Shown piece after piece: positions 1 through 64,000 of a stretch of DNA of 64,000 nt (positions are counted from its first letter, which is position 1; each line of letters opens with the position of its first letter). This DNA comes from Calditrichota bacterium (lineage in GTDB: Bacteria > Zhuqueibacterota > Zhuqueibacteria > Zhuqueibacterales > Geothermadaptataceae): assembly GCA_008501765.1 (NCBI GenBank), contig QQUE01000012.1, forward strand, positions 372,001-436,000, written 5' to 3'. Made by a program: the position numbers and the translations under genes. The notes beneath the pieces were generated by a model, which saw only the letters and a program-made list of their open reading frames with translations, searched no databases and was not told where the DNA came from.

Positions 1-896
1 TCGGAAAAAAATACACCTCGATGTATTCACTCGAGGATGAATTTGAGACACAATTTGCACCGGCACGTACATTTTGCTTTTTAAGCGAAGTGGAAATGCT
101 GCACCAAAATAATCTGATCAAAGGTGGAAATCTCGACAATGCCATCGTGATTATTGACCGCGAAATTAAACCGGATGAGATCGACTATCTGCATAAATTA
201 TTCAATCTGAAAGAAAACGTACCCATCAACACCGAAGGCATTCTCAACACCTCGCCGCTCCGTTTTCAAAACGAAATGGTACGTCATAAAACGCTCGATC
301 TCATCGGCGATTTGTATTTGCTCGGCGCCCCGATAAAAGGACATATTATCGCGGCGCGCTCCGGCCACCGCGCCAATATTGAAATCACCAAATTGATCCG
401 CAAAGAACACGAAAAAATGCAGATCAAATCGCGCTATTCCGGCAGCAGCAAAATGAAAGATGTCGTGTTGGATGCGCAGGCGCTTTCCAGGATTCTGCCG
501 CATCGTTATCCATTTTTACTGGTCGATAAAATCATCGATCTGGTGCCCAAAGAAAGGGTGACCGGCATTAAAAATGTCACAATGAACGAACCCTTTTTCC
601 AGGGACATTTCCCCGGCCATCCGATAATGCCGGGCGTCCTCATTCTTGAATCGATGGCGCAAGCAGGCGGTATTTTATTGCTCAATTCGGAAGCCCATCC
701 CGAGGACAAACTGGTTTATTTTACCGGGTTAGACAACGTCAAATTTCGTAAACCGGTGTTGCCGGGAGATCAACTACGCCTTGAGCTTGAATTGATAAAA
801 ATGAGAAAATCGATTTGTAAAATGGCCGCAAAAGCCTACGTCGACGGTGATCTTGTTTGTCAGGCAGAACTGGCAGCGGCAATAATGGATAAATAA
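1..896 (+). CDS. lpxC-fabZ: Bifunctional UDP-3-O-acyl-GlcNAc deacetylase / 3-hydroxyacyl-ACP dehydratase, C-terminal part
   Basis: The gene runs in from the left edge: the frame is open from base 3, so the first ATG at 21 is internal. The first ~140 visible residues match the C-terminal half of LpxC, the zinc deacetylase that commits to lipid A synthesis. The last ~148 residues are a complete FabZ hotdog dehydratase, with the PHRYPFLLVD motif and the GHFPGHPIMPG helix whose His, with Glu of LILESMAQ, forms the catalytic pair. The LpxC-FabZ fusion is known from Bacteroidota and relatives. lpxA follows 246 bp downstream, so this is a lipid A gene group. The LpxC zinc ligands lie mostly outside the window. 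Confidence 0.95.
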   Translation, partial: GKKYTSMYSLEDEFETQFAPARTFCFLSEVEMLHQNNLIKGGNLDNAIVIIDREIKPDEIDYLHKLFNLKENVPINTEGILNTSPLRFQNEMVRHKTLDLIGDLYLLGAPIKGHIIAARSGHRANIEITKLIRKEHEKMQIKSRYSGSSKMKDVVLDAQALSRILPHRYPFLLVDKIIDLVPKERVTGIKNVTMNEPFFQGHFPGHPIMPGVLILESMAQAGGILLLNSEAHPEDKLVYFTGLDNVKFRKPVLPGDQLRLELELIKMRKSICKMAAKAYVDGDLVCQAELAAAIMDK

Positions 897-956
897 CGCT
901 CTATTTAAGAAACGGTATGAATTACCCAACTGTTTGGAATGATATATTATTCAGGC

Positions 957-1035
957 AACAACTCTCACAAAACCACGGAGCTTACAGAGTTTTATTTTTA
1001 AGTAATTCTCTGTGGCTCTACGAGAGAATTATATC
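957..1035. repeat. Imperfect inverted repeat of the 'cacggag' type
   Basis: Two imperfect complementary arms (about 957-987 and 1010-1036, cores accacggag and ctctgtggct) lie in the 246-bp gap between lpxC-fabZ and lpxA. Related arms occur at 3738-3830 and 44866-44950, so this is probably a dispersed intergenic palindrome. Confidence 0.5.
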
Positions 1036-1142
1036 AGGCTATAATTCAACCTGTTATTTAAACAGAGCCATAAATAACGGCGACCGAATTTGAAACCACT
1101 AATTAATTACTCAACTGAACTCCCTTTTTTACGGGAAATATT

Positions 1143-1916
1143 ATGACCGACATACATAAAACCGCCATCGTTCATGACGCTGCAAAAATTGGTGAAAATG
1201 TAACAATCGGGCCTTTTGTTGTTATTGATGAAGATGTTGTTATCGGTGATGGAACGACCATCGCATCCCACGCTTCTTTGGCAGCGGGATCGCGAATCGG
1301 CAAGAAATGCCGGATATTTCAGGGGGCTGTCATCGGCAACATACCACAGGATTTAAAATTCGAAAATGAAAAAACGCAATTGATCGTTGGTGATCGCACT
1401 GATATTCGGGAATATGTTACCCTCAACCGCGGCACTTCCGAAACTGGCAAAACAGAAATCGGATCCGATTGCCTGCTCATGGCCTACGCTCATGTAGCCC
1501 ATGATTGTGTGATTGGGAACAATGTAATTCTCGCCAACTCTGTAGCAATAGCCGGCCATGTGACGGTGGAGGATTGGGTCACGATTGGCGGGCTTACAGG
1601 GTGCCACCAATTCACACGGGTAGGCGCCCACAGTTTTATTGGCGGCTGCAACCGAATTGCGAAAGATGTTCCGCCCTATATTCTGGCAACAGGTGAACCA
1701 CTCCGGTTTGCAGGTCTGAACCGGATCGGATTGCAACGCCGTGGATTCACAGAGGAGCAATTGCGCAGACTGAAGAAAGCATATCGTATTATTTATCAAT
1801 CGAAATTGAACTTCTCCCAGGCATTGGAGCGGGTCGAACAGGAAATTGACCTCACCCCCGAAGTTCAAAAAATCGTCGATTTAATTAGAGGAAGTACGCG
1901 GGGAGTAATTCGTTAA
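1143..1916 (+). CDS. lpxA: Acyl-ACP--UDP-N-acetylglucosamine O-acyltransferase
   Basis: A 257-aa protein with the family's usual length. The first ~190 residues are left-handed beta-helix hexapeptide repeats (I-G-x-N-V-x patterns), and the helical C-terminus ends near the stop. The AYAHVAHDCVIGN segment carries the catalytic His of LpxA. It transfers a 3-hydroxyacyl chain from ACP to UDP-GlcNAc in the cytoplasm, the first step of lipid A synthesis. It follows lpxC-fabZ, and the next gene begins 2 bp after its stop, which suggests co-transcription. Confidence 0.95.
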   Translation: MTDIHKTAIVHDAAKIGENVTIGPFVVIDEDVVIGDGTTIASHASLAAGSRIGKKCRIFQGAVIGNIPQDLKFENEKTQLIVGDRTDIREYVTLNRGTSETGKTEIGSDCLLMAYAHVAHDCVIGNNVILANSVAIAGHVTVEDWVTIGGLTGCHQFTRVGAHSFIGGCNRIAKDVPPYILATGEPLRFAGLNRIGLQRRGFTEEQLRRLKKAYRIIYQSKLNFSQALERVEQEIDLTPEVQKIVDLIRGSTRGVIR

Positions 1917-1918
1917 CG

Positions 1919-2716
1919 ATGCCGCAAACTTTATCCGAATCCTGGCGTTTCATTGACAGCGGTGCCCATTCAGCTTATTATAATATGGCTACAGATTTAG
2001 CGCTGTTAAAAAATGTGCACCAACCTGTGCTGCGGTTTTATTCCTGGAAGCCATGGGCTATTTCCCTGGGGCACCACCAGGATTTATCTGAAATCAACGA
2101 GACAAAATGTGCTCGGGATAAAATTGATATCGTGCGGCGCCCCACAGGCGGAAAAGCAATTTTACATGCGGAAGAATTGACTTATTGTGTCGTTTTTCCG
2201 GCACAGCATCCACTGCAGCAGGAAAGTATAAACGCAGTGTATCAGCATATTTCCGAGGCATTGCTTCTTGGTCTGAAAATTTATGGTGCCAATAATATTG
2301 AAAGAACGGAATCAAAGGGCGCTCACAAATTATATGCCGATAGTGCAGCCTGTTTTTCCAGCAGTGTAAACTTTGAAATTACAACCAGTAACCGCAAATT
2401 AATCGGCAGCGCGCAACGGCGGTTTAAAGAGGGTATATTACAACATGGTTCCCTGCTGACAGGTCCGGCTCATGAAAATTTGGAGCACTATTTAACATCA
2501 CAGCAAAAAAATGATCATTTGTTGCAAAATAAAGCGGCGTGTTTGGAAGATGTACTCGGTTTTAAACCGGAAATGGCGAAATTAAAAAGTGCGCTCAAAT
2601 CTGGTTTTGAAAAATATTTTTTTATCGCGTTTACAAACTGTGAACTCACGGCCAAAGAACAACTTCAGGCTGAAAAATTTACCAAAACCTTTCAATACGG
2701 GGAGGTTACCCAATGA
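1919..2716 (+). CDS. Lipoate/octanoate transferase family protein (LipM-like)
   Basis: A 265-aa member of the biotin/lipoate protein ligase fold. Visible motifs are RRPTGGKAILH (substrate-binding loop), ACF with a cysteine at the place of the LipM catalytic Cys, and NRKLIGSAQRR with the conserved lysine. The ACF cysteine favours an octanoyl-ACP:protein transferase of LipM type over an ATP-using LplA, though this is inferred from the motif only. It starts 2 bp after lpxA and overlaps the next gene by 4 bp (ATGA), so all three are probably on one transcript. Confidence 0.8.
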   Translation: MPQTLSESWRFIDSGAHSAYYNMATDLALLKNVHQPVLRFYSWKPWAISLGHHQDLSEINETKCARDKIDIVRRPTGGKAILHAEELTYCVVFPAQHPLQQESINAVYQHISEALLLGLKIYGANNIERTESKGAHKLYADSAACFSSSVNFEITTSNRKLIGSAQRRFKEGILQHGSLLTGPAHENLEHYLTSQQKNDHLLQNKAACLEDVLGFKPEMAKLKSALKSGFEKYFFIAFTNCELTAKEQLQAEKFTKTFQYGEVTQ

Positions 2717-3495
2717 AAAGATTTACATTAGCACCTATCGCCTTAATGGCTTGTTTCTCATTTCTGACAATGCCTGAAATAAACGCGCAGGAAATGGGCA
2801 ATTTGGAAACCTACGCCGAAAACCAGCTTGGTGAGGCTGTTGAACCTGTGATTAAACTCTTCGGCAGTTTGGCTGGTGCGGGCTTTGTGAACACCGCCGA
2901 TTTGCACGGAATTGCCGGATTTGAAATCGGTATCCGCGGCAATTTATCGTTTGTACCGGGTGAATACAAAGACTCCGGCCCACTCGATGGCGTTGATGTT
3001 GTCGGGCTTCCTTTTTTGCAGGCCAGCGTGGGTTTGCCAGCCAATCTTGAAATAACTGGCCGCGTTTTCAGCCTGGCAGTCAGCGACGATACGGACGGCA
3101 ATGTGACTGTCGTTGGTGGGCTGGTAAAATACGGTCTTTTTCAGGCTCCACTGCTGCCAAAAGTGTCCCTGGTCGCTGGCTATCATGCCCTCGTAACACC
3201 GGAGGATTATGATTTTGGTACATTTAACGTGATGAGTTTGAAAGCCTTTGTCAGCCACAACTTTCTGGTTTTCACTGTTTATGGCGGTGCCGGAATTGAC
3301 CGCGCTTCCTCCAAAATTACGATCGAAGACAGCGGTAATTATCCCGGTGGATTTGAAAAAACTTACAGCGAAAGCGGCGCTAACGGCACTTTTGGCCTGA
3401 CGATTTCTCCGTTCCCGTTTATCAAAGCGAATGCAGACTATAGCTTCGGAGACTTCAAAAGTTTATCGCTGGGCCTTGCTTTTTCATTCAGATAA
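2713..3495 (+). CDS. Outer-membrane beta-barrel-like protein (DUF6588-like)
   Basis: A 260-aa protein with an N-terminal signal peptide (hydrophobic residues ~5-22, cleavage near INAQ-E). The rest is alternating beta-strand sequence rich in Gly and aromatic residues and ends in ...LSLGLAFSFR, a terminal aromatic as in outer-membrane barrels. It resembles DUF6588 proteins of FCB bacteria. No catalytic motif is visible. Its start overlaps the end of the LipM-like gene, and a hairpin terminator follows. Confidence 0.6.
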   Translation: MKRFTLAPIALMACFSFLTMPEINAQEMGNLETYAENQLGEAVEPVIKLFGSLAGAGFVNTADLHGIAGFEIGIRGNLSFVPGEYKDSGPLDGVDVVGLPFLQASVGLPANLEITGRVFSLAVSDDTDGNVTVVGGLVKYGLFQAPLLPKVSLVAGYHALVTPEDYDFGTFNVMSLKAFVSHNFLVFTVYGGAGIDRASSKITIEDSGNYPGGFEKTYSESGANGTFGLTISPFPFIKANADYSFGDFKSLSLGLAFSFR

Positions 3496-3842
3496 ATCTG
3501 ACGAGCTGTTATGAGCTATTTATAAACCTGAACTATCCGCATGGGAAGCACTCCTGTGCGGATTTTATATTGTGCAAAATTCATTGTTTTACGAAATACA
3601 AATACCATGAGATTTAATCTTTCAACCACAATAGCCTGCTTTATTCACAAATATTTTTTAAAATATTCTTAACCTGTTGATAATTAGATGTTTGAGATAA
3701 GACGAGAAGAAAAACTAAGTTCTCTATTAAAATTAGCTCTCACAAAGCCACGGGGTACACAAAGTTATGTTTTATAATTATTTAAATATTTTTTGTGGAC
3801 TTAGTGCCCTTGTGTGCGAATTATTCAGGATAGATAGGATCA
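3496..3842. other. Intergenic region with terminator and dispersed inverted repeat
   Basis: There is no supportable gene here. Besides the terminator at 3535-3567, an imperfect palindrome spans 3738-3830: arms around cacaaagccacggggtacac and cttagtgcccttgtgtgcg. It is related to the elements at 957 and 44866 and sits just upstream of dxr. Confidence 0.5.
3535..3567 (+). terminator. Rho-independent terminator
   Basis: Arms atccgca (3535-3541) and tgcggat (3557-3563) pair and run into a short T tract, 40 bp after the outer-membrane protein gene. It would end the lpxA-containing transcript. Confidence 0.6.
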
Positions 3843-4988
3843 ATGCGTAAAATTTGCTTATTCGGTGCCACAGGCTCGATCGGAAAAAGTTGTGTGGATA
3901 TCGTAAGTCAGTTCCCACAACAATTCGGTTTTGCAACCATCTCGGCCCATTCCAATATTGACGCCCTGTTTGAACTGGCGCAATCACAGCGACCACAGAC
4001 GGCTGTTTTTTCCGGTGATGCTGATTTTAATGCCTGGGAGAGAAAATTCCGCACCATTGGTGTCGAATTTCTCCATGGAACAGGCGCTTTGGAGGAAGCC
4101 GCAGCCCGTGATGATTACGATGTATTGGTCAACGCAATCGTCGGCGCCGCCGGCCTAAAATCGACACTCGCTGCTATAAAAAACAGCAAAACTATCGCAT
4201 TGGCGAACAAGGAAACACTGGTTGCAGCCGGTGAACTGGTTATGGGTGCCGCCAAGGAAAACGATGCCCCGATCATCCCGATCGACAGCGAGCACAGCGC
4301 GTTGTGGCAGTGTCTCGTCGGCGAAAATATGGAAGAAGTAGAGCGGCTGATTCTCACCGCCTCCGGCGGGCCATTCCGGGAAAAGCCCAAATCTTTCTTT
4401 CGGGATGTAACCGTCGAGCAAGCGCTGAACCACCCCAATTGGGATATGGGCGCGAAAATTACCATCGACTCGGCAACGCTGATGAACAAAGGCCTGGAAG
4501 TCATCGAAGCCTACTGGTTATTCGGGCTCAAATTGGACCAAATTTCGGTGGTGATTCACCCGCAATCAATTATCCATTCGATGGTTGAATTTGTCGACAG
4601 TTCGATAAAAGCGCAAATCGGGCTGCCCGACATGCGTGTGCCTATCCAATACGCGCTGACCTATCCGCAACGGCTGCCCAACAATTTACCGCGACTCAAT
4701 TTTGCTGAATTTAATAACCTCACTTTTTTCGAACCTGACACTGTGACCTTTCGCTGCCTGCAATTGGCCTTTGATGCCCTGGCCGAAGGAGGGACTTCCC
4801 CGGCGGTTCTCAATGCTGCGAACGAAGAAGCTGTCTGGGCTTTTCTCAATAAAAAAATTGGTTTCGATCAAATTCCATTATTGATCGAAGATGCGCTGGA
4901 AAATCACAGCAATCATCGCACAGTCACTTTGGAAAATGTTCTCTCATCCGATGCATGGGCACGAAAATTCGTATCGGAAAAACAATGA
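3843..4988 (+). CDS. dxr: 1-deoxy-D-xylulose 5-phosphate reductoisomerase
   Basis: A 381-aa protein of normal family length. The N-terminal GATGSIGKS motif binds NADPH. The conserved ANKETLVAAG and PIDSEHSALWQ segments carry the catalytic-domain metal ligands, and SGGPFRE and ATLMNKGLE follow. It converts DXP to methylerythritol phosphate in the cytoplasmic MEP isoprenoid pathway. rseP follows after about 100 bp, a common gene order. Confidence 0.96.
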   Translation: MRKICLFGATGSIGKSCVDIVSQFPQQFGFATISAHSNIDALFELAQSQRPQTAVFSGDADFNAWERKFRTIGVEFLHGTGALEEAAARDDYDVLVNAIVGAAGLKSTLAAIKNSKTIALANKETLVAAGELVMGAAKENDAPIIPIDSEHSALWQCLVGENMEEVERLILTASGGPFREKPKSFFRDVTVEQALNHPNWDMGAKITIDSATLMNKGLEVIEAYWLFGLKLDQISVVIHPQSIIHSMVEFVDSSIKAQIGLPDMRVPIQYALTYPQRLPNNLPRLNFAEFNNLTFFEPDTVTFRCLQLAFDALAEGGTSPAVLNAANEEAVWAFLNKKIGFDQIPLLIEDALENHSNHRTVTLENVLSSDAWARKFVSEKQ

Positions 4989-5091
4989 GCAGAGGCAATA
5001 CTTTTTTCCGAACATTTTTAAAGCATGACGTGTTTAACAGCAGGCTTTGCCATTCTCGTATATTATCACCCTTTATTTTGGGAAAATTGAC

Positions 5092-6135
5092 ATGCTCAAT
5101 ACAATAGTTACTTTTATTATCGTGCTCGGAATTCTCGTTTTTATTCATGAGTTGGGGCATTTCATTTTTGCCAAACTCGCCGGAATTCGCGTCGAACGCT
5201 TTTCACTCGGTTTTCCGCCCCGCATGTTTGGAATAAAAATCGGCGATACGGATTATTGCATTTCCTGGCTGCCGTTGGGTGGTTATGTAAAAATGTCCGG
5301 TATGGTTGATGAAAGCCTTGAGGGCAGTTTAAAAGGCGAACCATGGGAATTTATGTCCAAATCTTTGCCAAAACGTTTTATGGCGATTTTTGCTGGCCCG
5401 GCTTTCAACTATATTCTGGCGGTGCTGCTTTTTGGCTGGGTTACCTGGAGCGATGGCGTGCGTACTCCTTTTCACCCATTTATCAATGAAGTTGTGCAGG
5501 GCAGCCCGGCGGAAAAAGCCGGATTTTTAGCCAATGACGCGATTCTGACAATCGATGGACATACCACGGAAACCGTGCGTCAATCAATCGACATTTTTTC
5601 AGCAAACGCAAACAAACTTTTGCAGGTTCAGATTTTGCGCGATGAGCAGGAAATTACTATTCCAGTCACACCGGAGTTAAATCCCGACACACAGACAGGA
5701 CGTATCGGCATTGGCATTGGCCAGCAGTATACTTTTCAATCGGTGTCGTTCCTGCAATCGATGCAGTATGGCTTTGCTGAAACGATTTACATCACGCAGC
5801 TTTTGGGGGAAGCAATCGGCGACATGTTTTTGGGGGAGGAATCGGTGAAAGAGAGCATTGCCGGTCCCATCGGCATTGCTAAAATGGTGGGTGAGGCCGC
5901 CGAAGCAGGATTAAATGTATTGCTGCGTTTTATGGCGTTTTTAAGCCTGCAATTGGCAATTCTTAACCTGTTGCCAATACCCGCATTGGACGGTGGTCAT
6001 ATCGTTTTTATTCTCGTCGAGGGCATTATGAAACGCCCGCCAAAAATGAAAACACGCATGGTGATTCAGCAACTCGGCATGGTATTTCTGCTGTGTTTGA
6101 TGGTGTTTATCATTTTCAACGATTTGACACGGTAA
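5092..6135 (+). CDS. rseP: RIP metalloprotease (site-2 protease)
   Basis: A 347-aa membrane zinc protease when started at ATG 5092 (MLNTIVTFIIVLG), which places the HELGHF zinc motif in the first transmembrane helix as in RseP. An upstream in-frame ATG at 5047 would add an unlikely leader. One PDZ domain spans roughly residues 130-215. The C-terminal NLLPIPALDGGHI segment supplies the third zinc ligand in a membrane helix. It cleaves transmembrane substrates such as anti-sigma factors. It ends 2 bp from a convergent SDR gene. Confidence 0.93.
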   Translation: MLNTIVTFIIVLGILVFIHELGHFIFAKLAGIRVERFSLGFPPRMFGIKIGDTDYCISWLPLGGYVKMSGMVDESLEGSLKGEPWEFMSKSLPKRFMAIFAGPAFNYILAVLLFGWVTWSDGVRTPFHPFINEVVQGSPAEKAGFLANDAILTIDGHTTETVRQSIDIFSANANKLLQVQILRDEQEITIPVTPELNPDTQTGRIGIGIGQQYTFQSVSFLQSMQYGFAETIYITQLLGEAIGDMFLGEESVKESIAGPIGIAKMVGEAAEAGLNVLLRFMAFLSLQLAILNLLPIPALDGGHIVFILVEGIMKRPPKMKTRMVIQQLGMVFLLCLMVFIIFNDLTR

Positions 6136-6136
6136 A

Positions 6137-6850
6137 TCAGGGATTTGACGGGCGAATATCGATTTCACTCACCATGGCATTTTGCGGCAGACGCAGCATG
6201 TGCAAAACACTGTCCGCAACATCCTGCGCCTGCAAAATTCGAGCATCGCGGGCCTCATCTTTGTGCCTGCCCTGCGAAAAAGATGTCGCCACCGAACCCG
6301 GGCAAATTGCCAGGACACGCAAGCCATTTTTTCGTTCTTCCAGCATCAGACAGCGGCTAAACGCCATGACGGCATGTTTTGTCGCTGCGTAACCACCCCC
6401 GCCAACAAAACTGTTTTTTCCAGCCAAAGATGAAATATTTACGACCGCAGATTCGCCTGCTTCGCGCAGGTGCGGCAGTGCTTCCCGCGTTGCGATAAAC
6501 AGCCCGCGCACATTGAGATTAAACATCTCATCCCATTTTTCGGTTGCAAGCTCGGCAATAGGACTGAAATGCCCCAGCCCCGCGTTATTCACCAGAATAT
6601 CCAATCGCCCGAAATGCTTTTTTGTGGCTGCGATAAATGATTTTATACTTTTTTCGTTCGACATGTCACCTGAAAAAACAAAAGCCTCGCCACCTGTACT
6701 TTGAATTTCCTGCCCCACTTCTTCCAATAATCTCGTACTTCGTGCTGCAATGGCCACTTTCGCGCCCTCTTTTGCAAGCGACATGGCTATTGCTTCGCCA
6801 ATCCCCTTGCTCGCCCCGGTGACGATTGCTACTTTATTTTTTAACTCCAT
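6137..6850 (-). CDS. SDR family oxidoreductase
   Basis: A 237-aa classical short-chain dehydrogenase. It has the TGASKGIG NAD(P)-binding loop near residue 12, NNAGLG after strand 4, the catalytic Ser in NISSLAGKN, and YAATKHA with the catalytic Tyr and Lys. It resembles 3-ketoacyl reductases of the FabG type, but it is not in a fatty acid cluster and the true FabG lies at 56346-57089. The substrate cannot be named. It is convergent with rseP. Confidence 0.85.
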   Translation of the reverse strand: MELKNKVAIVTGASKGIGEAIAMSLAKEGAKVAIAARSTRLLEEVGQEIQSTGGEAFVFSGDMSNEKSIKSFIAATKKHFGRLDILVNNAGLGHFSPIAELATEKWDEMFNLNVRGLFIATREALPHLREAGESAVVNISSLAGKNSFVGGGGYAATKHAVMAFSRCLMLEERKNGLRVLAICPGSVATSFSQGRHKDEARDARILQAQDVADSVLHMLRLPQNAMVSEIDIRPSNP

Positions 6851-6879
6851 GCAGTCTCCTTAGAATAACATTTGCAATT

Positions 6880-7488
6880 TCAATGAATATAATAATTAAC
6901 ACCAATTTTAAACTCTGTGGTTGTCATCTCATAAAATGAATCTGACTCTGCATCATTTTGCACAAAACTGTAATTCAGGCTGCCTTCCATTGAAAAATAA
7001 GGGGTAAATAAAAATTCAATACCTCCGCTCAGCGTTAAATTCCATGAATCGTATTTTTCAACTTGAAGTTCTTTTTTCGGTTCTAAAACTGGAGAACCGA
7101 AATCAACAGAATAACCTGTTCTCTCTTCTCGTGTTGCATTGTACAAAAATGCAGTTCCTAAAAATGGATAAACTTTCGATTTCCCGAAATAAAAACGCAT
7201 GGATGGGCCAATGCCATACGTTCTGATAGAAAATTCATCATTTGAACTTTTACTATAATTTAGCAATAGGCCGGCAAAAAGATGATCCTTCAAAAAAAGG
7301 CCCAATCGTGGAGAAAAGATAAATAGTTTTTGCGTATCCGAAAGATCTTCACTTAAATCTATTTCGATAGTTTCGCTTGTATAGCTAACAGAACCCCCAA
7401 CGGTATACATTCCCTTTTTCAGGGTGGGCTGAGAAAACACCGCGGATGTAATAAAAAACAGAAGGCATATTAGTAATTTTTCTTTCAT
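6880..7488 (-). CDS. Outer-membrane beta-barrel protein (paralogue 1)
   Basis: A 202-aa protein with a signal peptide (KEKLLICLLFFITSAVFS-QP), then LKKGMYTVGGSVSYTS and about eight amphipathic strands, ending in FKIGVNYYIH. It is clearly paralogous to the next gene (LSKGTYTLSGEFNYTS, ending FLLGVNYFIY). OmpW/OmpA-barrel-like small porins have this size. Function unknown. Confidence 0.7.
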   Translation of the reverse strand: MKEKLLICLLFFITSAVFSQPTLKKGMYTVGGSVSYTSETIEIDLSEDLSDTQKLFIFSPRLGLFLKDHLFAGLLLNYSKSSNDEFSIRTYGIGPSMRFYFGKSKVYPFLGTAFLYNATREERTGYSVDFGSPVLEPKKELQVEKYDSWNLTLSGGIEFLFTPYFSMEGSLNYSFVQNDAESDSFYEMTTTEFKIGVNYYIH

Positions 7489-7531
7489 TTCTCACCACCA
7501 AGTTATTATTTATTTTGAATTAATTGTGAAA

Positions 7532-8122
7532 TCATCTCGCTTTAACTTCTCGATAAATGAAATAGTTGACACCCAAAAGAAACTGAGTTGTGCGACTATT
7601 TTCCTCATAATCGAAGTCGCCGAAAAGACTTGATGCGGTTTCCATCTTCATAGTGCTCATTCTGTAATTGAGGCTGCTTTCAATTGCGAAGCGTTTGGTA
7701 ATAAACATAATTAATCCACCACCCAGGGTAAGCGCTGACGATCGACTGTCTAATTCCATTAGAAAACTATCGCTCAAATTATCTATTTTGAAGGCGTAAC
7801 CGATCCCTAAAAATGGAGCTATTTTCTTATCAGAAAAATAGTACCGAAATTCTGGCCCCATGGCATAACTTTTTAAAAGTATTCCTTCTCTGGTGACTTT
7901 ATCATAGAGCAAAGCGAGTTCAGCATGCAGCTTATCGAAGAAAAAATACCCGATATTGGGAGAGAGATGCGTTCTTTTCGTTGTAAACGATGACCGCCTT
8001 TCCGAACTACTTGTATAATTAAATTCACCACTTAAAGTATACGTCCCTTTACTTAATGGCACTTGCGCCAAAACAGGAATTGAGAAGAGGAATAAAAAAA
8101 AATGGAAAAACATTTTTTTCAT
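7532..8122 (-). CDS. Outer-membrane beta-barrel protein (paralogue 2)
   Basis: A 196-aa protein with a Phe-rich signal peptide (residues 1-19, cleavage near VLAQ-V) and the same barrel pattern as the neighbour, including a shared YxxGPExRYYF segment. The pair, 43 bp apart in one direction, looks like a tandem duplication. Function unknown. Confidence 0.7.
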   Translation of the reverse strand: MKKMFFHFFLFLFSIPVLAQVPLSKGTYTLSGEFNYTSSSERRSSFTTKRTHLSPNIGYFFFDKLHAELALLYDKVTREGILLKSYAMGPEFRYYFSDKKIAPFLGIGYAFKIDNLSDSFLMELDSRSSALTLGGGLIMFITKRFAIESSLNYRMSTMKMETASSLFGDFDYEENSRTTQFLLGVNYFIYREVKAR

Positions 8123-8448
8123 GCGGCACCACCTTTGCTAAATTAATTTTAGATGACTTTTTACCGGGTCAGCAAAATCACGGCATCAATTCATAATAAT
8201 CTGCTTGAGATTAAAATCCCAAATTAAACTCTAAGAATGTTAACTGTAAATTGGATTAGTGAATGATTCCCTAAAAAATGATTCCTACTGTACAAGTAGA
8301 AAAAGTATTGGTCAGTAATAGCATCTTCACCGGGTATTTTGCTGGTGTATTAAAATAAGGGAGTAAAAATTGAAAAAAGCAAACGATCTGTGACTGAGTT
8401 TGAATAATTCTACAACTTATTGCCTGAATTATTCATAAAGCGCAGTGG

Positions 8449-8538
8449 ATGTGCCTGGCACTTAGTTGATTTTTATAAATTTAACTAAACAAAGTAGCTT
8501 TTAAGGGCTTTCATAACTTTTAGAAGTGCCAGGCACAT
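8449..8538. repeat. Perfect 15-bp inverted repeat with 60-bp loop
   Basis: atgtgcctggcactt at 8449-8463 is the exact reverse complement of 8524-8538. The sequence between the arms is AT-rich and non-coding. It is probably a small palindromic element. Confidence 0.6.
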
Positions 8539-8604
8539 TTTTATCAGTTTATGAATAGATCAGGATAGATGTCATTGAGGGAAAATCCTGTAAACGCACA
8601 TTAA

Positions 8605-8634
8605 AAAAGCGCAACTCCAATGAGTTACGCTTTT
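8605..8634 (-). terminator. Rho-independent terminator of the M4 peptidase gene
   Basis: aaaagcgcaactc and gagttacgctttt pair at 12 of 13 positions around a 4-nt loop. Read on the minus strand the stem is followed by a T run, about 100 bp past the peptidase stop codon. Confidence 0.6.
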
Positions 8635-8649
8635 AAATTGTATTTATTT

Positions 8650-8731
8650 ATCCATCGCTTGCAGCGATAGAATCAACGTCAATTCTGGTGAAAGAGCGAT
8701 AACATCGCTAAAAAGCAGCGATCTCATCGCA
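8650..8731 (-). repeat. Solo GCGAT palindromic repeat, relative of the 39569-41137 tandem array
   Basis: On the minus strand this reads gcgatgagatcgctgctt, then gcgatgttatcgctc, then atcgctgcaagcgat. That is the order of the three hairpins in the 112-bp units at 39569-41137, but with part of the middle missing. It begins about 4 nt after the peptidase stop codon, in the same orientation relative to the upstream gene as the array behind the RT gene. Confidence 0.75.
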
Positions 8732-8733
8732 GG

Positions 8734-11676
8734 TTATTTCATCATCACTAATTTGATGGTCTGTGCCTGACCATTTGATACCAAACGTGCGTAATACAAA
8801 CCGCTGGTCATAATGCTGCCAGTGGAATTTCGACCATCCCAGGTGAAATTCTGAGCGCCGGATTCAAATGTGCCATCAGCCAATGTGCGGATTTTCTGAC
8901 CCATGATGTTGTAAATGGCCAGGTTCACATGTTGCCGGGAAATCAGGTTGAAATATATATTTGTTTCCGGATTAAACGGATTTGGATAGCTGCTAAAAAC
9001 ATCAATCGCTTCCGGTACATTCGCACTGAGCATAAAAGGATCGGAATTTAGCCCTGCCAATGTTGCGCCGCCGCCCGAAGCTGTGACAGTCACTTCATCG
9101 CGATCTGTTACGCTCTGGCTGTCTTCAACAATCAGGATTATTTTAAATGTACCCGGGGCTATCAGAACGCCTGAGCCTGACTTAACTCCGGTTTGAAAAG
9201 TAACTTCCGGGCCGCCATTGTAGGTGTATTTCCATGTAAAAGCTGAAGCAGGTAGCGTTCCGTCCTCTGCATCCGTGCCTGTCCCGGAAAAATTCACTGT
9301 CGCTCCAACGGAATAGGAACTGCCGTTGGCCGGGCTGGTTATCGTTGCAACGGGTGGCGTATTTCCACCTCCACCAGTGACATTTATTGTCACCTGATCT
9401 GTGTCGGTCGCGCCGTCGTTATCCGTTACAGTCAGGACAGCAGTATAATTTCCTGAATTATTGTAGGTGTGCGATGGATCGGCAGTGGATGAGGAATTGC
9501 CATCGCCAAAATCCCAACTATAACTCGTAATACTGCCATCGGGATCACTGCTGCCTGAACCGGTAAAATTGACCGCAAGAGGCGCGGTACCGGAAGTCGG
9601 ATTTGCGTTGGCAACGGCCGTCGGTGGCTGGTTCGCTGCACCACCAACGGTAAAATCGACCGTTGCTGTGCCGGTGGCGCCGTCGTTGTCCGTCACTTCA
9701 AGCGTGACCGTGTAATTGCCGTCTGCTGGCGGAACTCCTGATGGATTTGCCTGGCCGTTTGCAAAAATATAATTCGGCGGGATTCCTGGCCCGTTGATCG
9801 ACCATTTGTAAGTGCTCACAGCAACTGTCCCATCGGTGTCCGTGGCGCTGCCGGAAAAATTGACCTGGGCTCCGGAAGCAAAATTCTGCCCGTTTGTGGG
9901 AGAATCTATGCTTGCCGTCGGCGGTGAATTGGTGCCGCCACCATCCCCAACACCAACCGCAATCCATGCGTCAAGAACGGCTTGATACTCCGCGCTTGCG
10001 GCTCCATAAAGATCTTCTGCCGAACTGAGCGTTGCATTTCTTGCGTCTGCAAATTGAGAATTGGTTGTCAAATAAGTTGTTTGTGCCCGGTACCAAATTT
10101 TGGCGGCTTTGTCAATTGTAATCGCTGCTACGCTGTAATTTGTCCCGTTGTCATTCGTGCCGCTGCCACCTTCAGACAAGAGATAAAAATGAAAATTGGG
10201 GACACCACTATTCGTGTGCACACCACCCCAATCATTAAATGGACTTGGATTGGCTGTCGGCGCCCAGAAATCACCCTCATAAGTATCAGGATCGCTCGCC
10301 AGATTTGGATCATTCATAAAACGCAAAGCATCTCCGGGCGTGCCAGGGGTGTAGCACTCTTCCCCTAATTGCCAATTGGCAACGCCGGGTCTGGCATAAA
10401 AATCAACAGAGATCCCAAACATATCGGATAGAGATTCGTTCAATGCGCCGGGCTCGGATTGATAAACCAGGTTGGATTCAAAGTCTGTCACGCCGTGGGT
10501 GAATTCGTGGGCAGCGATATCAATTGTCACCAGCGGATCGAATTGCACACCATCGCCATCACCGAAGCGAGCCTGCACCCCATCCCAGGATGCGTTGTTG
10601 TAATTTGAACTGTAATGCACACTGCCGATGATTTGCATTCCCGCACCGTCGATGCTGTTGCGGCCGTGAACATTGCTGTAATAATCATAAAAATTCATCG
10701 AACCCCAATGGGTTTCCACGGCTGCCGCATGGCCTGCAGCATCCCAAAAATTATCAGCATCTGTGTAAAGCGTTCCAGGTAAATTTGTGCCGTTATTGGC
10801 ATCATAAGTTTTAATATTACGTACAGCATCGTACATTTCGAATTCCGTTCCGGTATCTTCCGTTTGAATCGAAACAGTGCCGCTGTAAAGTGAGGGGCCG
10901 GAACCGGTGGCTGTCGTCGCATGCATGGAATTCCAACGGTTGACAACCTCCCCTGTTTTGGCATCGATAAAGTACGTCCAATTGGCGGCGGGTTCTTCGG
11001 TTGGCAGCATTAATTTATAGGTCAATCGAAAATCGTCACCCAGAAACTGGCCATTCACTGCCGAGATCACCAATTCAGGTTGCGGTTTCCATGTTCTCAA
11101 GTCATCGTTAAATGCCATTTTAATGATTTTCTCCATTTCAGCGACTTCCCAACGATAAACAGCCGCCCCCAAATGATTCTGTGCAGTCTGAATAGCGCGT
11201 TCCGGAGAAAGCTGAGGCATGATATCCATTGCAATATCACCCACAAGTTGACCATTCATTAATTCGATAGTGCCGGATTGATCGCCGTGAAGAATCATTT
11301 CCGAACCAAAGACGGGCACACCTTTGTACAGGTGTTGAACACGCGAATGGATCATTCCAAGCGCGTCTTTACGTGTCCGTTTGACTTTGAACGAATTACC
11401 TTCATTTAATACACCAAAAACCTGCTGATTTTTCAGCATAAATTCTTCAACTTGACTCGTATTTTCGAGATTGAAATTCTGGGCAACGGAGCCTTGCAGC
11501 CACACGGGACGCTCAGATCGCGGGTTTATCTCAACACGTTGAATTCCCGGGAGTATCCTTTTTGCGGCAGCTAATGCCGAATTTGTTTTGGCCTTGTATT
11601 GGGCAAAAACAGGGGAAATTAAAAAGCAGCTTATTAAAAAAACGTACGCGTAAAACAAACTCGATCGTAATTTCAT
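8734..11676 (-). CDS. Secreted M4 (thermolysin-like) metallopeptidase with PKD repeats and sorting domain
   Basis: A 980-aa secreted protease. Order: signal peptide (residues 1-25), FTP/PepSY propeptide (~50-230), M4 catalytic domain (~255-580) with the HEFTHG zinc/catalytic motif and GALNESLSD carrying the third ligand, then three PKD/Ig-like modules (~585-880; motifs such as YSWDFGDG), and a C-terminal FlgD-like sorting domain beginning FSSYPNPFNPETNI and ending GLYYARLVSNG...LVMMK. The last is typical of type IX-type secretion in FCB bacteria. It likely degrades extracellular protein. A GCGAT palindrome and a terminator lie just after its stop. Confidence 0.93.
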   Translation of the reverse strand: MKLRSSLFYAYVFLISCFLISPVFAQYKAKTNSALAAAKRILPGIQRVEINPRSERPVWLQGSVAQNFNLENTSQVEEFMLKNQQVFGVLNEGNSFKVKRTRKDALGMIHSRVQHLYKGVPVFGSEMILHGDQSGTIELMNGQLVGDIAMDIMPQLSPERAIQTAQNHLGAAVYRWEVAEMEKIIKMAFNDDLRTWKPQPELVISAVNGQFLGDDFRLTYKLMLPTEEPAANWTYFIDAKTGEVVNRWNSMHATTATGSGPSLYSGTVSIQTEDTGTEFEMYDAVRNIKTYDANNGTNLPGTLYTDADNFWDAAGHAAAVETHWGSMNFYDYYSNVHGRNSIDGAGMQIIGSVHYSSNYNNASWDGVQARFGDGDGVQFDPLVTIDIAAHEFTHGVTDFESNLVYQSEPGALNESLSDMFGISVDFYARPGVANWQLGEECYTPGTPGDALRFMNDPNLASDPDTYEGDFWAPTANPSPFNDWGGVHTNSGVPNFHFYLLSEGGSGTNDNGTNYSVAAITIDKAAKIWYRAQTTYLTTNSQFADARNATLSSAEDLYGAASAEYQAVLDAWIAVGVGDGGGTNSPPTASIDSPTNGQNFASGAQVNFSGSATDTDGTVAVSTYKWSINGPGIPPNYIFANGQANPSGVPPADGNYTVTLEVTDNDGATGTATVDFTVGGAANQPPTAVANANPTSGTAPLAVNFTGSGSSDPDGSITSYSWDFGDGNSSSTADPSHTYNNSGNYTAVLTVTDNDGATDTDQVTINVTGGGGNTPPVATITSPANGSSYSVGATVNFSGTGTDAEDGTLPASAFTWKYTYNGGPEVTFQTGVKSGSGVLIAPGTFKIILIVEDSQSVTDRDEVTVTASGGGATLAGLNSDPFMLSANVPEAIDVFSSYPNPFNPETNIYFNLISRQHVNLAIYNIMGQKIRTLADGTFESGAQNFTWDGRNSTGSIMTSGLYYARLVSNGQAQTIKLVMMK

Positions 11677-11852
11677 AAATCCTCCTCAGTGAATAATTTG
11701 TGTGGATAAGAGACAAGAGATTAGCATGAACATTGTGTGCCCCAAGACATGCTAGTAAAAATATATGATAAGTTTATCAATAAATATTTATAGAAGCAAA
11801 TAAAATCAGCCATTTTCAGAAATGAGCCAGGAAAATTTATAATATTCATTTG

Positions 11853-12100
11853 TACTACTTTGGCAGATTCGATTTTTCCAAAAAAGACCAGTAAGCTGAA
11901 AATAACAACCCTGACGAGACTGTCGAAAAAGTGTGAGAACCGGTCGCTGAGCTTGTCGAAGCGCCCGGCGTTACCCCCAAATTTGGGCCCTTCGACAAGC
12001 TCAGGGTCCAAATTTTCTGGATTTTCAACAGTCTCGACAGGGCTTGGAGCCCTGTCAGGATTAAGCTCGCTCCAGCCCCATTTAATCTGCCAAAGTAGTA
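11853..12100. mobile_element. MITE-like element with 17-bp perfect terminal inverted repeats
   Basis: tactactttggcagatt at 11853-11869 is the exact reverse complement of 12084-12100. Nested inside are arms 11913-11930 / 12022-12040 (gagactgtcgaaa type) and 11946-11961 / 11990-12004 (gagcttgtcgaag type). TTTG stands on both outer sides (11849-11852 and 12101-12104), a possible 4-bp target duplication. No transposase is encoded. It fills the gap between two minus-strand genes. Confidence 0.7.
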
Positions 12101-12140
12101 TTTGAATGATTTGAAAAACTATTGGGATCACTAACCTTCC

Positions 12141-13448
12141 TTAAAATCCAACCTGCAGTCCCAAATATCCCCGGAAAGAATCGTCGGCGCGCAGGCCACC
12201 GGTGTTTTTCATAAATTCGTCAACCATAAAAAGGCTAACTCCTGCCTCAATTTTCAGCCGTTCCCTCAAGTGTAGCATGCCATAAAAATCAAGTTCCCGG
12301 CCAACGCTGGTTCCGGCCCCCGGCACGGCCCGGCGCAAAACCTCGTTCGGTGCACCGAGCAGATAACCCTCAGCACTATAAAAGGCATCGTTGTCCTCCG
12401 CAAGCGCGATAAAATGCAGTGTGCCCCCGAACTCAAAATTAGTGGTTGGTTGAAATTCAATCCCGAAATAAAAACTTGAAGTATTGCTCCAACTCGCGTA
12501 ATCCATATTGCCGAGTGTAGTGTGCGCGTCTGCGAACAGACTGGAAAAAGTGCCAATTTCCGTGTCAATGGCATCGCTGTCCCCGGAACCAAATGTGTAG
12601 CCGAATTGCATTTCAGGAGACAGGGCGGTTGAAAATCTGTATCCACCATCGACGGCATAGCCGAAGGCGCGAATATCCAGCGGCCCGCGCTCACCGATTT
12701 GATAGGCGCCCTCGAATTCCAGGTGCATATTTTTGCCGATTTCTAAAACGATTCGAGAGCCGAAAGTCCAGAAGAGCAAGTGATTATCGCCATCCTCCGA
12801 GCGGGCAATAGGCACGCTCAGGTCAGTGAGTGAATCGTAATTTCGCCCGTCAAAAAAGAGAAGTCCGTAGGCTTCCACAGTCGCGCGCGGCCAGCGTTTT
12901 GTAGAAAACCAGGCGCCGGAAAATGTCTGATTGCGCATGATGTGTGCCGCAGTATTGCTGCGAATTATCGCTGACCAGACGGATAACTGTTGCTCATCGG
13001 TGCGGCCAATTTCTAAATTTATCGCGTCAAAAGCCCGGCCAACGTTATGCCAATCGTACCGGCCGATGAGCCGGCCGCTGCCAAAATGCAGCTCCTGTCT
13101 GCCGATGCGAACAACGATATCGGAATTGGCAATATGTTCAATATTTACATACGCCTGGTGCATATCAATGGCGTCGATACTTGCAAGCGATGTGCCTTCT
13201 TCACCCCACAACCGCGAATCCTGAATTTGGACAAAAAGCCCGATGCCCCTTGCAAAATTTCGTTCCACGCCGAGCCGCATGCGGTTTTGTACAAATACAC
13301 GTCCATCGAGACGCTCGGAATTGAAATCTGAATTGTCGATTGCTTCGACACGGGAGCGCAACTCTCCGGTAATTTCGAATGAAGATTGGCCACGAAGGCC
13401 AGCAGGAACCAGGCAAAACATTACAACAAATTGCACTAAATATTTCAA
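12141..13448 (-). CDS. Alginate-export-like outer-membrane porin
   Basis: A 435-aa barrel with a signal peptide (KYLVQFVVMFCLVPAGLRG-Q) and the opening ELRSRVE...QNRMRLGVE and IGRQELHFGSGRLIG patterns seen in alginate-export (AlgE-like) porins of FCB bacteria; it ends in YLGLQVGF. I chose the TTG at 13446-13448, which sits 14 bp after the upstream stop with a purine-rich site before it and makes the signal peptide start cleanly. An ATG at 13517 would overlap the upstream gene by 55 bp. The substrate is unknown. Confidence 0.7.
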   Translation of the reverse strand: MKYLVQFVVMFCLVPAGLRGQSSFEITGELRSRVEAIDNSDFNSERLDGRVFVQNRMRLGVERNFARGIGLFVQIQDSRLWGEEGTSLASIDAIDMHQAYVNIEHIANSDIVVRIGRQELHFGSGRLIGRYDWHNVGRAFDAINLEIGRTDEQQLSVWSAIIRSNTAAHIMRNQTFSGAWFSTKRWPRATVEAYGLLFFDGRNYDSLTDLSVPIARSEDGDNHLLFWTFGSRIVLEIGKNMHLEFEGAYQIGERGPLDIRAFGYAVDGGYRFSTALSPEMQFGYTFGSGDSDAIDTEIGTFSSLFADAHTTLGNMDYASWSNTSSFYFGIEFQPTTNFEFGGTLHFIALAEDNDAFYSAEGYLLGAPNEVLRRAVPGAGTSVGRELDFYGMLHLRERLKIEAGVSLFMVDEFMKNTGGLRADDSFRGYLGLQVGF

Positions 13449-13462
13449 GGAGCATCCTTTCG

Positions 13463-14674
13463 TTAGTCCGCTTTCAAATCGACGCGAAAAATCTGCGATG
13501 GAAAAATTGTCGAACAATAAATTGTGCCATCGGGGCGCATGTCCATGCTGGTGGCAAAATCGAGATGAAAAATATGTTGGTCGTTAGCCAGCACACCGTC
13601 GGGCTGGATATGCGCGGCGCGAACATAACCTTGAAATACATCGTTAATTATCAGCCGCCCGTCGAGAAGATCATCGTAGGGATCGGCTGTATTTTCCGGA
13701 TAGGCAAAACCCAGCGAAATCGACAGCCGGTTGCTGGTGCTGGCGGAACTCGGATCGTTTGTTTGGTAATAGGGATCGGCGTGGCTGATGGTGAAAACCG
13801 GCGCATCAAAACCACTGGATTCGCAATAACCTTCGCATTCCGGCCAGCCAAAATTATGTTTGCCGAGCTGGTAGCGCTCGATTTCCTCGAATGAATTTTC
13901 GCCAACATCGGCAATGTAAATGACGTCCCGCCAGGCTGCCAGACGAAACGGTGTGCGCAAGCCCACAGCAGCGATTTCCGGCCGGGTATCTGGCTCACCG
14001 ACAAACGGATTGTCAAGGGGAATCCTGTAGCCGCCGTCCGCATCCAAATCGGGATTTATGCGAATGAGCTTACCTAAAAGTACGTCCTTTTTTTGCGATA
14101 ATTCAGGCTGCGTGGCATCGCCATTGGCGGCGTAAAGCATGCCATCGCTGCCGAAACAGAGGTCGTAAATGCCGTGCTGCGGTTCGTCAGGAAAGATGCG
14201 GTCAATTTCGATGACAGTGCGGATGGAGCTGACAATTTCGGCGTATGTGCCCTGCCATTTCAGCCGAATGATGCGGTTGAATTTATTGTCCCCGGTAGTG
14301 TAGCACATGAATAAAAACTTATTTGTGACGAATTTTGGGTGAAAAACCAGTCCGGTCAAACCGATTTCCGCCGGGGCAGGCGCGACATCGGGAACGATAA
14401 ATTGGCCTAAAAAATGGGCTCCGACAGTGTCGAGTGAAAAATGATAGACCTGCCCCGGTTTGCCGATGATGAGAAAATCCTCACTGCCAGGAAAAAACCG
14501 CAACGAGGTGGCATCTGGCGGCAAGTCTTCCGGCGCAACAATGCGTGTCGTTGTAAATTTATCGTAAATATCAGGCCATTCCGTTTGCAGTGGCGCTGTT
14601 GAAGAAGTGCAGCTTTGCGATTGCAAAACTAACGCCATTAAAAACAGGAAACCGAAACAAGTAATTCTATCCAT
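13463..14674 (-). CDS. PQQ-dependent sugar dehydrogenase-like lipoprotein
   Basis: A 403-aa protein with a lipoprotein signal (hydrophobic stretch then LQSQSC, Cys near residue 22) and a six-bladed beta-propeller like glucose/sorbosone dehydrogenases: PGQVYHF, GLVFHPKF, GIYDLCFGSDGMLYAANGDA, GLRTPFRLA, ADVGENSFEEI and NFGWPECEG are family signatures. It would act in the periplasm or on the outer membrane, oxidising a sugar or related alcohol. PQQ binding is not proven from sequence. It is followed by the porin gene 14 bp later, so the two are probably co-expressed. Confidence 0.8.
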   Translation of the reverse strand: MDRITCFGFLFLMALVLQSQSCTSSTAPLQTEWPDIYDKFTTTRIVAPEDLPPDATSLRFFPGSEDFLIIGKPGQVYHFSLDTVGAHFLGQFIVPDVAPAPAEIGLTGLVFHPKFVTNKFLFMCYTTGDNKFNRIIRLKWQGTYAEIVSSIRTVIEIDRIFPDEPQHGIYDLCFGSDGMLYAANGDATQPELSQKKDVLLGKLIRINPDLDADGGYRIPLDNPFVGEPDTRPEIAAVGLRTPFRLAAWRDVIYIADVGENSFEEIERYQLGKHNFGWPECEGYCESSGFDAPVFTISHADPYYQTNDPSSASTSNRLSISLGFAYPENTADPYDDLLDGRLIINDVFQGYVRAAHIQPDGVLANDQHIFHLDFATSMDMRPDGTIYCSTIFPSQIFRVDLKAD

Positions 14675-15740
14675 TCAAACCCCATGTGAATAAGAGGAAA
14701 CAGCATTTTATCAAAATATTTAAAATTTAATATAAATTAATTTTACGTTTCAATAAAATCAAGAGAAATCAACATATATTGAACTCACTGAAAAAGCACA
14801 AGTGGTGCAGCACAATGATAATTGCTTTGCATTTGCCAATATGACTGGCAAGAATTTATAACAATTCATTTCGCCCAGGTAAGAATTGTTTTGCATGGGT
14901 GCAAAAACACAGGATGCAGGACAGCGTAAATGCCATGCCTGATATTTCAAACCCCAAAACCGAACCACCGAAACTTCTCGACCAGGTACATGCGGCCATT
15001 CGCAAACTTCATTATAGCTGAAGGGAATTATAATTGAATTTGACCAGTCGTGTGATCGTTAAAAATTCTGCCTTATCTCTAAATTCAATCCTGGGCTTCT
15101 CTCCTGCCCTTTGCACAAACATCTCGCATAATCATATCAATGAATTGCATGACAAATAAAGTCCAGGGAGCCGCGCCTAAAGGCTATCAGTACCGGCTGA
15201 CAGGTTGACTATTGCAGAGAAAGAAATCCTCGTGAATTATGCAAACAAACGGGGATACCGATCAATCAATTGTTGAAACTTGCTATTGAAATCCTGCCTA
15301 ATCACCTTGATTCAAATGGCAAAATCAAATCTTGATGTAAGTACTTCATCTCCGTAGCTGATCGTTGGTGTGTCATCTCAACGGTATTTCTGCTTAAGCT
15401 GTTGTTTTCATTGGAGTGGATTTGGGGAGTTGCGTTATTTGAGCGTTATTTTTCTTCAATTGAGTCAGATTATACTTGATTTTCTAATACAAATCCCCCT
15501 TTTTATTGAAGTATGGGTTTACTCGGTTCAACCATGCAATTCAACCGTTTGCGGGGCTAAACAAAAGTACGCGACTTTTCATCCTAACCACATCTCAAAC
15601 TTTTGTCCCGGTTAGATTTAAATGTATTTAGATTTAATGATTATGTACCTAATTCATTCTTAAAAATTTAAGCATAATTTCATTAAGAGAGTAAAAGTCA
15701 GGCAATGTATTGTTAAAGTAATAAACTTATTGGGCATGTG
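14675..15740. other. 1.07-kb region with no supported gene, upstream of the CRISPR operon
   Basis: AT-rich sequence without a convincing reading frame. Around 15210-15334 one frame reads like the end of a short helical protein (…NQLLKLAIEILPNHLDSNG…) but has no start or upstream continuity, so it may be a decayed gene fragment. The promoter of the cas operon should lie in the right end, but I cannot assign -35/-10 boxes with confidence. Confidence 0.4.
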
Positions 15741-16940
15741 ATGACGATCAATTTTATTCCACAGCAACTAAAATCCGATCACCTTTTCCTTCTAATCGGG
15801 GCCAACACTTTGCCAAACTGGATTGCTGCAAACCTGCTTTTGCAGGAAAATGGGCAGCTCTATCTAATTCATTCGCAAGAGACTTATGTCACTACACAAC
15901 AATTAGCCACCCGCTTTGTGGAACATGAGTTTAAACAGCCAATTTACATCGATGTTAGTGATGGAAGTGATGCACAGCAAATTTATAGAAATGTCGCTAC
16001 CGCAGTGAAAAGAATTCGCGATGGACATATTGGCCTCAACTATTCGGGGGGCACAAAAGTAATGGCAGTGCAAAGTTACCGCGCTGTTGAGGATGAACTA
16101 GCATTCACAAATCAGTCACCAGTTTTCAGCTATCTCAATGCCCGGACACTCGAACTCTGTTTTGATGGCAAGCATCCGCTGATTTTTGTCGGGGATAATA
16201 TCCAGCTCACTATCAAAGATTTTTTTTACCTTCATTTTGGCAAAGATTGGGCATGGGAACAATCTCCGACACAGCAAGTCATCGCACAACCCATCATTGA
16301 TGAACTGGTGAAGGTGCATAACCGCGATTATGATTACCGGCTTTGGAAAGATCAGTTCAAAATATTAAATCAGCAAAAAGGAAAAGTCACTTTGGAATGG
16401 CACGAACGATTAACGCCCCTCGCCCAAGCAATAGCGGCTGATCTACCGCTAACATCAACTGTGCAACAGGTTTGTGATCAGCAAACATGGCCTTTTGAGA
16501 AACCAACACAACTTGTGAATTGGCTCGAAGGCAAATGGCTTGAAAGCTATGTGCTTAGCGTATTGCAGACTAACAAAGCGCGATATGGCATTTATGATTT
16601 CGGTCAAGGTTTGGAAGCCCGGACGACAGGAGAACGGATTGAGGTCGATGTTATTGCCACAAAAGGTTATCAGTTTCATCTTCTGTCGTGCTATGAGGGA
16701 AGTAACAAAAACCGTGCAAAAGAACACCTGTTCGAGGCGTATATGCGGGCAACGCAAATAGGCGGTGAAGAAGCGTGTACCGTGCTTATTTGCCAGACTG
16801 AAGAACCGGAGAGCCTGGAGCACGACGCTGCATTACTCTGGCAGGCACATGATAGAATTAAAGTTTTTGGTCGTCGTGATCTAGAAGATTTGGCAGATTT
16901 ATTGGAAGATTGGTTTAATCGCAAAATGAGAAGGAGATAA
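15741..16940 (+). CDS. CARF-domain PD-(D/E)XK nuclease (Card1/Can2-like type III effector)
   Basis: A ~399-aa accessory effector of type III CRISPR. The N-terminal half is Rossmann-like with YSGGTKVMA near residue 100, matching the ligand-binding loop of CARF proteins that sense cyclic oligoadenylate. The C-terminal domain reads ERIEVDVIATKGYQFHLLSC then KEHLFEAYMRATQIGG, the DUF1887-type nuclease core with its acidic residues. The usual lysine after the SC strand is a tyrosine; a lysine further on (KNRAKEHLFEA) may serve instead. It is the first gene of the operon, 1 bp before cas10. The start may also be GTG 15738. Confidence 0.8.
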   Translation: MTINFIPQQLKSDHLFLLIGANTLPNWIAANLLLQENGQLYLIHSQETYVTTQQLATRFVEHEFKQPIYIDVSDGSDAQQIYRNVATAVKRIRDGHIGLNYSGGTKVMAVQSYRAVEDELAFTNQSPVFSYLNARTLELCFDGKHPLIFVGDNIQLTIKDFFYLHFGKDWAWEQSPTQQVIAQPIIDELVKVHNRDYDYRLWKDQFKILNQQKGKVTLEWHERLTPLAQAIAADLPLTSTVQQVCDQQTWPFEKPTQLVNWLEGKWLESYVLSVLQTNKARYGIYDFGQGLEARTTGERIEVDVIATKGYQFHLLSCYEGSNKNRAKEHLFEAYMRATQIGGEEACTVLICQTEEPESLEHDAALLWQAHDRIKVFGRRDLEDLADLLEDWFNRKMRRR

Positions 16941-16941
16941 C

Positions 16942-18636
16942 ATGGCAAGTTCTTGCTTAACCCTGATGGAAGCGACGGGCATTCAAGCTTACATCTTCAG
17001 CAGCAACCGGCTGCAGGAAAACATCGGCGCATCGGAGCAGGTTTATCGCTCTACAACATTGTGGGCATTTAAGGCTTTAGAAGCTATTGGCTTAACACAT
17101 AATATTGAAAAAAGCACAAGTGTTCATTGGAACTATAAAAATGAAAAAAATGCCGGGAACACGGAGTATCAGGCTGAATTTATCTATGCGGGTGGCGGCA
17201 AAGCGCTTATTCTATTTAAAGATGGAAAGCCTGATGCCATCAAGTTCACGAAAGAACTGACAACTTCTATTCTGCGCAATGCACCGGGGTTGCCTCTCGC
17301 TGTTCAGCATATCGAGTTTGATTGGGAAAGCGACAAGTTAGCGGATAAACATAAAGCACTTCAACGCAAACTTGCAAGCCATAAGCAATCGCGAATGAAC
17401 TCTATGCCACGGCTCGGCCTGGGCGTAACCGCCGCATGTGAGTCGACCAGTCTCGTCGCCGTGCGCAGTACCGATGGAGAAGTCAATATCGAAGGAACTC
17501 CAGTAAAACTCAAATTAAAAGATGAAGAAAAAACACGCTTTGTTTCTCGCGAAACCGAATACAAGTTGGGCTGGCGGGATGCTGCCAGAGATCACTTAAA
17601 CAATCAGCTTGGGAAGGACGTGGTAAAACAGGGTTTTGACTTTCCTTCAGATATCGACAAGCTAGGCCGGCAAATGGGGGAAGAAAGCTACGTCGCTGTG
17701 GTGCATGCGGATGGAAACAACATGGGGAAACATTTTGATGCAATTGGGGATAGAGCAAAATCAAATCGTGAATATATCACATTTTATAGAGAGTTCTCGC
17801 AGAATGTGTTAAAAGTAAGCTTGAGAGCGTTGCAAACAGTGCTTAAACGCGTCTTGGATTTAATTCCCCCAAAATTAGAAAAAGATGAAGTTTATTATAA
17901 AGTCGCTAACAAAATTCCTTTAGCCGAAAATCACTGGTTTCCTGTGCGACCGCTCGTTTTTGGCGGGGATGACGTCACTTTCCTCTGCAATGCCCAACTT
18001 GGCGTTGCCATGGCTGCAGAGTATTTAAAAGAATTTGAAGAGCAGACTGAAACTATCATTGGGAAGAGACTTTTCGCCTGCGCAGGTGTGGCCATGGTAA
18101 AAATGCACTATCCTTTCTCTCGGGCCTACGATCTCAGCGAATCCTTGTGCAACTCGGCCAAAACCTTTATTCGCAAAGAAAAAAACAATAAAGACGCTTC
18201 TGCCCTTGATTGGCATTTTGCTACAAGCGGTTTGAGTGGCTCACTCCAGGCAATTCGACAGCGTGAATATACCACGCCGGATGGACAGTTGTATTTGCGT
18301 CCGCTCGCTTTGCAAAAGGCTGTTACTGACCAAACTGGTCGTTATTGGCTGGAAGGAATCCAACAGGTCTTGCATGAATTTCAGGCAGAAGAAAAAGATA
18401 ACGGCAAATGGGCGAAGCACCGTAATAAGCTCATCGGCTTGCGAGTAGCATTGCGAGAAGGGCTACAGGCTGTTGAAAAATACCGTTGTGATTATGAATT
18501 ACCCAATCTGCCAGAATTGCTACCAGGGAAAAATGCCACAGACACCGGGTGGAGCGGGAACCAATGCTATTATTTCGATGCCATCGAGATGCTCGATCAC
18601 CACGTTTCACTTGAAAAGAAAGGGGATGAGGCATGA
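16942..18636 (+). CDS. cas10: Cas10 (type III large subunit), HD domain absent
   Basis: A 564-aa Cas10. The N-terminus begins directly with the first palm domain (EATGIQAYIFSSNRLQENIGASE) with no HD nuclease ahead of it. The second palm carries FGGDDVTFL at about residues 340-347, the GGDD site that makes cyclic oligoadenylate from ATP. It is short for the family because of the missing HD domain. RBS aggag precedes ATG 16942. It overlaps the next RAMP gene by 4 bp. The expected role is target-RNA-triggered second-messenger synthesis for the CARF nuclease upstream, without Cas10 DNase activity. Confidence 0.9.
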   Translation: MASSCLTLMEATGIQAYIFSSNRLQENIGASEQVYRSTTLWAFKALEAIGLTHNIEKSTSVHWNYKNEKNAGNTEYQAEFIYAGGGKALILFKDGKPDAIKFTKELTTSILRNAPGLPLAVQHIEFDWESDKLADKHKALQRKLASHKQSRMNSMPRLGLGVTAACESTSLVAVRSTDGEVNIEGTPVKLKLKDEEKTRFVSRETEYKLGWRDAARDHLNNQLGKDVVKQGFDFPSDIDKLGRQMGEESYVAVVHADGNNMGKHFDAIGDRAKSNREYITFYREFSQNVLKVSLRALQTVLKRVLDLIPPKLEKDEVYYKVANKIPLAENHWFPVRPLVFGGDDVTFLCNAQLGVAMAAEYLKEFEEQTETIIGKRLFACAGVAMVKMHYPFSRAYDLSESLCNSAKTFIRKEKNNKDASALDWHFATSGLSGSLQAIRQREYTTPDGQLYLRPLALQKAVTDQTGRYWLEGIQQVLHEFQAEEKDNGKWAKHRNKLIGLRVALREGLQAVEKYRCDYELPNLPELLPGKNATDTGWSGNQCYYFDAIEMLDHHVSLEKKGDEA

Positions 18637-19298
18637 ATGCGATGAAAATACGATTGCAACTGAAAAGTGCGGCCACCTTTGGCCGCGGAGATGGCGTTGC
18701 CGGACTGGTCGATGGAGAAATCGAACATGATCGCTTTGGTTTTCCTTTCTTACGGGGTCGAACGCTCAAAGGACTATTGGCCGAATCGGCGGAAAATATA
18801 GTCTATACGCTTGAATTGCAGCACAAAGAAGGATGGCGCACAATCCAGAAACAACTCTTCGGTGATCCCGGACGGGGCTATGCTGAACAGGGCATTCTGC
18901 GCATCGGGGATGCCTGCTTGCCACAGGCCATCCGCTATTTAGTTCAAAAAGAACAAGAGCAAACAAAAACAATATTTACTCAAGAAAATGTTTTACAAAG
19001 CCTGACAGGCATTCGCAAACAAACCGCGGTTAACCATGAGGGCGGCTCCGAGCATGCATCATTACGCGCGATACGGGTGCTTTTACCGGAAATTATCCTG
19101 CACGCCCCACTTTCTTTCCGGATTGCAACAGAACCAACGGAAAAGCAACTGGCCTTTCTTACTGCAACGCTGCTGGACTTACGCCATGCCGGAACCGGAC
19201 GCAACCGTGGCCGTGGATGGCTGGAAGCAGATTTGATGGCAGAAAATGAAATCGAAACAGACCGCCATTTTCAAAAATTTGCAGATTTGATGGCTTAA
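18633..19298 (+). CDS. Small Cas7-like RAMP protein
   Basis: A 221-aa RAMP of the Csm3-like group. SAATFGRGDGVAG and LRGRTLKGLLAES match the RAMP core, where the latter helix packs on crRNA, and GTGRNRGRGWLEADL is the C-terminal Gly-rich loop. It is expected to line the crRNA-target backbone. The start overlaps the cas10 stop (ATGA); an internal ATG at 18642 is an alternative. Confidence 0.8.
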   Translation: MNAMKIRLQLKSAATFGRGDGVAGLVDGEIEHDRFGFPFLRGRTLKGLLAESAENIVYTLELQHKEGWRTIQKQLFGDPGRGYAEQGILRIGDACLPQAIRYLVQKEQEQTKTIFTQENVLQSLTGIRKQTAVNHEGGSEHASLRAIRVLLPEIILHAPLSFRIATEPTEKQLAFLTATLLDLRHAGTGRNRGRGWLEADLMAENEIETDRHFQKFADLMA

Positions 19299-19315
19299 TA
19301 ATGAGGAAAAACGAA

Positions 19316-21019
19316 ATGACTGGAATCTATTACACTATAAAATTGAGCGAACCCGTGCTGGCCAATAACCTGGCCGGGGACACCAACAGCGCCCAATCAT
19401 TGCCATATATTCCTGGCGGATTGATACGCGGGGCATTGATCACCGAACATAGTGCATCGAAAAAAAGACAGATCGATAGCAAAGATGAAGATTTCCGTTC
19501 TCTTTTTTTAAATGGCAGCACACGTTTCCTTCACGCATACCCACTTCAAGCAATTGGTAGAAGTCAATACCGTGTTTTACCTGCTTCTCTGTCCTGGAAA
19601 ATGCTCAAGGATGACACGATTGGTGATGGCGGAAATTTTTATGATTTAGCTGCAATCGATTACCTAAAACTCGAGCCACTGCTTCAGATTAAAAACACTG
19701 ATTTTGAAGCCCTCAAAAATGTCAAATTTCAGACCTATTGGCAAGCAGCTAATGCTTACCACAGTCGTGAAGTAGAATATCAATTCAACCTGCACACCCA
19801 GCGTGAAGCGATGCAAGGCCGTGCCACTGAAGCAAATGGCGCTGTTTTTCGCTATGAAGCGCTACCAGCCGGTTTGCTACTTCGTGGCTATATTTTAACA
19901 GAAGATAAAAACAATCTTGCCACGATTAAAAACCTGCTCAAACCCGGAGACGAACTATGGTTTGGTAAATCGCGCACTGCAGGTTATGGTAAAGCTATTG
20001 TCGAAGAGGTTGATGAATTTGATCCTGATCTCGAGTGGCATGAAAGCTTTACCTGGCCTTTTAATAACACATCTCCAGAAGAAGATGATGCAAGAAATGA
20101 AGCCAAATGGTACCCGGATGAAAACGTGAACTCGTTTTATCTCACTTTTCTCAGTCCTGCCATCGTGCGTGATAAAAACGGTCACTTTACCGACGATCCG
20201 AGTTCAGCTATTGCAGCACGACTTGATATTGCACCTGATGATCTGCTGACAGGAAAAGTTTTTCGCAAAACCGAAGTGGTTGGCGGTTTCAACCGCAAAT
20301 GGGGATTACCTTTACCGCAAGTCCAGGCTATTTCGGCCGGTAGTGTGTTTGTTTATGAATTGAAAACTGGATCTGATGTTAAAGTTGTAAAGCTAAAAGA
20401 TTTAATAAATACCGGGATTGGCGAGCGCCGCGCCGAAGGTTTTGGCCGGGTGATGTGTGAGAAGCACGTTGCAGTAAGTTCATCCTGGCAAAAACACAAG
20501 CCGGAGCTTCCAATAGATAAAGGCAAATCAGAATTGGATGATGATAGCAAAAGCATTGCACAGTTAATGCTCAAGCGCTTGCTACAAGTTGACTTGGATA
20601 AAAAACTGCTCGACGCCATCCACGACCACACCATAATCGGTGATATCAAAAACAATCAAATTTCCCGCTGGCGCATTATCATCCGGGATGCAATGGTTAA
20701 AAGGACACTGGAAGAAAAGCTGGACCGTTTACGTGAGTTTATAACCGGTGAAGAGAAAAAGAATCAAAAAAGCTGGAAAGAGATAAAAAACATAAGAATT
20801 AGCAGTTCCAGGAATGACATTACACTTTTTTCAGGTTGGATCAAAAAGTTAGCCGAGAATAAGGAAAATTTCATTTGGTTGGAATTAGGCTATTCACGAA
20901 CGCCTTCGTTATCGCTCAGTGAACTCGTGAACATTAATGCCGACGATGAAATGGCTGCCGAATATGCTTTGCGCCTGCTGGACGGTGTTTTGGCGAAAAA
21001 CGCAAAAGGAGGTGAGTAA
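19316..21019 (+). CDS. csx10: Csx10-like RAMP protein (type III-D marker)
   Basis: A 567-aa protein. The start TGIYYTIKLSEPVLANN and LPYIPGGLIRGALITEH match Csx10, the Cas5-like RAMP that defines type III-D. GKSRTAGYGKAIVEE and GIGERRAEGFGRVM are two Gly-rich RAMP loops. The C-terminal ~170 residues are charged and helical. I chose ATG 19316 because a gagg site lies 9 bp before it; ATG 19301 is possible. It probably holds the 5' tag of the crRNA. Confidence 0.75.
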   Translation: MTGIYYTIKLSEPVLANNLAGDTNSAQSLPYIPGGLIRGALITEHSASKKRQIDSKDEDFRSLFLNGSTRFLHAYPLQAIGRSQYRVLPASLSWKMLKDDTIGDGGNFYDLAAIDYLKLEPLLQIKNTDFEALKNVKFQTYWQAANAYHSREVEYQFNLHTQREAMQGRATEANGAVFRYEALPAGLLLRGYILTEDKNNLATIKNLLKPGDELWFGKSRTAGYGKAIVEEVDEFDPDLEWHESFTWPFNNTSPEEDDARNEAKWYPDENVNSFYLTFLSPAIVRDKNGHFTDDPSSAIAARLDIAPDDLLTGKVFRKTEVVGGFNRKWGLPLPQVQAISAGSVFVYELKTGSDVKVVKLKDLINTGIGERRAEGFGRVMCEKHVAVSSSWQKHKPELPIDKGKSELDDDSKSIAQLMLKRLLQVDLDKKLLDAIHDHTIIGDIKNNQISRWRIIIRDAMVKRTLEEKLDRLREFITGEEKKNQKSWKEIKNIRISSSRNDITLFSGWIKKLAENKENFIWLELGYSRTPSLSLSELVNINADDEMAAEYALRLLDGVLAKNAKGGE

Positions 21020-21020
21020 A

Positions 21021-22766
21021 ATGGCTGATCAACAATCAAATACAACAAATGTGGATTATCGCTCAACCCACCGCTTCATTCGCGAACGTTGGGTGATTGA
21101 AGGCACATTGGACCTGACTTCGCCTGCTCATTTCGGCTCCGGTGATCCGAGCTATTTTACTGACATGCCCATCATGCTCGATGAAAAAACAGGCGACCCG
21201 CTTTTACCCGGCACCTCCATCGCCGGCGCTCTGCGCAACTACTTGCGCGAACGCCAATGCGGTGACGGCAAACCCTTACCCCAATTCCCCGACAGTACCA
21301 GCTACGGTAGCTTAACAAAAGCAGAAGCACAATTTAAAAATCTGGGCAAACCCGAGCGTGACCTATACGCCACGGCGCTTTTCGGAATGTTTCGTGGGGA
21401 TGAAGATGGTTCCCAAAGCCCACTCATCGTTTTCGACTCGTGCGCCAATGTGGATGAAAATACGCATATCGAGTTGCGCGATGGTGTAAGAATTGATCCA
21501 ACAACACGCACTGCCCAAGATAAAATGAAATATGACGTCGAATTGCTGGCTGCCGGTACGACATTCCCCCTACGATTCGAGTTGGCGATTGGATTACCAG
21601 AAAAACCCAAATCAATCGACAAAGATGCCGACGAGAATACTAAAGAGATTGAACGTCAACGGCAAGATGCGCAATTCAAACAACACCGGCAGAAACTACT
21701 GTCCGCTCTTGCTTCCGCACTCGATGGCTTTTCTGATGGCCAAATCAAACTCGGCGCCCGCAAAACACGGGGATTCGGCGAATGCAAAGTCATCAACTGG
21801 GACATAACCCGGTACGATCTTACAACCAAAGATGGGGTGCTGGGTTGGTTGGTCGGCGTGCGTAATGGAAACGTTTTGACAACAAAACCGACTATCCCAA
21901 AACAATGCGGCGAATCTGTACTGTCGGCACTACAAAAATTCGAGGGGATCGATGATTCCGTCAAGATCATCGATGATGCGCGACGACGAGCCAGGCTAAC
22001 AGCGACCTTTTCTCTTGATGGTTCGCTGCTCATCCGATCCGGTTTTGGTGAAAAGGATCAAGGCCCCGACGCCATGCACTTGCACTCCTGGCGAGGAAAT
22101 AAAAAGAAACCCATTCTCCCGGGTACAAGCTGGGCAGGCGTGTTGCGCCATCGGGCAACACAGATTGCGAATACGATCGGTAATGAGAAACAAGCGCAAC
22201 TATTCATCGACGAACTGTTTGGGCCATCTGAATTAGAAAAAGATGAAAAGCGCACCTTCGCCAGCCGCTTGAGCATTCGGGAAACAGTGATTAAGCACAA
22301 AGAACCGGAAGATGAAAACCTGAAATCCCTGGTGCAAACACGCGTGAAAATCGACCGCTTTACCGGTGGGGCTTTTGAAACAGCGCTTTTCAGTGAGCAA
22401 CCGTTGTTTGGTAATGACGAAACACGCATTCAACTTGAGATGATCCTGAAACCACCCGCACGCAAAGATACAAAAAAAATCGACTCCAATGCTGTGAATG
22501 AAGCAGAAGTTGGCCTTTTGCTCTTGCTGCTGAAAGATTTGTGGACCAGCGATTTACCCGTCGGCGGTGAAAACAGCGTCGGACGCGGACGCTTAAAAGG
22601 TGCAACCGCCGTTTTAAAATTCGACGATGGCCGCGAATGGCAGTTCATTCGTAAAGGTGAATTTGGCGTCGAGGTGACTGGCAGTAAAAAACAAGACCTG
22701 GAAAACTTCGTCAATGCATTCAATCGGGAGATAAAAAAAGATGACAGCAAACAATCTACAAAATAA
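21021..22766 (+). CDS. Double-RAMP (Cas7-Cas7) fusion protein
   Basis: A 581-aa protein made of two RAMP domains. Domain 1 (~residues 18-275) has LTSPAHFGSGD, LPGTSIAGALRNYLRE and GARKTRGFGECKV. Domain 2 (~320-575) has the same order: FSLDGSLLIRSGFGE, LPGTSWAGVLRHRAT and GGENSVGRGRLKGA. Fused Cas7 domains are known from type III-D and III-E. It starts at ATG 21021 after a perfect aaggaggtgag site inside the end of csx10, and overlaps the next gene by 26 bp. Confidence 0.85.
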   Translation: MADQQSNTTNVDYRSTHRFIRERWVIEGTLDLTSPAHFGSGDPSYFTDMPIMLDEKTGDPLLPGTSIAGALRNYLRERQCGDGKPLPQFPDSTSYGSLTKAEAQFKNLGKPERDLYATALFGMFRGDEDGSQSPLIVFDSCANVDENTHIELRDGVRIDPTTRTAQDKMKYDVELLAAGTTFPLRFELAIGLPEKPKSIDKDADENTKEIERQRQDAQFKQHRQKLLSALASALDGFSDGQIKLGARKTRGFGECKVINWDITRYDLTTKDGVLGWLVGVRNGNVLTTKPTIPKQCGESVLSALQKFEGIDDSVKIIDDARRRARLTATFSLDGSLLIRSGFGEKDQGPDAMHLHSWRGNKKKPILPGTSWAGVLRHRATQIANTIGNEKQAQLFIDELFGPSELEKDEKRTFASRLSIRETVIKHKEPEDENLKSLVQTRVKIDRFTGGAFETALFSEQPLFGNDETRIQLEMILKPPARKDTKKIDSNAVNEAEVGLLLLLLKDLWTSDLPVGGENSVGRGRLKGATAVLKFDDGREWQFIRKGEFGVEVTGSKKQDLENFVNAFNREIKKDDSKQSTK

Positions 22767-23331
22767 TCAATGGAATCCACCGGCAAACGATGCCGTCGTA
22801 GCAGACTGGATCGCTACGAAAATGGCCGCGGTCGCTGATCTTGCCAAAGATAAAAAAAGCTATCTGCTCGCCCATGCTGACGATGGCGTCATCTGGGGAA
22901 AATACGAAAGTGGGCAATTTCTCACTTCTACAACTGTTGCCCCAAATGCCAAAATTTCCCCTGAGTTACGAGGTATCACTATTCAGCAGGCTTTTCTCTT
23001 CAATTCAGCCTGCGAGCTCCGGCTTTTTCATGATGAATTAGGTGCCTGGCAGTGCATGCTTGTGCAAGATAGCGAGCCATCAATCGATGAATGGCAGGTT
23101 TTATGGGGCGATCGAGCAGAACAGAATTTCAATGCTGATTTTACCCATCTTCGAGATGTAACACAACAAGGCCTCGATCACATCGTTCCTATCAAAATTG
23201 AAAATACCGATTTGGAAAAAGGTGAGCGTGGAAAATTGTTACTGCGCCATTTCATTCAATTTGATGACGACACCGGCGAAGCGCGCATCGCCTACAGCCG
23301 GCTTGTCGATGTGGAGAAAGACCTATGCTAA
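22741..23331 (+). CDS. Csx19-like type III-D protein (TIGR03984-like)
   Basis: A 196-aa protein with YLLAHADDGVIWGKYESG, a hallmark of the TIGR03984 (Csx19-type) family found in III-D operons, followed by a strand-rich middle (TIQQAFLFNSACELRLFHDELG) and LWGDRAE. Its role in the complex is not established. It overlaps both neighbours (26 bp and 7 bp), so expression is tightly linked. Confidence 0.7.
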   Translation: MTANNLQNNQWNPPANDAVVADWIATKMAAVADLAKDKKSYLLAHADDGVIWGKYESGQFLTSTTVAPNAKISPELRGITIQQAFLFNSACELRLFHDELGAWQCMLVQDSEPSIDEWQVLWGDRAEQNFNADFTHLRDVTQQGLDHIVPIKIENTDLEKGERGKLLLRHFIQFDDDTGEARIAYSRLVDVEKDLC

Positions 23332-26018
23332 AACACGACAATCCCGAACGCTCGCGCATCGATCGACGAGGCCGCGTTTACAAAGCACGAGCGCCTTATA
23401 ATTTTGTGCCCTTGCCGGATAAAGTGGTGTCAGCTTCCACTGTTCTCGACCAGGATCGTTTTCATACCGAGGCACGCAACAGCGATCCGGTTGAAGTCCT
23501 TTCCGGCTACATTGATTGCGATTTAGAGACCTGCTCGCCGGTTTATGTTAGAGGCATGTTACCCTGGGATAAATTCCGCCAGCAAGGGAATGATGATGAA
23601 AAGAAAAAAAACTACAAAGACCAAATAAAAAACAATCCCGACTTTTTCCATATTCACGCAAAAGACAAACCTGTTATTCCCGGCAGCACGCTTCGGGGTA
23701 TGGTACGCAACGTTATCGAAATCATTGCTCACGGCCGACTGCGCTGGGTGAGTGATGCGCAAAAATTCAATTACCGGGCTGTCGCTGCGCCGCGCACTGA
23801 TCCACTCAGTGAACCGTACTCCCTGGCTCTCGGTAAATTCGGCAGTCGGGTAAAAGCCGGGTATCTCCTTAAAATGGGATCACTTTGGTACATCCAGCCG
23901 GCTAAAACACCGGAGCAGATGCGCTGGCCGGAACGATCGGGATTTCTCACTGTGCCCGAACGCAAAATTGGCGGCCGAGATATCGCAAATTTTATGCGGT
24001 TCAATAATCCAGGCTACAAACCTGCCTGGCATGCGGTGGGTTTTGAAATGCAAATCCGGCGTGCACGGCTACGGCCGGTGGATATTGTACAGATCGGTCA
24101 ACCACCACAGCGTTTCACCTATCAGGGAGTGCTGGTGTGTTCCGGCAACATGCTGGAAACGCAGACAAACAGTAAGGCGCAATCACCGCGCAAAAATCAC
24201 ACGCTCATTCTCCCGAGAGCCGAAGCCAACCCTTTGGCAATCCCACAGCAGGTTATGGATGATTATCTCATAAACATGACCACGTTTCAAAAAGAGAATC
24301 TTGTTCTCAATCCAAAAGAAAAGAATAATAAATGGTATAATAAGGATCAACACGAACTAATAAACGGTGCACCGGTTTTTTATGTCAATGATGGCAAAAA
24401 CATTCTGTATTTCGGCCATTGTCCCAATTTCCGGGTGCCGGCATTAAATCCGAAAAATGGACAGGCCATGTCGACGAAGGATTTTATCCCCGAGGTTGCG
24501 CTCGGGAGCGAGGAGCCGGATATTGTCGATGCCCTGTTTGGTTGGACCGATGACGATTGCTTTGGCCCGAAAAAGCAATACGCAGGACGTCTTTCTTTTG
24601 GTGATGCGCATTTCGTTTCGGCTCAGGAGAAAATGTGGCAAACCGAAACCGCGATAACACCTTCAGTGCTTGCCTCTCCAAGCCCATCGACTTTCCAGCA
24701 CTATTTCGTGCAAAATCGCACAGAAAACCATGATCCGGATATCAAAGCGAATTTGGCAAATTATACCACACCACCGGGGGAAACTGCGATTCGTGGACAA
24801 AAATTTTATTGGCACAAAGGCACCAAACCAAAAATCGAAGCCACAGAAAAAGAGCTCAAACACCAGACGCAACTGACACACATGCGCCCGCTCAATTCCG
24901 GTGTGCGCTTTTCCTTTCGCATCCATTTTGAGAACCTGCGCCAGCAGGAACTGGGCGCGTTACTGTGGGCGCTGGCGTTGCCCGGCCAAAGCGGCCGGAC
25001 CTATCGCCATAAACTCGGCATGGGTAAACCACTGGGCATGGGCGCTGTCGCGCTGACGCCACGACTCTATGTCTGTGATCGAAAAAGACGATACCGGCAA
25101 CTCTTTTCTTTTTCAGGCGATTCCCTGACTGATGCTTGGGAAGAAGCAACGACAACTGCAGCGCCAGAACAGTACATGCAAACCTTTGAAACCTTCATGA
25201 TTGAATCTTTGGGCAAGAATACGCAGGCCACACGATTTTCCCAACTCGAACGTATTCGCCTGTTGCTGCTTATGCTGAGCTGGCCGGGGCCCAATCCCCG
25301 GGAAACGCGCTACATGGAAATCGAACACAGCGAAGGCCGAGATACTTATAACGAATATGCCGAACGTCCTGTTTTGCCGGATCCTGCGGGCGTTATGGGC
25401 AGTAAAGTAGCGCGTCCCTCAGAACCGGAAATTCAGGAAGAAACAGAACTGCAAGAAGATGTTCAGGTTCCCACTGGTTACAAATCCGGAAAGGTCCTCG
25501 AATTTAATCTTGGGCCTTTTAAAGACTATGGCTTCATTCAACCGGATGCTGGTAGTGAGTCGGTTTTTGTCCACAAAAATCACCTGGCGCCGGGTGTTTA
25601 CCAGATTATTAATGAAGATCGTGTACACTTTCGCACCGCACCGGGAATCAGCGGTCGCCAGGAAGCCAGGGATGTGAAAATTGCACCTTCTGCGAGTCCC
25701 CGGGAAATACCGGAGGATGCGACAGAAGCGCAAAGCAGCGAAGACCATGATAATCGTGAACGTGAACCGAACGTGGAAATTGACCAGGAGGATGAACCGG
25801 ACACAAGCAACCCACGCCAGGATTTATGGGAAGAAGCAACGGTTATGAAAATGAGTAGCAAGGATAAGGCGCAGGTTAAAAACCAGGCTGGTGAAGTATT
25901 CGAATGCGGTAAAATTCCAGCAACCGTTCGGCTGCAGGAAGGTGATACCGTCATCGCCGAAGTGGTTCGCAGCAAAAATGAAATTATCCGGGCAGTCTTC
26001 AAGCAGAAAAAAGAATAA
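23325..26018 (+). CDS. Large RAMP protein (TIGR03986-like) with cold-shock domain and OB-like tail
   Basis: An 897-aa protein. Residues ~25-660 form a TIGR03986-type RAMP: APYNFVPLPDKVV, the VIPGSTLRGMVRNVIEI helix, FGHCPNFRVP, FQHYFVQ and HKLGMGKPLGMGAV. Residues ~719-787 read GKVLEF...KDYGFIQPDAGSESVFVH, a cold-shock domain with both RNP motifs. After an acidic linker, residues ~828-897 form a second small beta-rich domain (LWEEATVMKMSSKDKAQV...EGDTVIAEVVRSKNEIIRAVF). The same tail occurs inside the ATPase downstream. RAMP proteins do not usually carry a cold-shock domain; it may bind nascent or target RNA. Confidence 0.85.
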   Translation: MLKHDNPERSRIDRRGRVYKARAPYNFVPLPDKVVSASTVLDQDRFHTEARNSDPVEVLSGYIDCDLETCSPVYVRGMLPWDKFRQQGNDDEKKKNYKDQIKNNPDFFHIHAKDKPVIPGSTLRGMVRNVIEIIAHGRLRWVSDAQKFNYRAVAAPRTDPLSEPYSLALGKFGSRVKAGYLLKMGSLWYIQPAKTPEQMRWPERSGFLTVPERKIGGRDIANFMRFNNPGYKPAWHAVGFEMQIRRARLRPVDIVQIGQPPQRFTYQGVLVCSGNMLETQTNSKAQSPRKNHTLILPRAEANPLAIPQQVMDDYLINMTTFQKENLVLNPKEKNNKWYNKDQHELINGAPVFYVNDGKNILYFGHCPNFRVPALNPKNGQAMSTKDFIPEVALGSEEPDIVDALFGWTDDDCFGPKKQYAGRLSFGDAHFVSAQEKMWQTETAITPSVLASPSPSTFQHYFVQNRTENHDPDIKANLANYTTPPGETAIRGQKFYWHKGTKPKIEATEKELKHQTQLTHMRPLNSGVRFSFRIHFENLRQQELGALLWALALPGQSGRTYRHKLGMGKPLGMGAVALTPRLYVCDRKRRYRQLFSFSGDSLTDAWEEATTTAAPEQYMQTFETFMIESLGKNTQATRFSQLERIRLLLLMLSWPGPNPRETRYMEIEHSEGRDTYNEYAERPVLPDPAGVMGSKVARPSEPEIQEETELQEDVQVPTGYKSGKVLEFNLGPFKDYGFIQPDAGSESVFVHKNHLAPGVYQIINEDRVHFRTAPGISGRQEARDVKIAPSASPREIPEDATEAQSSEDHDNREREPNVEIDQEDEPDTSNPRQDLWEEATVMKMSSKDKAQVKNQAGEVFECGKIPATVRLQEGDTVIAEVVRSKNEIIRAVFKQKKE

Positions 26019-26034
26019 AAAGAAGGAGATTCCT

Positions 26035-26355
26035 GTGGATGTTGAAGCCATACGGCTGATCAATTTTATGGCCTTTGAAGATACCGGCTGGATCGAGCTT
26101 AAGCCGATCACGCTGCTGTTTGGGCATAACTCAAGCGGCAAAAGTGCTATTCTGCGCGCGCTACGTTTACTGAAACAAAGCTTGAAAGCGGATAGCAACA
26201 ATGGGCCGCTAATCTTTCTCGCTCGCAACCAGCTCGATCTCGGTGCTTTTCAAAGTGCATTGCACAGAAAACCCGATGATAAAAATGATACCGAGCGGTT
26301 TATGGTTTTTTGCTTCCGCTGTACACTTTCTATGCAAAAAGAGGAAGCCGTATAA
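26035..26355 (+). CDS. AAA ATPase, N-terminal part with Walker A (gene split by an in-frame stop)
   Basis: A 106-aa product from GTG 26035, preceded by aagaaggagat. It contains IRLINFMAFEDTGWIELKPI, the strand order of SMC/OLD-like ATPases, and Walker A GHNSSGKSAILRAL. It stops at TAA 26353-26355, and the next codon is an ATG in the same frame that opens the second half. Either one ATPase carries a nonsense mutation, or it is made as two chains. Composition is like the cas genes up to about 26280 and AT-rich afterwards. Confidence 0.75.
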   Translation: MDVEAIRLINFMAFEDTGWIELKPITLLFGHNSSGKSAILRALRLLKQSLKADSNNGPLIFLARNQLDLGAFQSALHRKPDDKNDTERFMVFCFRCTLSMQKEEAV

Positions 26356-27921
26356 ATGAATAATAATTTAATCGACTTAACAAATCAAATTAGGCATAAA
26401 AATAAGCTTATTCAAATCACGCGTAATGATCCAGATAAATGGATAGAAATAAGTATTGGATTTGCAACGGACAATGTATCCGTTTTTCCAGTATTACTCC
26501 GAATTGAATCGCCTTGGATATGTCGTGATGGGCAAAAAAGGTCAACTATTTTCGCTATTGAAAAATTTACACAAAAAACTGTTGACTCATTCGAATTGAA
26601 AGGCAACCCCTGGCACTTTTGGAGTGATCTTTTTGAAGATAAAAACGTGTATTGGCCTGATGATCTAAAAATAGAATCAGATGATAAGGGCTTTTGGCCT
26701 ATTTTTATAAACAATCAATCATTAAAAGTAATTAAGGAGAAGGTTGTTACTTTAGAAGAAAAAGGGAACATCTCTTCTTTAGATGAAGATGAAAATGAAA
26801 TAGAAACCGAAGTGCATCCATCGAGAGATGATTATCTACTCCTAGAATTTTTAATAGAAAATGCGCAACAGACTGTGAATAAATTACTGAGAAATATAAT
26901 TTATCATGGACCTTTACGACCGGAACCACAAAGAACTTTTGTATTGGCAGAATTGGATCAACAGGACTGGATAGAACGTGGGTTAAGTGATTTTATAGAC
27001 TTCCTAAGAAATGGAGTACGCGTAGGCGGATTCTATAATCGATTACATTTCTGGGTAAAAAAGCTAAAACTTGGATTTGATATTGAAGTTGTAGAAGAAC
27101 CTTTAATTGATGATGTTGACTCATTAAATCCACGTAGAAATTTGTGGGAAGAAGCAACAGTTATTAAAATGAATGGCCGGGATAAAGCACAAATTGAGAA
27201 CCTATTTGGTGAAAAATTTGAATGCAGTAGAATTCCAACATCGATACCGTTACAAAAGGCAGACAACATCATTATCGAGGTGATTCGAAATAAGAATGAA
27301 ATTATCAAGGCTACGTTCATACGGAGAAACAAGAAAAAAGTGTTCTTTGAAGGATGGCCTATTGTTAGAAAAATTGGAATTCGAGAACCGATTGAATCTG
27401 ATGTGCAGGAAAAAATATTTATTAATATTGCGGATGTAGGATCCGGTGTGTCGCAAGTATTACCGGTAATTCTCACTAGCTTATCAGCAAAACCAGGAAA
27501 ATATATAATAATTGAACAACCTGAATTGCATCTACACCCACGAGCGCAGGCTGAACTAGGAGATTTGTTTATCGAATGCATACAAAGAAATATTAGACTT
27601 ATGATAGAAACACATAGTGAACATCTGTTATTGCGTCTACAAAAACGCATTGCTCAAACATTGAGAGATGAACAATCACCAAAAAAAGTATCTAAAAATA
27701 AAGAATATACTTTAAAGATGAACCAGTTAAGTATTGTTTTTACTAACAGGCTTTCGAGCGTTAGTAAAATAGAACTTCTACGTTTTGATGAATTAGGTCA
27801 ATTTAAAGAAATACCTAAAGCTTTTCGTTACTTTTTTTCTGATGCCTACTCTGAGATATCAATAACGGATGAAGCGATAATAGAATTTATTAAATACAAA
27901 AAAGGGCTGGGGGAAAGTTAA
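26356..27921 (+). CDS. AAA ATPase (DUF3696-like), C-terminal part with inserted OB-like domain
   Basis: A 521-aa product in frame with the preceding Walker A fragment. It has LRNIIYHGPLRPEPQR, the signature VGSGVSQVLPVIL, Walker B YIIIEQPELHLHPRAQ, and the H-loop ETHSEHLLLRLQKRI, as in DUF3696/AAA_15 defence ATPases. Residues ~258-325 (PRRNLWEEATVIKMNGRDKAQI...NEIIKATF) are homologous to the C-terminal tail of the cold-shock RAMP upstream. The gene is markedly AT-rich against its neighbours. It is 1 bp from a PIN-domain gene. Confidence 0.85.
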   Translation: MNNNLIDLTNQIRHKNKLIQITRNDPDKWIEISIGFATDNVSVFPVLLRIESPWICRDGQKRSTIFAIEKFTQKTVDSFELKGNPWHFWSDLFEDKNVYWPDDLKIESDDKGFWPIFINNQSLKVIKEKVVTLEEKGNISSLDEDENEIETEVHPSRDDYLLLEFLIENAQQTVNKLLRNIIYHGPLRPEPQRTFVLAELDQQDWIERGLSDFIDFLRNGVRVGGFYNRLHFWVKKLKLGFDIEVVEEPLIDDVDSLNPRRNLWEEATVIKMNGRDKAQIENLFGEKFECSRIPTSIPLQKADNIIIEVIRNKNEIIKATFIRRNKKKVFFEGWPIVRKIGIREPIESDVQEKIFINIADVGSGVSQVLPVILTSLSAKPGKYIIIEQPELHLHPRAQAELGDLFIECIQRNIRLMIETHSEHLLLRLQKRIAQTLRDEQSPKKVSKNKEYTLKMNQLSIVFTNRLSSVSKIELLRFDELGQFKEIPKAFRYFFSDAYSEISITDEAIIEFIKYKKGLGES

Positions 27922-27922
27922 A

Positions 27923-28417
27923 ATGAGAATTACGATTGATACAAATATATTAAAAAGAGCCTTTAATATAAATGAAGACTTCATTTATATTGAGATTATT
28001 ACACTTATTAAATCACATCTTTGTAAACTATGTATTGATCTGGAGCAAAATATTAAAAAAGAGTATGACAAAAATCTAAAAGGTAGTGCTCGATATGAAA
28101 CTTGGTGGAAAGAACTCAGAAAAGACAAACTTATTGATTATTGCAATGGGAATTTACCTAATAAACACACAAAAAGTTTAAGCAAACTGGGTTGCCATGA
28201 ACCAAGTGATCATATAATTATTGCCGTGGCTCTTCATTCTGATAAAATACTATTTACAGAAGATAGTGACATGGGAAAAGGAACAAAAGGGCATGTTCAA
28301 CCACACTGCCAAGCTTTAGTATATCTTACAAGTAACCTTGGCCTACGCGTATGTGATGCTAAAGAAGGCAAAGATCTTATTTTGAAAAACTTGAATAGCG
28401 TACCCAATATTCAATAG
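27923..28417 (+). CDS. PIN-domain-like nuclease
   Basis: A 164-aa protein beginning MRITIDTNIL, the first acidic strand of PIN nucleases, with HEPSDHIIIAVALHSDKILFTEDSDMGKG supplying the later Asp residues. It starts 1 bp after the ATPase stop and shares its AT-rich composition, so the two are probably an ATPase-nuclease pair similar in logic to OLD-, Septu- or PARIS-type systems, but with a PIN effector. RNA or DNA as target cannot be told. It could also be read as a toxin without an antitoxin. Confidence 0.65.
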   Translation: MRITIDTNILKRAFNINEDFIYIEIITLIKSHLCKLCIDLEQNIKKEYDKNLKGSARYETWWKELRKDKLIDYCNGNLPNKHTKSLSKLGCHEPSDHIIIAVALHSDKILFTEDSDMGKGTKGHVQPHCQALVYLTSNLGLRVCDAKEGKDLILKNLNSVPNIQ

Positions 28418-28460
28418 GGTATCACTTACAAATATTGTAAATGAACCAAGGAATAATATC

Positions 28461-30956
28461 ATGCACCTCCCCACACACAAAAACCCAACCCTCAACGCAG
28501 AATGCACAGCCTCCGCGCCCTACAACTTTATCCCCTTGCCAGAAAACCTGGTAAAAGCGGTTGAAAACGCAAATGATCTACCTGACCAAAACCAATTTCA
28601 CGACAAACGCAAATCCGGCTATTTCGATGTCACTTTGAACGTTATGTCACCATTGTATGTGCGCCATGGTTTGCCTTTGAAAGCATTCCTCAAGCAGGAA
28701 GATGAAGCAGAAAAGAATAAAAGCTTCCGCAAGCGCATCAAAAACAAGCCGGAATTTTTCTACACACAAGATAAAGACAATCCTGTTATTCCCGGCAGCA
28801 GTTTGCGCGGTATGTTACGGCATTTTCTCGAAGCGGTAAGTTATGGGAAATTTGATCAAGTTATGAATTCGCCCAAAGTGTTTATTCGCGCAGTGGCGGC
28901 AGAAGGTGATGATCCGCTCAAACAGCCTTATATTGATGTCATTGGCAATATGGCTAAAAAAGTACAAGCCGGTTATTTAATCAAACATAAAAATGAGTGG
29001 TTCATTCAACCTGCTAGACGGCCATCTAATGAGAACCTTAGAGGCGAAGGAGCTTTCCTGAAATTAAAAGAAGAATACATTGAGAACGGTGCAATTCCAG
29101 GTCTTCTTAGGCTCAATGATTCCGATTACAAACCGCAATATTATGACATATTTTTCGATGCGGATACCGTTGAAGGGCAAGACGGACGCCCTCGTACAAA
29201 AATGACAAATATCGGAACAGCAGATAACAATCAATCGCACAGTGGCGTTTTAGTCTGCACCGGCAACATGAAAGAAACTGGTGGAGAAACGGAATCTCCT
29301 CGCAAAACTTTTGCAATCGTTCTCCCGCCGGATAGCAAAGCCAAGTCAATCCCGATCCATCCACAGGCCATTAAAGACTATTGCGATGCCCTCACCGATT
29401 TTCAAAAAGAAGATCCTTTTAAAGCGGATTTGGGTGTTCTGAAACACAGACGCCCTGTTTTCTATGTGAATACACCCGATCAGATTTGCTATTTTGGCCA
29501 TTGCCCCAATTTTCGCATTCCTGATATTGGTGAACCCGGAGAACGCCCTCGAACTCCTGCCGATTTCGTGCCTCAGGAACTGCGTAATCCCACCGACATC
29601 GACTACGCCGATGCTATTTTCGGATACACCAAAGCTGTGAAAGAAAAAGGCAAAAAACGCGCTTACGCCAGTCGAATTTCCGTGGGCGATGCCAAACTTG
29701 TCGAAGGCCAATCCGATATCTGGCTGCCGCAAAAAACTATCGTGCCACCCGTGCTCGCCTCACCAAAACCGACGACCTTCCAGCATTATTTGACACAGAA
29801 AAACTCAAACAACAAGGCCAGACTTTTTCACTATGGCAGCAAACCCGTGCAAGAAACCGTGATCCGCGGCTACAAATTTTACTGGCATAAAGCAAAGGAT
29901 AAAGATCCTGCAAAAAACGATTTCACCAAGCAAATTAATGAGACGCCTGAAAATTTACGCAAAATTGAAGATGAAGTGAAAGAAACGCAGCACACACAAT
30001 TCGAACCCGTGAAGCCGGGAACAGCATTCTCATTCCGCATCCGTTTCGAAAATCTCTCTGATCGTGAGCTCGGCGCTTTGTGCTGGGCATTGCATCCGTT
30101 CGGTGAAGAAAATCAGGACTACTGCCATCACCTGGGAATGGGCAAACCTTTCGGTATGGGCTCCGTGAAACTCACCGCCACACTGCATTTAACCGACCGT
30201 GTCGAACGTTACACCAATCTCTTTAAAAATGAGGGTTGGCATTCGGGTGAAACTGAAAGTGCGAAAGATTTATCTGATAGGGTGATTTTGCAGAATCTCG
30301 TTATGCCGTTTGAAAACCATGTAATGGATGTTCTTAAACCAGACTGCCAAAACATGCATGAACTCGAACGCATCGGCATGCTGCTCAAAATGCACGAATG
30401 GCCAGGCTATGCGCCAAAGCTGCAACTTGATAAAAACAACCGTGTTTTCGATAGACGTCCGAATACGCGCTACATGACCATTGAGCTGCCAAATGAAAGA
30501 GAAGCGAGAGATAAAAACGAATATAAAAATCGCCCGGTTTTGCCAACACCGGCAAAGTTTGGGACGTTTAATGCCAGCGCTCAACCAAAAGAATTTATGG
30601 ATTTTCAAAGCGAGCAGATGGAGAATTATAAATCAATTCCACAGCAAAACGACAGTAAAAAAGATTTACAGTCAGGAAGTGAAGCGGCTGCTATTCTTAA
30701 AAAAGCAAATCGGGAATTAAAAGCAGCTCAATCAGGGAAGAACAAAACAGGACTACGAAACGGTGCTATATTAAAAGCAAGAATAGAAAAAGTTAAACCG
30801 GATACCATTGAAGTCTCGCTCCCCAAAGTGGAATCCAGTGAAAATTTTTCAACCAGGAAAAAAAATAAATGGCGGCCATATGCGGTTGGTCAACATATTA
30901 GAATGAAGATCACTATAAACCAACAGGGCAAGGTAACACGCGTGGACGAAGTGTAA
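28461..30956 (+). CDS. Second large RAMP protein (TIGR03986-like) with OB-like tail
   Basis: An 831-aa paralogue of the cold-shock RAMP: APYNFIPLPENLVKA, MSPLYVRHGLPL, VIPGSSLRGMLRHFLEA, FGHCPNFRIP, FQHYLTQ and HLGMGKPFGMGSV in the same order. The C-terminal ~70 residues (GAILKARIEKVKPDTIEVSLP...VGQHIRMKITINQQGKVTRV) look like a small OB/S1-like domain; there is no cold-shock domain here. It comes after the ATPase-PIN pair, so that pair sits between two duplicated RAMP genes. Confidence 0.8.
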   Translation: MHLPTHKNPTLNAECTASAPYNFIPLPENLVKAVENANDLPDQNQFHDKRKSGYFDVTLNVMSPLYVRHGLPLKAFLKQEDEAEKNKSFRKRIKNKPEFFYTQDKDNPVIPGSSLRGMLRHFLEAVSYGKFDQVMNSPKVFIRAVAAEGDDPLKQPYIDVIGNMAKKVQAGYLIKHKNEWFIQPARRPSNENLRGEGAFLKLKEEYIENGAIPGLLRLNDSDYKPQYYDIFFDADTVEGQDGRPRTKMTNIGTADNNQSHSGVLVCTGNMKETGGETESPRKTFAIVLPPDSKAKSIPIHPQAIKDYCDALTDFQKEDPFKADLGVLKHRRPVFYVNTPDQICYFGHCPNFRIPDIGEPGERPRTPADFVPQELRNPTDIDYADAIFGYTKAVKEKGKKRAYASRISVGDAKLVEGQSDIWLPQKTIVPPVLASPKPTTFQHYLTQKNSNNKARLFHYGSKPVQETVIRGYKFYWHKAKDKDPAKNDFTKQINETPENLRKIEDEVKETQHTQFEPVKPGTAFSFRIRFENLSDRELGALCWALHPFGEENQDYCHHLGMGKPFGMGSVKLTATLHLTDRVERYTNLFKNEGWHSGETESAKDLSDRVILQNLVMPFENHVMDVLKPDCQNMHELERIGMLLKMHEWPGYAPKLQLDKNNRVFDRRPNTRYMTIELPNEREARDKNEYKNRPVLPTPAKFGTFNASAQPKEFMDFQSEQMENYKSIPQQNDSKKDLQSGSEAAAILKKANRELKAAQSGKNKTGLRNGAILKARIEKVKPDTIEVSLPKVESSENFSTRKKNKWRPYAVGQHIRMKITINQQGKVTRVDEV

Positions 30957-31096
30957 CCAATATAAGAGAATGCCATCGAATCGCCGATTTACCGCACCTG
31001 TGGCAAGCAGGAGATCAGTGTACACCTTCATCAAATTTGAGAGAGCTTAATAATATCAAATACCTGAATTAACATATTTGGAGATCACAAAACACT

Positions 31097-31498
31097 ATGG
31101 ATGTATTTAATGTTTTCGCTGGAATGGCCAGTATAATTGGTACAGGATTCGCTCTCGGTGCTTGGCTTAAAGCACGTGAAATTGATAAAAAGATGAAAGC
31201 AAAAGAGGAGCGACTAAATAGAAAGATAACCGTTGCACTTCAAGTCGGTGGAAAGACCTATGATTTGCCTTTCAAATTCCGAAGAGCTGAATTTACTCGA
31301 GCAGAGATTCTTGGAAGAATTGGCATGATTCCTACGAAAAATCCAAAACAACGATTTGAATTAACTTACACGAATACTTCCAAATTTCTTGAGAGAGTTA
31401 ATCAAATCAATGACGAAGGCGGTGAATCAATATTTGTCATTCCATGCTCTGATGAAGAATTCGATCAATTTAATTTTGATGCAAACAAAGTATTTTAA
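31097..31498 (+). CDS. Small membrane protein of unknown function
   Basis: A 133-aa protein with one predicted N-terminal membrane helix (residues ~3-24, VFNVFAGMASIIGTGFALGAWL), a charged helical linker rich in Lys and Glu, then a ~90-residue soluble domain. I do not recognise a family. It lies between the second large RAMP gene and cas6, on the same strand. Its place in the operon suggests a CRISPR ancillary role, possibly linking the response to the membrane. Confidence 0.55.
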   Translation: MDVFNVFAGMASIIGTGFALGAWLKAREIDKKMKAKEERLNRKITVALQVGGKTYDLPFKFRRAEFTRAEILGRIGMIPTKNPKQRFELTYTNTSKFLERVNQINDEGGESIFVIPCSDEEFDQFNFDANKVF

Positions 31499-31510
31499 AA
31501 GGCCAAACCC

Positions 31511-32362
31511 ATGCCCTCACTCCTCTCCCTCATCTTCCCTCTGACAGCAGAAGCCGACACCACATTCCCCGTCGATGGCGGGCGCATACTGCAAGGTACG
31601 TTTCTCAACTGGCTGCAGCAGGAAGAGCCGGAACTGGCGGCCAAACTGCACGCCGACAACCGCATGCGGCCCTACACCATTTCGCCGATGCTGGGTGTGC
31701 GCGAGCATAAAAACCACCGCTTTGTTCTTAAAAAAGGTGACGAAGCATGGTTTCGCCTCAGCGGACTCGAGCCGGAATTTAACGCCAAAGTTTTGGCAAT
31801 GGCGGAGCAACTTGGACACGGTCCGCAACCGGACGATACGCGTATTCAGCCCGGAAAGCCGCTCTTTAAGCCGCAGGAGCATACTTTAGCCGCGAGCCTG
31901 GACGCAGACACCTTTTCTCAACAACTTGCTGCAGAAGCAGAACAGCGCAGTTTACCCTACGATGTCAGTCTGCAATTTTTAACGCCCACGTGTTTTATGG
32001 ACGATGGCATTTCCGTGCCCCTGCCGATACCGCGCATGGTCTTTGCCGGATTGGCCAACCGCTGGCAAATGAGCGCGCAACAACCGCTGCCTATTGAAGA
32101 CGGCGACTATCTGCTCGATAAAATTCATATCGCCTGGGCGCGTTTGAGCACCCGCGCCGTAATCAATGAAAAATTTCGCCGGGTGGGTTTTGTCGGCACA
32201 ATTCGATTTGCAATTGCACCGAAAATGCCTTACATTTACCGGTACACACTGCACCTGCTGGCGCGACTGGCGTTTTTCACTGGCGTTGGTTCCTACACAA
32301 CTGTCGGTATGGGACAAACCCAGATTGAAGACAGTGCAAAGAAACGTAATGACAAATTGTAG
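31511..32362 (+). CDS. cas6: Cas6 endoribonuclease
   Basis: A 283-aa Cas6-type RAMP. The N-terminus has LQGTFLNWLQQEEPELAAKLHAD and RPYTISPMLG, and the C-terminus has YTLHLLARLAFFTGVGSYTTVGMGQTQIE, the Gly-rich loop typical of Cas6. It would cut pre-crRNA at the base of the repeat hairpin and leave an ATTGAAAC tag. It is the last gene before array 1. Confidence 0.85.
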   Translation: MPSLLSLIFPLTAEADTTFPVDGGRILQGTFLNWLQQEEPELAAKLHADNRMRPYTISPMLGVREHKNHRFVLKKGDEAWFRLSGLEPEFNAKVLAMAEQLGHGPQPDDTRIQPGKPLFKPQEHTLAASLDADTFSQQLAAEAEQRSLPYDVSLQFLTPTCFMDDGISVPLPIPRMVFAGLANRWQMSAQQPLPIEDGDYLLDKIHIAWARLSTRAVINEKFRRVGFVGTIRFAIAPKMPYIYRYTLHLLARLAFFTGVGSYTTVGMGQTQIEDSAKKRNDKL

Positions 32363-33105
32363 CGTCTAACACTGAATCGCAGTTGAATAAAATAAAATTG
32401 AATGTTAGGATATTTAGAAAGTGATACAAATTTTAAGAAACAGGCAATTCAACATTCTGTTTTTCAATAAATTAGCAATAGTGTGGTTATGCGGTGATAA
32501 AAATTGTGAAGATGAAGAAAAATGTCAGCATGTCAGCGACTGACTCCGGTTTCCGGGTCTGCAAAAACAAAGACTTGCAGAGGCTTTTTGCAAACACCTG
32601 CCCCTGCATTTTGTCACTGAAGAAAAATAATCATTTTAGATGAACTGGAACTGCAGTTTAATTTATTTAAATTCAAGGTGTTATGCGAATTGAGCAAAAG
32701 AGAAAAAAATACGAAAATGGCACTTTTTTGATACCTGAGAAAACTGTACCGGATCGTACACAGAATAACAACAGGAGCTAACTCTCTATTTTTTTGAATA
32801 TTATCAACAATTTTAATGGCTCAAAAAACAGGGCATATTAAATTATTATTTTTATAGAGTTTAACATATTTTCGACCAAACACCTGTTTGTAACGCATTT
32901 GTAACAGCGGAATTTGGCTATGTAACACATTGTAAAAATAGAAGGTTAACAACAAAACAGGTGACAAGTTAATTAAAATAAAGGCAGTTAACAGCTGAGA
33001 AAGGAGTCGGATGCGAAAAAACACATGGCCGCAACAGCAGGTGTTTGAAATGGTCAAAAATGGTCTTTTAAAAACAAGAGTTTATGCTAGCAAAAAACGG
33101 CGACA
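32363..33105 (+). promoter_or_regulatory. Leader of CRISPR array 1
   Basis: A 743-bp AT-rich non-coding stretch between cas6 and the first repeat. From about 32520 onward it is homologous to the region before array 2: aatgtcagca, a tttgtcac block, gtaccggatcgtac exactly 360 bp before the first repeat, cacctgtttg ~225 bp before it, caggtgacaa ~148 bp before it, and a near-identical last 35 bp. It should contain the array promoter and the integration signals. Confidence 0.75.
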
Positions 33106-34835
33106 GGCCGAACAGGCAGGAAAGCACGCAGTGCATTGAAACTTTAGTAAACTTAAAGCCGCCTCTTTTATCAAAGCGGCCGAACAGGCAGGAAAGCACG
33201 CAGTGCATTGAAACAAGTGTAATTGAGAGAAGAAGTGGGTGTGTCGAGGCCGAACAGGCAGGAAAGCACGCAGTGCATTGAAACCTTTTAAGTAGTCCCA
33301 AATCAAGCGATTCTTCAAGGCCGAACAGGCAGGAAAGCACGCAGTGCATTGAAACTCTCATTAAAAACTGAAAGCCAAAATACTTGTTTAGGCCGAACAG
33401 GCAGGAAAGCACGCAGTGCATTGAAACTCATGCCATCAAAGGCACTAGTCGACACAGTGCGGCCGAACAGGCAGGAAAGCACGCAGTGCATTGAAACCCA
33501 TAGTACCCGGAACAGCGCCAGGAAGAGTCAGGCCGAACAGGCAGGAAAGCACGCAGTGCATTGAAACGTTTGATAGCTGATACTACTCAGGCTGAGATTG
33601 GCCGAACAGGCAGGAAAGCACGCAGTGCATTGAAACTTTTATTTGTTTGACCTAGCCTGATAAGATCGAGGCCGAACAGGCAGGAAAGCACGCAGTGCAT
33701 TGAAACTCAGATACTCACCACTGGCACTAGCAGTTTTCGGGCCGAACAGGCAGGAAAGCACGCAGTGCATTGAAACTTATACCTTCATTCGGCAACATAC
33801 CCGGTGTATTTAGGCCGAACAGGCAGGAAAGCACGCAGTGCATTGAAACATAACCTTCTAAATACGAGAGTTTGATGAAACTGGCCGAACAGGCAGGAAA
33901 GCACGCAGTGCATTGAAACGAATCCCAAAAGCAAGGCATTGCTTATAATATAGGCCGAACAGGCAGGAAAGCACGCAGTGCATTGAAACATTTTCAGACC
34001 AACACTTGCGTCGTCGTTGACCTGGCCGAACAGGCAGGAAAGCACGCAGTGCATTGAAACTTACTATTTGGGATTTTTCGGTTCCATCAGACAAAGGCCG
34101 AACAGGCAGGAAAGCACGCAGTGCATTGAAACAAAAGGAGAACTTAATTTATACTCTGTAGAGAGGGCCGAACAGGCAGGAAAGCACGCAGTGCATTGAA
34201 ACTATTTTCAAACATGAATTCCTCCATAAATATTATGGCCGAACAGGCAGGAAAGCACGCAGTGCATTGAAACAATCGTTGTCGGCGTGTTCTTTGGGTT
34301 GTTATAAGGCCGATCAGGCAGGAAAGCACGCAGTGCATTGAAACATTCACCGATTCCATTTCCATCCGCTCCAACTCGGCCGATCAGGCAGGAAAGCACG
34401 CAGTGCATTGAAACCCACGCCGCGGCAGTAGTTTTCAGTGTCGTCAGGCCGATCAGGCAGGAAAGCACGCAGTGCATTGAAACTTATCCCCTGGTTGAAA
34501 GCTGTATTCAAACTCAGGCCGATCAGGCAGGAAAGCACGCAGTGCATTGAAACAATTGTACTCTTACTGTTCCAATCACGATCACCGGCCGATCAGGCAG
34601 GAAAGCACGCAGTGCATTGAAACATATGGCGACCGTTCGGGAGAATAGAGCAAACTGGCCGATCAGGCAGGAAAGCACGCAGTGCATTGAAACTTTACAG
34701 AAACAGGAGTTTTTCCAATATATTCTGGGCCGAACAGGCAGGAAAGCACGCAGTGCATTGAAACTTGTAACTGACAAATCCTGATCGACAACTTCAATGG
34801 CCGAACAGGCAGGAAAGCACGAAGTACAATCAAAA
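33106..34835 (+). CRISPR. CRISPR array 1: 25 repeats of 37 bp, 24 spacers
   Basis: The repeats begin ggccgaacag and end attgaaac; spacers are about 32-36 bp. Within the repeat gcac-gca-gtgc can form a short hairpin just before the 8-nt tag. Repeats 1-17 carry gaacagg, repeats 18-23 (34308-34693) carry gatcagg, and repeats 24-25 return to gaacagg. The last repeat (34799-34835) is degenerate at its 3' end, as expected at the leader-distal end. Orientation follows from the leader on the left and the attgaaac end. Confidence 0.98.
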
Positions 34836-35735
34836 AGCAATTAAAAATTGAAAATGGAAAATTAAAAATTAGGTGATCTGGGCCGCTCACAATTTGCGTG
34901 CATTTCTTGATCTTCATTTTACATTTTTAATTGTGCATTTTTAATTCCGAAGGCCGGCAGGAAAGCACGAAGTACAATCAAAAAGCAATTAAAAATTGAA
35001 AATGGAAAATTAAAAATTAGGTGATCTGGGCCGCTCACAATTTGCGTGCATTTCTTGATCTTCATTTTACATTTTTAATTGTGCATTTTTAATTCCGAAG
35101 GCCGGCAGGAAAGCACGCAGTGCAATCCAAAAGCAATTAAAAATTAAAAATGGAAAATTAAAAATTAGGCGATGTGAGCCGCTCAAAATTTGCGCGCTTT
35201 TTTTGATCTTCATTTTGCATTTTGCATTTTTAATTCCGAAGGCCGGCAGGAAAGCACGATGTGCAGTTGAAGAGCAAGTAAAAATTAAAAAATGGAAAAT
35301 TTAAAATTAGGTGATCTGGGCCGCTCACAATTTGCGTGCTTTTCTTGATCTTCATTTTACATTTTTAATTGTGCATTTTTAATTCCGAAGGCCGGCAGGA
35401 AAGCACGAAGTGCAATCAAAAAGCAATTAAAAATTAAAAATGGAAAATTAAAAATTAGGTGATCTGGGCCGCTCACAATTTGCGTGCTTTTCTTGATCTT
35501 CATTTTACATTTTTAATTGTGCATTTTTAATTCCGAAGGCTGGCAGGAAAGCACGCAGTGCAATCCAAAAGCAATTAAAAATCAAAAATGGAAAATTTAA
35601 AATTAGGCGATCTGGGCCGCTCACAATTTGCGTGTTTTTTTTGATCTTCATTTCGCATTTTGCATTTTTAATTCCGAAGGCTGGCAGGAAAGCACGCAGT
35701 GCAATCCAAAAGCAATTAAAAATGGAAAATTAAAA
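34799..35735 (+). repeat. Degenerate CRISPR repeats alternating with AT-rich hairpin units
   Basis: Seven shortened repeats (ggccggcaggaaagcacg…) start at 34799, 34952, 35100, 35241, 35390, 35538 and 35679, 141-153 bp apart. Between them lie near-identical ~115-bp blocks: a left arm (gcaattaaaaattgaaaatg…), a GC-containing centre (gatctgggccgctcacaa) and a right arm (cattttacatttttaattg…) that is roughly complementary to the left. This is a tandem amplification at the array end, not a functional spacer set, because the inserts are alike. Confidence 0.85.
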
Positions 35736-35750
35736 ATGGGGGTGGATGTT

Positions 35751-36104
35751 ATGAAAGAGAATGTGATTCGCGATAAATCTTTTTCTTTGGCGAAAAATGT
35801 TCTTCAACTCATTTCAAAATTGCCTGCAAATTCACAAGGATTTGTTCTTAGCAACCAGCTCGGACGTGCCGGAACATCCGTTGGCGCTAATGTGGAAGAA
35901 GCAATAGCGGCATTTAGCAAAGCCGATTTCAGGCATAAAATGAGTATCGCACTAAAAGAGGCCCGCGAAACCAATTACTGGCTGCGATTAATTCATGAGA
36001 CACAACTCATCCAAACGGAAAATTTACATTCGACAATTTCGGAGAGTGAAGAAGTCATGCGCATTCTTGGCGCTATCGTGAAATCATCAAGCCCGAACAA
36101 TTGA
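35751..36104 (+). CDS. Four-helix-bundle protein (23S rRNA intervening-sequence protein family)
   Basis: A 117-aa protein. ENVIRDKSFSLAKNVLQLI, FVLSNQLGRAGTSVGANVEEA, KMSIALKEARETNYWLRLI match the TIGR02436/S23 four-helix-bundle family. It starts after a GGGGGTGG site. The AT-rich left arm of the preceding repeat units lies just upstream (35710-35738), and the right arm (cattttacatttttcattgtgc…) follows its stop at 36126-36160, so the gene appears to sit inside one hairpin unit. Function unknown; the family is often found in rRNA intervening sequences and at mobile loci. Confidence 0.85.
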   Translation: MKENVIRDKSFSLAKNVLQLISKLPANSQGFVLSNQLGRAGTSVGANVEEAIAAFSKADFRHKMSIALKEARETNYWLRLIHETQLIQTENLHSTISESEEVMRILGAIVKSSSPNN

Positions 36105-36650
36105 GCTATAATATCTGTTTCTTATCATTTTACATTTTTCATTGTGCATTTTTAATTGCACCACCTTTGGTCGCGTAATTAATGTAACGATCAAACTCTA
36201 CTGGGGAATTTTTCCAGCCACTGCGCTGTTACCACGAAAGACGAGCAATCCCGCAGTGAAATGGATATTTCTGATGAATCGCCCCTTCTAAATCCGGTAC
36301 ACAACGGAGTTTCACCCTTGAATTTCCAGTGAAAACCGAACCTGAATCTCCTTCCGATCCGCGAATTTTTTACATTTTTATTTTCAATCGTTTTGCTTTG
36401 TGAAGACCGGCATACAGTCCGCAGTGTTCCACACTCACAGCAACAGCACTTTCATGAATTGAACATCTCCGGTCCGATCTCCGGCGAGCTCCTGTAATTT
36501 GAGGAGCATCGATTTGCACCTGCGCCCTGCAACGACTTTAAATCACAGAGTTTCCGCCATCTGGTTAATCAAATGTGGAAAACAAACAATCGCTGCATCT
36601 GTTTGTTTTCCACCAAACCGCAACTTACTTTTGAAACAAAGGAGTATCTG
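36105..36650. other. Intergenic region with no supported gene
   Basis: After the AT-rich right arm at 36126-36160 there is about 490 bp without a reading frame I can support. An aaaggag site precedes the next gene. Confidence 0.5.
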
Positions 36651-37496
36651 ATGCTTCCCAAGAAAAATCGAAAGTATGTTAGCCAACTTGCTCAATGGGC
36701 ACGTGAACCGGAGAACCGAGAACATTTGAATGTGATTAACGGGCTGCTGCAAACGGAACTAACAGCATGGATGACTGAAATTGCAAAGCGTTACTACATC
36801 CGCGGACTCAGAAAAAAACAGGGAGTTGATAGAACTGAATTCGCTCATTTATGTACAACAAAACTACTGGGTTACATGGATGAACATCCTGACAGTATGC
36901 AGGATAATTTACTCACCGATAAAGACCTCGAGTATTTTCTCCGGCGTTTAGCCCGAAACATGGCGACCGATCTTTTAAGAAAAAAAGAAAATATTTATTT
37001 CGACCTTATGGATGATTTCTCTTCCCTTGAAGGTAAATTGCGCCATTCTTACACGCGATTATCCGCTGATCTGGATCCGATTCATATTATTCTCAATGCC
37101 TGGCCGGCGCTCCATTACGAACTCGTCAATTTACCGAAAATCATGCATGATTTTCTCGAATCCCTGCGTCTAAAACGCAAATCGATTCGTATACGGAACG
37201 TGGCAGCCGCTCTTCTCACTTATTGTCGCAGTGAGGGCGAACGCAACCATATATTCTGTTATTGGCTTCTTGCCTGGATTTTATTTAGAGGAGGAAGGCT
37301 TTATAAGGATTTAAAAGTGTGGCTGCGAACTCGATTTCCAAATCATAAATATTCTGCTATCATCAGCCAGATAACGCAACTCAGAAAAAAGTTTAAAACA
37401 TATCTGCGTGAGAATGATTTGCATGATTGGGTCCATTGGCTGACGAGTGATTTTACCCACAGTGAAGAGCCACCGCCAATATCTGTACTTGCTTAA
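36651..37496 (+). CDS. Unrecognised protein with weak sigma-70-region-2-like segment
   Basis: A 281-aa soluble, mainly helical, basic protein from ATG 36651 with a good aaaggag site. The segment DKDLEYFLRRLARNMATDLLRKK resembles the region-2 helix of ECF sigma factors (…ARN.A.DLLRK), and a basic C-terminal helix pair (KDLKVWLRTRF, SQITQLRKKFKTYL) could be a DNA-binding unit. Both are suggestions only. It begins a same-strand series leading to RT, cas1 and cas2. Confidence 0.5.
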   Translation: MLPKKNRKYVSQLAQWAREPENREHLNVINGLLQTELTAWMTEIAKRYYIRGLRKKQGVDRTEFAHLCTTKLLGYMDEHPDSMQDNLLTDKDLEYFLRRLARNMATDLLRKKENIYFDLMDDFSSLEGKLRHSYTRLSADLDPIHIILNAWPALHYELVNLPKIMHDFLESLRLKRKSIRIRNVAAALLTYCRSEGERNHIFCYWLLAWILFRGGRLYKDLKVWLRTRFPNHKYSAIISQITQLRKKFKTYLRENDLHDWVHWLTSDFTHSEEPPPISVLA

Positions 37497-37593
37497 CTGG
37501 TTTTTTCTTTCTATCAAATGAGCCATTCGCTTTTAAAACTTCGAAAAAACGGATGGGGTTGGAAAAACAACAAATTATGCAAAAGGGATTCTT

Positions 37594-38670
37594 ATGCAAA
37601 AATTGCAAACCGAATCTGATCAGAATCCGGAAAACACCTGGGGGGTTGAGACGATGGATTCCTGGAAATGCTTTCGTCTGGTACGTGAATTGTACCTGAA
37701 ATTAAACCGCCCGGCAAATTCTGCGATGCCGCTTGTGCTTTCATTTCGCCCCTCGGCGGAACGTGCGGCCTTGCACTATTTGCAATGGCTTTCGCGTCTC
37801 GGCCGTTCCGCTTCTGGAATGGCCGTTTTGTTTTATGGCTCCGGTAAAATGCCATTTGTAGGCGATGTGCCTGACATATCCGAACACCGGTTGCTCCTCA
37901 TTCACAAAGCAAGCCGGTTCATCGATATGCAGCACCTGTTGCAGCTTAATGAACAACATGAAAACCTTCGCCTGGTTCTGACTGTTCCGGAGACAGAAAC
38001 GGAAATAATCAAATCGTGGGGTGGTAAATTCTGGTTAGAACAAATACCTGCTTTCGAAGACAGCTATACTGAAAAAAAAGCGGATGAGATAATCGCCCAC
38101 TACCTTGGCCGTTTGGAAGAAGTGCATCCGCAAATCGATTTACTTTTACAAATTATTGCTGAAGCTGGCCGGGCGGATGTACAGCTCCCACTATCCTTTG
38201 TTGCGAAACATGTTCAGCTCGAAAACCGCACATTATTTGCGCAACTGCTTTGCGAACCGATGAGTGCTTTTGTCACATTATTACATGAACACAATCCACG
38301 GTCGGCACAATTGCAATTTCGCGGCCGCTGGTTAGCCGAAGCCCTTTCCATCGCAGGAAAGGAGAACAGAACTGATTTTCCCCATTTAACAGCATTGGTA
38401 CATTATGCCGATCCAAATTTGAATGCTGACCGGCGCTTTTTGCTCAACCTGTTGGTCGCATTGTGGATTGCCTGGAGAGGCAGTGACAGGCTGCACTTTT
38501 TTATGGCTTTGCACAGGGAAAAAATAGCTGTTTGTTACAAAAGTTGGCAGCACGATTTCATCAGAAATTACAACCGGCAAAAAGCCGGCAGCGATCATCC
38601 CTTTCTCATTGATTTTTATCAAAGCTGGCAGGCAGTCACAGCGCCGCAAAATAAAGTACATAATTCCTAA
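37594..38670 (+). CDS. Unrecognised protein, possible degenerate ATPase
   Basis: A 358-aa soluble protein. SAERAALHYLQWLSRLG stands where a P-loop might be, but no GxxxxGK[ST] is present. HRLLLIHKASRFIDMQHLL and ENLRLVLTVPET resemble the Walker B and sensor-1 strands of AAA/STAND ATPases. The C-terminal half is all-helical. It lies 12 bp before the RT gene, so it is probably co-transcribed with RT and perhaps part of the adaptation module. Confidence 0.5.
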   Translation: MQKLQTESDQNPENTWGVETMDSWKCFRLVRELYLKLNRPANSAMPLVLSFRPSAERAALHYLQWLSRLGRSASGMAVLFYGSGKMPFVGDVPDISEHRLLLIHKASRFIDMQHLLQLNEQHENLRLVLTVPETETEIIKSWGGKFWLEQIPAFEDSYTEKKADEIIAHYLGRLEEVHPQIDLLLQIIAEAGRADVQLPLSFVAKHVQLENRTLFAQLLCEPMSAFVTLLHEHNPRSAQLQFRGRWLAEALSIAGKENRTDFPHLTALVHYADPNLNADRRFLLNLLVALWIAWRGSDRLHFFMALHREKIAVCYKSWQHDFIRNYNRQKAGSDHPFLIDFYQSWQAVTAPQNKVHNS

Positions 38671-38682
38671 GCCGGAGTCATC

Positions 38683-39579
38683 ATGTTTGCATCTTCAGTT
38701 TACAAACAATTTTGTTCCGATGAAAACTTGAACAAAGCCTGGCGAGCGATTCGCAGACAAGGCCAGGCAACCGGTGTGGATGGTGTTTCCTTGACATATT
38801 TTGACAGCCGGTCGTTTTTATTACTTAAAGCTTTGCAGGCAGATTTATTAAAATTCAAATACAAACCGCAGCCGGTAAAACGCATCTTTATCAAAAGAAA
38901 AGTCGGTGCCATGCGGCCGTTGGGAATTGCCACCGTGAGAGACCGCATTGTGCAGCGCGCCATGGTGCAAATGCTTTCCCCTCGGTTCGAGCCGCACTTC
39001 GATGATTACAGCCACGCCTACCGCACCGGGCGTTCGCCACAAAGCGCGTTAGCGCAGGCGCGGGATCATGCTTTAGGGTCACGGCCCTGGTTAGTGAAAC
39101 TCGATCTTGAAGATTGTTTCGGCACCATTCCCCATCGGCCGCTCCAGCGTATTGTACAAAAACGCATGCATGATTCGGCCATTCGTCGCCTGCTGAAAAA
39201 ATTTCTTGAAGTGGAGGTAATCACCGAATCCAATAGCGGTTTGCGCCAGATGGAAAAACAAAAAGGATTGCTGCAGGGCAGCCCGCTCTCCCCTTTGCTG
39301 GCCAATATTTATCTCGATCTGTTCGACAAAGCCGCCCGAGAACGCGAGCTGCGTTTCGTGCGCTACGCGGATGACATTGCTATTTTCGAAACCACACGAC
39401 AAAGCGCAGAGCAGGCAATGGACATGTCGTTACAAATTCTGGAGAAATTAGGATTGCAGCCAAACCGCAACAAAACGCGCTTGCTCAATCTGGTGAAAGG
39501 CTGCACTTATCTTGGCGAGTGGCTGGCATTGGAAAAAAGCAACAATGGGCATTGGAAAATCGCAAATAAGCGATGAGAT
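38683..39579 (+). CDS. Reverse transcriptase, CRISPR-associated, apparently missing its thumb
   Basis: A 297-aa RT of the group II intron/CRISPR type. Motifs in order: GVDGVS, MRPLGIATVRDRIVQRAMVQML, catalytic strand WLVKLDLEDCFGTIPH, QGSPLSPLLANIYLDLF, YADD at about residue 228, and GCTYLGEWL. The reading frame ends about 15 residues after this last motif, and its final codons and TGA stop (cga tga) are the first bases of the palindromic repeat block. The usual thumb region is therefore absent. It precedes cas1 in the order found in RT-Cas1 fusions; acquisition from RNA is plausible. Confidence 0.85.
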
Positions 39580-41137
39580 CGCTGCTTCTGCGATGTTATC
39601 GCTCCAGCATCGCCAAGTTTGCATATTGGTCTAATTTTTATTGATTCCATCGCTTTGAGCGATTGAATCAAATGGCCACAAGCGATGAGATCGCTGCTTC
39701 TGCGATGTTATCGCTCCAGCATTACCAGGTTTGCATATTGGTGTAATTTTTATTGATTCCATCGCTTGGAGCGATTGAATCAAAGCGCCACAAGCGATGA
39801 GATCGCTGCTTCCGCGATGTTATCGCTCCAGCATTGACTCGTTTGCATGCTGTGTGTAAATTTTATTGATTCCATCGCTTGGAGCGATTGAATCAAAGCG
39901 TCACAGCGATGAGATCGCTGCTTCTGCGATGTTATCGCTCCAGCATTGCCAGGTTTGCATATTGGTGTAAATTTTATTGATTCCATCGCTTTGAGCGATT
40001 GAATCAAAGCGTCACAGCGATGAGATCGCTGCTTCTGCGATGTTATCGCTCCAGCATTGACTCGTTTGCATGCTGTGTGTAAATTTTATTGATTCCATCG
40101 CTTGGAGCGATTGAATCAAAGCGCCACAAGCGATGAGATCGCTGCTTTTGCAATGTTATCGCTCCAGCATTGCCAGGTTTGCATATTGGTGTAATTTTTA
40201 TTGATTCCATCGCTTTGAGCGATTGAATCAAAGCGCCACAAGCGATGAGATCGCTGCTTCTGCGATGTTATCGCTCCAGCATTACCAGGTTTGCATATTG
40301 GTGTAATTTTTATTGATTCCATCGCTTGGAGCGATTGAATCAAAGCGCCACAAGCGATGAGATCGCTGCTTCCGCGATGTTATCGCTCCAGCATTGACTC
40401 GTTTGCATGCTGTGTGTAAATTTTATTGATTCCATCGCTTGGAGCGATTGAATCAAAGCGTCACAGCGATGAGATCGCTGCTTCTGCGATGTTATCGCTC
40501 CAGCATTGCCAGGTTTGCATATTGGTGTAAATTTTATTGATTCCATCGCTTTGAGCGATTGAATCAAAGCGTCACAGCGATGAGATCGCTGCTTCTGCGA
40601 TGTTATCGCTCCAGCATTGACTCGTTTGCATGCTGTGTGTAAATTTTATTGATTCCATCGCTTGGAGCGATTGAATCAAAGCGCCACAAGCGATGAGATC
40701 GCTGCTTTTGCAATGTTATCGCTCCAGCATTGCCAGGTTTGCATATTGGTGTAATTTTTATTGATTCCATCGCTTTGAGCGATTGAATCAAAGCGCCACA
40801 AGCGATGAGATCGCTGCTTTTGCGATGTTATCGCTCCAGCATTGACTCGTTTGCATGCTGTGTGTAAATTTTATTGATTCCATCGCTTGGAGCGATTGAA
40901 TCAAAGCGTTACAAGCGATGAGATCGCTGCTTCTGCGATGTTATCGCTCCAGCATTGACAGATTTGCATATTGGTGTAATTTTTATTGATTCCATCGCTT
41001 GGAGCGATTGAATCAAAGCGCCACAAGCGATGAGATCGCTGCTTTTGCGATGTTATCGCTCCAGCATTACCAGGTTTGCATATTGGTGTAAATTTTATTG
41101 ATTCCATCGCTTGGAGCGATTGAATCAAAGCGTCTTG
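39569..41137. repeat. Tandem array of 14 GCGAT palindromic units (~112 bp each)
   Basis: Units start at 39569, 39681, 39793, 39905, 40016, 40129, 40241, 40353, 40465, 40576, 40689, 40801, 40914 and 41026. Each has three short hairpins: agcgat-gag-atcgct, gcgat-gtt-atcgc and atcgct-ttg/tgg-agcgat. A five-unit block (560 bp) is repeated, 39793-40352 against 40353-40912, giving a higher-order period. Small reading frames in it are by-products of the repeat. A single relative lies at 8650-8731. Confidence 0.95.
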
Positions 41138-41205
41138 CAATATAGTCACTATGTTTTTCCTAACAACCAATTCATCATTTTTTTGGATTAAATTTCGAGC
41201 ATAAT

Positions 41206-42183
41206 ATGACCACACTTTACGTGCGTGAATACGGTACCGGCGTTGGTCTCAACGACGGCCGTATACAAGTGCGCCGCAAAGGCAAAATTTTGCAGGAAAT
41301 TCCCGCCCTGCAACTCAAACGGATTGTCATGATGGTACCGGCGTCAATCACGCAGCAGGCGCTGCATTTTATGATGGACCGTGGAATTGAAATTGCATAT
41401 CTTTCCCAAAATGGAAATTACTATGGAGCATTTACCCGTGGTGACGGCAATCATGTTTTGTACCGTATGGCTCAGTTCAAAAAACACGGCGATACCCGAT
41501 TTCGTTTGCAGCTCTCCAAGCGTTTTATCGAGGGTAAAATTGCCAATATGCTGCTGATATGGAAGCGGCAAAAGCGCCACAATAACAATGGCAAGCAGCT
41601 CAAACAATTGCATGAAATCCAGCAGCGGCTGCAGTCGGCAAAAACGCTGGACATCCTGCGCGGCCATGAGGGTGCAGCCTCCGTTATTCATTTTCACCTT
41701 TTACGTACGGCATTGCAAGGAGATTGGTATTTCAAGCAGCGCATTCGCCGCCCACCACCGGATCCGGTTAACGCCATGCTCAGTTTGGGTTACACCCTTC
41801 TCTATTCACGCATGAGCAGCACCATTCAACTGCACGGTCTCGATCCATATCTCGGTTTCTTTCACGAAATAAAACGCGGCCATGCCGCCCTGGCTTCGGA
41901 TATGATTGAAGAATGGCGCGTGCCTGCTGTAGATGCCCTGGTTTTGCGTTTGGTTAATACCCATCAGCTTAAACCTGCGGATTTTCGTAAGGATAAAAAG
42001 GGGTACACGATGAGCAAACCCGCACTGGAAAAATTTGCTACTGCGTTCGAAGCCCGGCTGCAAAAACTTGGTAGCACACCCAACGAATCCACAGATCCAG
42101 TCGCTGGTATGGCAGGCCAGGTGCGGCAATTACAGCGTGTGCTTCTCAACAAGCAAAAAAAATATACGGCTATTTCGGGCTAA
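41206..42183 (+). CDS. cas1: Cas1 integrase
   Basis: A 325-aa Cas1. The N-terminal beta domain begins TTLYVREYGTGVGLNDGRI. The helical catalytic domain has GHEGAA (Glu near residue 155), LGFFHEIKRG (His near 219) and LASDMIEEWR (Asp near 232), the three metal ligands. It lies 69 bp after the palindromic array and 39 bp before cas2. It integrates new spacers at the leader-repeat junction. Confidence 0.96.
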   Translation: MTTLYVREYGTGVGLNDGRIQVRRKGKILQEIPALQLKRIVMMVPASITQQALHFMMDRGIEIAYLSQNGNYYGAFTRGDGNHVLYRMAQFKKHGDTRFRLQLSKRFIEGKIANMLLIWKRQKRHNNNGKQLKQLHEIQQRLQSAKTLDILRGHEGAASVIHFHLLRTALQGDWYFKQRIRRPPPDPVNAMLSLGYTLLYSRMSSTIQLHGLDPYLGFFHEIKRGHAALASDMIEEWRVPAVDALVLRLVNTHQLKPADFRKDKKGYTMSKPALEKFATAFEARLQKLGSTPNESTDPVAGMAGQVRQLQRVLLNKQKKYTAISG

Positions 42184-42222
42184 CTTTTTACAGTTTTCCG
42201 ATGGATCGTTTATCAGAGTAAG

Positions 42223-42525
42223 ATGGCTAATAATATAAAAACCAATAAAACTTTTCTCGTTGTGGCCTACGATATCTGCAATGACAAACGCTTGCGAAGG
42301 CTGCATAAACAGCTTAAAAAGTACGGCATTGCCGTGCAGTACTCGATCTTTGAAACCATACTTTCCAGAACCGAGCTGGCGGCAATGAAAAAAGATATTC
42401 GCAAGATTATCAAACCTAAAAAAGGCGACCGCGTGCGTTATTATTTCCTGTGTGAAACGTGCCGCCAACGCATCGAATCAACCGACGGAATGATTGTCAG
42501 CGAAAAACCAGCCGTCTTTGTTTGA
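42223..42525 (+). CDS. cas2: Cas2
   Basis: A 100-aa Cas2. VVAYDICNDKRLRRLHKQLKKYGIAVQYSIFE is the ferredoxin-fold signature with the conserved Asp on strand 1. It completes the Cas1-Cas2 integrase. The next gene begins 63 bp downstream on the same strand. Confidence 0.93.
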   Translation: MANNIKTNKTFLVVAYDICNDKRLRRLHKQLKKYGIAVQYSIFETILSRTELAAMKKDIRKIIKPKKGDRVRYYFLCETCRQRIESTDGMIVSEKPAVFV

Positions 42526-42588
42526 GCGCTTTCATTTCCAACCCATAACTCGAAATACAATTTCTTCCTATCCAAATTGGAGATTCCT

Positions 42589-43638
42589 ATGAATATCCTC
42601 AACCCACATTACCAAAGAATAAAGCTTTGCCTGTGTTTGTTATTTATTTTCACTGCCAATCTTGCAGCACAGGAAAGCGTTGACGTGCCGCAACAACTGC
42701 AGGATGATGTCCGGGAAGTTTATCTCACTTTTGATTCATTGAAATCTTTAAGCAAAGATATTCGCACCCAGACACAGGGCCTGTTAAAAGAAGTGCAGCG
42801 GTTACAGCGCCAACTCGCTTTACAGAAAAAAGGGTCGCGCAATTACAAGGTTTACCGCCGCCAATACGAAGTCAAACTTGCAGAATATCTCGCTTACAAA
42901 CATGACACATTGCAGGATATGCAAGAACTGCGCTTAAAAACCATCGATGCACTCGAACGAATTCTTGCCAGCCTGAATCAACAGGATGGCGGTGAAACCC
43001 GGGCCTTGCAGGAAAAAATCAACAAACAGCTGCGGCAGAACGAGGAACGTATCGTGCAAGTCAAGCTGGAAATGCTGGAATTGCTGAACGAGCTCGACGA
43101 CAAAGAATTAGGGGAAACAGAGCGCTCGGATATTACACGGAAATATTATCAATTGCAAAACAACCGGCTGGCGCTTTATCAACAGCACAAAACGCGCTTT
43201 TCACAATTGCTAACGGTGGCCTCCAGCGATAACAGCCACCTGCCTTTGATGCGAAAATCGCTGGTGGGCATTCATGAAACCCTGCGCTATGGTTTCGACT
43301 GGATTGAAATAGAAAAAGCATATATCGAACTTTATGCCGGCCATCGGCAGCAGTGGCTGAAAACAGATCAGAAACTCACCGAAGTGAGCGGCTTGATGGA
43401 GCAATTTGGTGAATTAATTGAAGCCATAAACGGTAGCAGCAGTCTCCTGCGCGATGTGGAACAATTTGACAAGCAAGTGACAGCTGACGACGATAGCCAG
43501 GTTTTTCTGCCCACCTTGCCGGAATTGCAGTGGCCGGGGCGTCCTGAACAAGTGACGCATTCACAACCACTAAGTCCGGCAATGATCGATTCCTTAAAAC
43601 ACGCCATCGAAAGCGAATTACAAGCTGAGAAAAATTAA
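42589..43638 (+). CDS. Exported coiled-coil protein next to cas2
   Basis: A 349-aa protein. From ATG 42589 it has a signal sequence (IKLCLCLLFIFTANLAAQ-ES) followed by ~300 residues of nearly continuous charged heptad-type helix (LKEVQRLQRQLALQKK, EKINKQLRQNEERIVQVKLEMLELLNEL). It should be periplasmic, elongated and oligomeric. I do not recognise a family. It leads a five-gene set with ExbB- and ExbD-like proteins. Confidence 0.6.
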   Translation: MNILNPHYQRIKLCLCLLFIFTANLAAQESVDVPQQLQDDVREVYLTFDSLKSLSKDIRTQTQGLLKEVQRLQRQLALQKKGSRNYKVYRRQYEVKLAEYLAYKHDTLQDMQELRLKTIDALERILASLNQQDGGETRALQEKINKQLRQNEERIVQVKLEMLELLNELDDKELGETERSDITRKYYQLQNNRLALYQQHKTRFSQLLTVASSDNSHLPLMRKSLVGIHETLRYGFDWIEIEKAYIELYAGHRQQWLKTDQKLTEVSGLMEQFGELIEAINGSSSLLRDVEQFDKQVTADDDSQVFLPTLPELQWPGRPEQVTHSQPLSPAMIDSLKHAIESELQAEKN

Positions 43639-43711
43639 AATCGCCACGCCACAATTTAGAATTTTACATTTTTAATCTTACATTTTTAATTAATTCCCCC
43701 GGAGTCAAGTA

Positions 43712-44263
43712 ATGAACTTTTTCACTTCCATAAAATACATCGGACCAGTGTGGCCAGCGATGTTATTCTGCTTCGTTTTTATGGCAGGCACATCGCTTTT
43801 TCTTGCCCTTGCACGAATGCGGGCCTGGCTGGCATCCATAACCTTGAATGAGCACCAGTTTCTCCAGCGTGTATACGATGCCACCGAAATGTTCAGCACC
43901 CTCGCCATTCTCAGCGGCATGATCGGCACCTGTCTCGGATTGCTCGACGCCCTGCCGGTGCTTGGTCAATCATTGAGTGACGGCGGAAATGCCAATTCTT
44001 TTGCTGCCGTACTCAAACCCCTGCGCAATGTCTGGGTGTCAACCGTTGTTGGTTTAGGGCTGGGCGGTATTTGGGGTGAAGTGCTGATGTTTATCCTTAA
44101 ACCGTATACACGCAGCACCACGCTGCCCGTGACACACGAAGAACTGCCGCAACCGGTTGCTGAAATTGATGAAACCGCACTCCCGGAAATTGATGAAGAC
44201 AATGCCGGAGAAAACAATCTGGATGACGACTGGCGCAGCAGAGACACAAGCGGAATGTATTAA
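43712..44263 (+). CDS. ExbB/TolQ/MotA-like membrane channel subunit
   Basis: A 183-aa membrane protein with about three transmembrane helices (~12-32, ~65-88, ~108-130). ATEMFSTLAILSGMIGTCLGLLDALP and LRNVWVSTVVGLGLGGIWGEV match the two core helices of ExbB/TolQ proton-channel proteins. The C-terminal ~45 residues are acidic and disordered. It is shorter than housekeeping TolQ/ExbB. RBS ccggag precedes the start. With the ExbD-like protein downstream it should form an ion-driven motor. Confidence 0.75.
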   Translation: MNFFTSIKYIGPVWPAMLFCFVFMAGTSLFLALARMRAWLASITLNEHQFLQRVYDATEMFSTLAILSGMIGTCLGLLDALPVLGQSLSDGGNANSFAAVLKPLRNVWVSTVVGLGLGGIWGEVLMFILKPYTRSTTLPVTHEELPQPVAEIDETALPEIDEDNAGENNLDDDWRSRDTSGMY

Positions 44264-44390
44264 CGAAAGTTTCAAGGTTATATGAAAATATAAAAAATCA
44301 AACAGGATTGACGAGATAAACAGGACAATTTTATAAGTTATCTTGTCAATCCAGTTGATCCTGTCAAAAAATAACCGAAAAGGACAAACC

Positions 44391-44852
44391 ATGAAAGTAT
44401 TCAAATACCTGGTTGCGCTGGCAGACATTTCGGTGGGTTTTCTCGGGCTCTTCTTTATCATTTTTGCTGTCACGCGCCCGGTCACTCCCGAAGTGATGCA
44501 GCAAAACCGTGCGCTCGATAAAAAAGTGCGCGAATTGCAAAACCATCTGCAAAGTCTGCAAAATATCGAACTCAGCCGCACCGGCAGTGGCACAATTTTA
44601 CAACGGAAAAACGCGGCCGAAATCATTATTTTGACCAATGGCAATATCAACGTAAAAGTTGGTTCCCGGAAACAAAATTTAGACAATGCTGCTCAATTTG
44701 CCACTTTCGCGCAAAAACAAAAATGGCCGCAGCATGCCATCCTTTATATCGAGCGCACCGTGCCATTTGCACAAGTGACCGAAGTCATCGATCATTTGCG
44801 CCAAAAAGATCAGAAAATCCAGGTGCAAATTGCCACCTTGCGAAAAAAATAA
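44391..44852 (+). CDS. ExbD/TolR-like motor subunit
   Basis: A 153-aa protein with one N-terminal membrane helix. The segment ADISVGFLGLFFIIFAVTRP matches the ExbD/TolR helix, including the Asp (residue 12) that carries protons in the family. A coiled-coil stretch follows, then a periplasmic domain whose end ILYIERTVPFAQVTEVIDHLRQKDQ fits the ExbD fold. The chosen start ATG 44391 has an aaaagga site. It pairs with the upstream ExbB-like gene. Confidence 0.75.
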   Translation: MKVFKYLVALADISVGFLGLFFIIFAVTRPVTPEVMQQNRALDKKVRELQNHLQSLQNIELSRTGSGTILQRKNAAEIIILTNGNINVKVGSRKQNLDNAAQFATFAQKQKWPQHAILYIERTVPFAQVTEVIDHLRQKDQKIQVQIATLRKK

Positions 44853-44865
44853 TGCACCTAAATTG

Positions 44866-44950
44866 AATAATTCTCGCGCAGAGTCGCAAAGAAAAGATTA
44901 AAAGATATAAAAAGAATAATTCGTTGCGAACGCTGTGACTCTGCGTGGGG
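44866..44950. repeat. Imperfect inverted repeat
   Basis: Arms tcgcgcagagtcgcaaag and cgctgtgactctgcgtgg pair imperfectly around an AT-rich loop just after the ExbD-like gene. It is related in type to the palindromes at 957 and 3738. Confidence 0.5.
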
Positions 44951-44978
44951 TGTTTTTAAAAAAATATGAATAAAGCAG

Positions 44979-45278
44979 TCTGGCTATCCAATTAACTCAG
45001 CAAGCGGTGAATATGCCACCCCTCCGGGGTTCTCCGGTTTTTTTGAGTTCACCGAGTTATAATCATTGCACCCCACCGGGGTTTTGCAGCATAACAAAAC
45101 AGATTAATTTTTTTATCCCGGAGGGATGACATGATTATAACAACTGAAAATCCAAATATTTAAACCCCGGAGGGGTGGCATAGTTTTGTAGACTTTTTGA
45201 AAAGGCTAATTTTTGCAATATAGGTAACATTATATTTTTACAAGAAGTTGAAAATGCTGAGTTAACTGGATAACCAGA
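44979..45278. mobile_element. 300-bp MITE with 24-bp inverted ends and 9-bp target duplication
   Basis: The ends 44979-45002 and 45255-45278 are inverted copies (22 of 24 match; tctggctatcca… type). They are flanked directly by ataaagcag on both sides (44970-44978 and 45279-45287), a 9-bp target-site duplication. A second inverted pair inside (atgccacccctccggggtt near 45012 and aaccccggaggggtggcat near 45163) adds structure. There is no open frame for a transposase. It separates the ExbD-like gene from the next operon gene. Confidence 0.85.
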
Positions 45279-45309
45279 ATAAAGCAGGCTAAAACTAAGG
45301 AGAAATAAT

Positions 45310-45771
45310 ATGCGCTTTATATTCGGACTCTGCCTCGGTATCGTGCTCATGGTGCTGATACTGATGATCGACTGGCAGGAGCAAATATCCAATAGCCCCG
45401 GACTAAAATTCGTACAGGATATTTACAGTTCGGTGATGGATAAAATGTCGCCACAGCAAAATATACCTGTCGTAGAAACACCGCCCGACAGCCTTTATCT
45501 GCCAAACGAAATCCCCATGGACCTGCCCTTTCTCGAAATGGAGGCGGAAAAAGTATTGTCAGATACAGGACAAACCGACGCACCACAAATGCATCGCATC
45601 ATTCAACCGAAAAAGAAAAAACCGGAAACGACGCCGCTTTATTCCAAAGACCTTAACGACACGGAATACCGCAGCCAAAGTCGTGAATTATTACGCCGCA
45701 GCCGCGATCAATATGCACGAATCCTGAAAAACGACAGCACCGGAACAAAACGAAGGAAGAATGAACAATGA
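45310..45771 (+). CDS. Single-pass membrane protein of the motor module
   Basis: A 153-aa protein with one N-terminal helix (FIFGLCLGIVLMVLILMI) and a soluble part that is Pro/Glu-rich, then basic (PKKKKPETT, RSQSRELLRRSRDQYARIL). RBS aaggag precedes ATG 45310. No family recognised. It overlaps the next gene by 4 bp, so the two are translationally coupled. Confidence 0.6.
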   Translation: MRFIFGLCLGIVLMVLILMIDWQEQISNSPGLKFVQDIYSSVMDKMSPQQNIPVVETPPDSLYLPNEIPMDLPFLEMEAEKVLSDTGQTDAPQMHRIIQPKKKKPETTPLYSKDLNDTEYRSQSRELLRRSRDQYARILKNDSTGTKRRKNEQ

Positions 45772-46523
45772 CCCCTCTGACACTGCAGCGGTTATGGAAA
45801 ACCAGTGTGGGCCTCATCTTATTTTCGCTTATTTTTTTCTACCTTGGCATGCCGCTATTCAAAGATAACGCTATCGATCCAATGCCGACCGCAACCAATA
45901 AACCAACCCTGCAAACGCCCAAACCGCAGGATGTAAAAAATCAACCCAGCTATACTTACATTGGTGAATCGCAATCAACAATGGTCGATGAAAATCAGAA
46001 AAATGGGACTGGCTCCAAACATCCTGCCCCGGCAGCTCCTTTGCGCGTATCGGAGAATAAAACAAAAAAAGGCCAGGTGCCCGATCTTTTTATCGATCTC
46101 GGTAGCCACAGTCTATCGGAAATCATTGCCCATCATGGTTTTCTTCCAGCCATAAAATCGCCGACACGTGTTCTTGGCAAAATCGAAAATAATCGCTTTA
46201 AACCGCTTACCGCCCAAGAACTGAAGCGCTTTGCCCGTCGTGGCCGGAATGGCCAGGCATTTCCAGCAGCACGACGCTGGCTGCAGCGTATCGCTGCGGA
46301 ATTCAATATTCCGGAAAACGAACTGCAACTCATTCTGCTCGTTCCCCATGAAACAGAAGTCCGTTTTTTAACAGCACAGAACCACGCGATGCAAAAAAGT
46401 GGAATCCCGAACCGGGAAATAGCTTCGATGCAAGGCTATTATGATAAAATGTTTGATCTTGAAATCACAGAAATCCAAACCCGTGATGGACGGAAACACC
46501 CGGTTTACAATTCCAGTCAATAA
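45768..46523 (+). CDS. Single-pass membrane protein with periplasmic C-terminal domain
   Basis: A 251-aa protein with one N-terminal helix (SVGLILFSLIFFYLGMPLF), a ~90-residue Pro/Thr/Lys-rich linker (TNKPTLQTPKPQ…), and a ~140-residue folded C-terminus (DLFIDLGSHSLSEIIAHHGFLPAI…AARRWLQRIAAEFNIPENELQLILLVPHETE). The layout of helix, extended linker and terminal domain resembles TonB/TolA in form only. It is the last gene before the leader of array 2. Confidence 0.6.
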   Translation: MTPLTLQRLWKTSVGLILFSLIFFYLGMPLFKDNAIDPMPTATNKPTLQTPKPQDVKNQPSYTYIGESQSTMVDENQKNGTGSKHPAPAAPLRVSENKTKKGQVPDLFIDLGSHSLSEIIAHHGFLPAIKSPTRVLGKIENNRFKPLTAQELKRFARRGRNGQAFPAARRWLQRIAAEFNIPENELQLILLVPHETEVRFLTAQNHAMQKSGIPNREIASMQGYYDKMFDLEITEIQTRDGRKHPVYNSSQ

Positions 46524-46829
46524 AAATATCTCAACCTCATAAAAAATAACTTGTTTTGCAATACTGTATTCGGTAAATTTAAAGCACGCCTTTCTTTACT
46601 TTTTTGCATTGAATCACCGAGAAACTGCAGCAACCAGAATTCACACCAGACGCCTTCCCGACGATGTTCTTTGAAATTTTTCAAAAATGAAAACAGAAAT
46701 TTCAGCGCATTTTCATTGTTATGATTTGCAACACCCCAAAAATCATTAAACAACCCTACAACCGGAACATTTTGTTAATTATTGAATTAACCAATATTCC
46801 AGCACCAGACTGATTCCATAACCCGGTTA
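46524..46829. other. Non-coding gap before the array 2 leader
   Basis: About 300 bp with no supported gene. It contains no clear terminator that I can define for the membrane operon. Confidence 0.4.
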
Positions 46830-47417
46830 ATAAAAATGTCAGCAAGTCAGCATCGCAAGCCGGTTAGGGCTAACCAAAAAACAAGAAGTTACCAAGCATT
46901 TTTACAAACACCTGCTACCAGCTTTTGTCACACGGATTAATTTATAAATTCAAGAAAATGCATCTGCATTTCAATATATTGAATTTTAACAACTTAACTA
47001 AGGGATGAAATTTCTTAAAACGCCCCAAAATCGGCAGATTTGGCAAATGCGAAAACTGTACCGGATCGTACACCGATTTTTTGCATCACTTAATTGGTTG
47101 TTTTTTCAATAGCTTATATTCGATTTTTTATCACTTGATTTTACCAGAAGCCAACTAATTAATTTTTAAAGATTTAACTCCTTACTTTTCAAACACCTGT
47201 TTGTAACAATAAAGTAACAGGCGATTTTGAGCACTTAATGTCAAATAAAAATAAACAGTTAACGGCTAAACAGGTGACAACTCTTTAAAAATAAATAGCT
47301 TAAAACCTGAGAAAGGAGCGCAATGCTAAGAACAGGAGAGAAAAAACCGGCGGTGTTTGAAACAGCAAAAATTGCCCCTTTAAAAACAAGAGTTTATGGT
47401 AGCAAAAAAGGGCGACA
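46830..47417 (+). promoter_or_regulatory. Leader of CRISPR array 2
   Basis: About 590 bp homologous to the array 1 leader: aatgtcagca at 46834, tttgtcac near 46926, gtaccggatcgtac at 47058-47071 (360 bp before the first repeat, as in array 1), cacctgtttg at 47194, caggtgacaa at 47271, and aaaacaagagtttatg just before the first repeat. It has the same orientation as leader 1. Confidence 0.8.
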
Positions 47418-50289
47418 GGCCACACCGGCAGGAAAGCACGTAGTGCATTGAAACCTGACCTTAATGGTCAGATTCCCCTTTTTTGATAGGCCACACCGGC
47501 AGGAAAGCACGTAGTGCATTGAAACACATTGTCTCCCGTAGAACTGAGAGGTTAAGTTTGGCCACACCGGCAGGAAAGCACGTAGTGCATTGAAACAAAT
47601 CTTGTTTCTTTTTTTTGCACTTCCGCAACCGGCCACACCGGCAGGAAAGCACGTAGTGCATTGAAACTATCATAGTCCCTCCTCGACAAAGTAATCTCGT
47701 AGGGCCACACCGGCAGGAAAGCACGTAGTGCATTGAAACCTTTTGTATTGCCATGGTAAGTCTTATAGCACTTAGGCCACACCGGCAGGAAAGCACGTAG
47801 TGCATTGAAACAATTCATTCTTGGCGTTCGCCATGAATGCAGATATGGCCACACCGGCAGGAAAGCACGTAGTGCATTGAAACGTTGGTGGCACGGGGGG
47901 TGCCGGGGGTGAAAAAGGCCACACCGGCAGGAAAGCACGTAGTGCATTGAAACAAACATAAGCAGCACATCATGCACCTACTATTTAGGCCACACCGGCA
48001 GGAAAGCACGTAGTGCATTGAAACTTGCTTCATGATCACGTCACCGCCCATATTTGAGGCCACACCGGCAGGAAAGCACGTAGTGCATTGAAACTTTTGA
48101 CAGCCCAAAGCACTGAGGAGGCCGATGAGGCCACACCGGCAGGAAAGCACGTAGTGCATTGAAACTCGCCCCATTCTTGGGACAAACAGTCACTCGTGTG
48201 GCCACACCGGCAGGAAAGCACGTAGTGCATTGAAACTATCCACACTAACAACATCAGGTACTTCCGTAAGGCCACACCGGCAGGAAAGCACGTAGTGCAT
48301 TGAAACGAATCCGTGACTACTAACCAGTAGAAGGTATCCAAAGGCCACACCGGCAGGAAAGCACGTAGTGCATTGAAACTATTTCTTAGTGACAGTTCCA
48401 TCGGAACACTTGGGCCACACCGGCAGGAAAGCACGTAGTGCATTGAAACTTTGTTGTGATTTTATCCGAAGAACTCTTTCACGGCCACACCGGCAGGAAA
48501 GCACGTAGTGCATTGAAACCTTCTTTACCAGATTCAAGGGGCGCATCGAGTGAGGCCACACAGGCAGGAAAGCACGTAGTGCATTGAAACAACAGCTGCT
48601 GTCCAAAATCCAATCGGCAAAACTGGCCACACAGGCAGGAAAGCACGTAGTGCATTGAAACAGATGTATAAACAAAATTAATTTAATTGATTTCAGGCCA
48701 CACAGGCAGGAAAGCACGTAGTGCATTGAAACATTTTTAGGGCCACCACAACAATGACAATTGTCCGGCCACACAGGCAGGAAAGCACGTAGTGCATTGA
48801 AACGAATTATTATTCTCAAATTTGTTTTTGTTTTCAAGGCCACACAGGCAGGAAAGCACGTAGTGCATTGAAACCCCCGTAGCCGACAGTCCAGGTTCCT
48901 TTGATTAGGGCCACACAGGCAGGAAAGCACGTAGTGCATTGAAACAATGCTTTCTATGGCCATCTGGATTTTTGAATTGAGGCCACACAGGCAGGAAAGC
49001 ACGTAGTGCATTGAAACGAACCACAACACAGCCTGTGTCGAGGTATTCAAGGCCACACAGGCAGGAAAGCACGTAGTGCATTGAAACGCACCAAGTGAGT
49101 CGATCTGGATCGACGCATCAGGGCCACACAGGCAGGAAAGCACGTAGTGCATTGAAACATGCCTCAGAATCCCACATGACCTGTAACATGTCAGGCCACA
49201 CAGGCAGGAAAGCACGTAGTGCATTGAAACTTACTCACTACTGGCGAGTGTGGACTGGAACCGGGCCACACAGGCAGGAAAGCACGTAGTGCATTGAAAC
49301 ATTCGTCTGAGGGCGTACCGGAGCAGTACTCGTGGCCACACAGGCAGGAAAGCACGTAGTGCATTGAAACTCATCTATCTATGCGTCCTGAGGACTTGCA
49401 CCAGGGCCACACAGGCAGGAAAGCACGTAGTGCATTGAAACAAATCGTTTACCTCGTCTAACAGCTTCTCTCCAAGGGCCACACAGGCAGGAAAGCACGT
49501 AGTGCATTGAAACATAGCGATAATCACACTACCCAAATACGACAATGGCCACACAGGCAGGAAAGCACGTAGTGCATTGAAACACTCCTCGCGCAGAGCC
49601 AATTCATTTTTGCTAATCGGCCACACAGGCAGGAAAGCACGTAGTGCATTGAAACGTGACAAGGTAGAACGACAACCTACCCTCAAACGGCCACACAGGC
49701 AGGAAAGCACGTAGTGCATTGAAACTTATGCACAGAGCTCCCATGGACCATTTCATGGGGCCACACAGGCAGGAAAGCACGTAGTGCATTGAAACATACC
49801 GTTTACCGTCTTGACAACGTCATCCCGAGGCCACACAGGCAGGAAAGCACGTAGTGCATTGAAACCTTATGTGACACACCTTTTCGATTTGGCACTCTTG
49901 GCCACACCGGCAGGAAAGCACGTAGTGCATTGAAACTTTCTTCGGTGGTCGAACCAGAATTGCCCTTAACGGCCACACCGGCAGGAAAGCACGTAGTGCA
50001 TTGAAACATTTTTACCGAACTGCAGAGCTGTATAGTTTTTAGGCCACACCGGCAGGAAAGCACGTAGTGCATTGAAACATGTCACGCAGGACTTCCATTA
50101 AGAGCGGCTTTGGGCCACACCGGCAGGAAAGCACGTAGTGCATTGAAACAGTTCATATCCAGAACTACCACCGCCATCATAGGGCCACACCGGCAGGAAA
50201 GCACGTAGTGCATTGAAACAGTAATGCTCCCAGATCTCATCATGCGTGCCGAGGCCACACCGGCAGGAAAGCACGTAGTGCATTGAAGA
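47418..50289 (+). CRISPR. CRISPR array 2: 41 repeats of 37 bp, 40 spacers
   Basis: Repeats start ggccacac and end attgaaac, like array 1 but with gta instead of gca in the hairpin loop and different bases 5-9. Repeats 1-16 carry caccgg, repeats 17-35 (48554-49865) carry cacagg, and repeats 36-41 return to caccgg. The last one (from 50253) breaks off after gcattgaa. Spacers are about 32-37 bp. The shared leader and tag suggest that the same Cas6 and Cas1-Cas2 serve both arrays. Confidence 0.98.
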
Positions 50290-50440
50290 GCAATTAAAAA
50301 TTAAAAGTTAAAAATGAAAAATTAGGCGATCTGGGCCGCTCACAAATTGCGCGCTTTTTTTGATCTTCATTTTACATTTTTAATTGTGCATTTTTAATTC
50401 CGAACGCCTGCAGGTAAGCACGAAAGGCATTTGAAGGGTA
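50282..50440. repeat. Single AT-rich hairpin unit at the end of array 2
   Basis: Directly after the broken last repeat comes gagcaattaaaaattaaaag…, then gatctgggccgctcacaa, then cattttacatttttaattg, the same unit as at 34836-35735, followed by a remnant repeat (gcctgcaggtaagcacgaaag near 50406). Only one copy and no four-helix-bundle gene are present here. Confidence 0.85.
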
Positions 50441-50711
50441 TTTAGATCTGAAAAATTTTAAATGGGGATTGATGGTACTGGCAACGAACCTGGGAGGGGG
50501 ATAAATTTATTAATTTCTAATTATAGATCAGAGTAGGGGATTTGAGACTTGTGGGGATGAATGTTTTTAATCTTTGTGAATCATTTCTCCATCAGGAATG
50601 GGTGAAACAAAAGCAGAACAATTTCTAAATAAATTTAATCAATAAAAATCCGTGCGTCAAATGTGCGTTAAAATCTGTCCATATGTGTCCACTTCTGTCC
50701 CTGAAAAGCAT
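50441..50711. other. Non-coding stretch between array 2 and the tRNA terminator
   Basis: No gene, no further repeat copy and no promoter could be identified in this stretch. Confidence 0.4.
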
Positions 50712-50742
50712 AAAAAAAGGAGCCTTTAAGGGGCTCCTTTAA
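50712..50742 (-). terminator. Rho-independent terminator after tRNA-fMet
   Basis: aaaggagcc and ggggctccttt pair around a short loop. On the minus strand the stem is followed by a run of T, 28 bp beyond the tRNA 3' end. Confidence 0.75.
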
Positions 50743-50769
50743 AAAACTAAGTCGTTGTTTTTATTATAG

Positions 50770-50843
<74 letters not shown>

Positions 50844-50967
50844 TCATTTTGTGAGCAGTAAGTATACAAGAATATTTCCTTTTATGCAAGCAAATTAATA
50901 TTTATTTCGAGTTCTGAATTTTTTGTTGCACCCGTTAGAAAGGGCGCACAGAAACATTCCCTGTTTT

Positions 50968-52188
50968 TTATGGTTTTGTGTGCAATTGCAGCCGTACCAT
51001 CGAGACGGCAGTCCGTGTTGCGCGGGTGACTGTAATTTTACATTCTGCTAATTCCACATGCTCACCCACAGTTGGTATTTTTCCAAGTTTTGAAATAACC
51101 AACCCGGCAATGGTTTCATACTCGCCAATCGGGAGTCGAAAATGCAACTGATCATTAATATCTGCAATTTCAACACGTCCGCGAACACGGTATTCTGATT
51201 TATTCAATTTTTCGATAAAATCCCCTGGTTCATCGTGTTCATCTTCAATATTTCCAAAAATTTCTTCAAAAATATCTTCCATGGTTAGTAATCCGGCAGT
51301 TCCACCGTATTCATCAATTACGATAGCGAGACTGGCTTGCATTTGTCGCAATTCTTGCAAAACTGCCAACACCGGTTTTGATTCGGGTATAAACAGGACA
51401 TCCCGAATAATTTCACTCATGCTCGCTGGTTCCTGCAAAACATCAAGGGAATTCACTACACCGATGATCTCATCCAATGTACCATCATAAACCGGCAGCC
51501 GGGAAAATTGACGTCGAATAAATTCTTTTTGAACTTTTTTAATTGGTGTCGTCACGGGGATCGCATAAATATCAGTTCTGTGAATCATCACCTGGCGTGC
51601 TTTTACATTCTTCAAGTGAATGACATTCTGTATAAAATTTTCATCCTGAGTGTGAATTAAGCCACGATATCGACTCTCCTGAAATAAATAAGATATCTCC
51701 TTTTCCGATATTTTCGTCTTAGATTGTTTTTTTTCGTGATTGATATAATGGCTCACTATACGAGACATCAGATCCAAAACTTTGATCAGCGGATAAAAAA
51801 TAATTTCCGATAAACGCACGCCGTATACATTTTGCATCGCGACTTTTTCTGCTTTTACTCTGCTAATCGACTTGGGTATTATTTCTGCAAAAACGAGAAT
51901 CAGAATTGTGGATAACCCAACGACCATGGTCTCACTGTAGTAGTTTTTAAGCATTATCGCCATATAGGAGCCAAACAAGACATTGGCAGCATTATTTCCA
52001 ACAAGAATAGTTGAAAGATAGCGGGAAGGTGATTTGATAAACTCAATCGCGAGCTTAGCGCCCCGGTGTTGCTCTTTTTTAAAAATTGAAAGTTTCAGCT
52101 TGTTTGCACTGTAAAATGCAGCCTCTGATCCTGAATAAAAAGCTGACAGGATAAATGACAGCAGAATAATCCATAGTTCAATTGTCAT
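50968..52188 (-). CDS. CorC/HlyC-family transporter-associated protein (CNNM + CBS)
   Basis: A 406-aa membrane protein: an N-terminal CNNM domain with ~3-4 helices (residues 1-150; FYSGSEAAFYSANKLKL, VGNNAANVLFGSY), a CBS pair (~190-320; MIHRTDIYAIPVTTPI, IGVVNSLDVL, VIDEYGGTAGLLTMEDIFEEIFG), and a C-terminal CorC_HlyC domain. Such proteins are linked to magnesium/cobalt efflux. Its start overlaps yigZ by 4 bp. Confidence 0.88.
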   Translation of the reverse strand: MTIELWIILLSFILSAFYSGSEAAFYSANKLKLSIFKKEQHRGAKLAIEFIKSPSRYLSTILVGNNAANVLFGSYMAIMLKNYYSETMVVGLSTILILVFAEIIPKSISRVKAEKVAMQNVYGVRLSEIIFYPLIKVLDLMSRIVSHYINHEKKQSKTKISEKEISYLFQESRYRGLIHTQDENFIQNVIHLKNVKARQVMIHRTDIYAIPVTTPIKKVQKEFIRRQFSRLPVYDGTLDEIIGVVNSLDVLQEPASMSEIIRDVLFIPESKPVLAVLQELRQMQASLAIVIDEYGGTAGLLTMEDIFEEIFGNIEDEHDEPGDFIEKLNKSEYRVRGRVEIADINDQLHFRLPIGEYETIAGLVISKLGKIPTVGEHVELAECKITVTRATRTAVSMVRLQLHTKP

Positions 52189-52793
52189 TGAATTCTTATT
52201 TTCCCCCGTGTCGCATCTGTTAATTTTTGTACAATGCTTGCTCGCCGATCTTTCATAATTTCAACTTCCAGATTGATAAAATCCGAGTAATCAGTTGTTT
52301 TGATCACCCCGTCGAATTGGGAAATCAAATTATGAATAGCTCCGGTAAAATCATAATCAAATTGAATTTTCAAAATTACTTTAGGAATGACCGGTTGTAA
52401 ATCAGCGGCATCAATGCAGATAAAAGCAGCGCCGCCATAAGCCCGGATTAAACCGCCGACCCCGAGCTTCGTGCCACCAAAATAGCGCGTCACCACGATG
52501 ACGGCATCGCTCAATTTGCGGCTCTCCATCGCCTGCAAAATTGGACGACCGGAGGAGCCGCCAGGTTCCCCGTCATCATCAAAGCGGTAGTCGCACCGGT
52601 CTTCTTTGCCAATTCTATAAGCAAAGCAATTATGGTTTGCATCGCTAAATTCAACGCGGATTTTGTTGATAAATTTTTCAGCGGTTTGGCGGTTTGGCGC
52701 GGAACTCAGGTGGGCGATAAACAGGCTGTCTTTGACTCTGTGTTCGAGAGATAAATTTTGAGATACGGTGAAATAATCAGGTGACTCTGACAT
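52185..52793 (-). CDS. YigZ/IMPACT family protein
   Basis: A 202-aa protein with SLFIAHLSSAPNRQTAEKFI, the DDGEPGGSSGRPIL signature and VIVVTRYFGGTKLGVGGLIRAYG, diagnostic for the YigZ/IMPACT family, with a C-terminal DUF1949-like domain. Its biochemical role is not settled. It lies between corC and the PilZ gene in a compact minus-strand operon. Confidence 0.88.
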   Translation of the reverse strand: MSESPDYFTVSQNLSLEHRVKDSLFIAHLSSAPNRQTAEKFINKIRVEFSDANHNCFAYRIGKEDRCDYRFDDDGEPGGSSGRPILQAMESRKLSDAVIVVTRYFGGTKLGVGGLIRAYGGAAFICIDAADLQPVIPKVILKIQFDYDFTGAIHNLISQFDGVIKTTDYSDFINLEVEIMKDRRASIVQKLTDATRGKIRIQ

Positions 52794-52797
52794 TTTT

Positions 52798-53445
52798 TTA
52801 CCGAGGATTTATTCGACTTTGCAGCCGGTTGAGGTATTTAATAATTTTGGCTCGGTCCAGTTCATTGATTTTTTCAAAATTAAAACCATAGGCTTTGAGT
52901 GAAACATCCGGTTTCTTAAGTTCATCTTTCCTTACAATTCTGCCTTTGGCTACGATTGGTTTTTTTTCATCCGGAAGAAAAACTTCCAGCGGCAATAATT
53001 CCCCAACCATGAGCGGATTTTGAATATAACAATACAAGCCGCCCCCACTGATATTTTTGGTAAAAGTTGATGCCACCATTTTCTTTTGCTTGCCATTATC
53101 AAGTCCAATAAAAACAAAAGCAACCTGTAGCCGCGTCGCCACACGAAAAAAACGCCGCCGTTGTGACCGCTGAATTTTTTCCCGTACGTCTTTAATAACG
53201 AACAGCGATGTCGGGTGGGCTATCTTATCAAAGATAGTTGTTTGCAAGGTGTAAAACGCATCGGGTTGGGTAAAAAGAATTTCAACTTCCGAACCTACTT
53301 TTAATGGGATTATTTCATCACCAGAATCCCCTAAAATGGTTATTTCATCATCTGAAACAGAATATATTTTTGAATCAAATTCTTGCAGTTCGTCATCATT
53401 TTTTAGCAGGATTTTTATTTCCTGGTCAATTTTAAAGAGATCCAT
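52798..53445 (-). CDS. PilZ-domain protein (YcgR-like)
   Basis: A 215-aa protein. The N-terminal ~95 residues are a YcgR-N-like beta domain. The PilZ domain starts at ~100 with RSQRRRFFRV and has NISGGGLY, the two motifs that bind cyclic di-GMP. Likely a c-di-GMP effector; its partner is unknown. It is directly adjacent to rnc (no gap). Confidence 0.82.
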   Translation of the reverse strand: MDLFKIDQEIKILLKNDDELQEFDSKIYSVSDDEITILGDSGDEIIPLKVGSEVEILFTQPDAFYTLQTTIFDKIAHPTSLFVIKDVREKIQRSQRRRFFRVATRLQVAFVFIGLDNGKQKKMVASTFTKNISGGGLYCYIQNPLMVGELLPLEVFLPDEKKPIVAKGRIVRKDELKKPDVSLKAYGFNFEKINELDRAKIIKYLNRLQSRINPR

Positions 53446-54195
53446 TTAAATCGTCAATTTTTCAATTGCATCCTGGGCTGCATTTTGTTCGGCATGTTTT
53501 TTACTTTTTCCGACACCTTCACCCACAATTTTATTTTGCACCAAGACTTCAACGTTAAATGTTTTTTTATGGTCTGGTCCATTTTCGGAACGGATGACAT
53601 AGCACGGCGTACCAAAATTATTTCCCTGCGCATATTCAAGCAAATAACTTTTAAAATTCCGGTGTTGCTCCTCGTTTAAAATAGCCTCATAATCGTCCAG
53701 GATATTGGAGATGATAAATTTTTGTGCCACTTCAAGGCCGCCATCGATATACATTGCCCCGATAACCGACTCCATCGCATCCGCAACTATGGATTTCCGG
53801 GTTTTGCCACCACTTTTTATTTCAGATTCGCTTAGTAATAAAAACTCTCCCAATTTAAGTTGGTTGGCAATTTTAGCCAGAATTTTTCGACTCACCAGCA
53901 GAGATTTCATAGCTGTGAGTTCGCCCTCTTCCTTTTTCGGGTAACGGTTATAAAGAAACTCCGTGACCACAAGCCCCAAAACGGCATCTCCGAGAAGCTC
54001 CAGGCGTTCATTTGATTCCACCCGGGATTCCTGCAAAGCTGGCAACACCGATCGATGTTTTAAAGCTTGTTCGATCAACTTTGTATCATTAAAAGAGTAA
54101 TCGATCAGCTTGTCAAGAGCAGATAAATCTACATTGAAAACTTGCTTGGGTTGGTTGTTGGATTTTGCGAAAAATCGGGCAATCAATTTAAACAT
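53446..54195 (-). CDS. rnc: Ribonuclease III
   Basis: A 249-aa protein with the RNase III signature NERLELLGDAVLGLVV (residues ~62-77), the second acidic motif in VADAMESVIGAMYID, and a C-terminal double-stranded RNA-binding domain (~175-249, KKHAEQNAAQDAIEKL). It processes rRNA and other double-stranded RNA. The usual neighbours fabF and acpP are upstream. Confidence 0.95.
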   Translation of the reverse strand: MFKLIARFFAKSNNQPKQVFNVDLSALDKLIDYSFNDTKLIEQALKHRSVLPALQESRVESNERLELLGDAVLGLVVTEFLYNRYPKKEEGELTAMKSLLVSRKILAKIANQLKLGEFLLLSESEIKSGGKTRKSIVADAMESVIGAMYIDGGLEVAQKFIISNILDDYEAILNEEQHRNFKSYLLEYAQGNNFGTPCYVIRSENGPDHKKTFNVEVLVQNKIVGEGVGKSKKHAEQNAAQDAIEKLTI

Positions 54196-54357
54196 AATAT
54201 TGGGGGCTACTTAAAAAAAATCCGAGATTCAAAGATGGTAAAAATTTATATTATCCTGATTTACAAAAACATGAATCGGGTTTAGATTGAATTTACGTTA
54301 GTATAGCACATTATCGAGCTTCAAATATATGAAGTTAATTGACTCGACATTCTTTTA

Positions 54358-55605
54358 TTATTTTTCAAAACGACGCAAACATAAACAGGCATTATGCCCG
54401 CCAAATCCAAACGAGTTCGTAATCGAAATATTAATATCCTGTTTCCGCGATTTATTCGGCACATAGTCGAGATCGCAATCCGGATCGGCAAACTCCTGAT
54501 TAACAGTCGGATGCAAAATGCCGTCACGCATCGACAACAATATCACCGCCGCTTCGATGGCCCCGCTCGCACCGAGCAAGTGGCCAAGCATTGATTTCGT
54601 CGAATTCACAGCTAATTTATCTGCATGTTTTCCAAATACTTTTCGAATAGCGATGGATTCATTTTTATCGTTGGCAGGCGTCGAAGTGCCATGGGCATTA
54701 ATGTATTGAACTTCTTCGGGATGAACTCCGGCGTTTTCCATGCATCTTTTCATTGCCAATTGGGCACCATAGCCTTCCGGCGCCGGCATCGTAATATGAA
54801 ATGCATCAGCCGAAAGGCCCGCACCTGCCAGTTCACCATAGATTTTCGCACCGCGACTCTGTGCATGTTCCAGGCTTTCGACAACGAGAATTCCACTGCC
54901 CTCGCCCATGACAAAACCATTGCGTTCTTTATCGAATGGACGACTGGCTTTTTCGGGCTCGTCATTGCGGGTGGACAATGCTTTTAAAGCGTTGAAACCA
55001 CCAATTCCCAGCGCGTTGACAGTTGCTTCAGAGCCGCCGGCGATGACAACATCGGTCTCGCCGCGTTGAATTATTCGCCAGGCATCAGCCAGGGCATTTG
55101 CACTCGAAGCACAAGCCGAAGTTGTTGCATAATTCGGCCCGCGAAAACCATAGCGCATGGAAATTTGGCCGGCAGCCATATCCGAAATCATCATTGGAAT
55201 AAAAAATGGGCTTATCCGGCTGGGGCCACGTTCAAAAAGCTTGTTGGCTTCTGCGGTAAAAGTCGTCATGCCGCCAATGCCAGAGCCAACGATAACTGCA
55301 ACGCGCTCGATATCCAACTTTGGCATTTTTTCGAGCTCAGCATCTTTGACAGCCTCGGCAGCAGCAGCCATTGCGAGATGGCAAAAGCGATCCATGTGCC
55401 GTGCTTCTTTTGTGTCCATAAAATCAAGCGGATCAAAACCTTTCACCTCGCCGGCGATTTTCGTTTTATGGTCAGACGCATCAAAAAGCGTAATTTCCCC
55501 AATTCCCGATTTGCCGGCAACAAGTTTTTGCCAGGTTTCTTCTATTGTCAAGGCCAGCGGAGTCAGTGCTCCGATGCCTGTCACGACAGCTCTTTTTAAT
55601 AGCAT
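54358..55605 (-). CDS. fabF: 3-oxoacyl-ACP synthase II
   Basis: A 415-aa KAS II. The Cys-His-His triad is seen in TTSACASSANAL, NAHGTSTPANDKNE and NSTKSMLGHLLGASG. It elongates acyl-ACP in fatty acid synthesis. It is separated from acpP by about 450 bp and from rnc by 160 bp. Confidence 0.96.
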   Translation of the reverse strand: MLLKRAVVTGIGALTPLALTIEETWQKLVAGKSGIGEITLFDASDHKTKIAGEVKGFDPLDFMDTKEARHMDRFCHLAMAAAAEAVKDAELEKMPKLDIERVAVIVGSGIGGMTTFTAEANKLFERGPSRISPFFIPMMISDMAAGQISMRYGFRGPNYATTSACASSANALADAWRIIQRGETDVVIAGGSEATVNALGIGGFNALKALSTRNDEPEKASRPFDKERNGFVMGEGSGILVVESLEHAQSRGAKIYGELAGAGLSADAFHITMPAPEGYGAQLAMKRCMENAGVHPEEVQYINAHGTSTPANDKNESIAIRKVFGKHADKLAVNSTKSMLGHLLGASGAIEAAVILLSMRDGILHPTVNQEFADPDCDLDYVPNKSRKQDINISITNSFGFGGHNACLCLRRFEK

Positions 55606-56057
55606 TTATTTTAATTCTACTTTAATTAAGTTCAATATCTATATTCTGAAATGGAAAATCTTGCCAATGGGCGATAGAAAAGCATCCGGGTAAAAATCAA
55701 CATAAGAAACTCTCGATATTATGATTAATTTTCATAAATTTCAAAGGATGATTTCATAAATCGCTGGTCAATTCTCATATCATATTTTGCTAATTGAATA
55801 GACAGAGTAAATTTCCGGCATCTGAAAAAAAGAAATAATTTCCCGGAGAAGTAGTGGTCAATTTTTAACAAGGATGGGTTTTAAACTCTATATTTAAGCT
55901 TAAAAATGGCTTTCCTCAGATGAATGGAATCCGTTTGAGAAATTCTAAATCACAATTTTTGTAGGCGCCAAACAATAATTTGATAAATTTCAAGACTTTC
56001 AGTGCAAAAAAACAGGTGCTCCAACGCAATAATATTGAAACACCCCGGTTAGATTAA
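55606..56057. other. Intergenic region between fabF and acpP
   Basis: 450 bp of AT-rich sequence without a supported gene. A fabF promoter is likely here, but no boxes can be assigned safely. Confidence 0.4.
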
Positions 56058-56291
56058 TTATCCTAACTTTTCATTCAAATATTCGATTGCGCTGCCAACA
56101 GTGGTCAGTTTTTCGGCGTCTTCATCAGGAATTTCAGTATCAAATTCTTCTTCAAATGCCATAACGAGTTCAACTGTATCGAGAGAATCGGCACCGAGGT
56201 CATCAATAAATGAAGCTTCAGGAACGACTTCACTAACATCCACACCAAGTTGCTCAACAATAATCTGTTTTACTTTTTCTTCAGTTGCCAT
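56058..56291 (-). CDS. acpP: Acyl carrier protein
   Basis: A 77-aa acidic protein with the phosphopantetheine site [14 protein letters not shown] (Ser near residue 36). A ggagg site lies before the start. It carries acyl chains for the Fab enzymes around it and for LpxA. Part of the plsX-fabH-fabD-fabG-acpP cluster. Confidence 0.97.
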
Positions 56292-56345
56292 CTTTAAAAT
56301 ACCTCCTCCAAAAAGGATGTTTGGGTTATATTTGTTTGTTTTTTT

Positions 56346-57089
56346 CTACATTACCATGCCGCCATCGACATTTATTACCTGACCAGTGATATAATCTGTT
56401 TCATCACTTGCCAGAAATGCGACAGCGTTGGCGACATCTTCAGCCGCGCCCATGCGTCCGGCAGGGATAGCAGCAACGAGATCAGTTTTAACATCTTCAG
56501 GTAAATCTTTGGTCATATCGGTTTCGATAAATCCCGGAGCCACACAATTGACCTGTACATTTCGAGCAGCTAATTCTTTCGCGACAGATTTACTCATGCC
56601 GATGATTCCAGCCTTTGCCGCGCTGTAATTAACCTGTCCGGCATTACCAATTTGTCCCACGATCGAGGTAATATTGATAATCTTGCCTTTGCGCTGTCGC
56701 ATCATCGGTTTCGCTGCGGCACGAATGGCGTAATAAACACCGGATAAATTGACATCGATAACTTCCTGCCACTGCTCCGGCGACATACGGATGAGGAGAT
56801 TGTCGCGGGTTATGCCGGCATTGTTTACAAGTATATCTATACGGCCAAATTCCTTATGTACAGACGAAATAAATTCTGCAATTTCAGTTGGGTTGCTTAA
56901 ATTTAAAACTTTGGCAACAGCATCACCACCACTTTTGTTAACTTCAGTGGCCGTTTTGTCGGCACCATCTTGCGATGTTGCGGTTAAAATTACCTTGGCG
57001 CCTGCCGCGGCAAGTCGAACGGCAATTGCTTTGCCAATGCCGCGGGATGCTCCTGTTACTATGGCAATTTTATCATGCAAAGAATTCAT
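56346..57089 (-). CDS. fabG: 3-oxoacyl-ACP reductase
   Basis: A 247-aa SDR with TGASRGIGKAIA, NNAGITRDNL, the Ser in NITSIVGQIGN and YSAAKAG with the catalytic Tyr and Lys; it ends in YITGQVINVDGGMVM, the FabG C-terminus. It reduces 3-oxoacyl-ACP with NADPH. It lies between fabD and acpP. Confidence 0.96.
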   Translation of the reverse strand: MNSLHDKIAIVTGASRGIGKAIAVRLAAAGAKVILTATSQDGADKTATEVNKSGGDAVAKVLNLSNPTEIAEFISSVHKEFGRIDILVNNAGITRDNLLIRMSPEQWQEVIDVNLSGVYYAIRAAAKPMMRQRKGKIINITSIVGQIGNAGQVNYSAAKAGIIGMSKSVAKELAARNVQVNCVAPGFIETDMTKDLPEDVKTDLVAAIPAGRMGAAEDVANAVAFLASDETDYITGQVINVDGGMVM

Positions 57090-57113
57090 TGAGTTCCTTC
57101 ACCATATCTTTGT

Positions 57114-58034
57114 TTAATTCGCCGATAGGTTGTTCAAATCTTCAACCGTATCAACGCCTTTAACACGTTTTTTCCGATCTATGCGGCGTAAAAGCCCTGC
57201 CAATACCCGCTGCGGTCCAACTTCATAAAATGTTTCTGCGCCATCGCGCACCATATTTTCCATCGATTGCGACCAGAGAACCGGGCTGGTTAACTGCTGT
57301 TCTAAAAGTTCTTTAATTTCTTCTGCATCCTGGACCGGTTCTGCTTTCACATTGGAATAGACCGGCACGTGCGCATTTTTAAACGAAGATGTGTGAATCG
57401 CCTCTTTCAATGACTGCCCCGCACTTTCCATCAGAGGAGAATGAAATGCACCACCCACGACCAGCGGCACGGCACGTTTTGCGCCAAATTCCGCAGCAAT
57501 CTCAACGGCTTTAGCAATGCCTTCGAGGCTGCCGGAAATAACGATTTGTCCCGGTGAATTAAAGTTTGCCGGAGTCACAATACCTGCATCCGAGGCGGCC
57601 GCACAAAGTTTCGCAACATTTTCATCGTCCATTCCAATGATTGCAGCCATGGTTCCCGGTTGAATTTCTCCGGCTTTTTGCATAGCATCACCGCGGATTT
57701 TTACCAACTTTAACGCATCAAGAAATTCGATAGCGCCTGCAGCCACCAGAGAGGAATATTCTCCCAAACTATGGCCAGCGACGAAGTCCGGTTTTATGCC
57801 GGAATCTGCAAGCAAACGGGTTGCAACACAACTGTGCACGAATATCGCCGGCTGGGTAATATATGTTTGTTTTAACTTATCTTCCGGCCCGTTAAAGCAG
57901 ATATTTTTTAAATCAAAATCCAGAATTTCATCAGCCTGCTCAACCATCTCTGCAGCTACGGGATATGTCTCAACGAGGTCTTTCAGCATGCCAACATATT
58001 GGGATGCTTGCCCCGGATATAAAAAAGCGATCAA
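57114..58034 (-). CDS. fabD: Malonyl-CoA:ACP transacylase
   Basis: A 306-aa enzyme starting MIAFLYPGQASQYVGM, with the nucleophile motif VAGHSLGEYSSL (Ser near residue 90) and the His in GGAFHSPLM. It loads malonyl groups on ACP. Confidence 0.96.
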   Translation of the reverse strand: MIAFLYPGQASQYVGMLKDLVETYPVAAEMVEQADEILDFDLKNICFNGPEDKLKQTYITQPAIFVHSCVATRLLADSGIKPDFVAGHSLGEYSSLVAAGAIEFLDALKLVKIRGDAMQKAGEIQPGTMAAIIGMDDENVAKLCAAASDAGIVTPANFNSPGQIVISGSLEGIAKAVEIAAEFGAKRAVPLVVGGAFHSPLMESAGQSLKEAIHTSSFKNAHVPVYSNVKAEPVQDAEEIKELLEQQLTSPVLWSQSMENMVRDGAETFYEVGPQRVLAGLLRRIDRKKRVKGVDTVEDLNNLSAN

Positions 58035-58117
58035 AAATTAAGTCCTCAGTTTCAATTTACCAAATTAAGCCTTGCTGCATTCGCGACTTTTGGATTTTAA
58101 CAATTCCAAATTGACAA

Positions 58118-59116
58118 TCAAACTTGCAGCAACAGGGAACCCCAGGTAAAACCGCCACCAAATGAGACCAGCAGAATGAGCTGTCCCGGTTTTATCGCAC
58201 CTGTTTCCCGCGCTTCCGCCAGCGCAATGGGAATCGACGCAGCCGAAGTATTGCCAAATCTATCGACGTTTACATAAACTTTTTCTTCAGCAATTTTTGT
58301 TTTACGCACCGTGGCATTCATTATGCGAATATTAGCCTGATGCGGAATAAGAACATCAACATCTTCGCCTGTCAATCCATTCTTTGCTAAAATAGATTTT
58401 ACAGCTTCACTCATGGCTTTTACGGCTGATTTGAATACTTCCTGACCTTGCATTTTTATAAAATGCTGATTGTTTTCGACGGCCTCTTTCATGGGTATTT
58501 TAGTACCACCACCATAGGAGCACAGCAGCTCCGTCAAACGACCGTCACTTTTCATGTAAGTATCGATAATACCTTTATTTGCATTTTTATCATTCGCTGC
58601 ACCCCAAACGGCTGCGCCGGCGCCATCACCGAACAACACACAGGTCGATCGATCAGTCCAGTCAACAATGCGGCTCAATAACTCGCCACCAATCGTAAGA
58701 ACATGTTTTGCCTTGCCGCTGGAAATCAGCGCATCCGCCATCGTGCTGACGTATACAAATCCGGCACAGGCAGCTTGTAAATCCATCGCGGCGGCATTGA
58801 CTGCGCCAAGTTTTTCCTGGACGTAACATGCTGTTGCCGGGAAAAGTGCATCGCCGGTTACGGTTCCAACCAGAATAACATCAATATCCTTTGGTTTTAA
58901 TCCGGCGTCATGCAACGCTTTTCTGGCTGCGCGAGTGCAAAGTTCAGAAGTTGTTAATTCGGGAGATGCAATTCTTCGTTCTTTTATACCGGTTCTTTCC
59001 TGAATCCACTGATCGTTTGTATCAACCATTTTTTCCAAATCCTGGTTGGTAAGAACTTTTTCAGGTACAGAATAACCGGTTCCAAGTAAAACTGTCTTAG
59101 GCGTTTTCAGCGACAA
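58118..59116 (-). CDS. fabH: 3-oxoacyl-ACP synthase III
   Basis: A 332-aa KAS III. Catalytic Cys in DLQAACAGFVY, His in LIPHQANIRI and Asn in FGNTSAASIPIAL. It starts fatty acid synthesis with acetyl- or branched acyl-CoA. It overlaps plsX by 20 bp. Confidence 0.96.
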   Translation of the reverse strand: MSLKTPKTVLLGTGYSVPEKVLTNQDLEKMVDTNDQWIQERTGIKERRIASPELTTSELCTRAARKALHDAGLKPKDIDVILVGTVTGDALFPATACYVQEKLGAVNAAAMDLQAACAGFVYVSTMADALISSGKAKHVLTIGGELLSRIVDWTDRSTCVLFGDGAGAAVWGAANDKNANKGIIDTYMKSDGRLTELLCSYGGGTKIPMKEAVENNQHFIKMQGQEVFKSAVKAMSEAVKSILAKNGLTGEDVDVLIPHQANIRIMNATVRKTKIAEEKVYVNVDRFGNTSAASIPIALAEARETGAIKPGQLILLVSFGGGFTWGSLLLQV

Positions 59117-60128
59117 CTTCCAATCCTCTTAGGGCTTCTAATTCATGTTGTATAATTTCATTAATTTTCGAATCAACCATTTCCCGCGCCTTTAAAATCG
59201 CATTAGAAACAGCCTTCGGGGTTGATCGACCATGAGAAATGATAACAACACCATTAATTCCCAAGAGAGGCACGCCACCGTATTCTTCATAATCCCATGC
59301 TTTTTTCACTTTGCTGAATACCGGCTTCATTAAAAGTCCGCCAATCAAAGCCCTTCTGCTGCCTTTGATATTGCGCCTTATCTGGTCCCCCAATACTTCA
59401 GCCAGATTTTCAGCAAATTTTAAAAGTATGTTCCCAACAAAGCCGTCACAAACGATCACATTGGCTTCGCTGTTCAATATATCATTGCCTTCAACATTGC
59501 CGATGAAATTCAGCCCAGTTTGCGACAACTGTGCGTGAACTTGCAGTGTTAATTCATTGCCTTTTTTCTTCTCTTCACCGATACTCAACAGAGCCACTTT
59601 GGGTCGTGGTTTTCCCATTATCTTCGAGGTGAAAATAGAGCCCATGATCGCAAATTCAACCAAATTTCTTGGTTTGCTGTCAACATTTGCACCAACGTCG
59701 ATGATAAAAGTAAAATCATCTTCATGGGGTACAAACGAGCCGATTGCAGGCCTGTGCACACCTTTGAGGCGACCCAGGGTCAGCAAGCCCGACGCCATTG
59801 CAGCTCCGGTATTTCCAGCGCTTACCACAGCATCGACTTTGCCTGCTTTCTGCAATTTTTGCGCAACAAAAATTGAGGAATCCGGCTTTTGTTTCAATGC
59901 ACTCGATGGACTGTCATCCATTCCAACGACCTGGGAAGCATGAACAATCGAGTATCGCGCCCTATTTATCAGGTCTTTATGGCGATCAATTTCATCAGCA
60001 ATTCGCTGGTGATCACCCACAAAAACCACCTCTATCGCACCTTTACAATGTGCGCTCGCAATCAGTCCGCCCTCTACCGGGGCTTCAGGGGCTTTGTCCC
60101 CTCCCATTGCATCCAGAGCTATTTTCAT
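59097..60128 (-). CDS. plsX: Phosphate acyltransferase
   Basis: A 343-aa PlsX with MKIALDAMGGDKAPEAPVEG at the start and VSAGNTGAAMASGLLTLG in the core. It makes acyl-phosphate from acyl-ACP for glycerolipid synthesis. rpmF and the DUF177 gene lie upstream, the classic order. Confidence 0.96.
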   Translation of the reverse strand: MKIALDAMGGDKAPEAPVEGGLIASAHCKGAIEVVFVGDHQRIADEIDRHKDLINRARYSIVHASQVVGMDDSPSSALKQKPDSSIFVAQKLQKAGKVDAVVSAGNTGAAMASGLLTLGRLKGVHRPAIGSFVPHEDDFTFIIDVGANVDSKPRNLVEFAIMGSIFTSKIMGKPRPKVALLSIGEEKKKGNELTLQVHAQLSQTGLNFIGNVEGNDILNSEANVIVCDGFVGNILLKFAENLAEVLGDQIRRNIKGSRRALIGGLLMKPVFSKVKKAWDYEEYGGVPLLGINGVVIISHGRSTPKAVSNAILKAREMVDSKINEIIQHELEALRGLEVVAENA

Positions 60129-60272
60129 TTTTTATCCATCAATTCCTGCATCATCCAACTCCCAATTCATATTAAAAGTCAATGAAATGGAATTGTACTC
60201 ATCCAAATTATCATATAAATTCAAAAGCAATTCATCATTTGACGACAATATATATTTATTCTGGATAGGTAT

Positions 60273-60452
60273 TTAATTCTGCGGAATAAAGACAGAACGT
60301 CCATCATAATAACCACAGTTTGGGCAGGCTCTATGAGGCAACTTCGGTTGATGGCAATTCTTGCACTCGGAAACGGAGGTCTCGCTCAATTTCCAATGTG
60401 TTCTTCTTTTATCGCGTCGCTGCGGCGAATTGCGTCTTTTTGGTACGGCCAC
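60273..60452 (-). CDS. rpmF: Ribosomal protein L32
   Basis: A 59-aa protein from a GTG start with ggag 7 bp before it. It begins MAVPKRRNSPQRRDKRRTH and has the paired cysteines of the zinc-binding form (CKNC and CPNCG). It sits between plsX and DUF177 as in many bacteria. It is too short to stand out among longer frames on the other strand. Confidence 0.93.
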   Translation of the reverse strand: MAVPKRRNSPQRRDKRRTHWKLSETSVSECKNCHQPKLPHRACPNCGYYDGRSVFIPQN

Positions 60453-60485
60453 TGTATTTCTCCTTCGGGTTTATGCTAATTTTAT

Positions 60486-60986
60486 TCAGATTTTTTTTAA
60501 TTTCTTTAAGGCTTCCCAACGTGGATCAATTTTTTCATCGGCACAGGTGCATGCACTGATATTCAAATTTTGCCCACATTGACACAGGCCTTTGCAACTC
60601 TCGGAACATATGGCTTTAATCGGTATACCGAGTAAAACTGTTTCTCTGACGTCGGTATCGATTTCAAGTTCACGCGGATTATCTGCGATCAACCGAACGA
60701 ATTCAGAATCTTCAGTTATCAATTTTTCGTTCGGTGTAAATAATACCGAACAATTGTCATCGATTGCCAAGGAATATTGTTCTAAACAGCGGTCACAGGT
60801 CAACTCAATCTGTGTTTTTACATTTAATTTAATGTAATAATCACGGTCGCGCTTATCAATTTGAACATCGACTTTTACTTTTTCAGTAAAATCGTCCGGA
60901 TTCTCAAAGCCAAATGCTGCGGCTGCATCCAAAAGATGGTCTGTGTACAGACCATCTTTTAAGTGGGAAACTTGTAATTTCATCAT
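60486..60986 (-). CDS. DUF177 (YceD-like) protein
   Basis: A 166-aa protein starting at the MMKLQVSHLKDG methionine pair. It has VDVQIDKRDRDYYIKLNVKTQIELTCDRCLEQY and ends with a Cys-rich tail (CSESCKGLCQCGQNLN, CTCADEKIDPRW), as in DUF177. The gene is next to rpmF, its standard place. A role in rRNA or ribosome metabolism is known only for some relatives. Confidence 0.85.
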   Translation of the reverse strand: MMKLQVSHLKDGLYTDHLLDAAAAFGFENPDDFTEKVKVDVQIDKRDRDYYIKLNVKTQIELTCDRCLEQYSLAIDDNCSVLFTPNEKLITEDSEFVRLIADNPRELEIDTDVRETVLLGIPIKAICSESCKGLCQCGQNLNISACTCADEKIDPRWEALKKLKKI

Positions 60987-61188
60987 TTCAATATGCAAAA
61001 AAGAACGCAAATTTAAAATTAAATAGCTTTTAAGTCAAGCAAAAATTCGTGACTACTGAATAGAGACCGAGCGCGAGAATAATTAACTTGAAACAAAACC
61101 TTAACTTAATTCACATCGAACGGCTGAATTTTATTCAGTTGGTGTGAGATTCCGCATTTCATAATGCGCCGCCTGGATTTGTTCCGAA

Positions 61189-61671
61189 CTATTTATAATC
61201 GATCCAGGGCGGTTCTTCCAGCAAGTCACCGATATATTTATCCGCAAACGCTCTGGCCGCTTTCCTCGTTCGAAAACTTCCTATTCGCAGTCGATACCAT
61301 TTTTCACCCGATTCAGGCAATATTTCCTCAGCTATCTGGCAATCAAGGCCAGCATCAAAAAATCGTTGCTTATCGCGTTCAGCATACTTTCTGGTTTTCC
61401 ATGATGAAAGTTGCAACGTATATTGTCCATCCGGGTCAAATTTTAGCGCCGCATCGTTGCCTATTGCAGTGGCATTTTTTTGAACAATTTGTTGAGGTTC
61501 CTCAACAATTCTGTCAACTGCAATTGATGCAGAATCTTTAACCTGCGGTTGCATGGTTTCCTGTTTATTTTCCGCCGCTGTCTCAGCGGTAGAATCATCT
61601 GCTGATTTTGAGCAGGAACCACCGAGCACCAAAATCAACAGAAATAAATGCATGATTTTAAAAACTTTCAT
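61189..61671 (-). CDS. SPOR-domain lipoprotein
   Basis: A 160-aa protein with a lipoprotein signal (FLLILVLGGSC, Cys near residue 20), a disordered Ala/Glu/Gln-rich linker and a C-terminal SPOR domain (~80-150; YTLQLSSWKTRKYAERDKQRF, WYRLRIGSFRTRKAARAFADK). SPOR domains bind denuded septal peptidoglycan. Confidence 0.8.
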   Translation of the reverse strand: MKVFKIMHLFLLILVLGGSCSKSADDSTAETAAENKQETMQPQVKDSASIAVDRIVEEPQQIVQKNATAIGNDAALKFDPDGQYTLQLSSWKTRKYAERDKQRFFDAGLDCQIAEEILPESGEKWYRLRIGSFRTRKAARAFADKYIGDLLEEPPWIDYK

Positions 61672-61904
61672 ACAAACTCCGCAACAACATTTTTTTCGGC
61701 TTGCAGTGCTCAGGTGCGATCTGGCAATATAAGAGGCAATTTTTTATTCAGCAATGATAATTGTACGAATTTTAATGAAGCTGATCGGCGTGTTTGAATC
61801 GCAGTAAAACTGAATTAACTTATTTTGTTCCTGCCTTAATGAACCTGTATCACAATAAAATGGAAAAATTAAGCCGGATTTCTTGCATCCGGCTTAAAAT
61901 CAAC

Positions 61905-62327
61905 TTAAGCTGTCTGAACAAGCTCGCTACCGCTGAAAAAGAACGAGATTTCGATTTCTGCATTCTCATCAGAATCAGACCCGTGTACCGCATTGTTGCC
62001 GATACTGGTCGCAAAATCTTTGCGAACTGTGCCTTCAGCGGCTTCAGCCGGGTTGGTTGCACCTATCAAAGTGCGATAATCTGCAACTGCATTTTCTTTG
62101 CCAAGGGCGAGAACAACGCAGCGATCGCTGGACATGAATTCGACCAGTTCACCATAAAATGGGCGCTCTTTGTGCACCTCGTAAAATGCGCCTGCAGTTT
62201 CAGCATTCAACCGCACCATTTTCATCCCGAGAATGCGGAATCCTGCCGATAAAAAGCGGTCGATAATTTTTCCTGTATGGTTAGCGCCGACTGCATCCGG
62301 CTTGATGATAGCTAAGGTTTTACTCAC
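61905..62327 (-). CDS. ndk: Nucleoside diphosphate kinase
   Basis: A 140-aa Ndk: [13 protein letters not shown] at the start, and the catalytic His in [13 protein letters not shown]. It balances nucleoside triphosphates. It is adjacent to sucD. Confidence 0.96.
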
Positions 62328-62395
62328 TGTTTAAAACTCCATTGTTTTGAAAAGTATGAATTAATCCGTTGTGCAAAACAGATTTTGATTTATGA

Positions 62396-63265
62396 TTACA
62401 ATAAGCCCTGCATTGTTTCACCCAGAACTGCCGGGCTTTCGCACACTTTTGCACCCGCAGCACTCAAGGCAGCCATTTTTTCATCGGCCGTACCGCTGCC
62501 GCCTGAAATTATCGCGCCGGCATGTCCCATGCGACGGCCGGGAGGTGCAGTACGTCCTGCGATAAACGCAACGACTGGTTTATCCATTTCCGCTTTAATA
62601 TACTCGGCGGCTTCCTGTTCTGCAGAACCACCAATTTCACCGATGACGATTACGGCATCTGTATCCGGGTCCTGGTTAAATAATTTTAAGGCATCAATAT
62701 GCGTCGTTCCGATGATCGGATCGCCGCCAATTCCGATGCAGGTTGATTGGCCGATTCCAAGTTCTGTCAACTGGTGCACCGCTTCATAAGTCAGTGTACC
62801 GGATTTTGAGACCACACCAACCCGGCCTTTTTTATGAATAAATCCCGGCATGATGCCAATTTTGCACTCACCCGGCGTTATCACACCCGGGCAATTGGGG
62901 CCAACGAGTATCGTTTCGCGTGTATCGAGAAAGGCTTTGACGGTGACCATATCTGCTGTCGGAATACCTTCAGTAATGGCGATAACAACCCCAATTCCGG
63001 CATCCGCGCCTTCCATGATGGCATCAGCGGCAAATGGCGGCGGTACAAAAATCACCGCGGCGTTAGCACCCGTTTCTTTAACTGCATCAGCTACGGTATT
63101 AAAAATTGGAATCCGGTTACGAAATTTCTGGCCGCCTTTTCCCGGCGTCACTCCTGCAACGATATTGGTGCCGTACTCCAGCATTTGATCCGAGTGAAAA
63201 GTCCCTTCGCCGCCGGTAATTCCCTGGACAACGAGGCGTGTATCTTTATTTATTAAAATGCTCAA
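62396..63265 (-). CDS. sucD: Succinyl-CoA ligase, alpha subunit
   Basis: A 289-aa protein from TTG 63263-63265, preceded by aggagg; a longer frame upstream would add a non-conserved leader. It has [25 protein letters not shown], the CoA-binding GPNCPGVI loop and the phospho-His in [18 protein letters not shown]. It pairs with sucC 100 bp upstream in the TCA cycle. Confidence 0.95.
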
Positions 63266-63381
63266 TGTATCCTCCTGTTTCTTGCGCTTGCAAAACAAAG
63301 ATGATATGCGTTATTTTATATTTTAGAATAATTTAAATGCTGTCAAATTTTTTTTAACCTGCTGCTTTAAACTTTCACCAT

Positions 63382-64000
63382 TCAACCAATGGACGCCACA
63401 GCTTTTTCCGCCGCATCTTTTAAAGATGTCGCAACTTCCATTTTCACGTCGGAATTGGCGAGCAATTCTGCAGCTTCTTCAGCATTTGTGCCTTCCAGGC
63501 GTACGACCAGCGGCACATTAATTTGCACATTTTTCGCGGCCTGAATTATCCCTTGAGCCACACGGTCACAGCGTACAATGCCGCCGAAAATATTGATCAA
63601 TACTGCTTTTACGTTTGGATCAGCCAAAATTATTTTGAAGCCATTTTCCACCGTTTCCGGGCTGGCATTGCCACCGACATCGAGAAAATTGGCCGGATCA
63701 CCGCCATTGAGCTTGATGATGTCCATCGTTGCCATTGCCAGGCCTGCGCCATTAACCATGCAGCCGACATTGCCGTCAAGTTTTATGTAATTGAGATCGT
63801 ATTTGCTGGCTTCAACCTCGAGGGGCTCCTCTTCTTCCAAATCGCGAAGCTCGAAAAAATCTTTGTGTCGATAAAGGGCGTTGTCATCGAAATTTATTTT
63901 CGCATCGAGTGCGAGAACACGGCCGTCCGTGGTCACGATCAATGGATTAATTTCAAAAAGTGAAGCGTCGGTAGCGACATAAGCTTTATACAAAGCCATG
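63382..64000 (-). CDS. sucC: Succinyl-CoA ligase, beta subunit, C-terminal part
   Basis: At least 205 codons of SucC run off the right edge; the ATG near 63999 is internal. It includes [34 protein letters not shown] and [16 protein letters not shown], the C-terminal ligase domain. The ATP-grasp domain lies outside the window. Confidence 0.95.

What the first reader, a model, noticed from the sequence alone, without database searches (positions are those of the whole stretch)
42589..46523. Candidate new CRISPR-linked membrane motor: ExbB/ExbD-like pair with three envelope proteins between cas2 and array 2
Five same-strand genes directly after cas1-cas2 and directly before the leader of array 2 encode an exported coiled-coil protein, an ExbB/TolQ-like channel, an ExbD/TolR-like protein with the family Asp in its helix, and two single-pass proteins with periplasmic parts. 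ExbB/TolQ/MotA-type motors are known in defence only in Zorya. Here no TolB, TonB or Pal gene is present, the ExbB-like protein is short, and the set is enclosed by CRISPR parts. It could be a proton-driven envelope effector or sensor coupled to the type III response. That link is inference from position.
Basis: partly seen in the sequence, partly recalled or inferred. Interest (0 to 1): 0.92.

Follow-up and report, generated by a model that had tools for sequence, protein, structure and literature searches.

The report
Proton motor genes in CRISPR locus
In a few candidate-phylum KSB1 bacteria, the genes that record new CRISPR memories are always followed by a set of genes for a small proton-driven motor in the cell envelope, found nowhere else in the genomes searched, which suggests that CRISPR memory formation is tied to events at the cell surface.

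Summary
Five same-strand genes (42589-46523) lie between cas2 and the leader of array 2: an exported coiled-coil protein, a short ExbB-like protein (Pfam MotA_ExbB above cut-off), an ExbD-like protein (its predicted fold's best PDB matches are ExbD and TolR), and two single-pass envelope proteins of no known family. The block RT-cas1-cas2-coiled coil-exbB-exbD-p4-p5 recurs in two further KSB1 genomes at 26-64% protein identity. A fourth keeps RT-cas1-cas2-exbB and a p4 remnant. The profiles I ran (all but p4) find these genes nowhere else in 82 KSB1 genomes; exbB and p5 were also absent from about 300 other genomes. The link follows the reverse-transcriptase adaptation module rather than the subtype III-D effector. 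Motor residues (ExbB T73/T111, ExbD D12) are kept wherever ExbD is present. Both threonines are lost in the genome that lost ExbD, the coiled-coil protein and its CRISPR array, yet its ExbB still ends in the same tip, D-W-R-x-[KR]-D-x-x-G-M-Y. Best reading: a proton-driven envelope module whose ExbB tails dock a cytosolic partner of the RT-Cas1-Cas2 machinery, Zorya-like in logic but not a Zorya. Linkage is well supported; function is inferred.

The parts
42589..43638 (+). cc: exported coiled-coil protein (349 aa, signal peptide-like N-terminus), no known family
   Evidence: homologues only in G013 and G009 among 82 KSB1 genomes
43712..44263 (+). Short ExbB/TolQ-like channel protein (183 aa, three membrane helices, short TM1-TM2 loop, acidic C-terminal linker, tip DWRxKDxxGMY)
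   Evidence: PF01618 above cut-off; profile alignment to canonical ExbB; T73/T111 match the channel threonines; 4 of 82 KSB1 genomes
44391..44852 (+). ExbD/TolR-like protein: TM helix with Asp12, coiled coil, periplasmic domain
   Evidence: PF02472 sub-threshold; AF2 model best PDB matches ExbD and TolR; residues 1-30 identical at 29 of 30 positions in three genomes
45310..45771 (+). p4: single-pass protein with conserved 'DW' after its N-terminal helix; no known family
   Evidence: homologues in G013 and G009, remnant in G007
45768..46523 (+). p5: single-pass protein, low-complexity linker and C-terminal domain, TonB-like layout only; no known family
   Evidence: 3 of 388 genomes; low-confidence AF2 model
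42223..42525 (+). cas2
   Evidence: PF09827 E 2.3e-22
41206..42183 (+). cas1 of the clade that carries the module
   Evidence: PF01867 E 1.5e-83; clade members only in G000, G007, G009, G013
38683..39576 (+). Stand-alone CRISPR reverse transcriptase (YADD)
   Evidence: PF00078 E 1.2e-36; same clade in G007, G009, G011, G013
37594..38670 (+). B358: unknown protein conserved upstream of RT in all five RT-clade loci
36573..37496 (+). A307: unknown protein conserved upstream of B358 (weak sigma-70 region 2 match)
46524..47400 (+). Leader region of array 2 (blocks 47039-47076 and 47190-47229 shared with the leader of array 1)
   Evidence: families D9, D10
47418..50400 (+). CRISPR array 2 (about 71 bp period)

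Best explanation
The five genes encode an inner-membrane ExbB/ExbD-type proton motor with three dedicated envelope partners, and they form one functional unit with the RT-cas1-cas2 adaptation module. Proposed mechanism: an ExbB pentamer around an ExbD dimer uses proton flow past ExbD Asp12 and ExbB T73/T111 to move ExbD; the coiled-coil protein, p4 and p5 link that motion to the cell wall or outer membrane, so that the complex senses or acts on the envelope during phage entry; on the cytoplasmic side the acidic ExbB tails present copies of a conserved tip (DWRxKDxxGMY-COOH) that dock a cytosolic partner, most likely part of the adaptation machinery (RT, Cas1-Cas2, or the unknown neighbours A307/B358), so that spacer capture is gated or placed at the envelope. 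Shown: gene content, recurrence, exclusivity in the genomes searched, adaptation linkage, ExbD fold match, channel residues, selective retention of the tip. Inferred: stoichiometry, topology, proton flow, sensing, the docking partner and the gating of acquisition.
For: Block RT-cas1-cas2-cc-exbB-exbD-p4-p5 in three genomes of two families; RT-cas1-cas2-exbB-p4 remnant in a fourth. ExbB profile: 4 of 82 KSB1 and 4 of 388 genomes; exbD 3/82, cc 3/82, p5 3/388, all at this locus. The cas1 clade occurs in exactly the same four genomes, with the next cas1 at 288 against over 620 bits; chance of four exbB genomes falling within the five RT-clade genomes is 2.9e-6, ignoring relatedness. Effector varies: G013 similar, G009 diverged, G007 not detected. 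ExbD fold; T73/T111 align with threonines invariant in the four canonical ExbBs of this genome, corresponding to the essential TolQ T145/T178 (PMC12583513). G007 lacks cc and exbD, lost both threonines, and has one CRISPR repeat in its whole genome. Its ExbB membrane part fell to 41-52% identity while RT and Cas1 stay 63-80% and 54-68% and the tip stays 64-91%, so the tip is held by something other than the motor.
Against: Only four genomes of one order; common ancestry of the locus inflates apparent recurrence. ExbB similarity is weak (just above cut-off in one member, below in others) and the short TM1-TM2 loop is unusual. No experiment, no complex model, no identified docking partner. cc, p4 and p5 have no known fold; the p5 model is poor (pLDDT 44.7). 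G007 is a single case of decay.
Confidence: 0.42

Rival explanations
1. Type III effector: the channel is opened on target recognition and collapses the proton gradient or damages the envelope, like CorA or Csx28 accessory proteins.
For: In G000 and G013 the locus holds a III-D effector module. Membrane effectors of CRISPR systems exist: CorA homologues in III-B/III-D and Csx28 pores in VI-B (PMC12669027).
Against: No CARF/SAVED or other sensor domain found in the five proteins. The module stays with RT-cas1-cas2 while the effector changes or is missing. The locus already has a CARF-PDDEXK Csx1 effector.
Confidence: 0.2
2. A Ton- or Tol-like energised transport or envelope system that happens to sit in the CRISPR locus and was carried along with it.
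For: ExbB-ExbD followed by a TonB-layout protein (p5); ExbD fold match; inner-membrane pair plus periplasmic partners resembles Ton operons.
Against: Never found outside this locus; no TonB_C, Pal, TolB or receptor gene; the genome has separate canonical ExbB-ExbD-TonB operons; gene order kept with cas2 over 26-64% protein identity while the window's right-flank marker gene was not found at the other loci.
Confidence: 0.17
3. Independent anti-phage motor system (Zorya-like in logic) stored in a defence locus, acting on its own without using Cas proteins.
For: Defence genes cluster; Zorya shows that ExbB/MotA-type motors can sense phage entry and recruit nucleases (PMC11890865); conserved cytoplasmic tail.
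Against: Strict adjacency to one cas1/RT clade and absence elsewhere; no adjacent nuclease or helicase effector other than cas genes; no ZorA, ZorB, ZorC, ZorD or ZorE profile match.
Confidence: 0.15
4. Proton-driven nucleic-acid uptake or handling at the envelope that feeds substrates to RT-Cas1-Cas2.
For: Fixed position directly after the RT adaptation genes; RT-Cas1 systems elsewhere acquire spacers from RNA (PMC5513706).
Against: No nucleic-acid-binding or competence domain found in the five proteins.
Confidence: 0.06

Closest known systems
ExbB-ExbD / TolQ-TolR motors (Ton and Tol-Pal systems)
   Same: ExbB-like protein with GMxGT...STxxGL channel motifs next to an ExbD-like protein with a TM aspartate and a periplasmic domain matching ExbD/TolR
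   Different: TM1-TM2 cytoplasmic region almost absent; acidic tail with conserved tip; ExbD has an added coiled coil and a longer TM region; partners are not TonB/TolA/Pal/TolB; CRISPR context
Zorya defence systems (ZorA-ZorB)
   Same: Inner-membrane ion-motor core with a C-terminal cytoplasmic extension, in a defence locus (PMC11890865)
   Different: No ZorA/ZorB profile match, no peptidoglycan-binding OmpA-like domain on the B subunit, tail short and probably disordered rather than a helical rod, no ZorC/D/E
RT-Cas1 adaptation modules of type III CRISPR systems
   Same: RT next to cas1 and cas2 with type III effectors and arrays (PMC5513706)
   Different: Carries a five-gene envelope module plus A307 and B358; the next RT-cas1 relative found (G175) lacks it
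CRISPR adaptation modules linked to transmembrane genes (large-scale clustering survey, PMC10910872)
   Same: Membrane proteins associated with adaptation modules are reported as a class
   Different: Main text and legends name FlhB, GspH, HflK, RDD and others, not an ExbB/ExbD motor; supplementary figures were not readable here

Membership tests
MotA/TolQ/ExbB proton channel family (PF01618) | Profile match above the curated cut-off | tested here: met
   23.9 bits against 22.9 for the window protein; homologues at 20.6 and 19.1, below cut-off
MotA/TolQ/ExbB proton channel family (PF01618) | TM2 and TM3 channel threonines | tested here: met
   T73 and T111 in G000, G013 and G009; A in G007
MotA/TolQ/ExbB proton channel family (PF01618) | Large cytoplasmic region between TM1 and TM2 | tested here: not met
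   Only a short loop, alignment gap of about 50 columns
ExbD/TolR family (PF02472) | Profile match above the curated cut-off | tested here: not met
   16-21.3 bits against 25.4
ExbD/TolR family (PF02472) | N-terminal TM helix with aspartate | tested here: met
   ALADISVGFLGLFF, D12 invariant in three genomes
ExbD/TolR family (PF02472) | ExbD/TolR periplasmic fold | tested here: met
   Best PDB matches 8pek and 5by4, probability 1.00, E 1.3e-3 and 2.4e-3; overall model pLDDT 67, periplasmic part about 80
Ton system | TonB C-terminal domain on a partner | tested here: not met
   No Pfam match in p4 or p5
Tol-Pal system | TolA, TolB, Pal | tested here: not met
   No such match in the five proteins
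Zorya | ZorA/ZorB profiles, PG-binding domain, ZorC/D/E effector | tested here: not met
   No PADLOC Zorya match; no OmpA/Pal domain
Type III cOA-activated ancillary effector | CARF/SAVED or other known signal-sensing domain | tested here: not met
   None in the five proteins by profile scan
5:2 rotary ion motor | Pentamer:dimer assembly and ion flow | not testable with these tools
   No complex prediction or experiment available

The most novel reading that the evidence does not exclude
A CRISPR system whose adaptation step is coupled to a proton-driven envelope motor: RT-Cas1-Cas2 is recruited to, or switched on by, an energised membrane complex that detects phage entry, so that spacers are taken at the right place and time.
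Probability: 0.3. Interest if true: 0.95.

Novelty: new variant of a known kind. Interest (0 to 1): 0.8.

Why it matters
How CRISPR adaptation is timed and placed during infection is poorly understood. A dedicated energised envelope complex encoded in the adaptation operon would link surface events to memory formation and would add a second setting, beside Zorya, in which an ExbB/MotA-type motor serves immunity. It yields directly testable residues: ExbD D12, ExbB T73/T111, and the C-terminal tip DWRxKDxxGMY.

Tried and rejected
Viral contigs (exbB and exbD queries) and plasmids (exbB query) gave no relatives. Sequence searches of the PDB with exbB, exbD, cc, p5, A307 and B358 gave nothing convincing. 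p5 structure was too poor for a fold search. The JetC match of the coiled-coil protein, the nuclear-pore match and other weak hits were dismissed as coiled-coil similarity. Considered and set aside: housekeeping Ton/Tol, because canonical sets exist elsewhere in the genome; a true Zorya, because no Zorya profile matched.
Full report
Observation. On the + strand, cas1 (41206-42183) and cas2 (42223-42525) are followed by cc (42589-43638), exbB-like (43712-44263), exbD-like (44391-44852), p4 (45310-45771) and p5 (45768-46523), then a leader and array 2. The leader holds blocks also found before array 1 (families D9 and D10). p4 and p5 overlap by four bases, here and in both relatives with a complete set.

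Identity of the pair. The ExbB-like protein passes the Pfam MotA_ExbB cut-off (23.9 bits, cut-off 22.9); its homologues score 20.6 and 19.1, below it. A profile comparison with canonical ExbBs of the same genome aligns TM2 (GMxGT) and TM3 (STxxGL) in register, E 5.6e-4 for a single comparison. The ExbD-like proteins stay below the Pfam cut-off, but the AlphaFold2 model has a TM helix, a coiled coil and a periplasmic domain at pLDDT of about 80, and its two best PDB matches are the ExbD periplasmic domain (8pek) and TolR (5by4), both with probability 1.00. Residues 1-30 of ExbD are identical at 29 of 30 positions in three genomes while the rest is much less alike, with many synonymous changes. 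The other three proteins match no known family.

Recurrence. The window lies in a genome of a phylum whose matching public record is labelled candidate division KSB1. The same block, A307-B358-RT-cas1-cas2-cc-exbB-exbD-p4-p5, is found in G013 and G009, genomes of another family of the order. G007 has A307-B358-RT-cas1-cas2-exbB and then a short frame that matches p4 weakly and is followed by a p5-like N-terminal segment; no cc or exbD. G011 has A307-B358-RT and then its contig ends. Profiles find exbB in 4 of 82 KSB1 genomes and 4 of 388 genomes, exbD in 3 of 82, cc in 3 of 82 and p5 in 3 of 388, always at this locus. p4 was not searched across genomes. The matching cas1 clade (over 620 bits) occurs in exactly the four exbB genomes; the next cas1 scores 288. 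The chance that four exbB genomes fall within the five RT-clade genomes of 82 is 2.9e-6 if genomes were independent, which they are not. The window's right-flank marker gene (the 406-aa CBS-domain protein at 50968-52188) was not found at the other loci.

What the link follows. The effector module in the window is subtype III-D with a CARF-PDDEXK Csx1. G013 has a homologous effector; G009 has a strongly diverged one, with a cas10-like match about 32 kb from the module; in G007 no relative of this cas10 was found in the genome. The envelope genes therefore track the reverse-transcriptase adaptation module, not one effector type. An RT-cas1 relative in another phylum, G175, lacks the envelope genes.

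A natural experiment. In TolQR the proton path uses TolR D23 and TolQ T145 and T178, all essential (PMC12583513). The equivalent positions by alignment are ExbD D12 and ExbB T73 and T111, present in the three genomes that have the exbD gene. G007 has no exbD gene and both threonines are alanine. The same genome has a single copy of the CRISPR repeat in 6 Mb. Its ExbB membrane part has diverged to 41-52% identity although RT and Cas1 remain 63-80% and 54-68% identical to the others, whereas the last 11 residues remain 64-91% identical. In all four sequences the tail is a Pro-rich linker with 2 of 40 columns invariant, ending in a tip with 7 of 11 invariant (D, W, R, D, G, M, Y). The linker is acidic overall, less so in G007. 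I read this as a motor that depends on ExbD plus a cytoplasmic docking tip that is kept for another reason, probably a partner in the remaining RT-cas1-cas2 neighbourhood. This rests on one decayed locus.

Mechanism. The best-supported model is a proton-driven envelope complex (ExbB, ExbD, cc, p4, p5) that senses or acts on the envelope and presents ExbB tips to a cytosolic partner of the adaptation machinery. The logic resembles Zorya, in which ZorAB senses phage entry at the wall and recruits nucleases through ZorA tails (PMC11890865), but the proteins are not Zorya: no Zorya profile matched and no peptidoglycan-binding domain was found. Topology, stoichiometry, ion flow, sensing and docking are all inferred.

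Rivals. A depolarising type III effector (precedents CorA and Csx28, PMC12669027) lacks a recognised sensor domain and does not follow the effector. A stray Ton/Tol system is disfavoured by exclusivity and by the presence of canonical ExbB-ExbD-TonB operons elsewhere in the genome. An independent defence motor remains possible. Hitchhiking within one ancestral locus cannot be fully excluded with four genomes.

Novelty. Searches of an open-access library found no report of ExbB/ExbD genes in CRISPR loci. A large survey reports transmembrane proteins with adaptation modules without naming such a motor in its main text (PMC10910872); its supplementary figures and most subscription papers could not be read. 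I rate it a new variant of a known kind: a known motor core with new partners in a new immune context.

Limits.

Noticed in passing
window 39568-41130: About 14 tandem copies of a roughly 112-bp unit between RT and cas1, with near-identical copies 560 bp apart; no such array was reported between RT and cas1 in the three related loci.
   Followed up: partly
window 36573-38670: Two unknown proteins (A307 with a weak sigma-70 region 2 match; B358) lie upstream of RT in all five RT-clade loci and are probably further parts of the adaptation module.
   Followed up: partly
window 45017-45177: Three copies of the GC-rich element CCCCGGAGGGGTG (one with a mismatch, two on the minus strand) in the 457-bp gap between exbD and p4, against 0.03 expected in the window; probably an inserted dispersed repeat.
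   Followed up: partly
window 15738-32362: Subtype III-D effector locus with two large Cas7-like fusion proteins similar to each other (897 and 831 aa), Csx19, CARF-PDDEXK Csx1, an AAA ATPase and a PIN-like protein.
   Followed up: partly
L016 (G007): Adaptation genes RT-cas1-cas2 kept intact in a genome with only one CRISPR repeat copy and no detected relative of this cas10.
   Followed up: partly
window 35628-36104: ORF resembling a 23S rRNA intervening-sequence (four-helix) protein next to array 1; such proteins are named among adaptation-linked genes in PMC10910872.
   Followed up: no
L015 792-2078: Tyrosine recombinase-like ORF about 4.4 kb downstream of p5 in G009, possible sign of mobility of the locus.
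   Followed up: no
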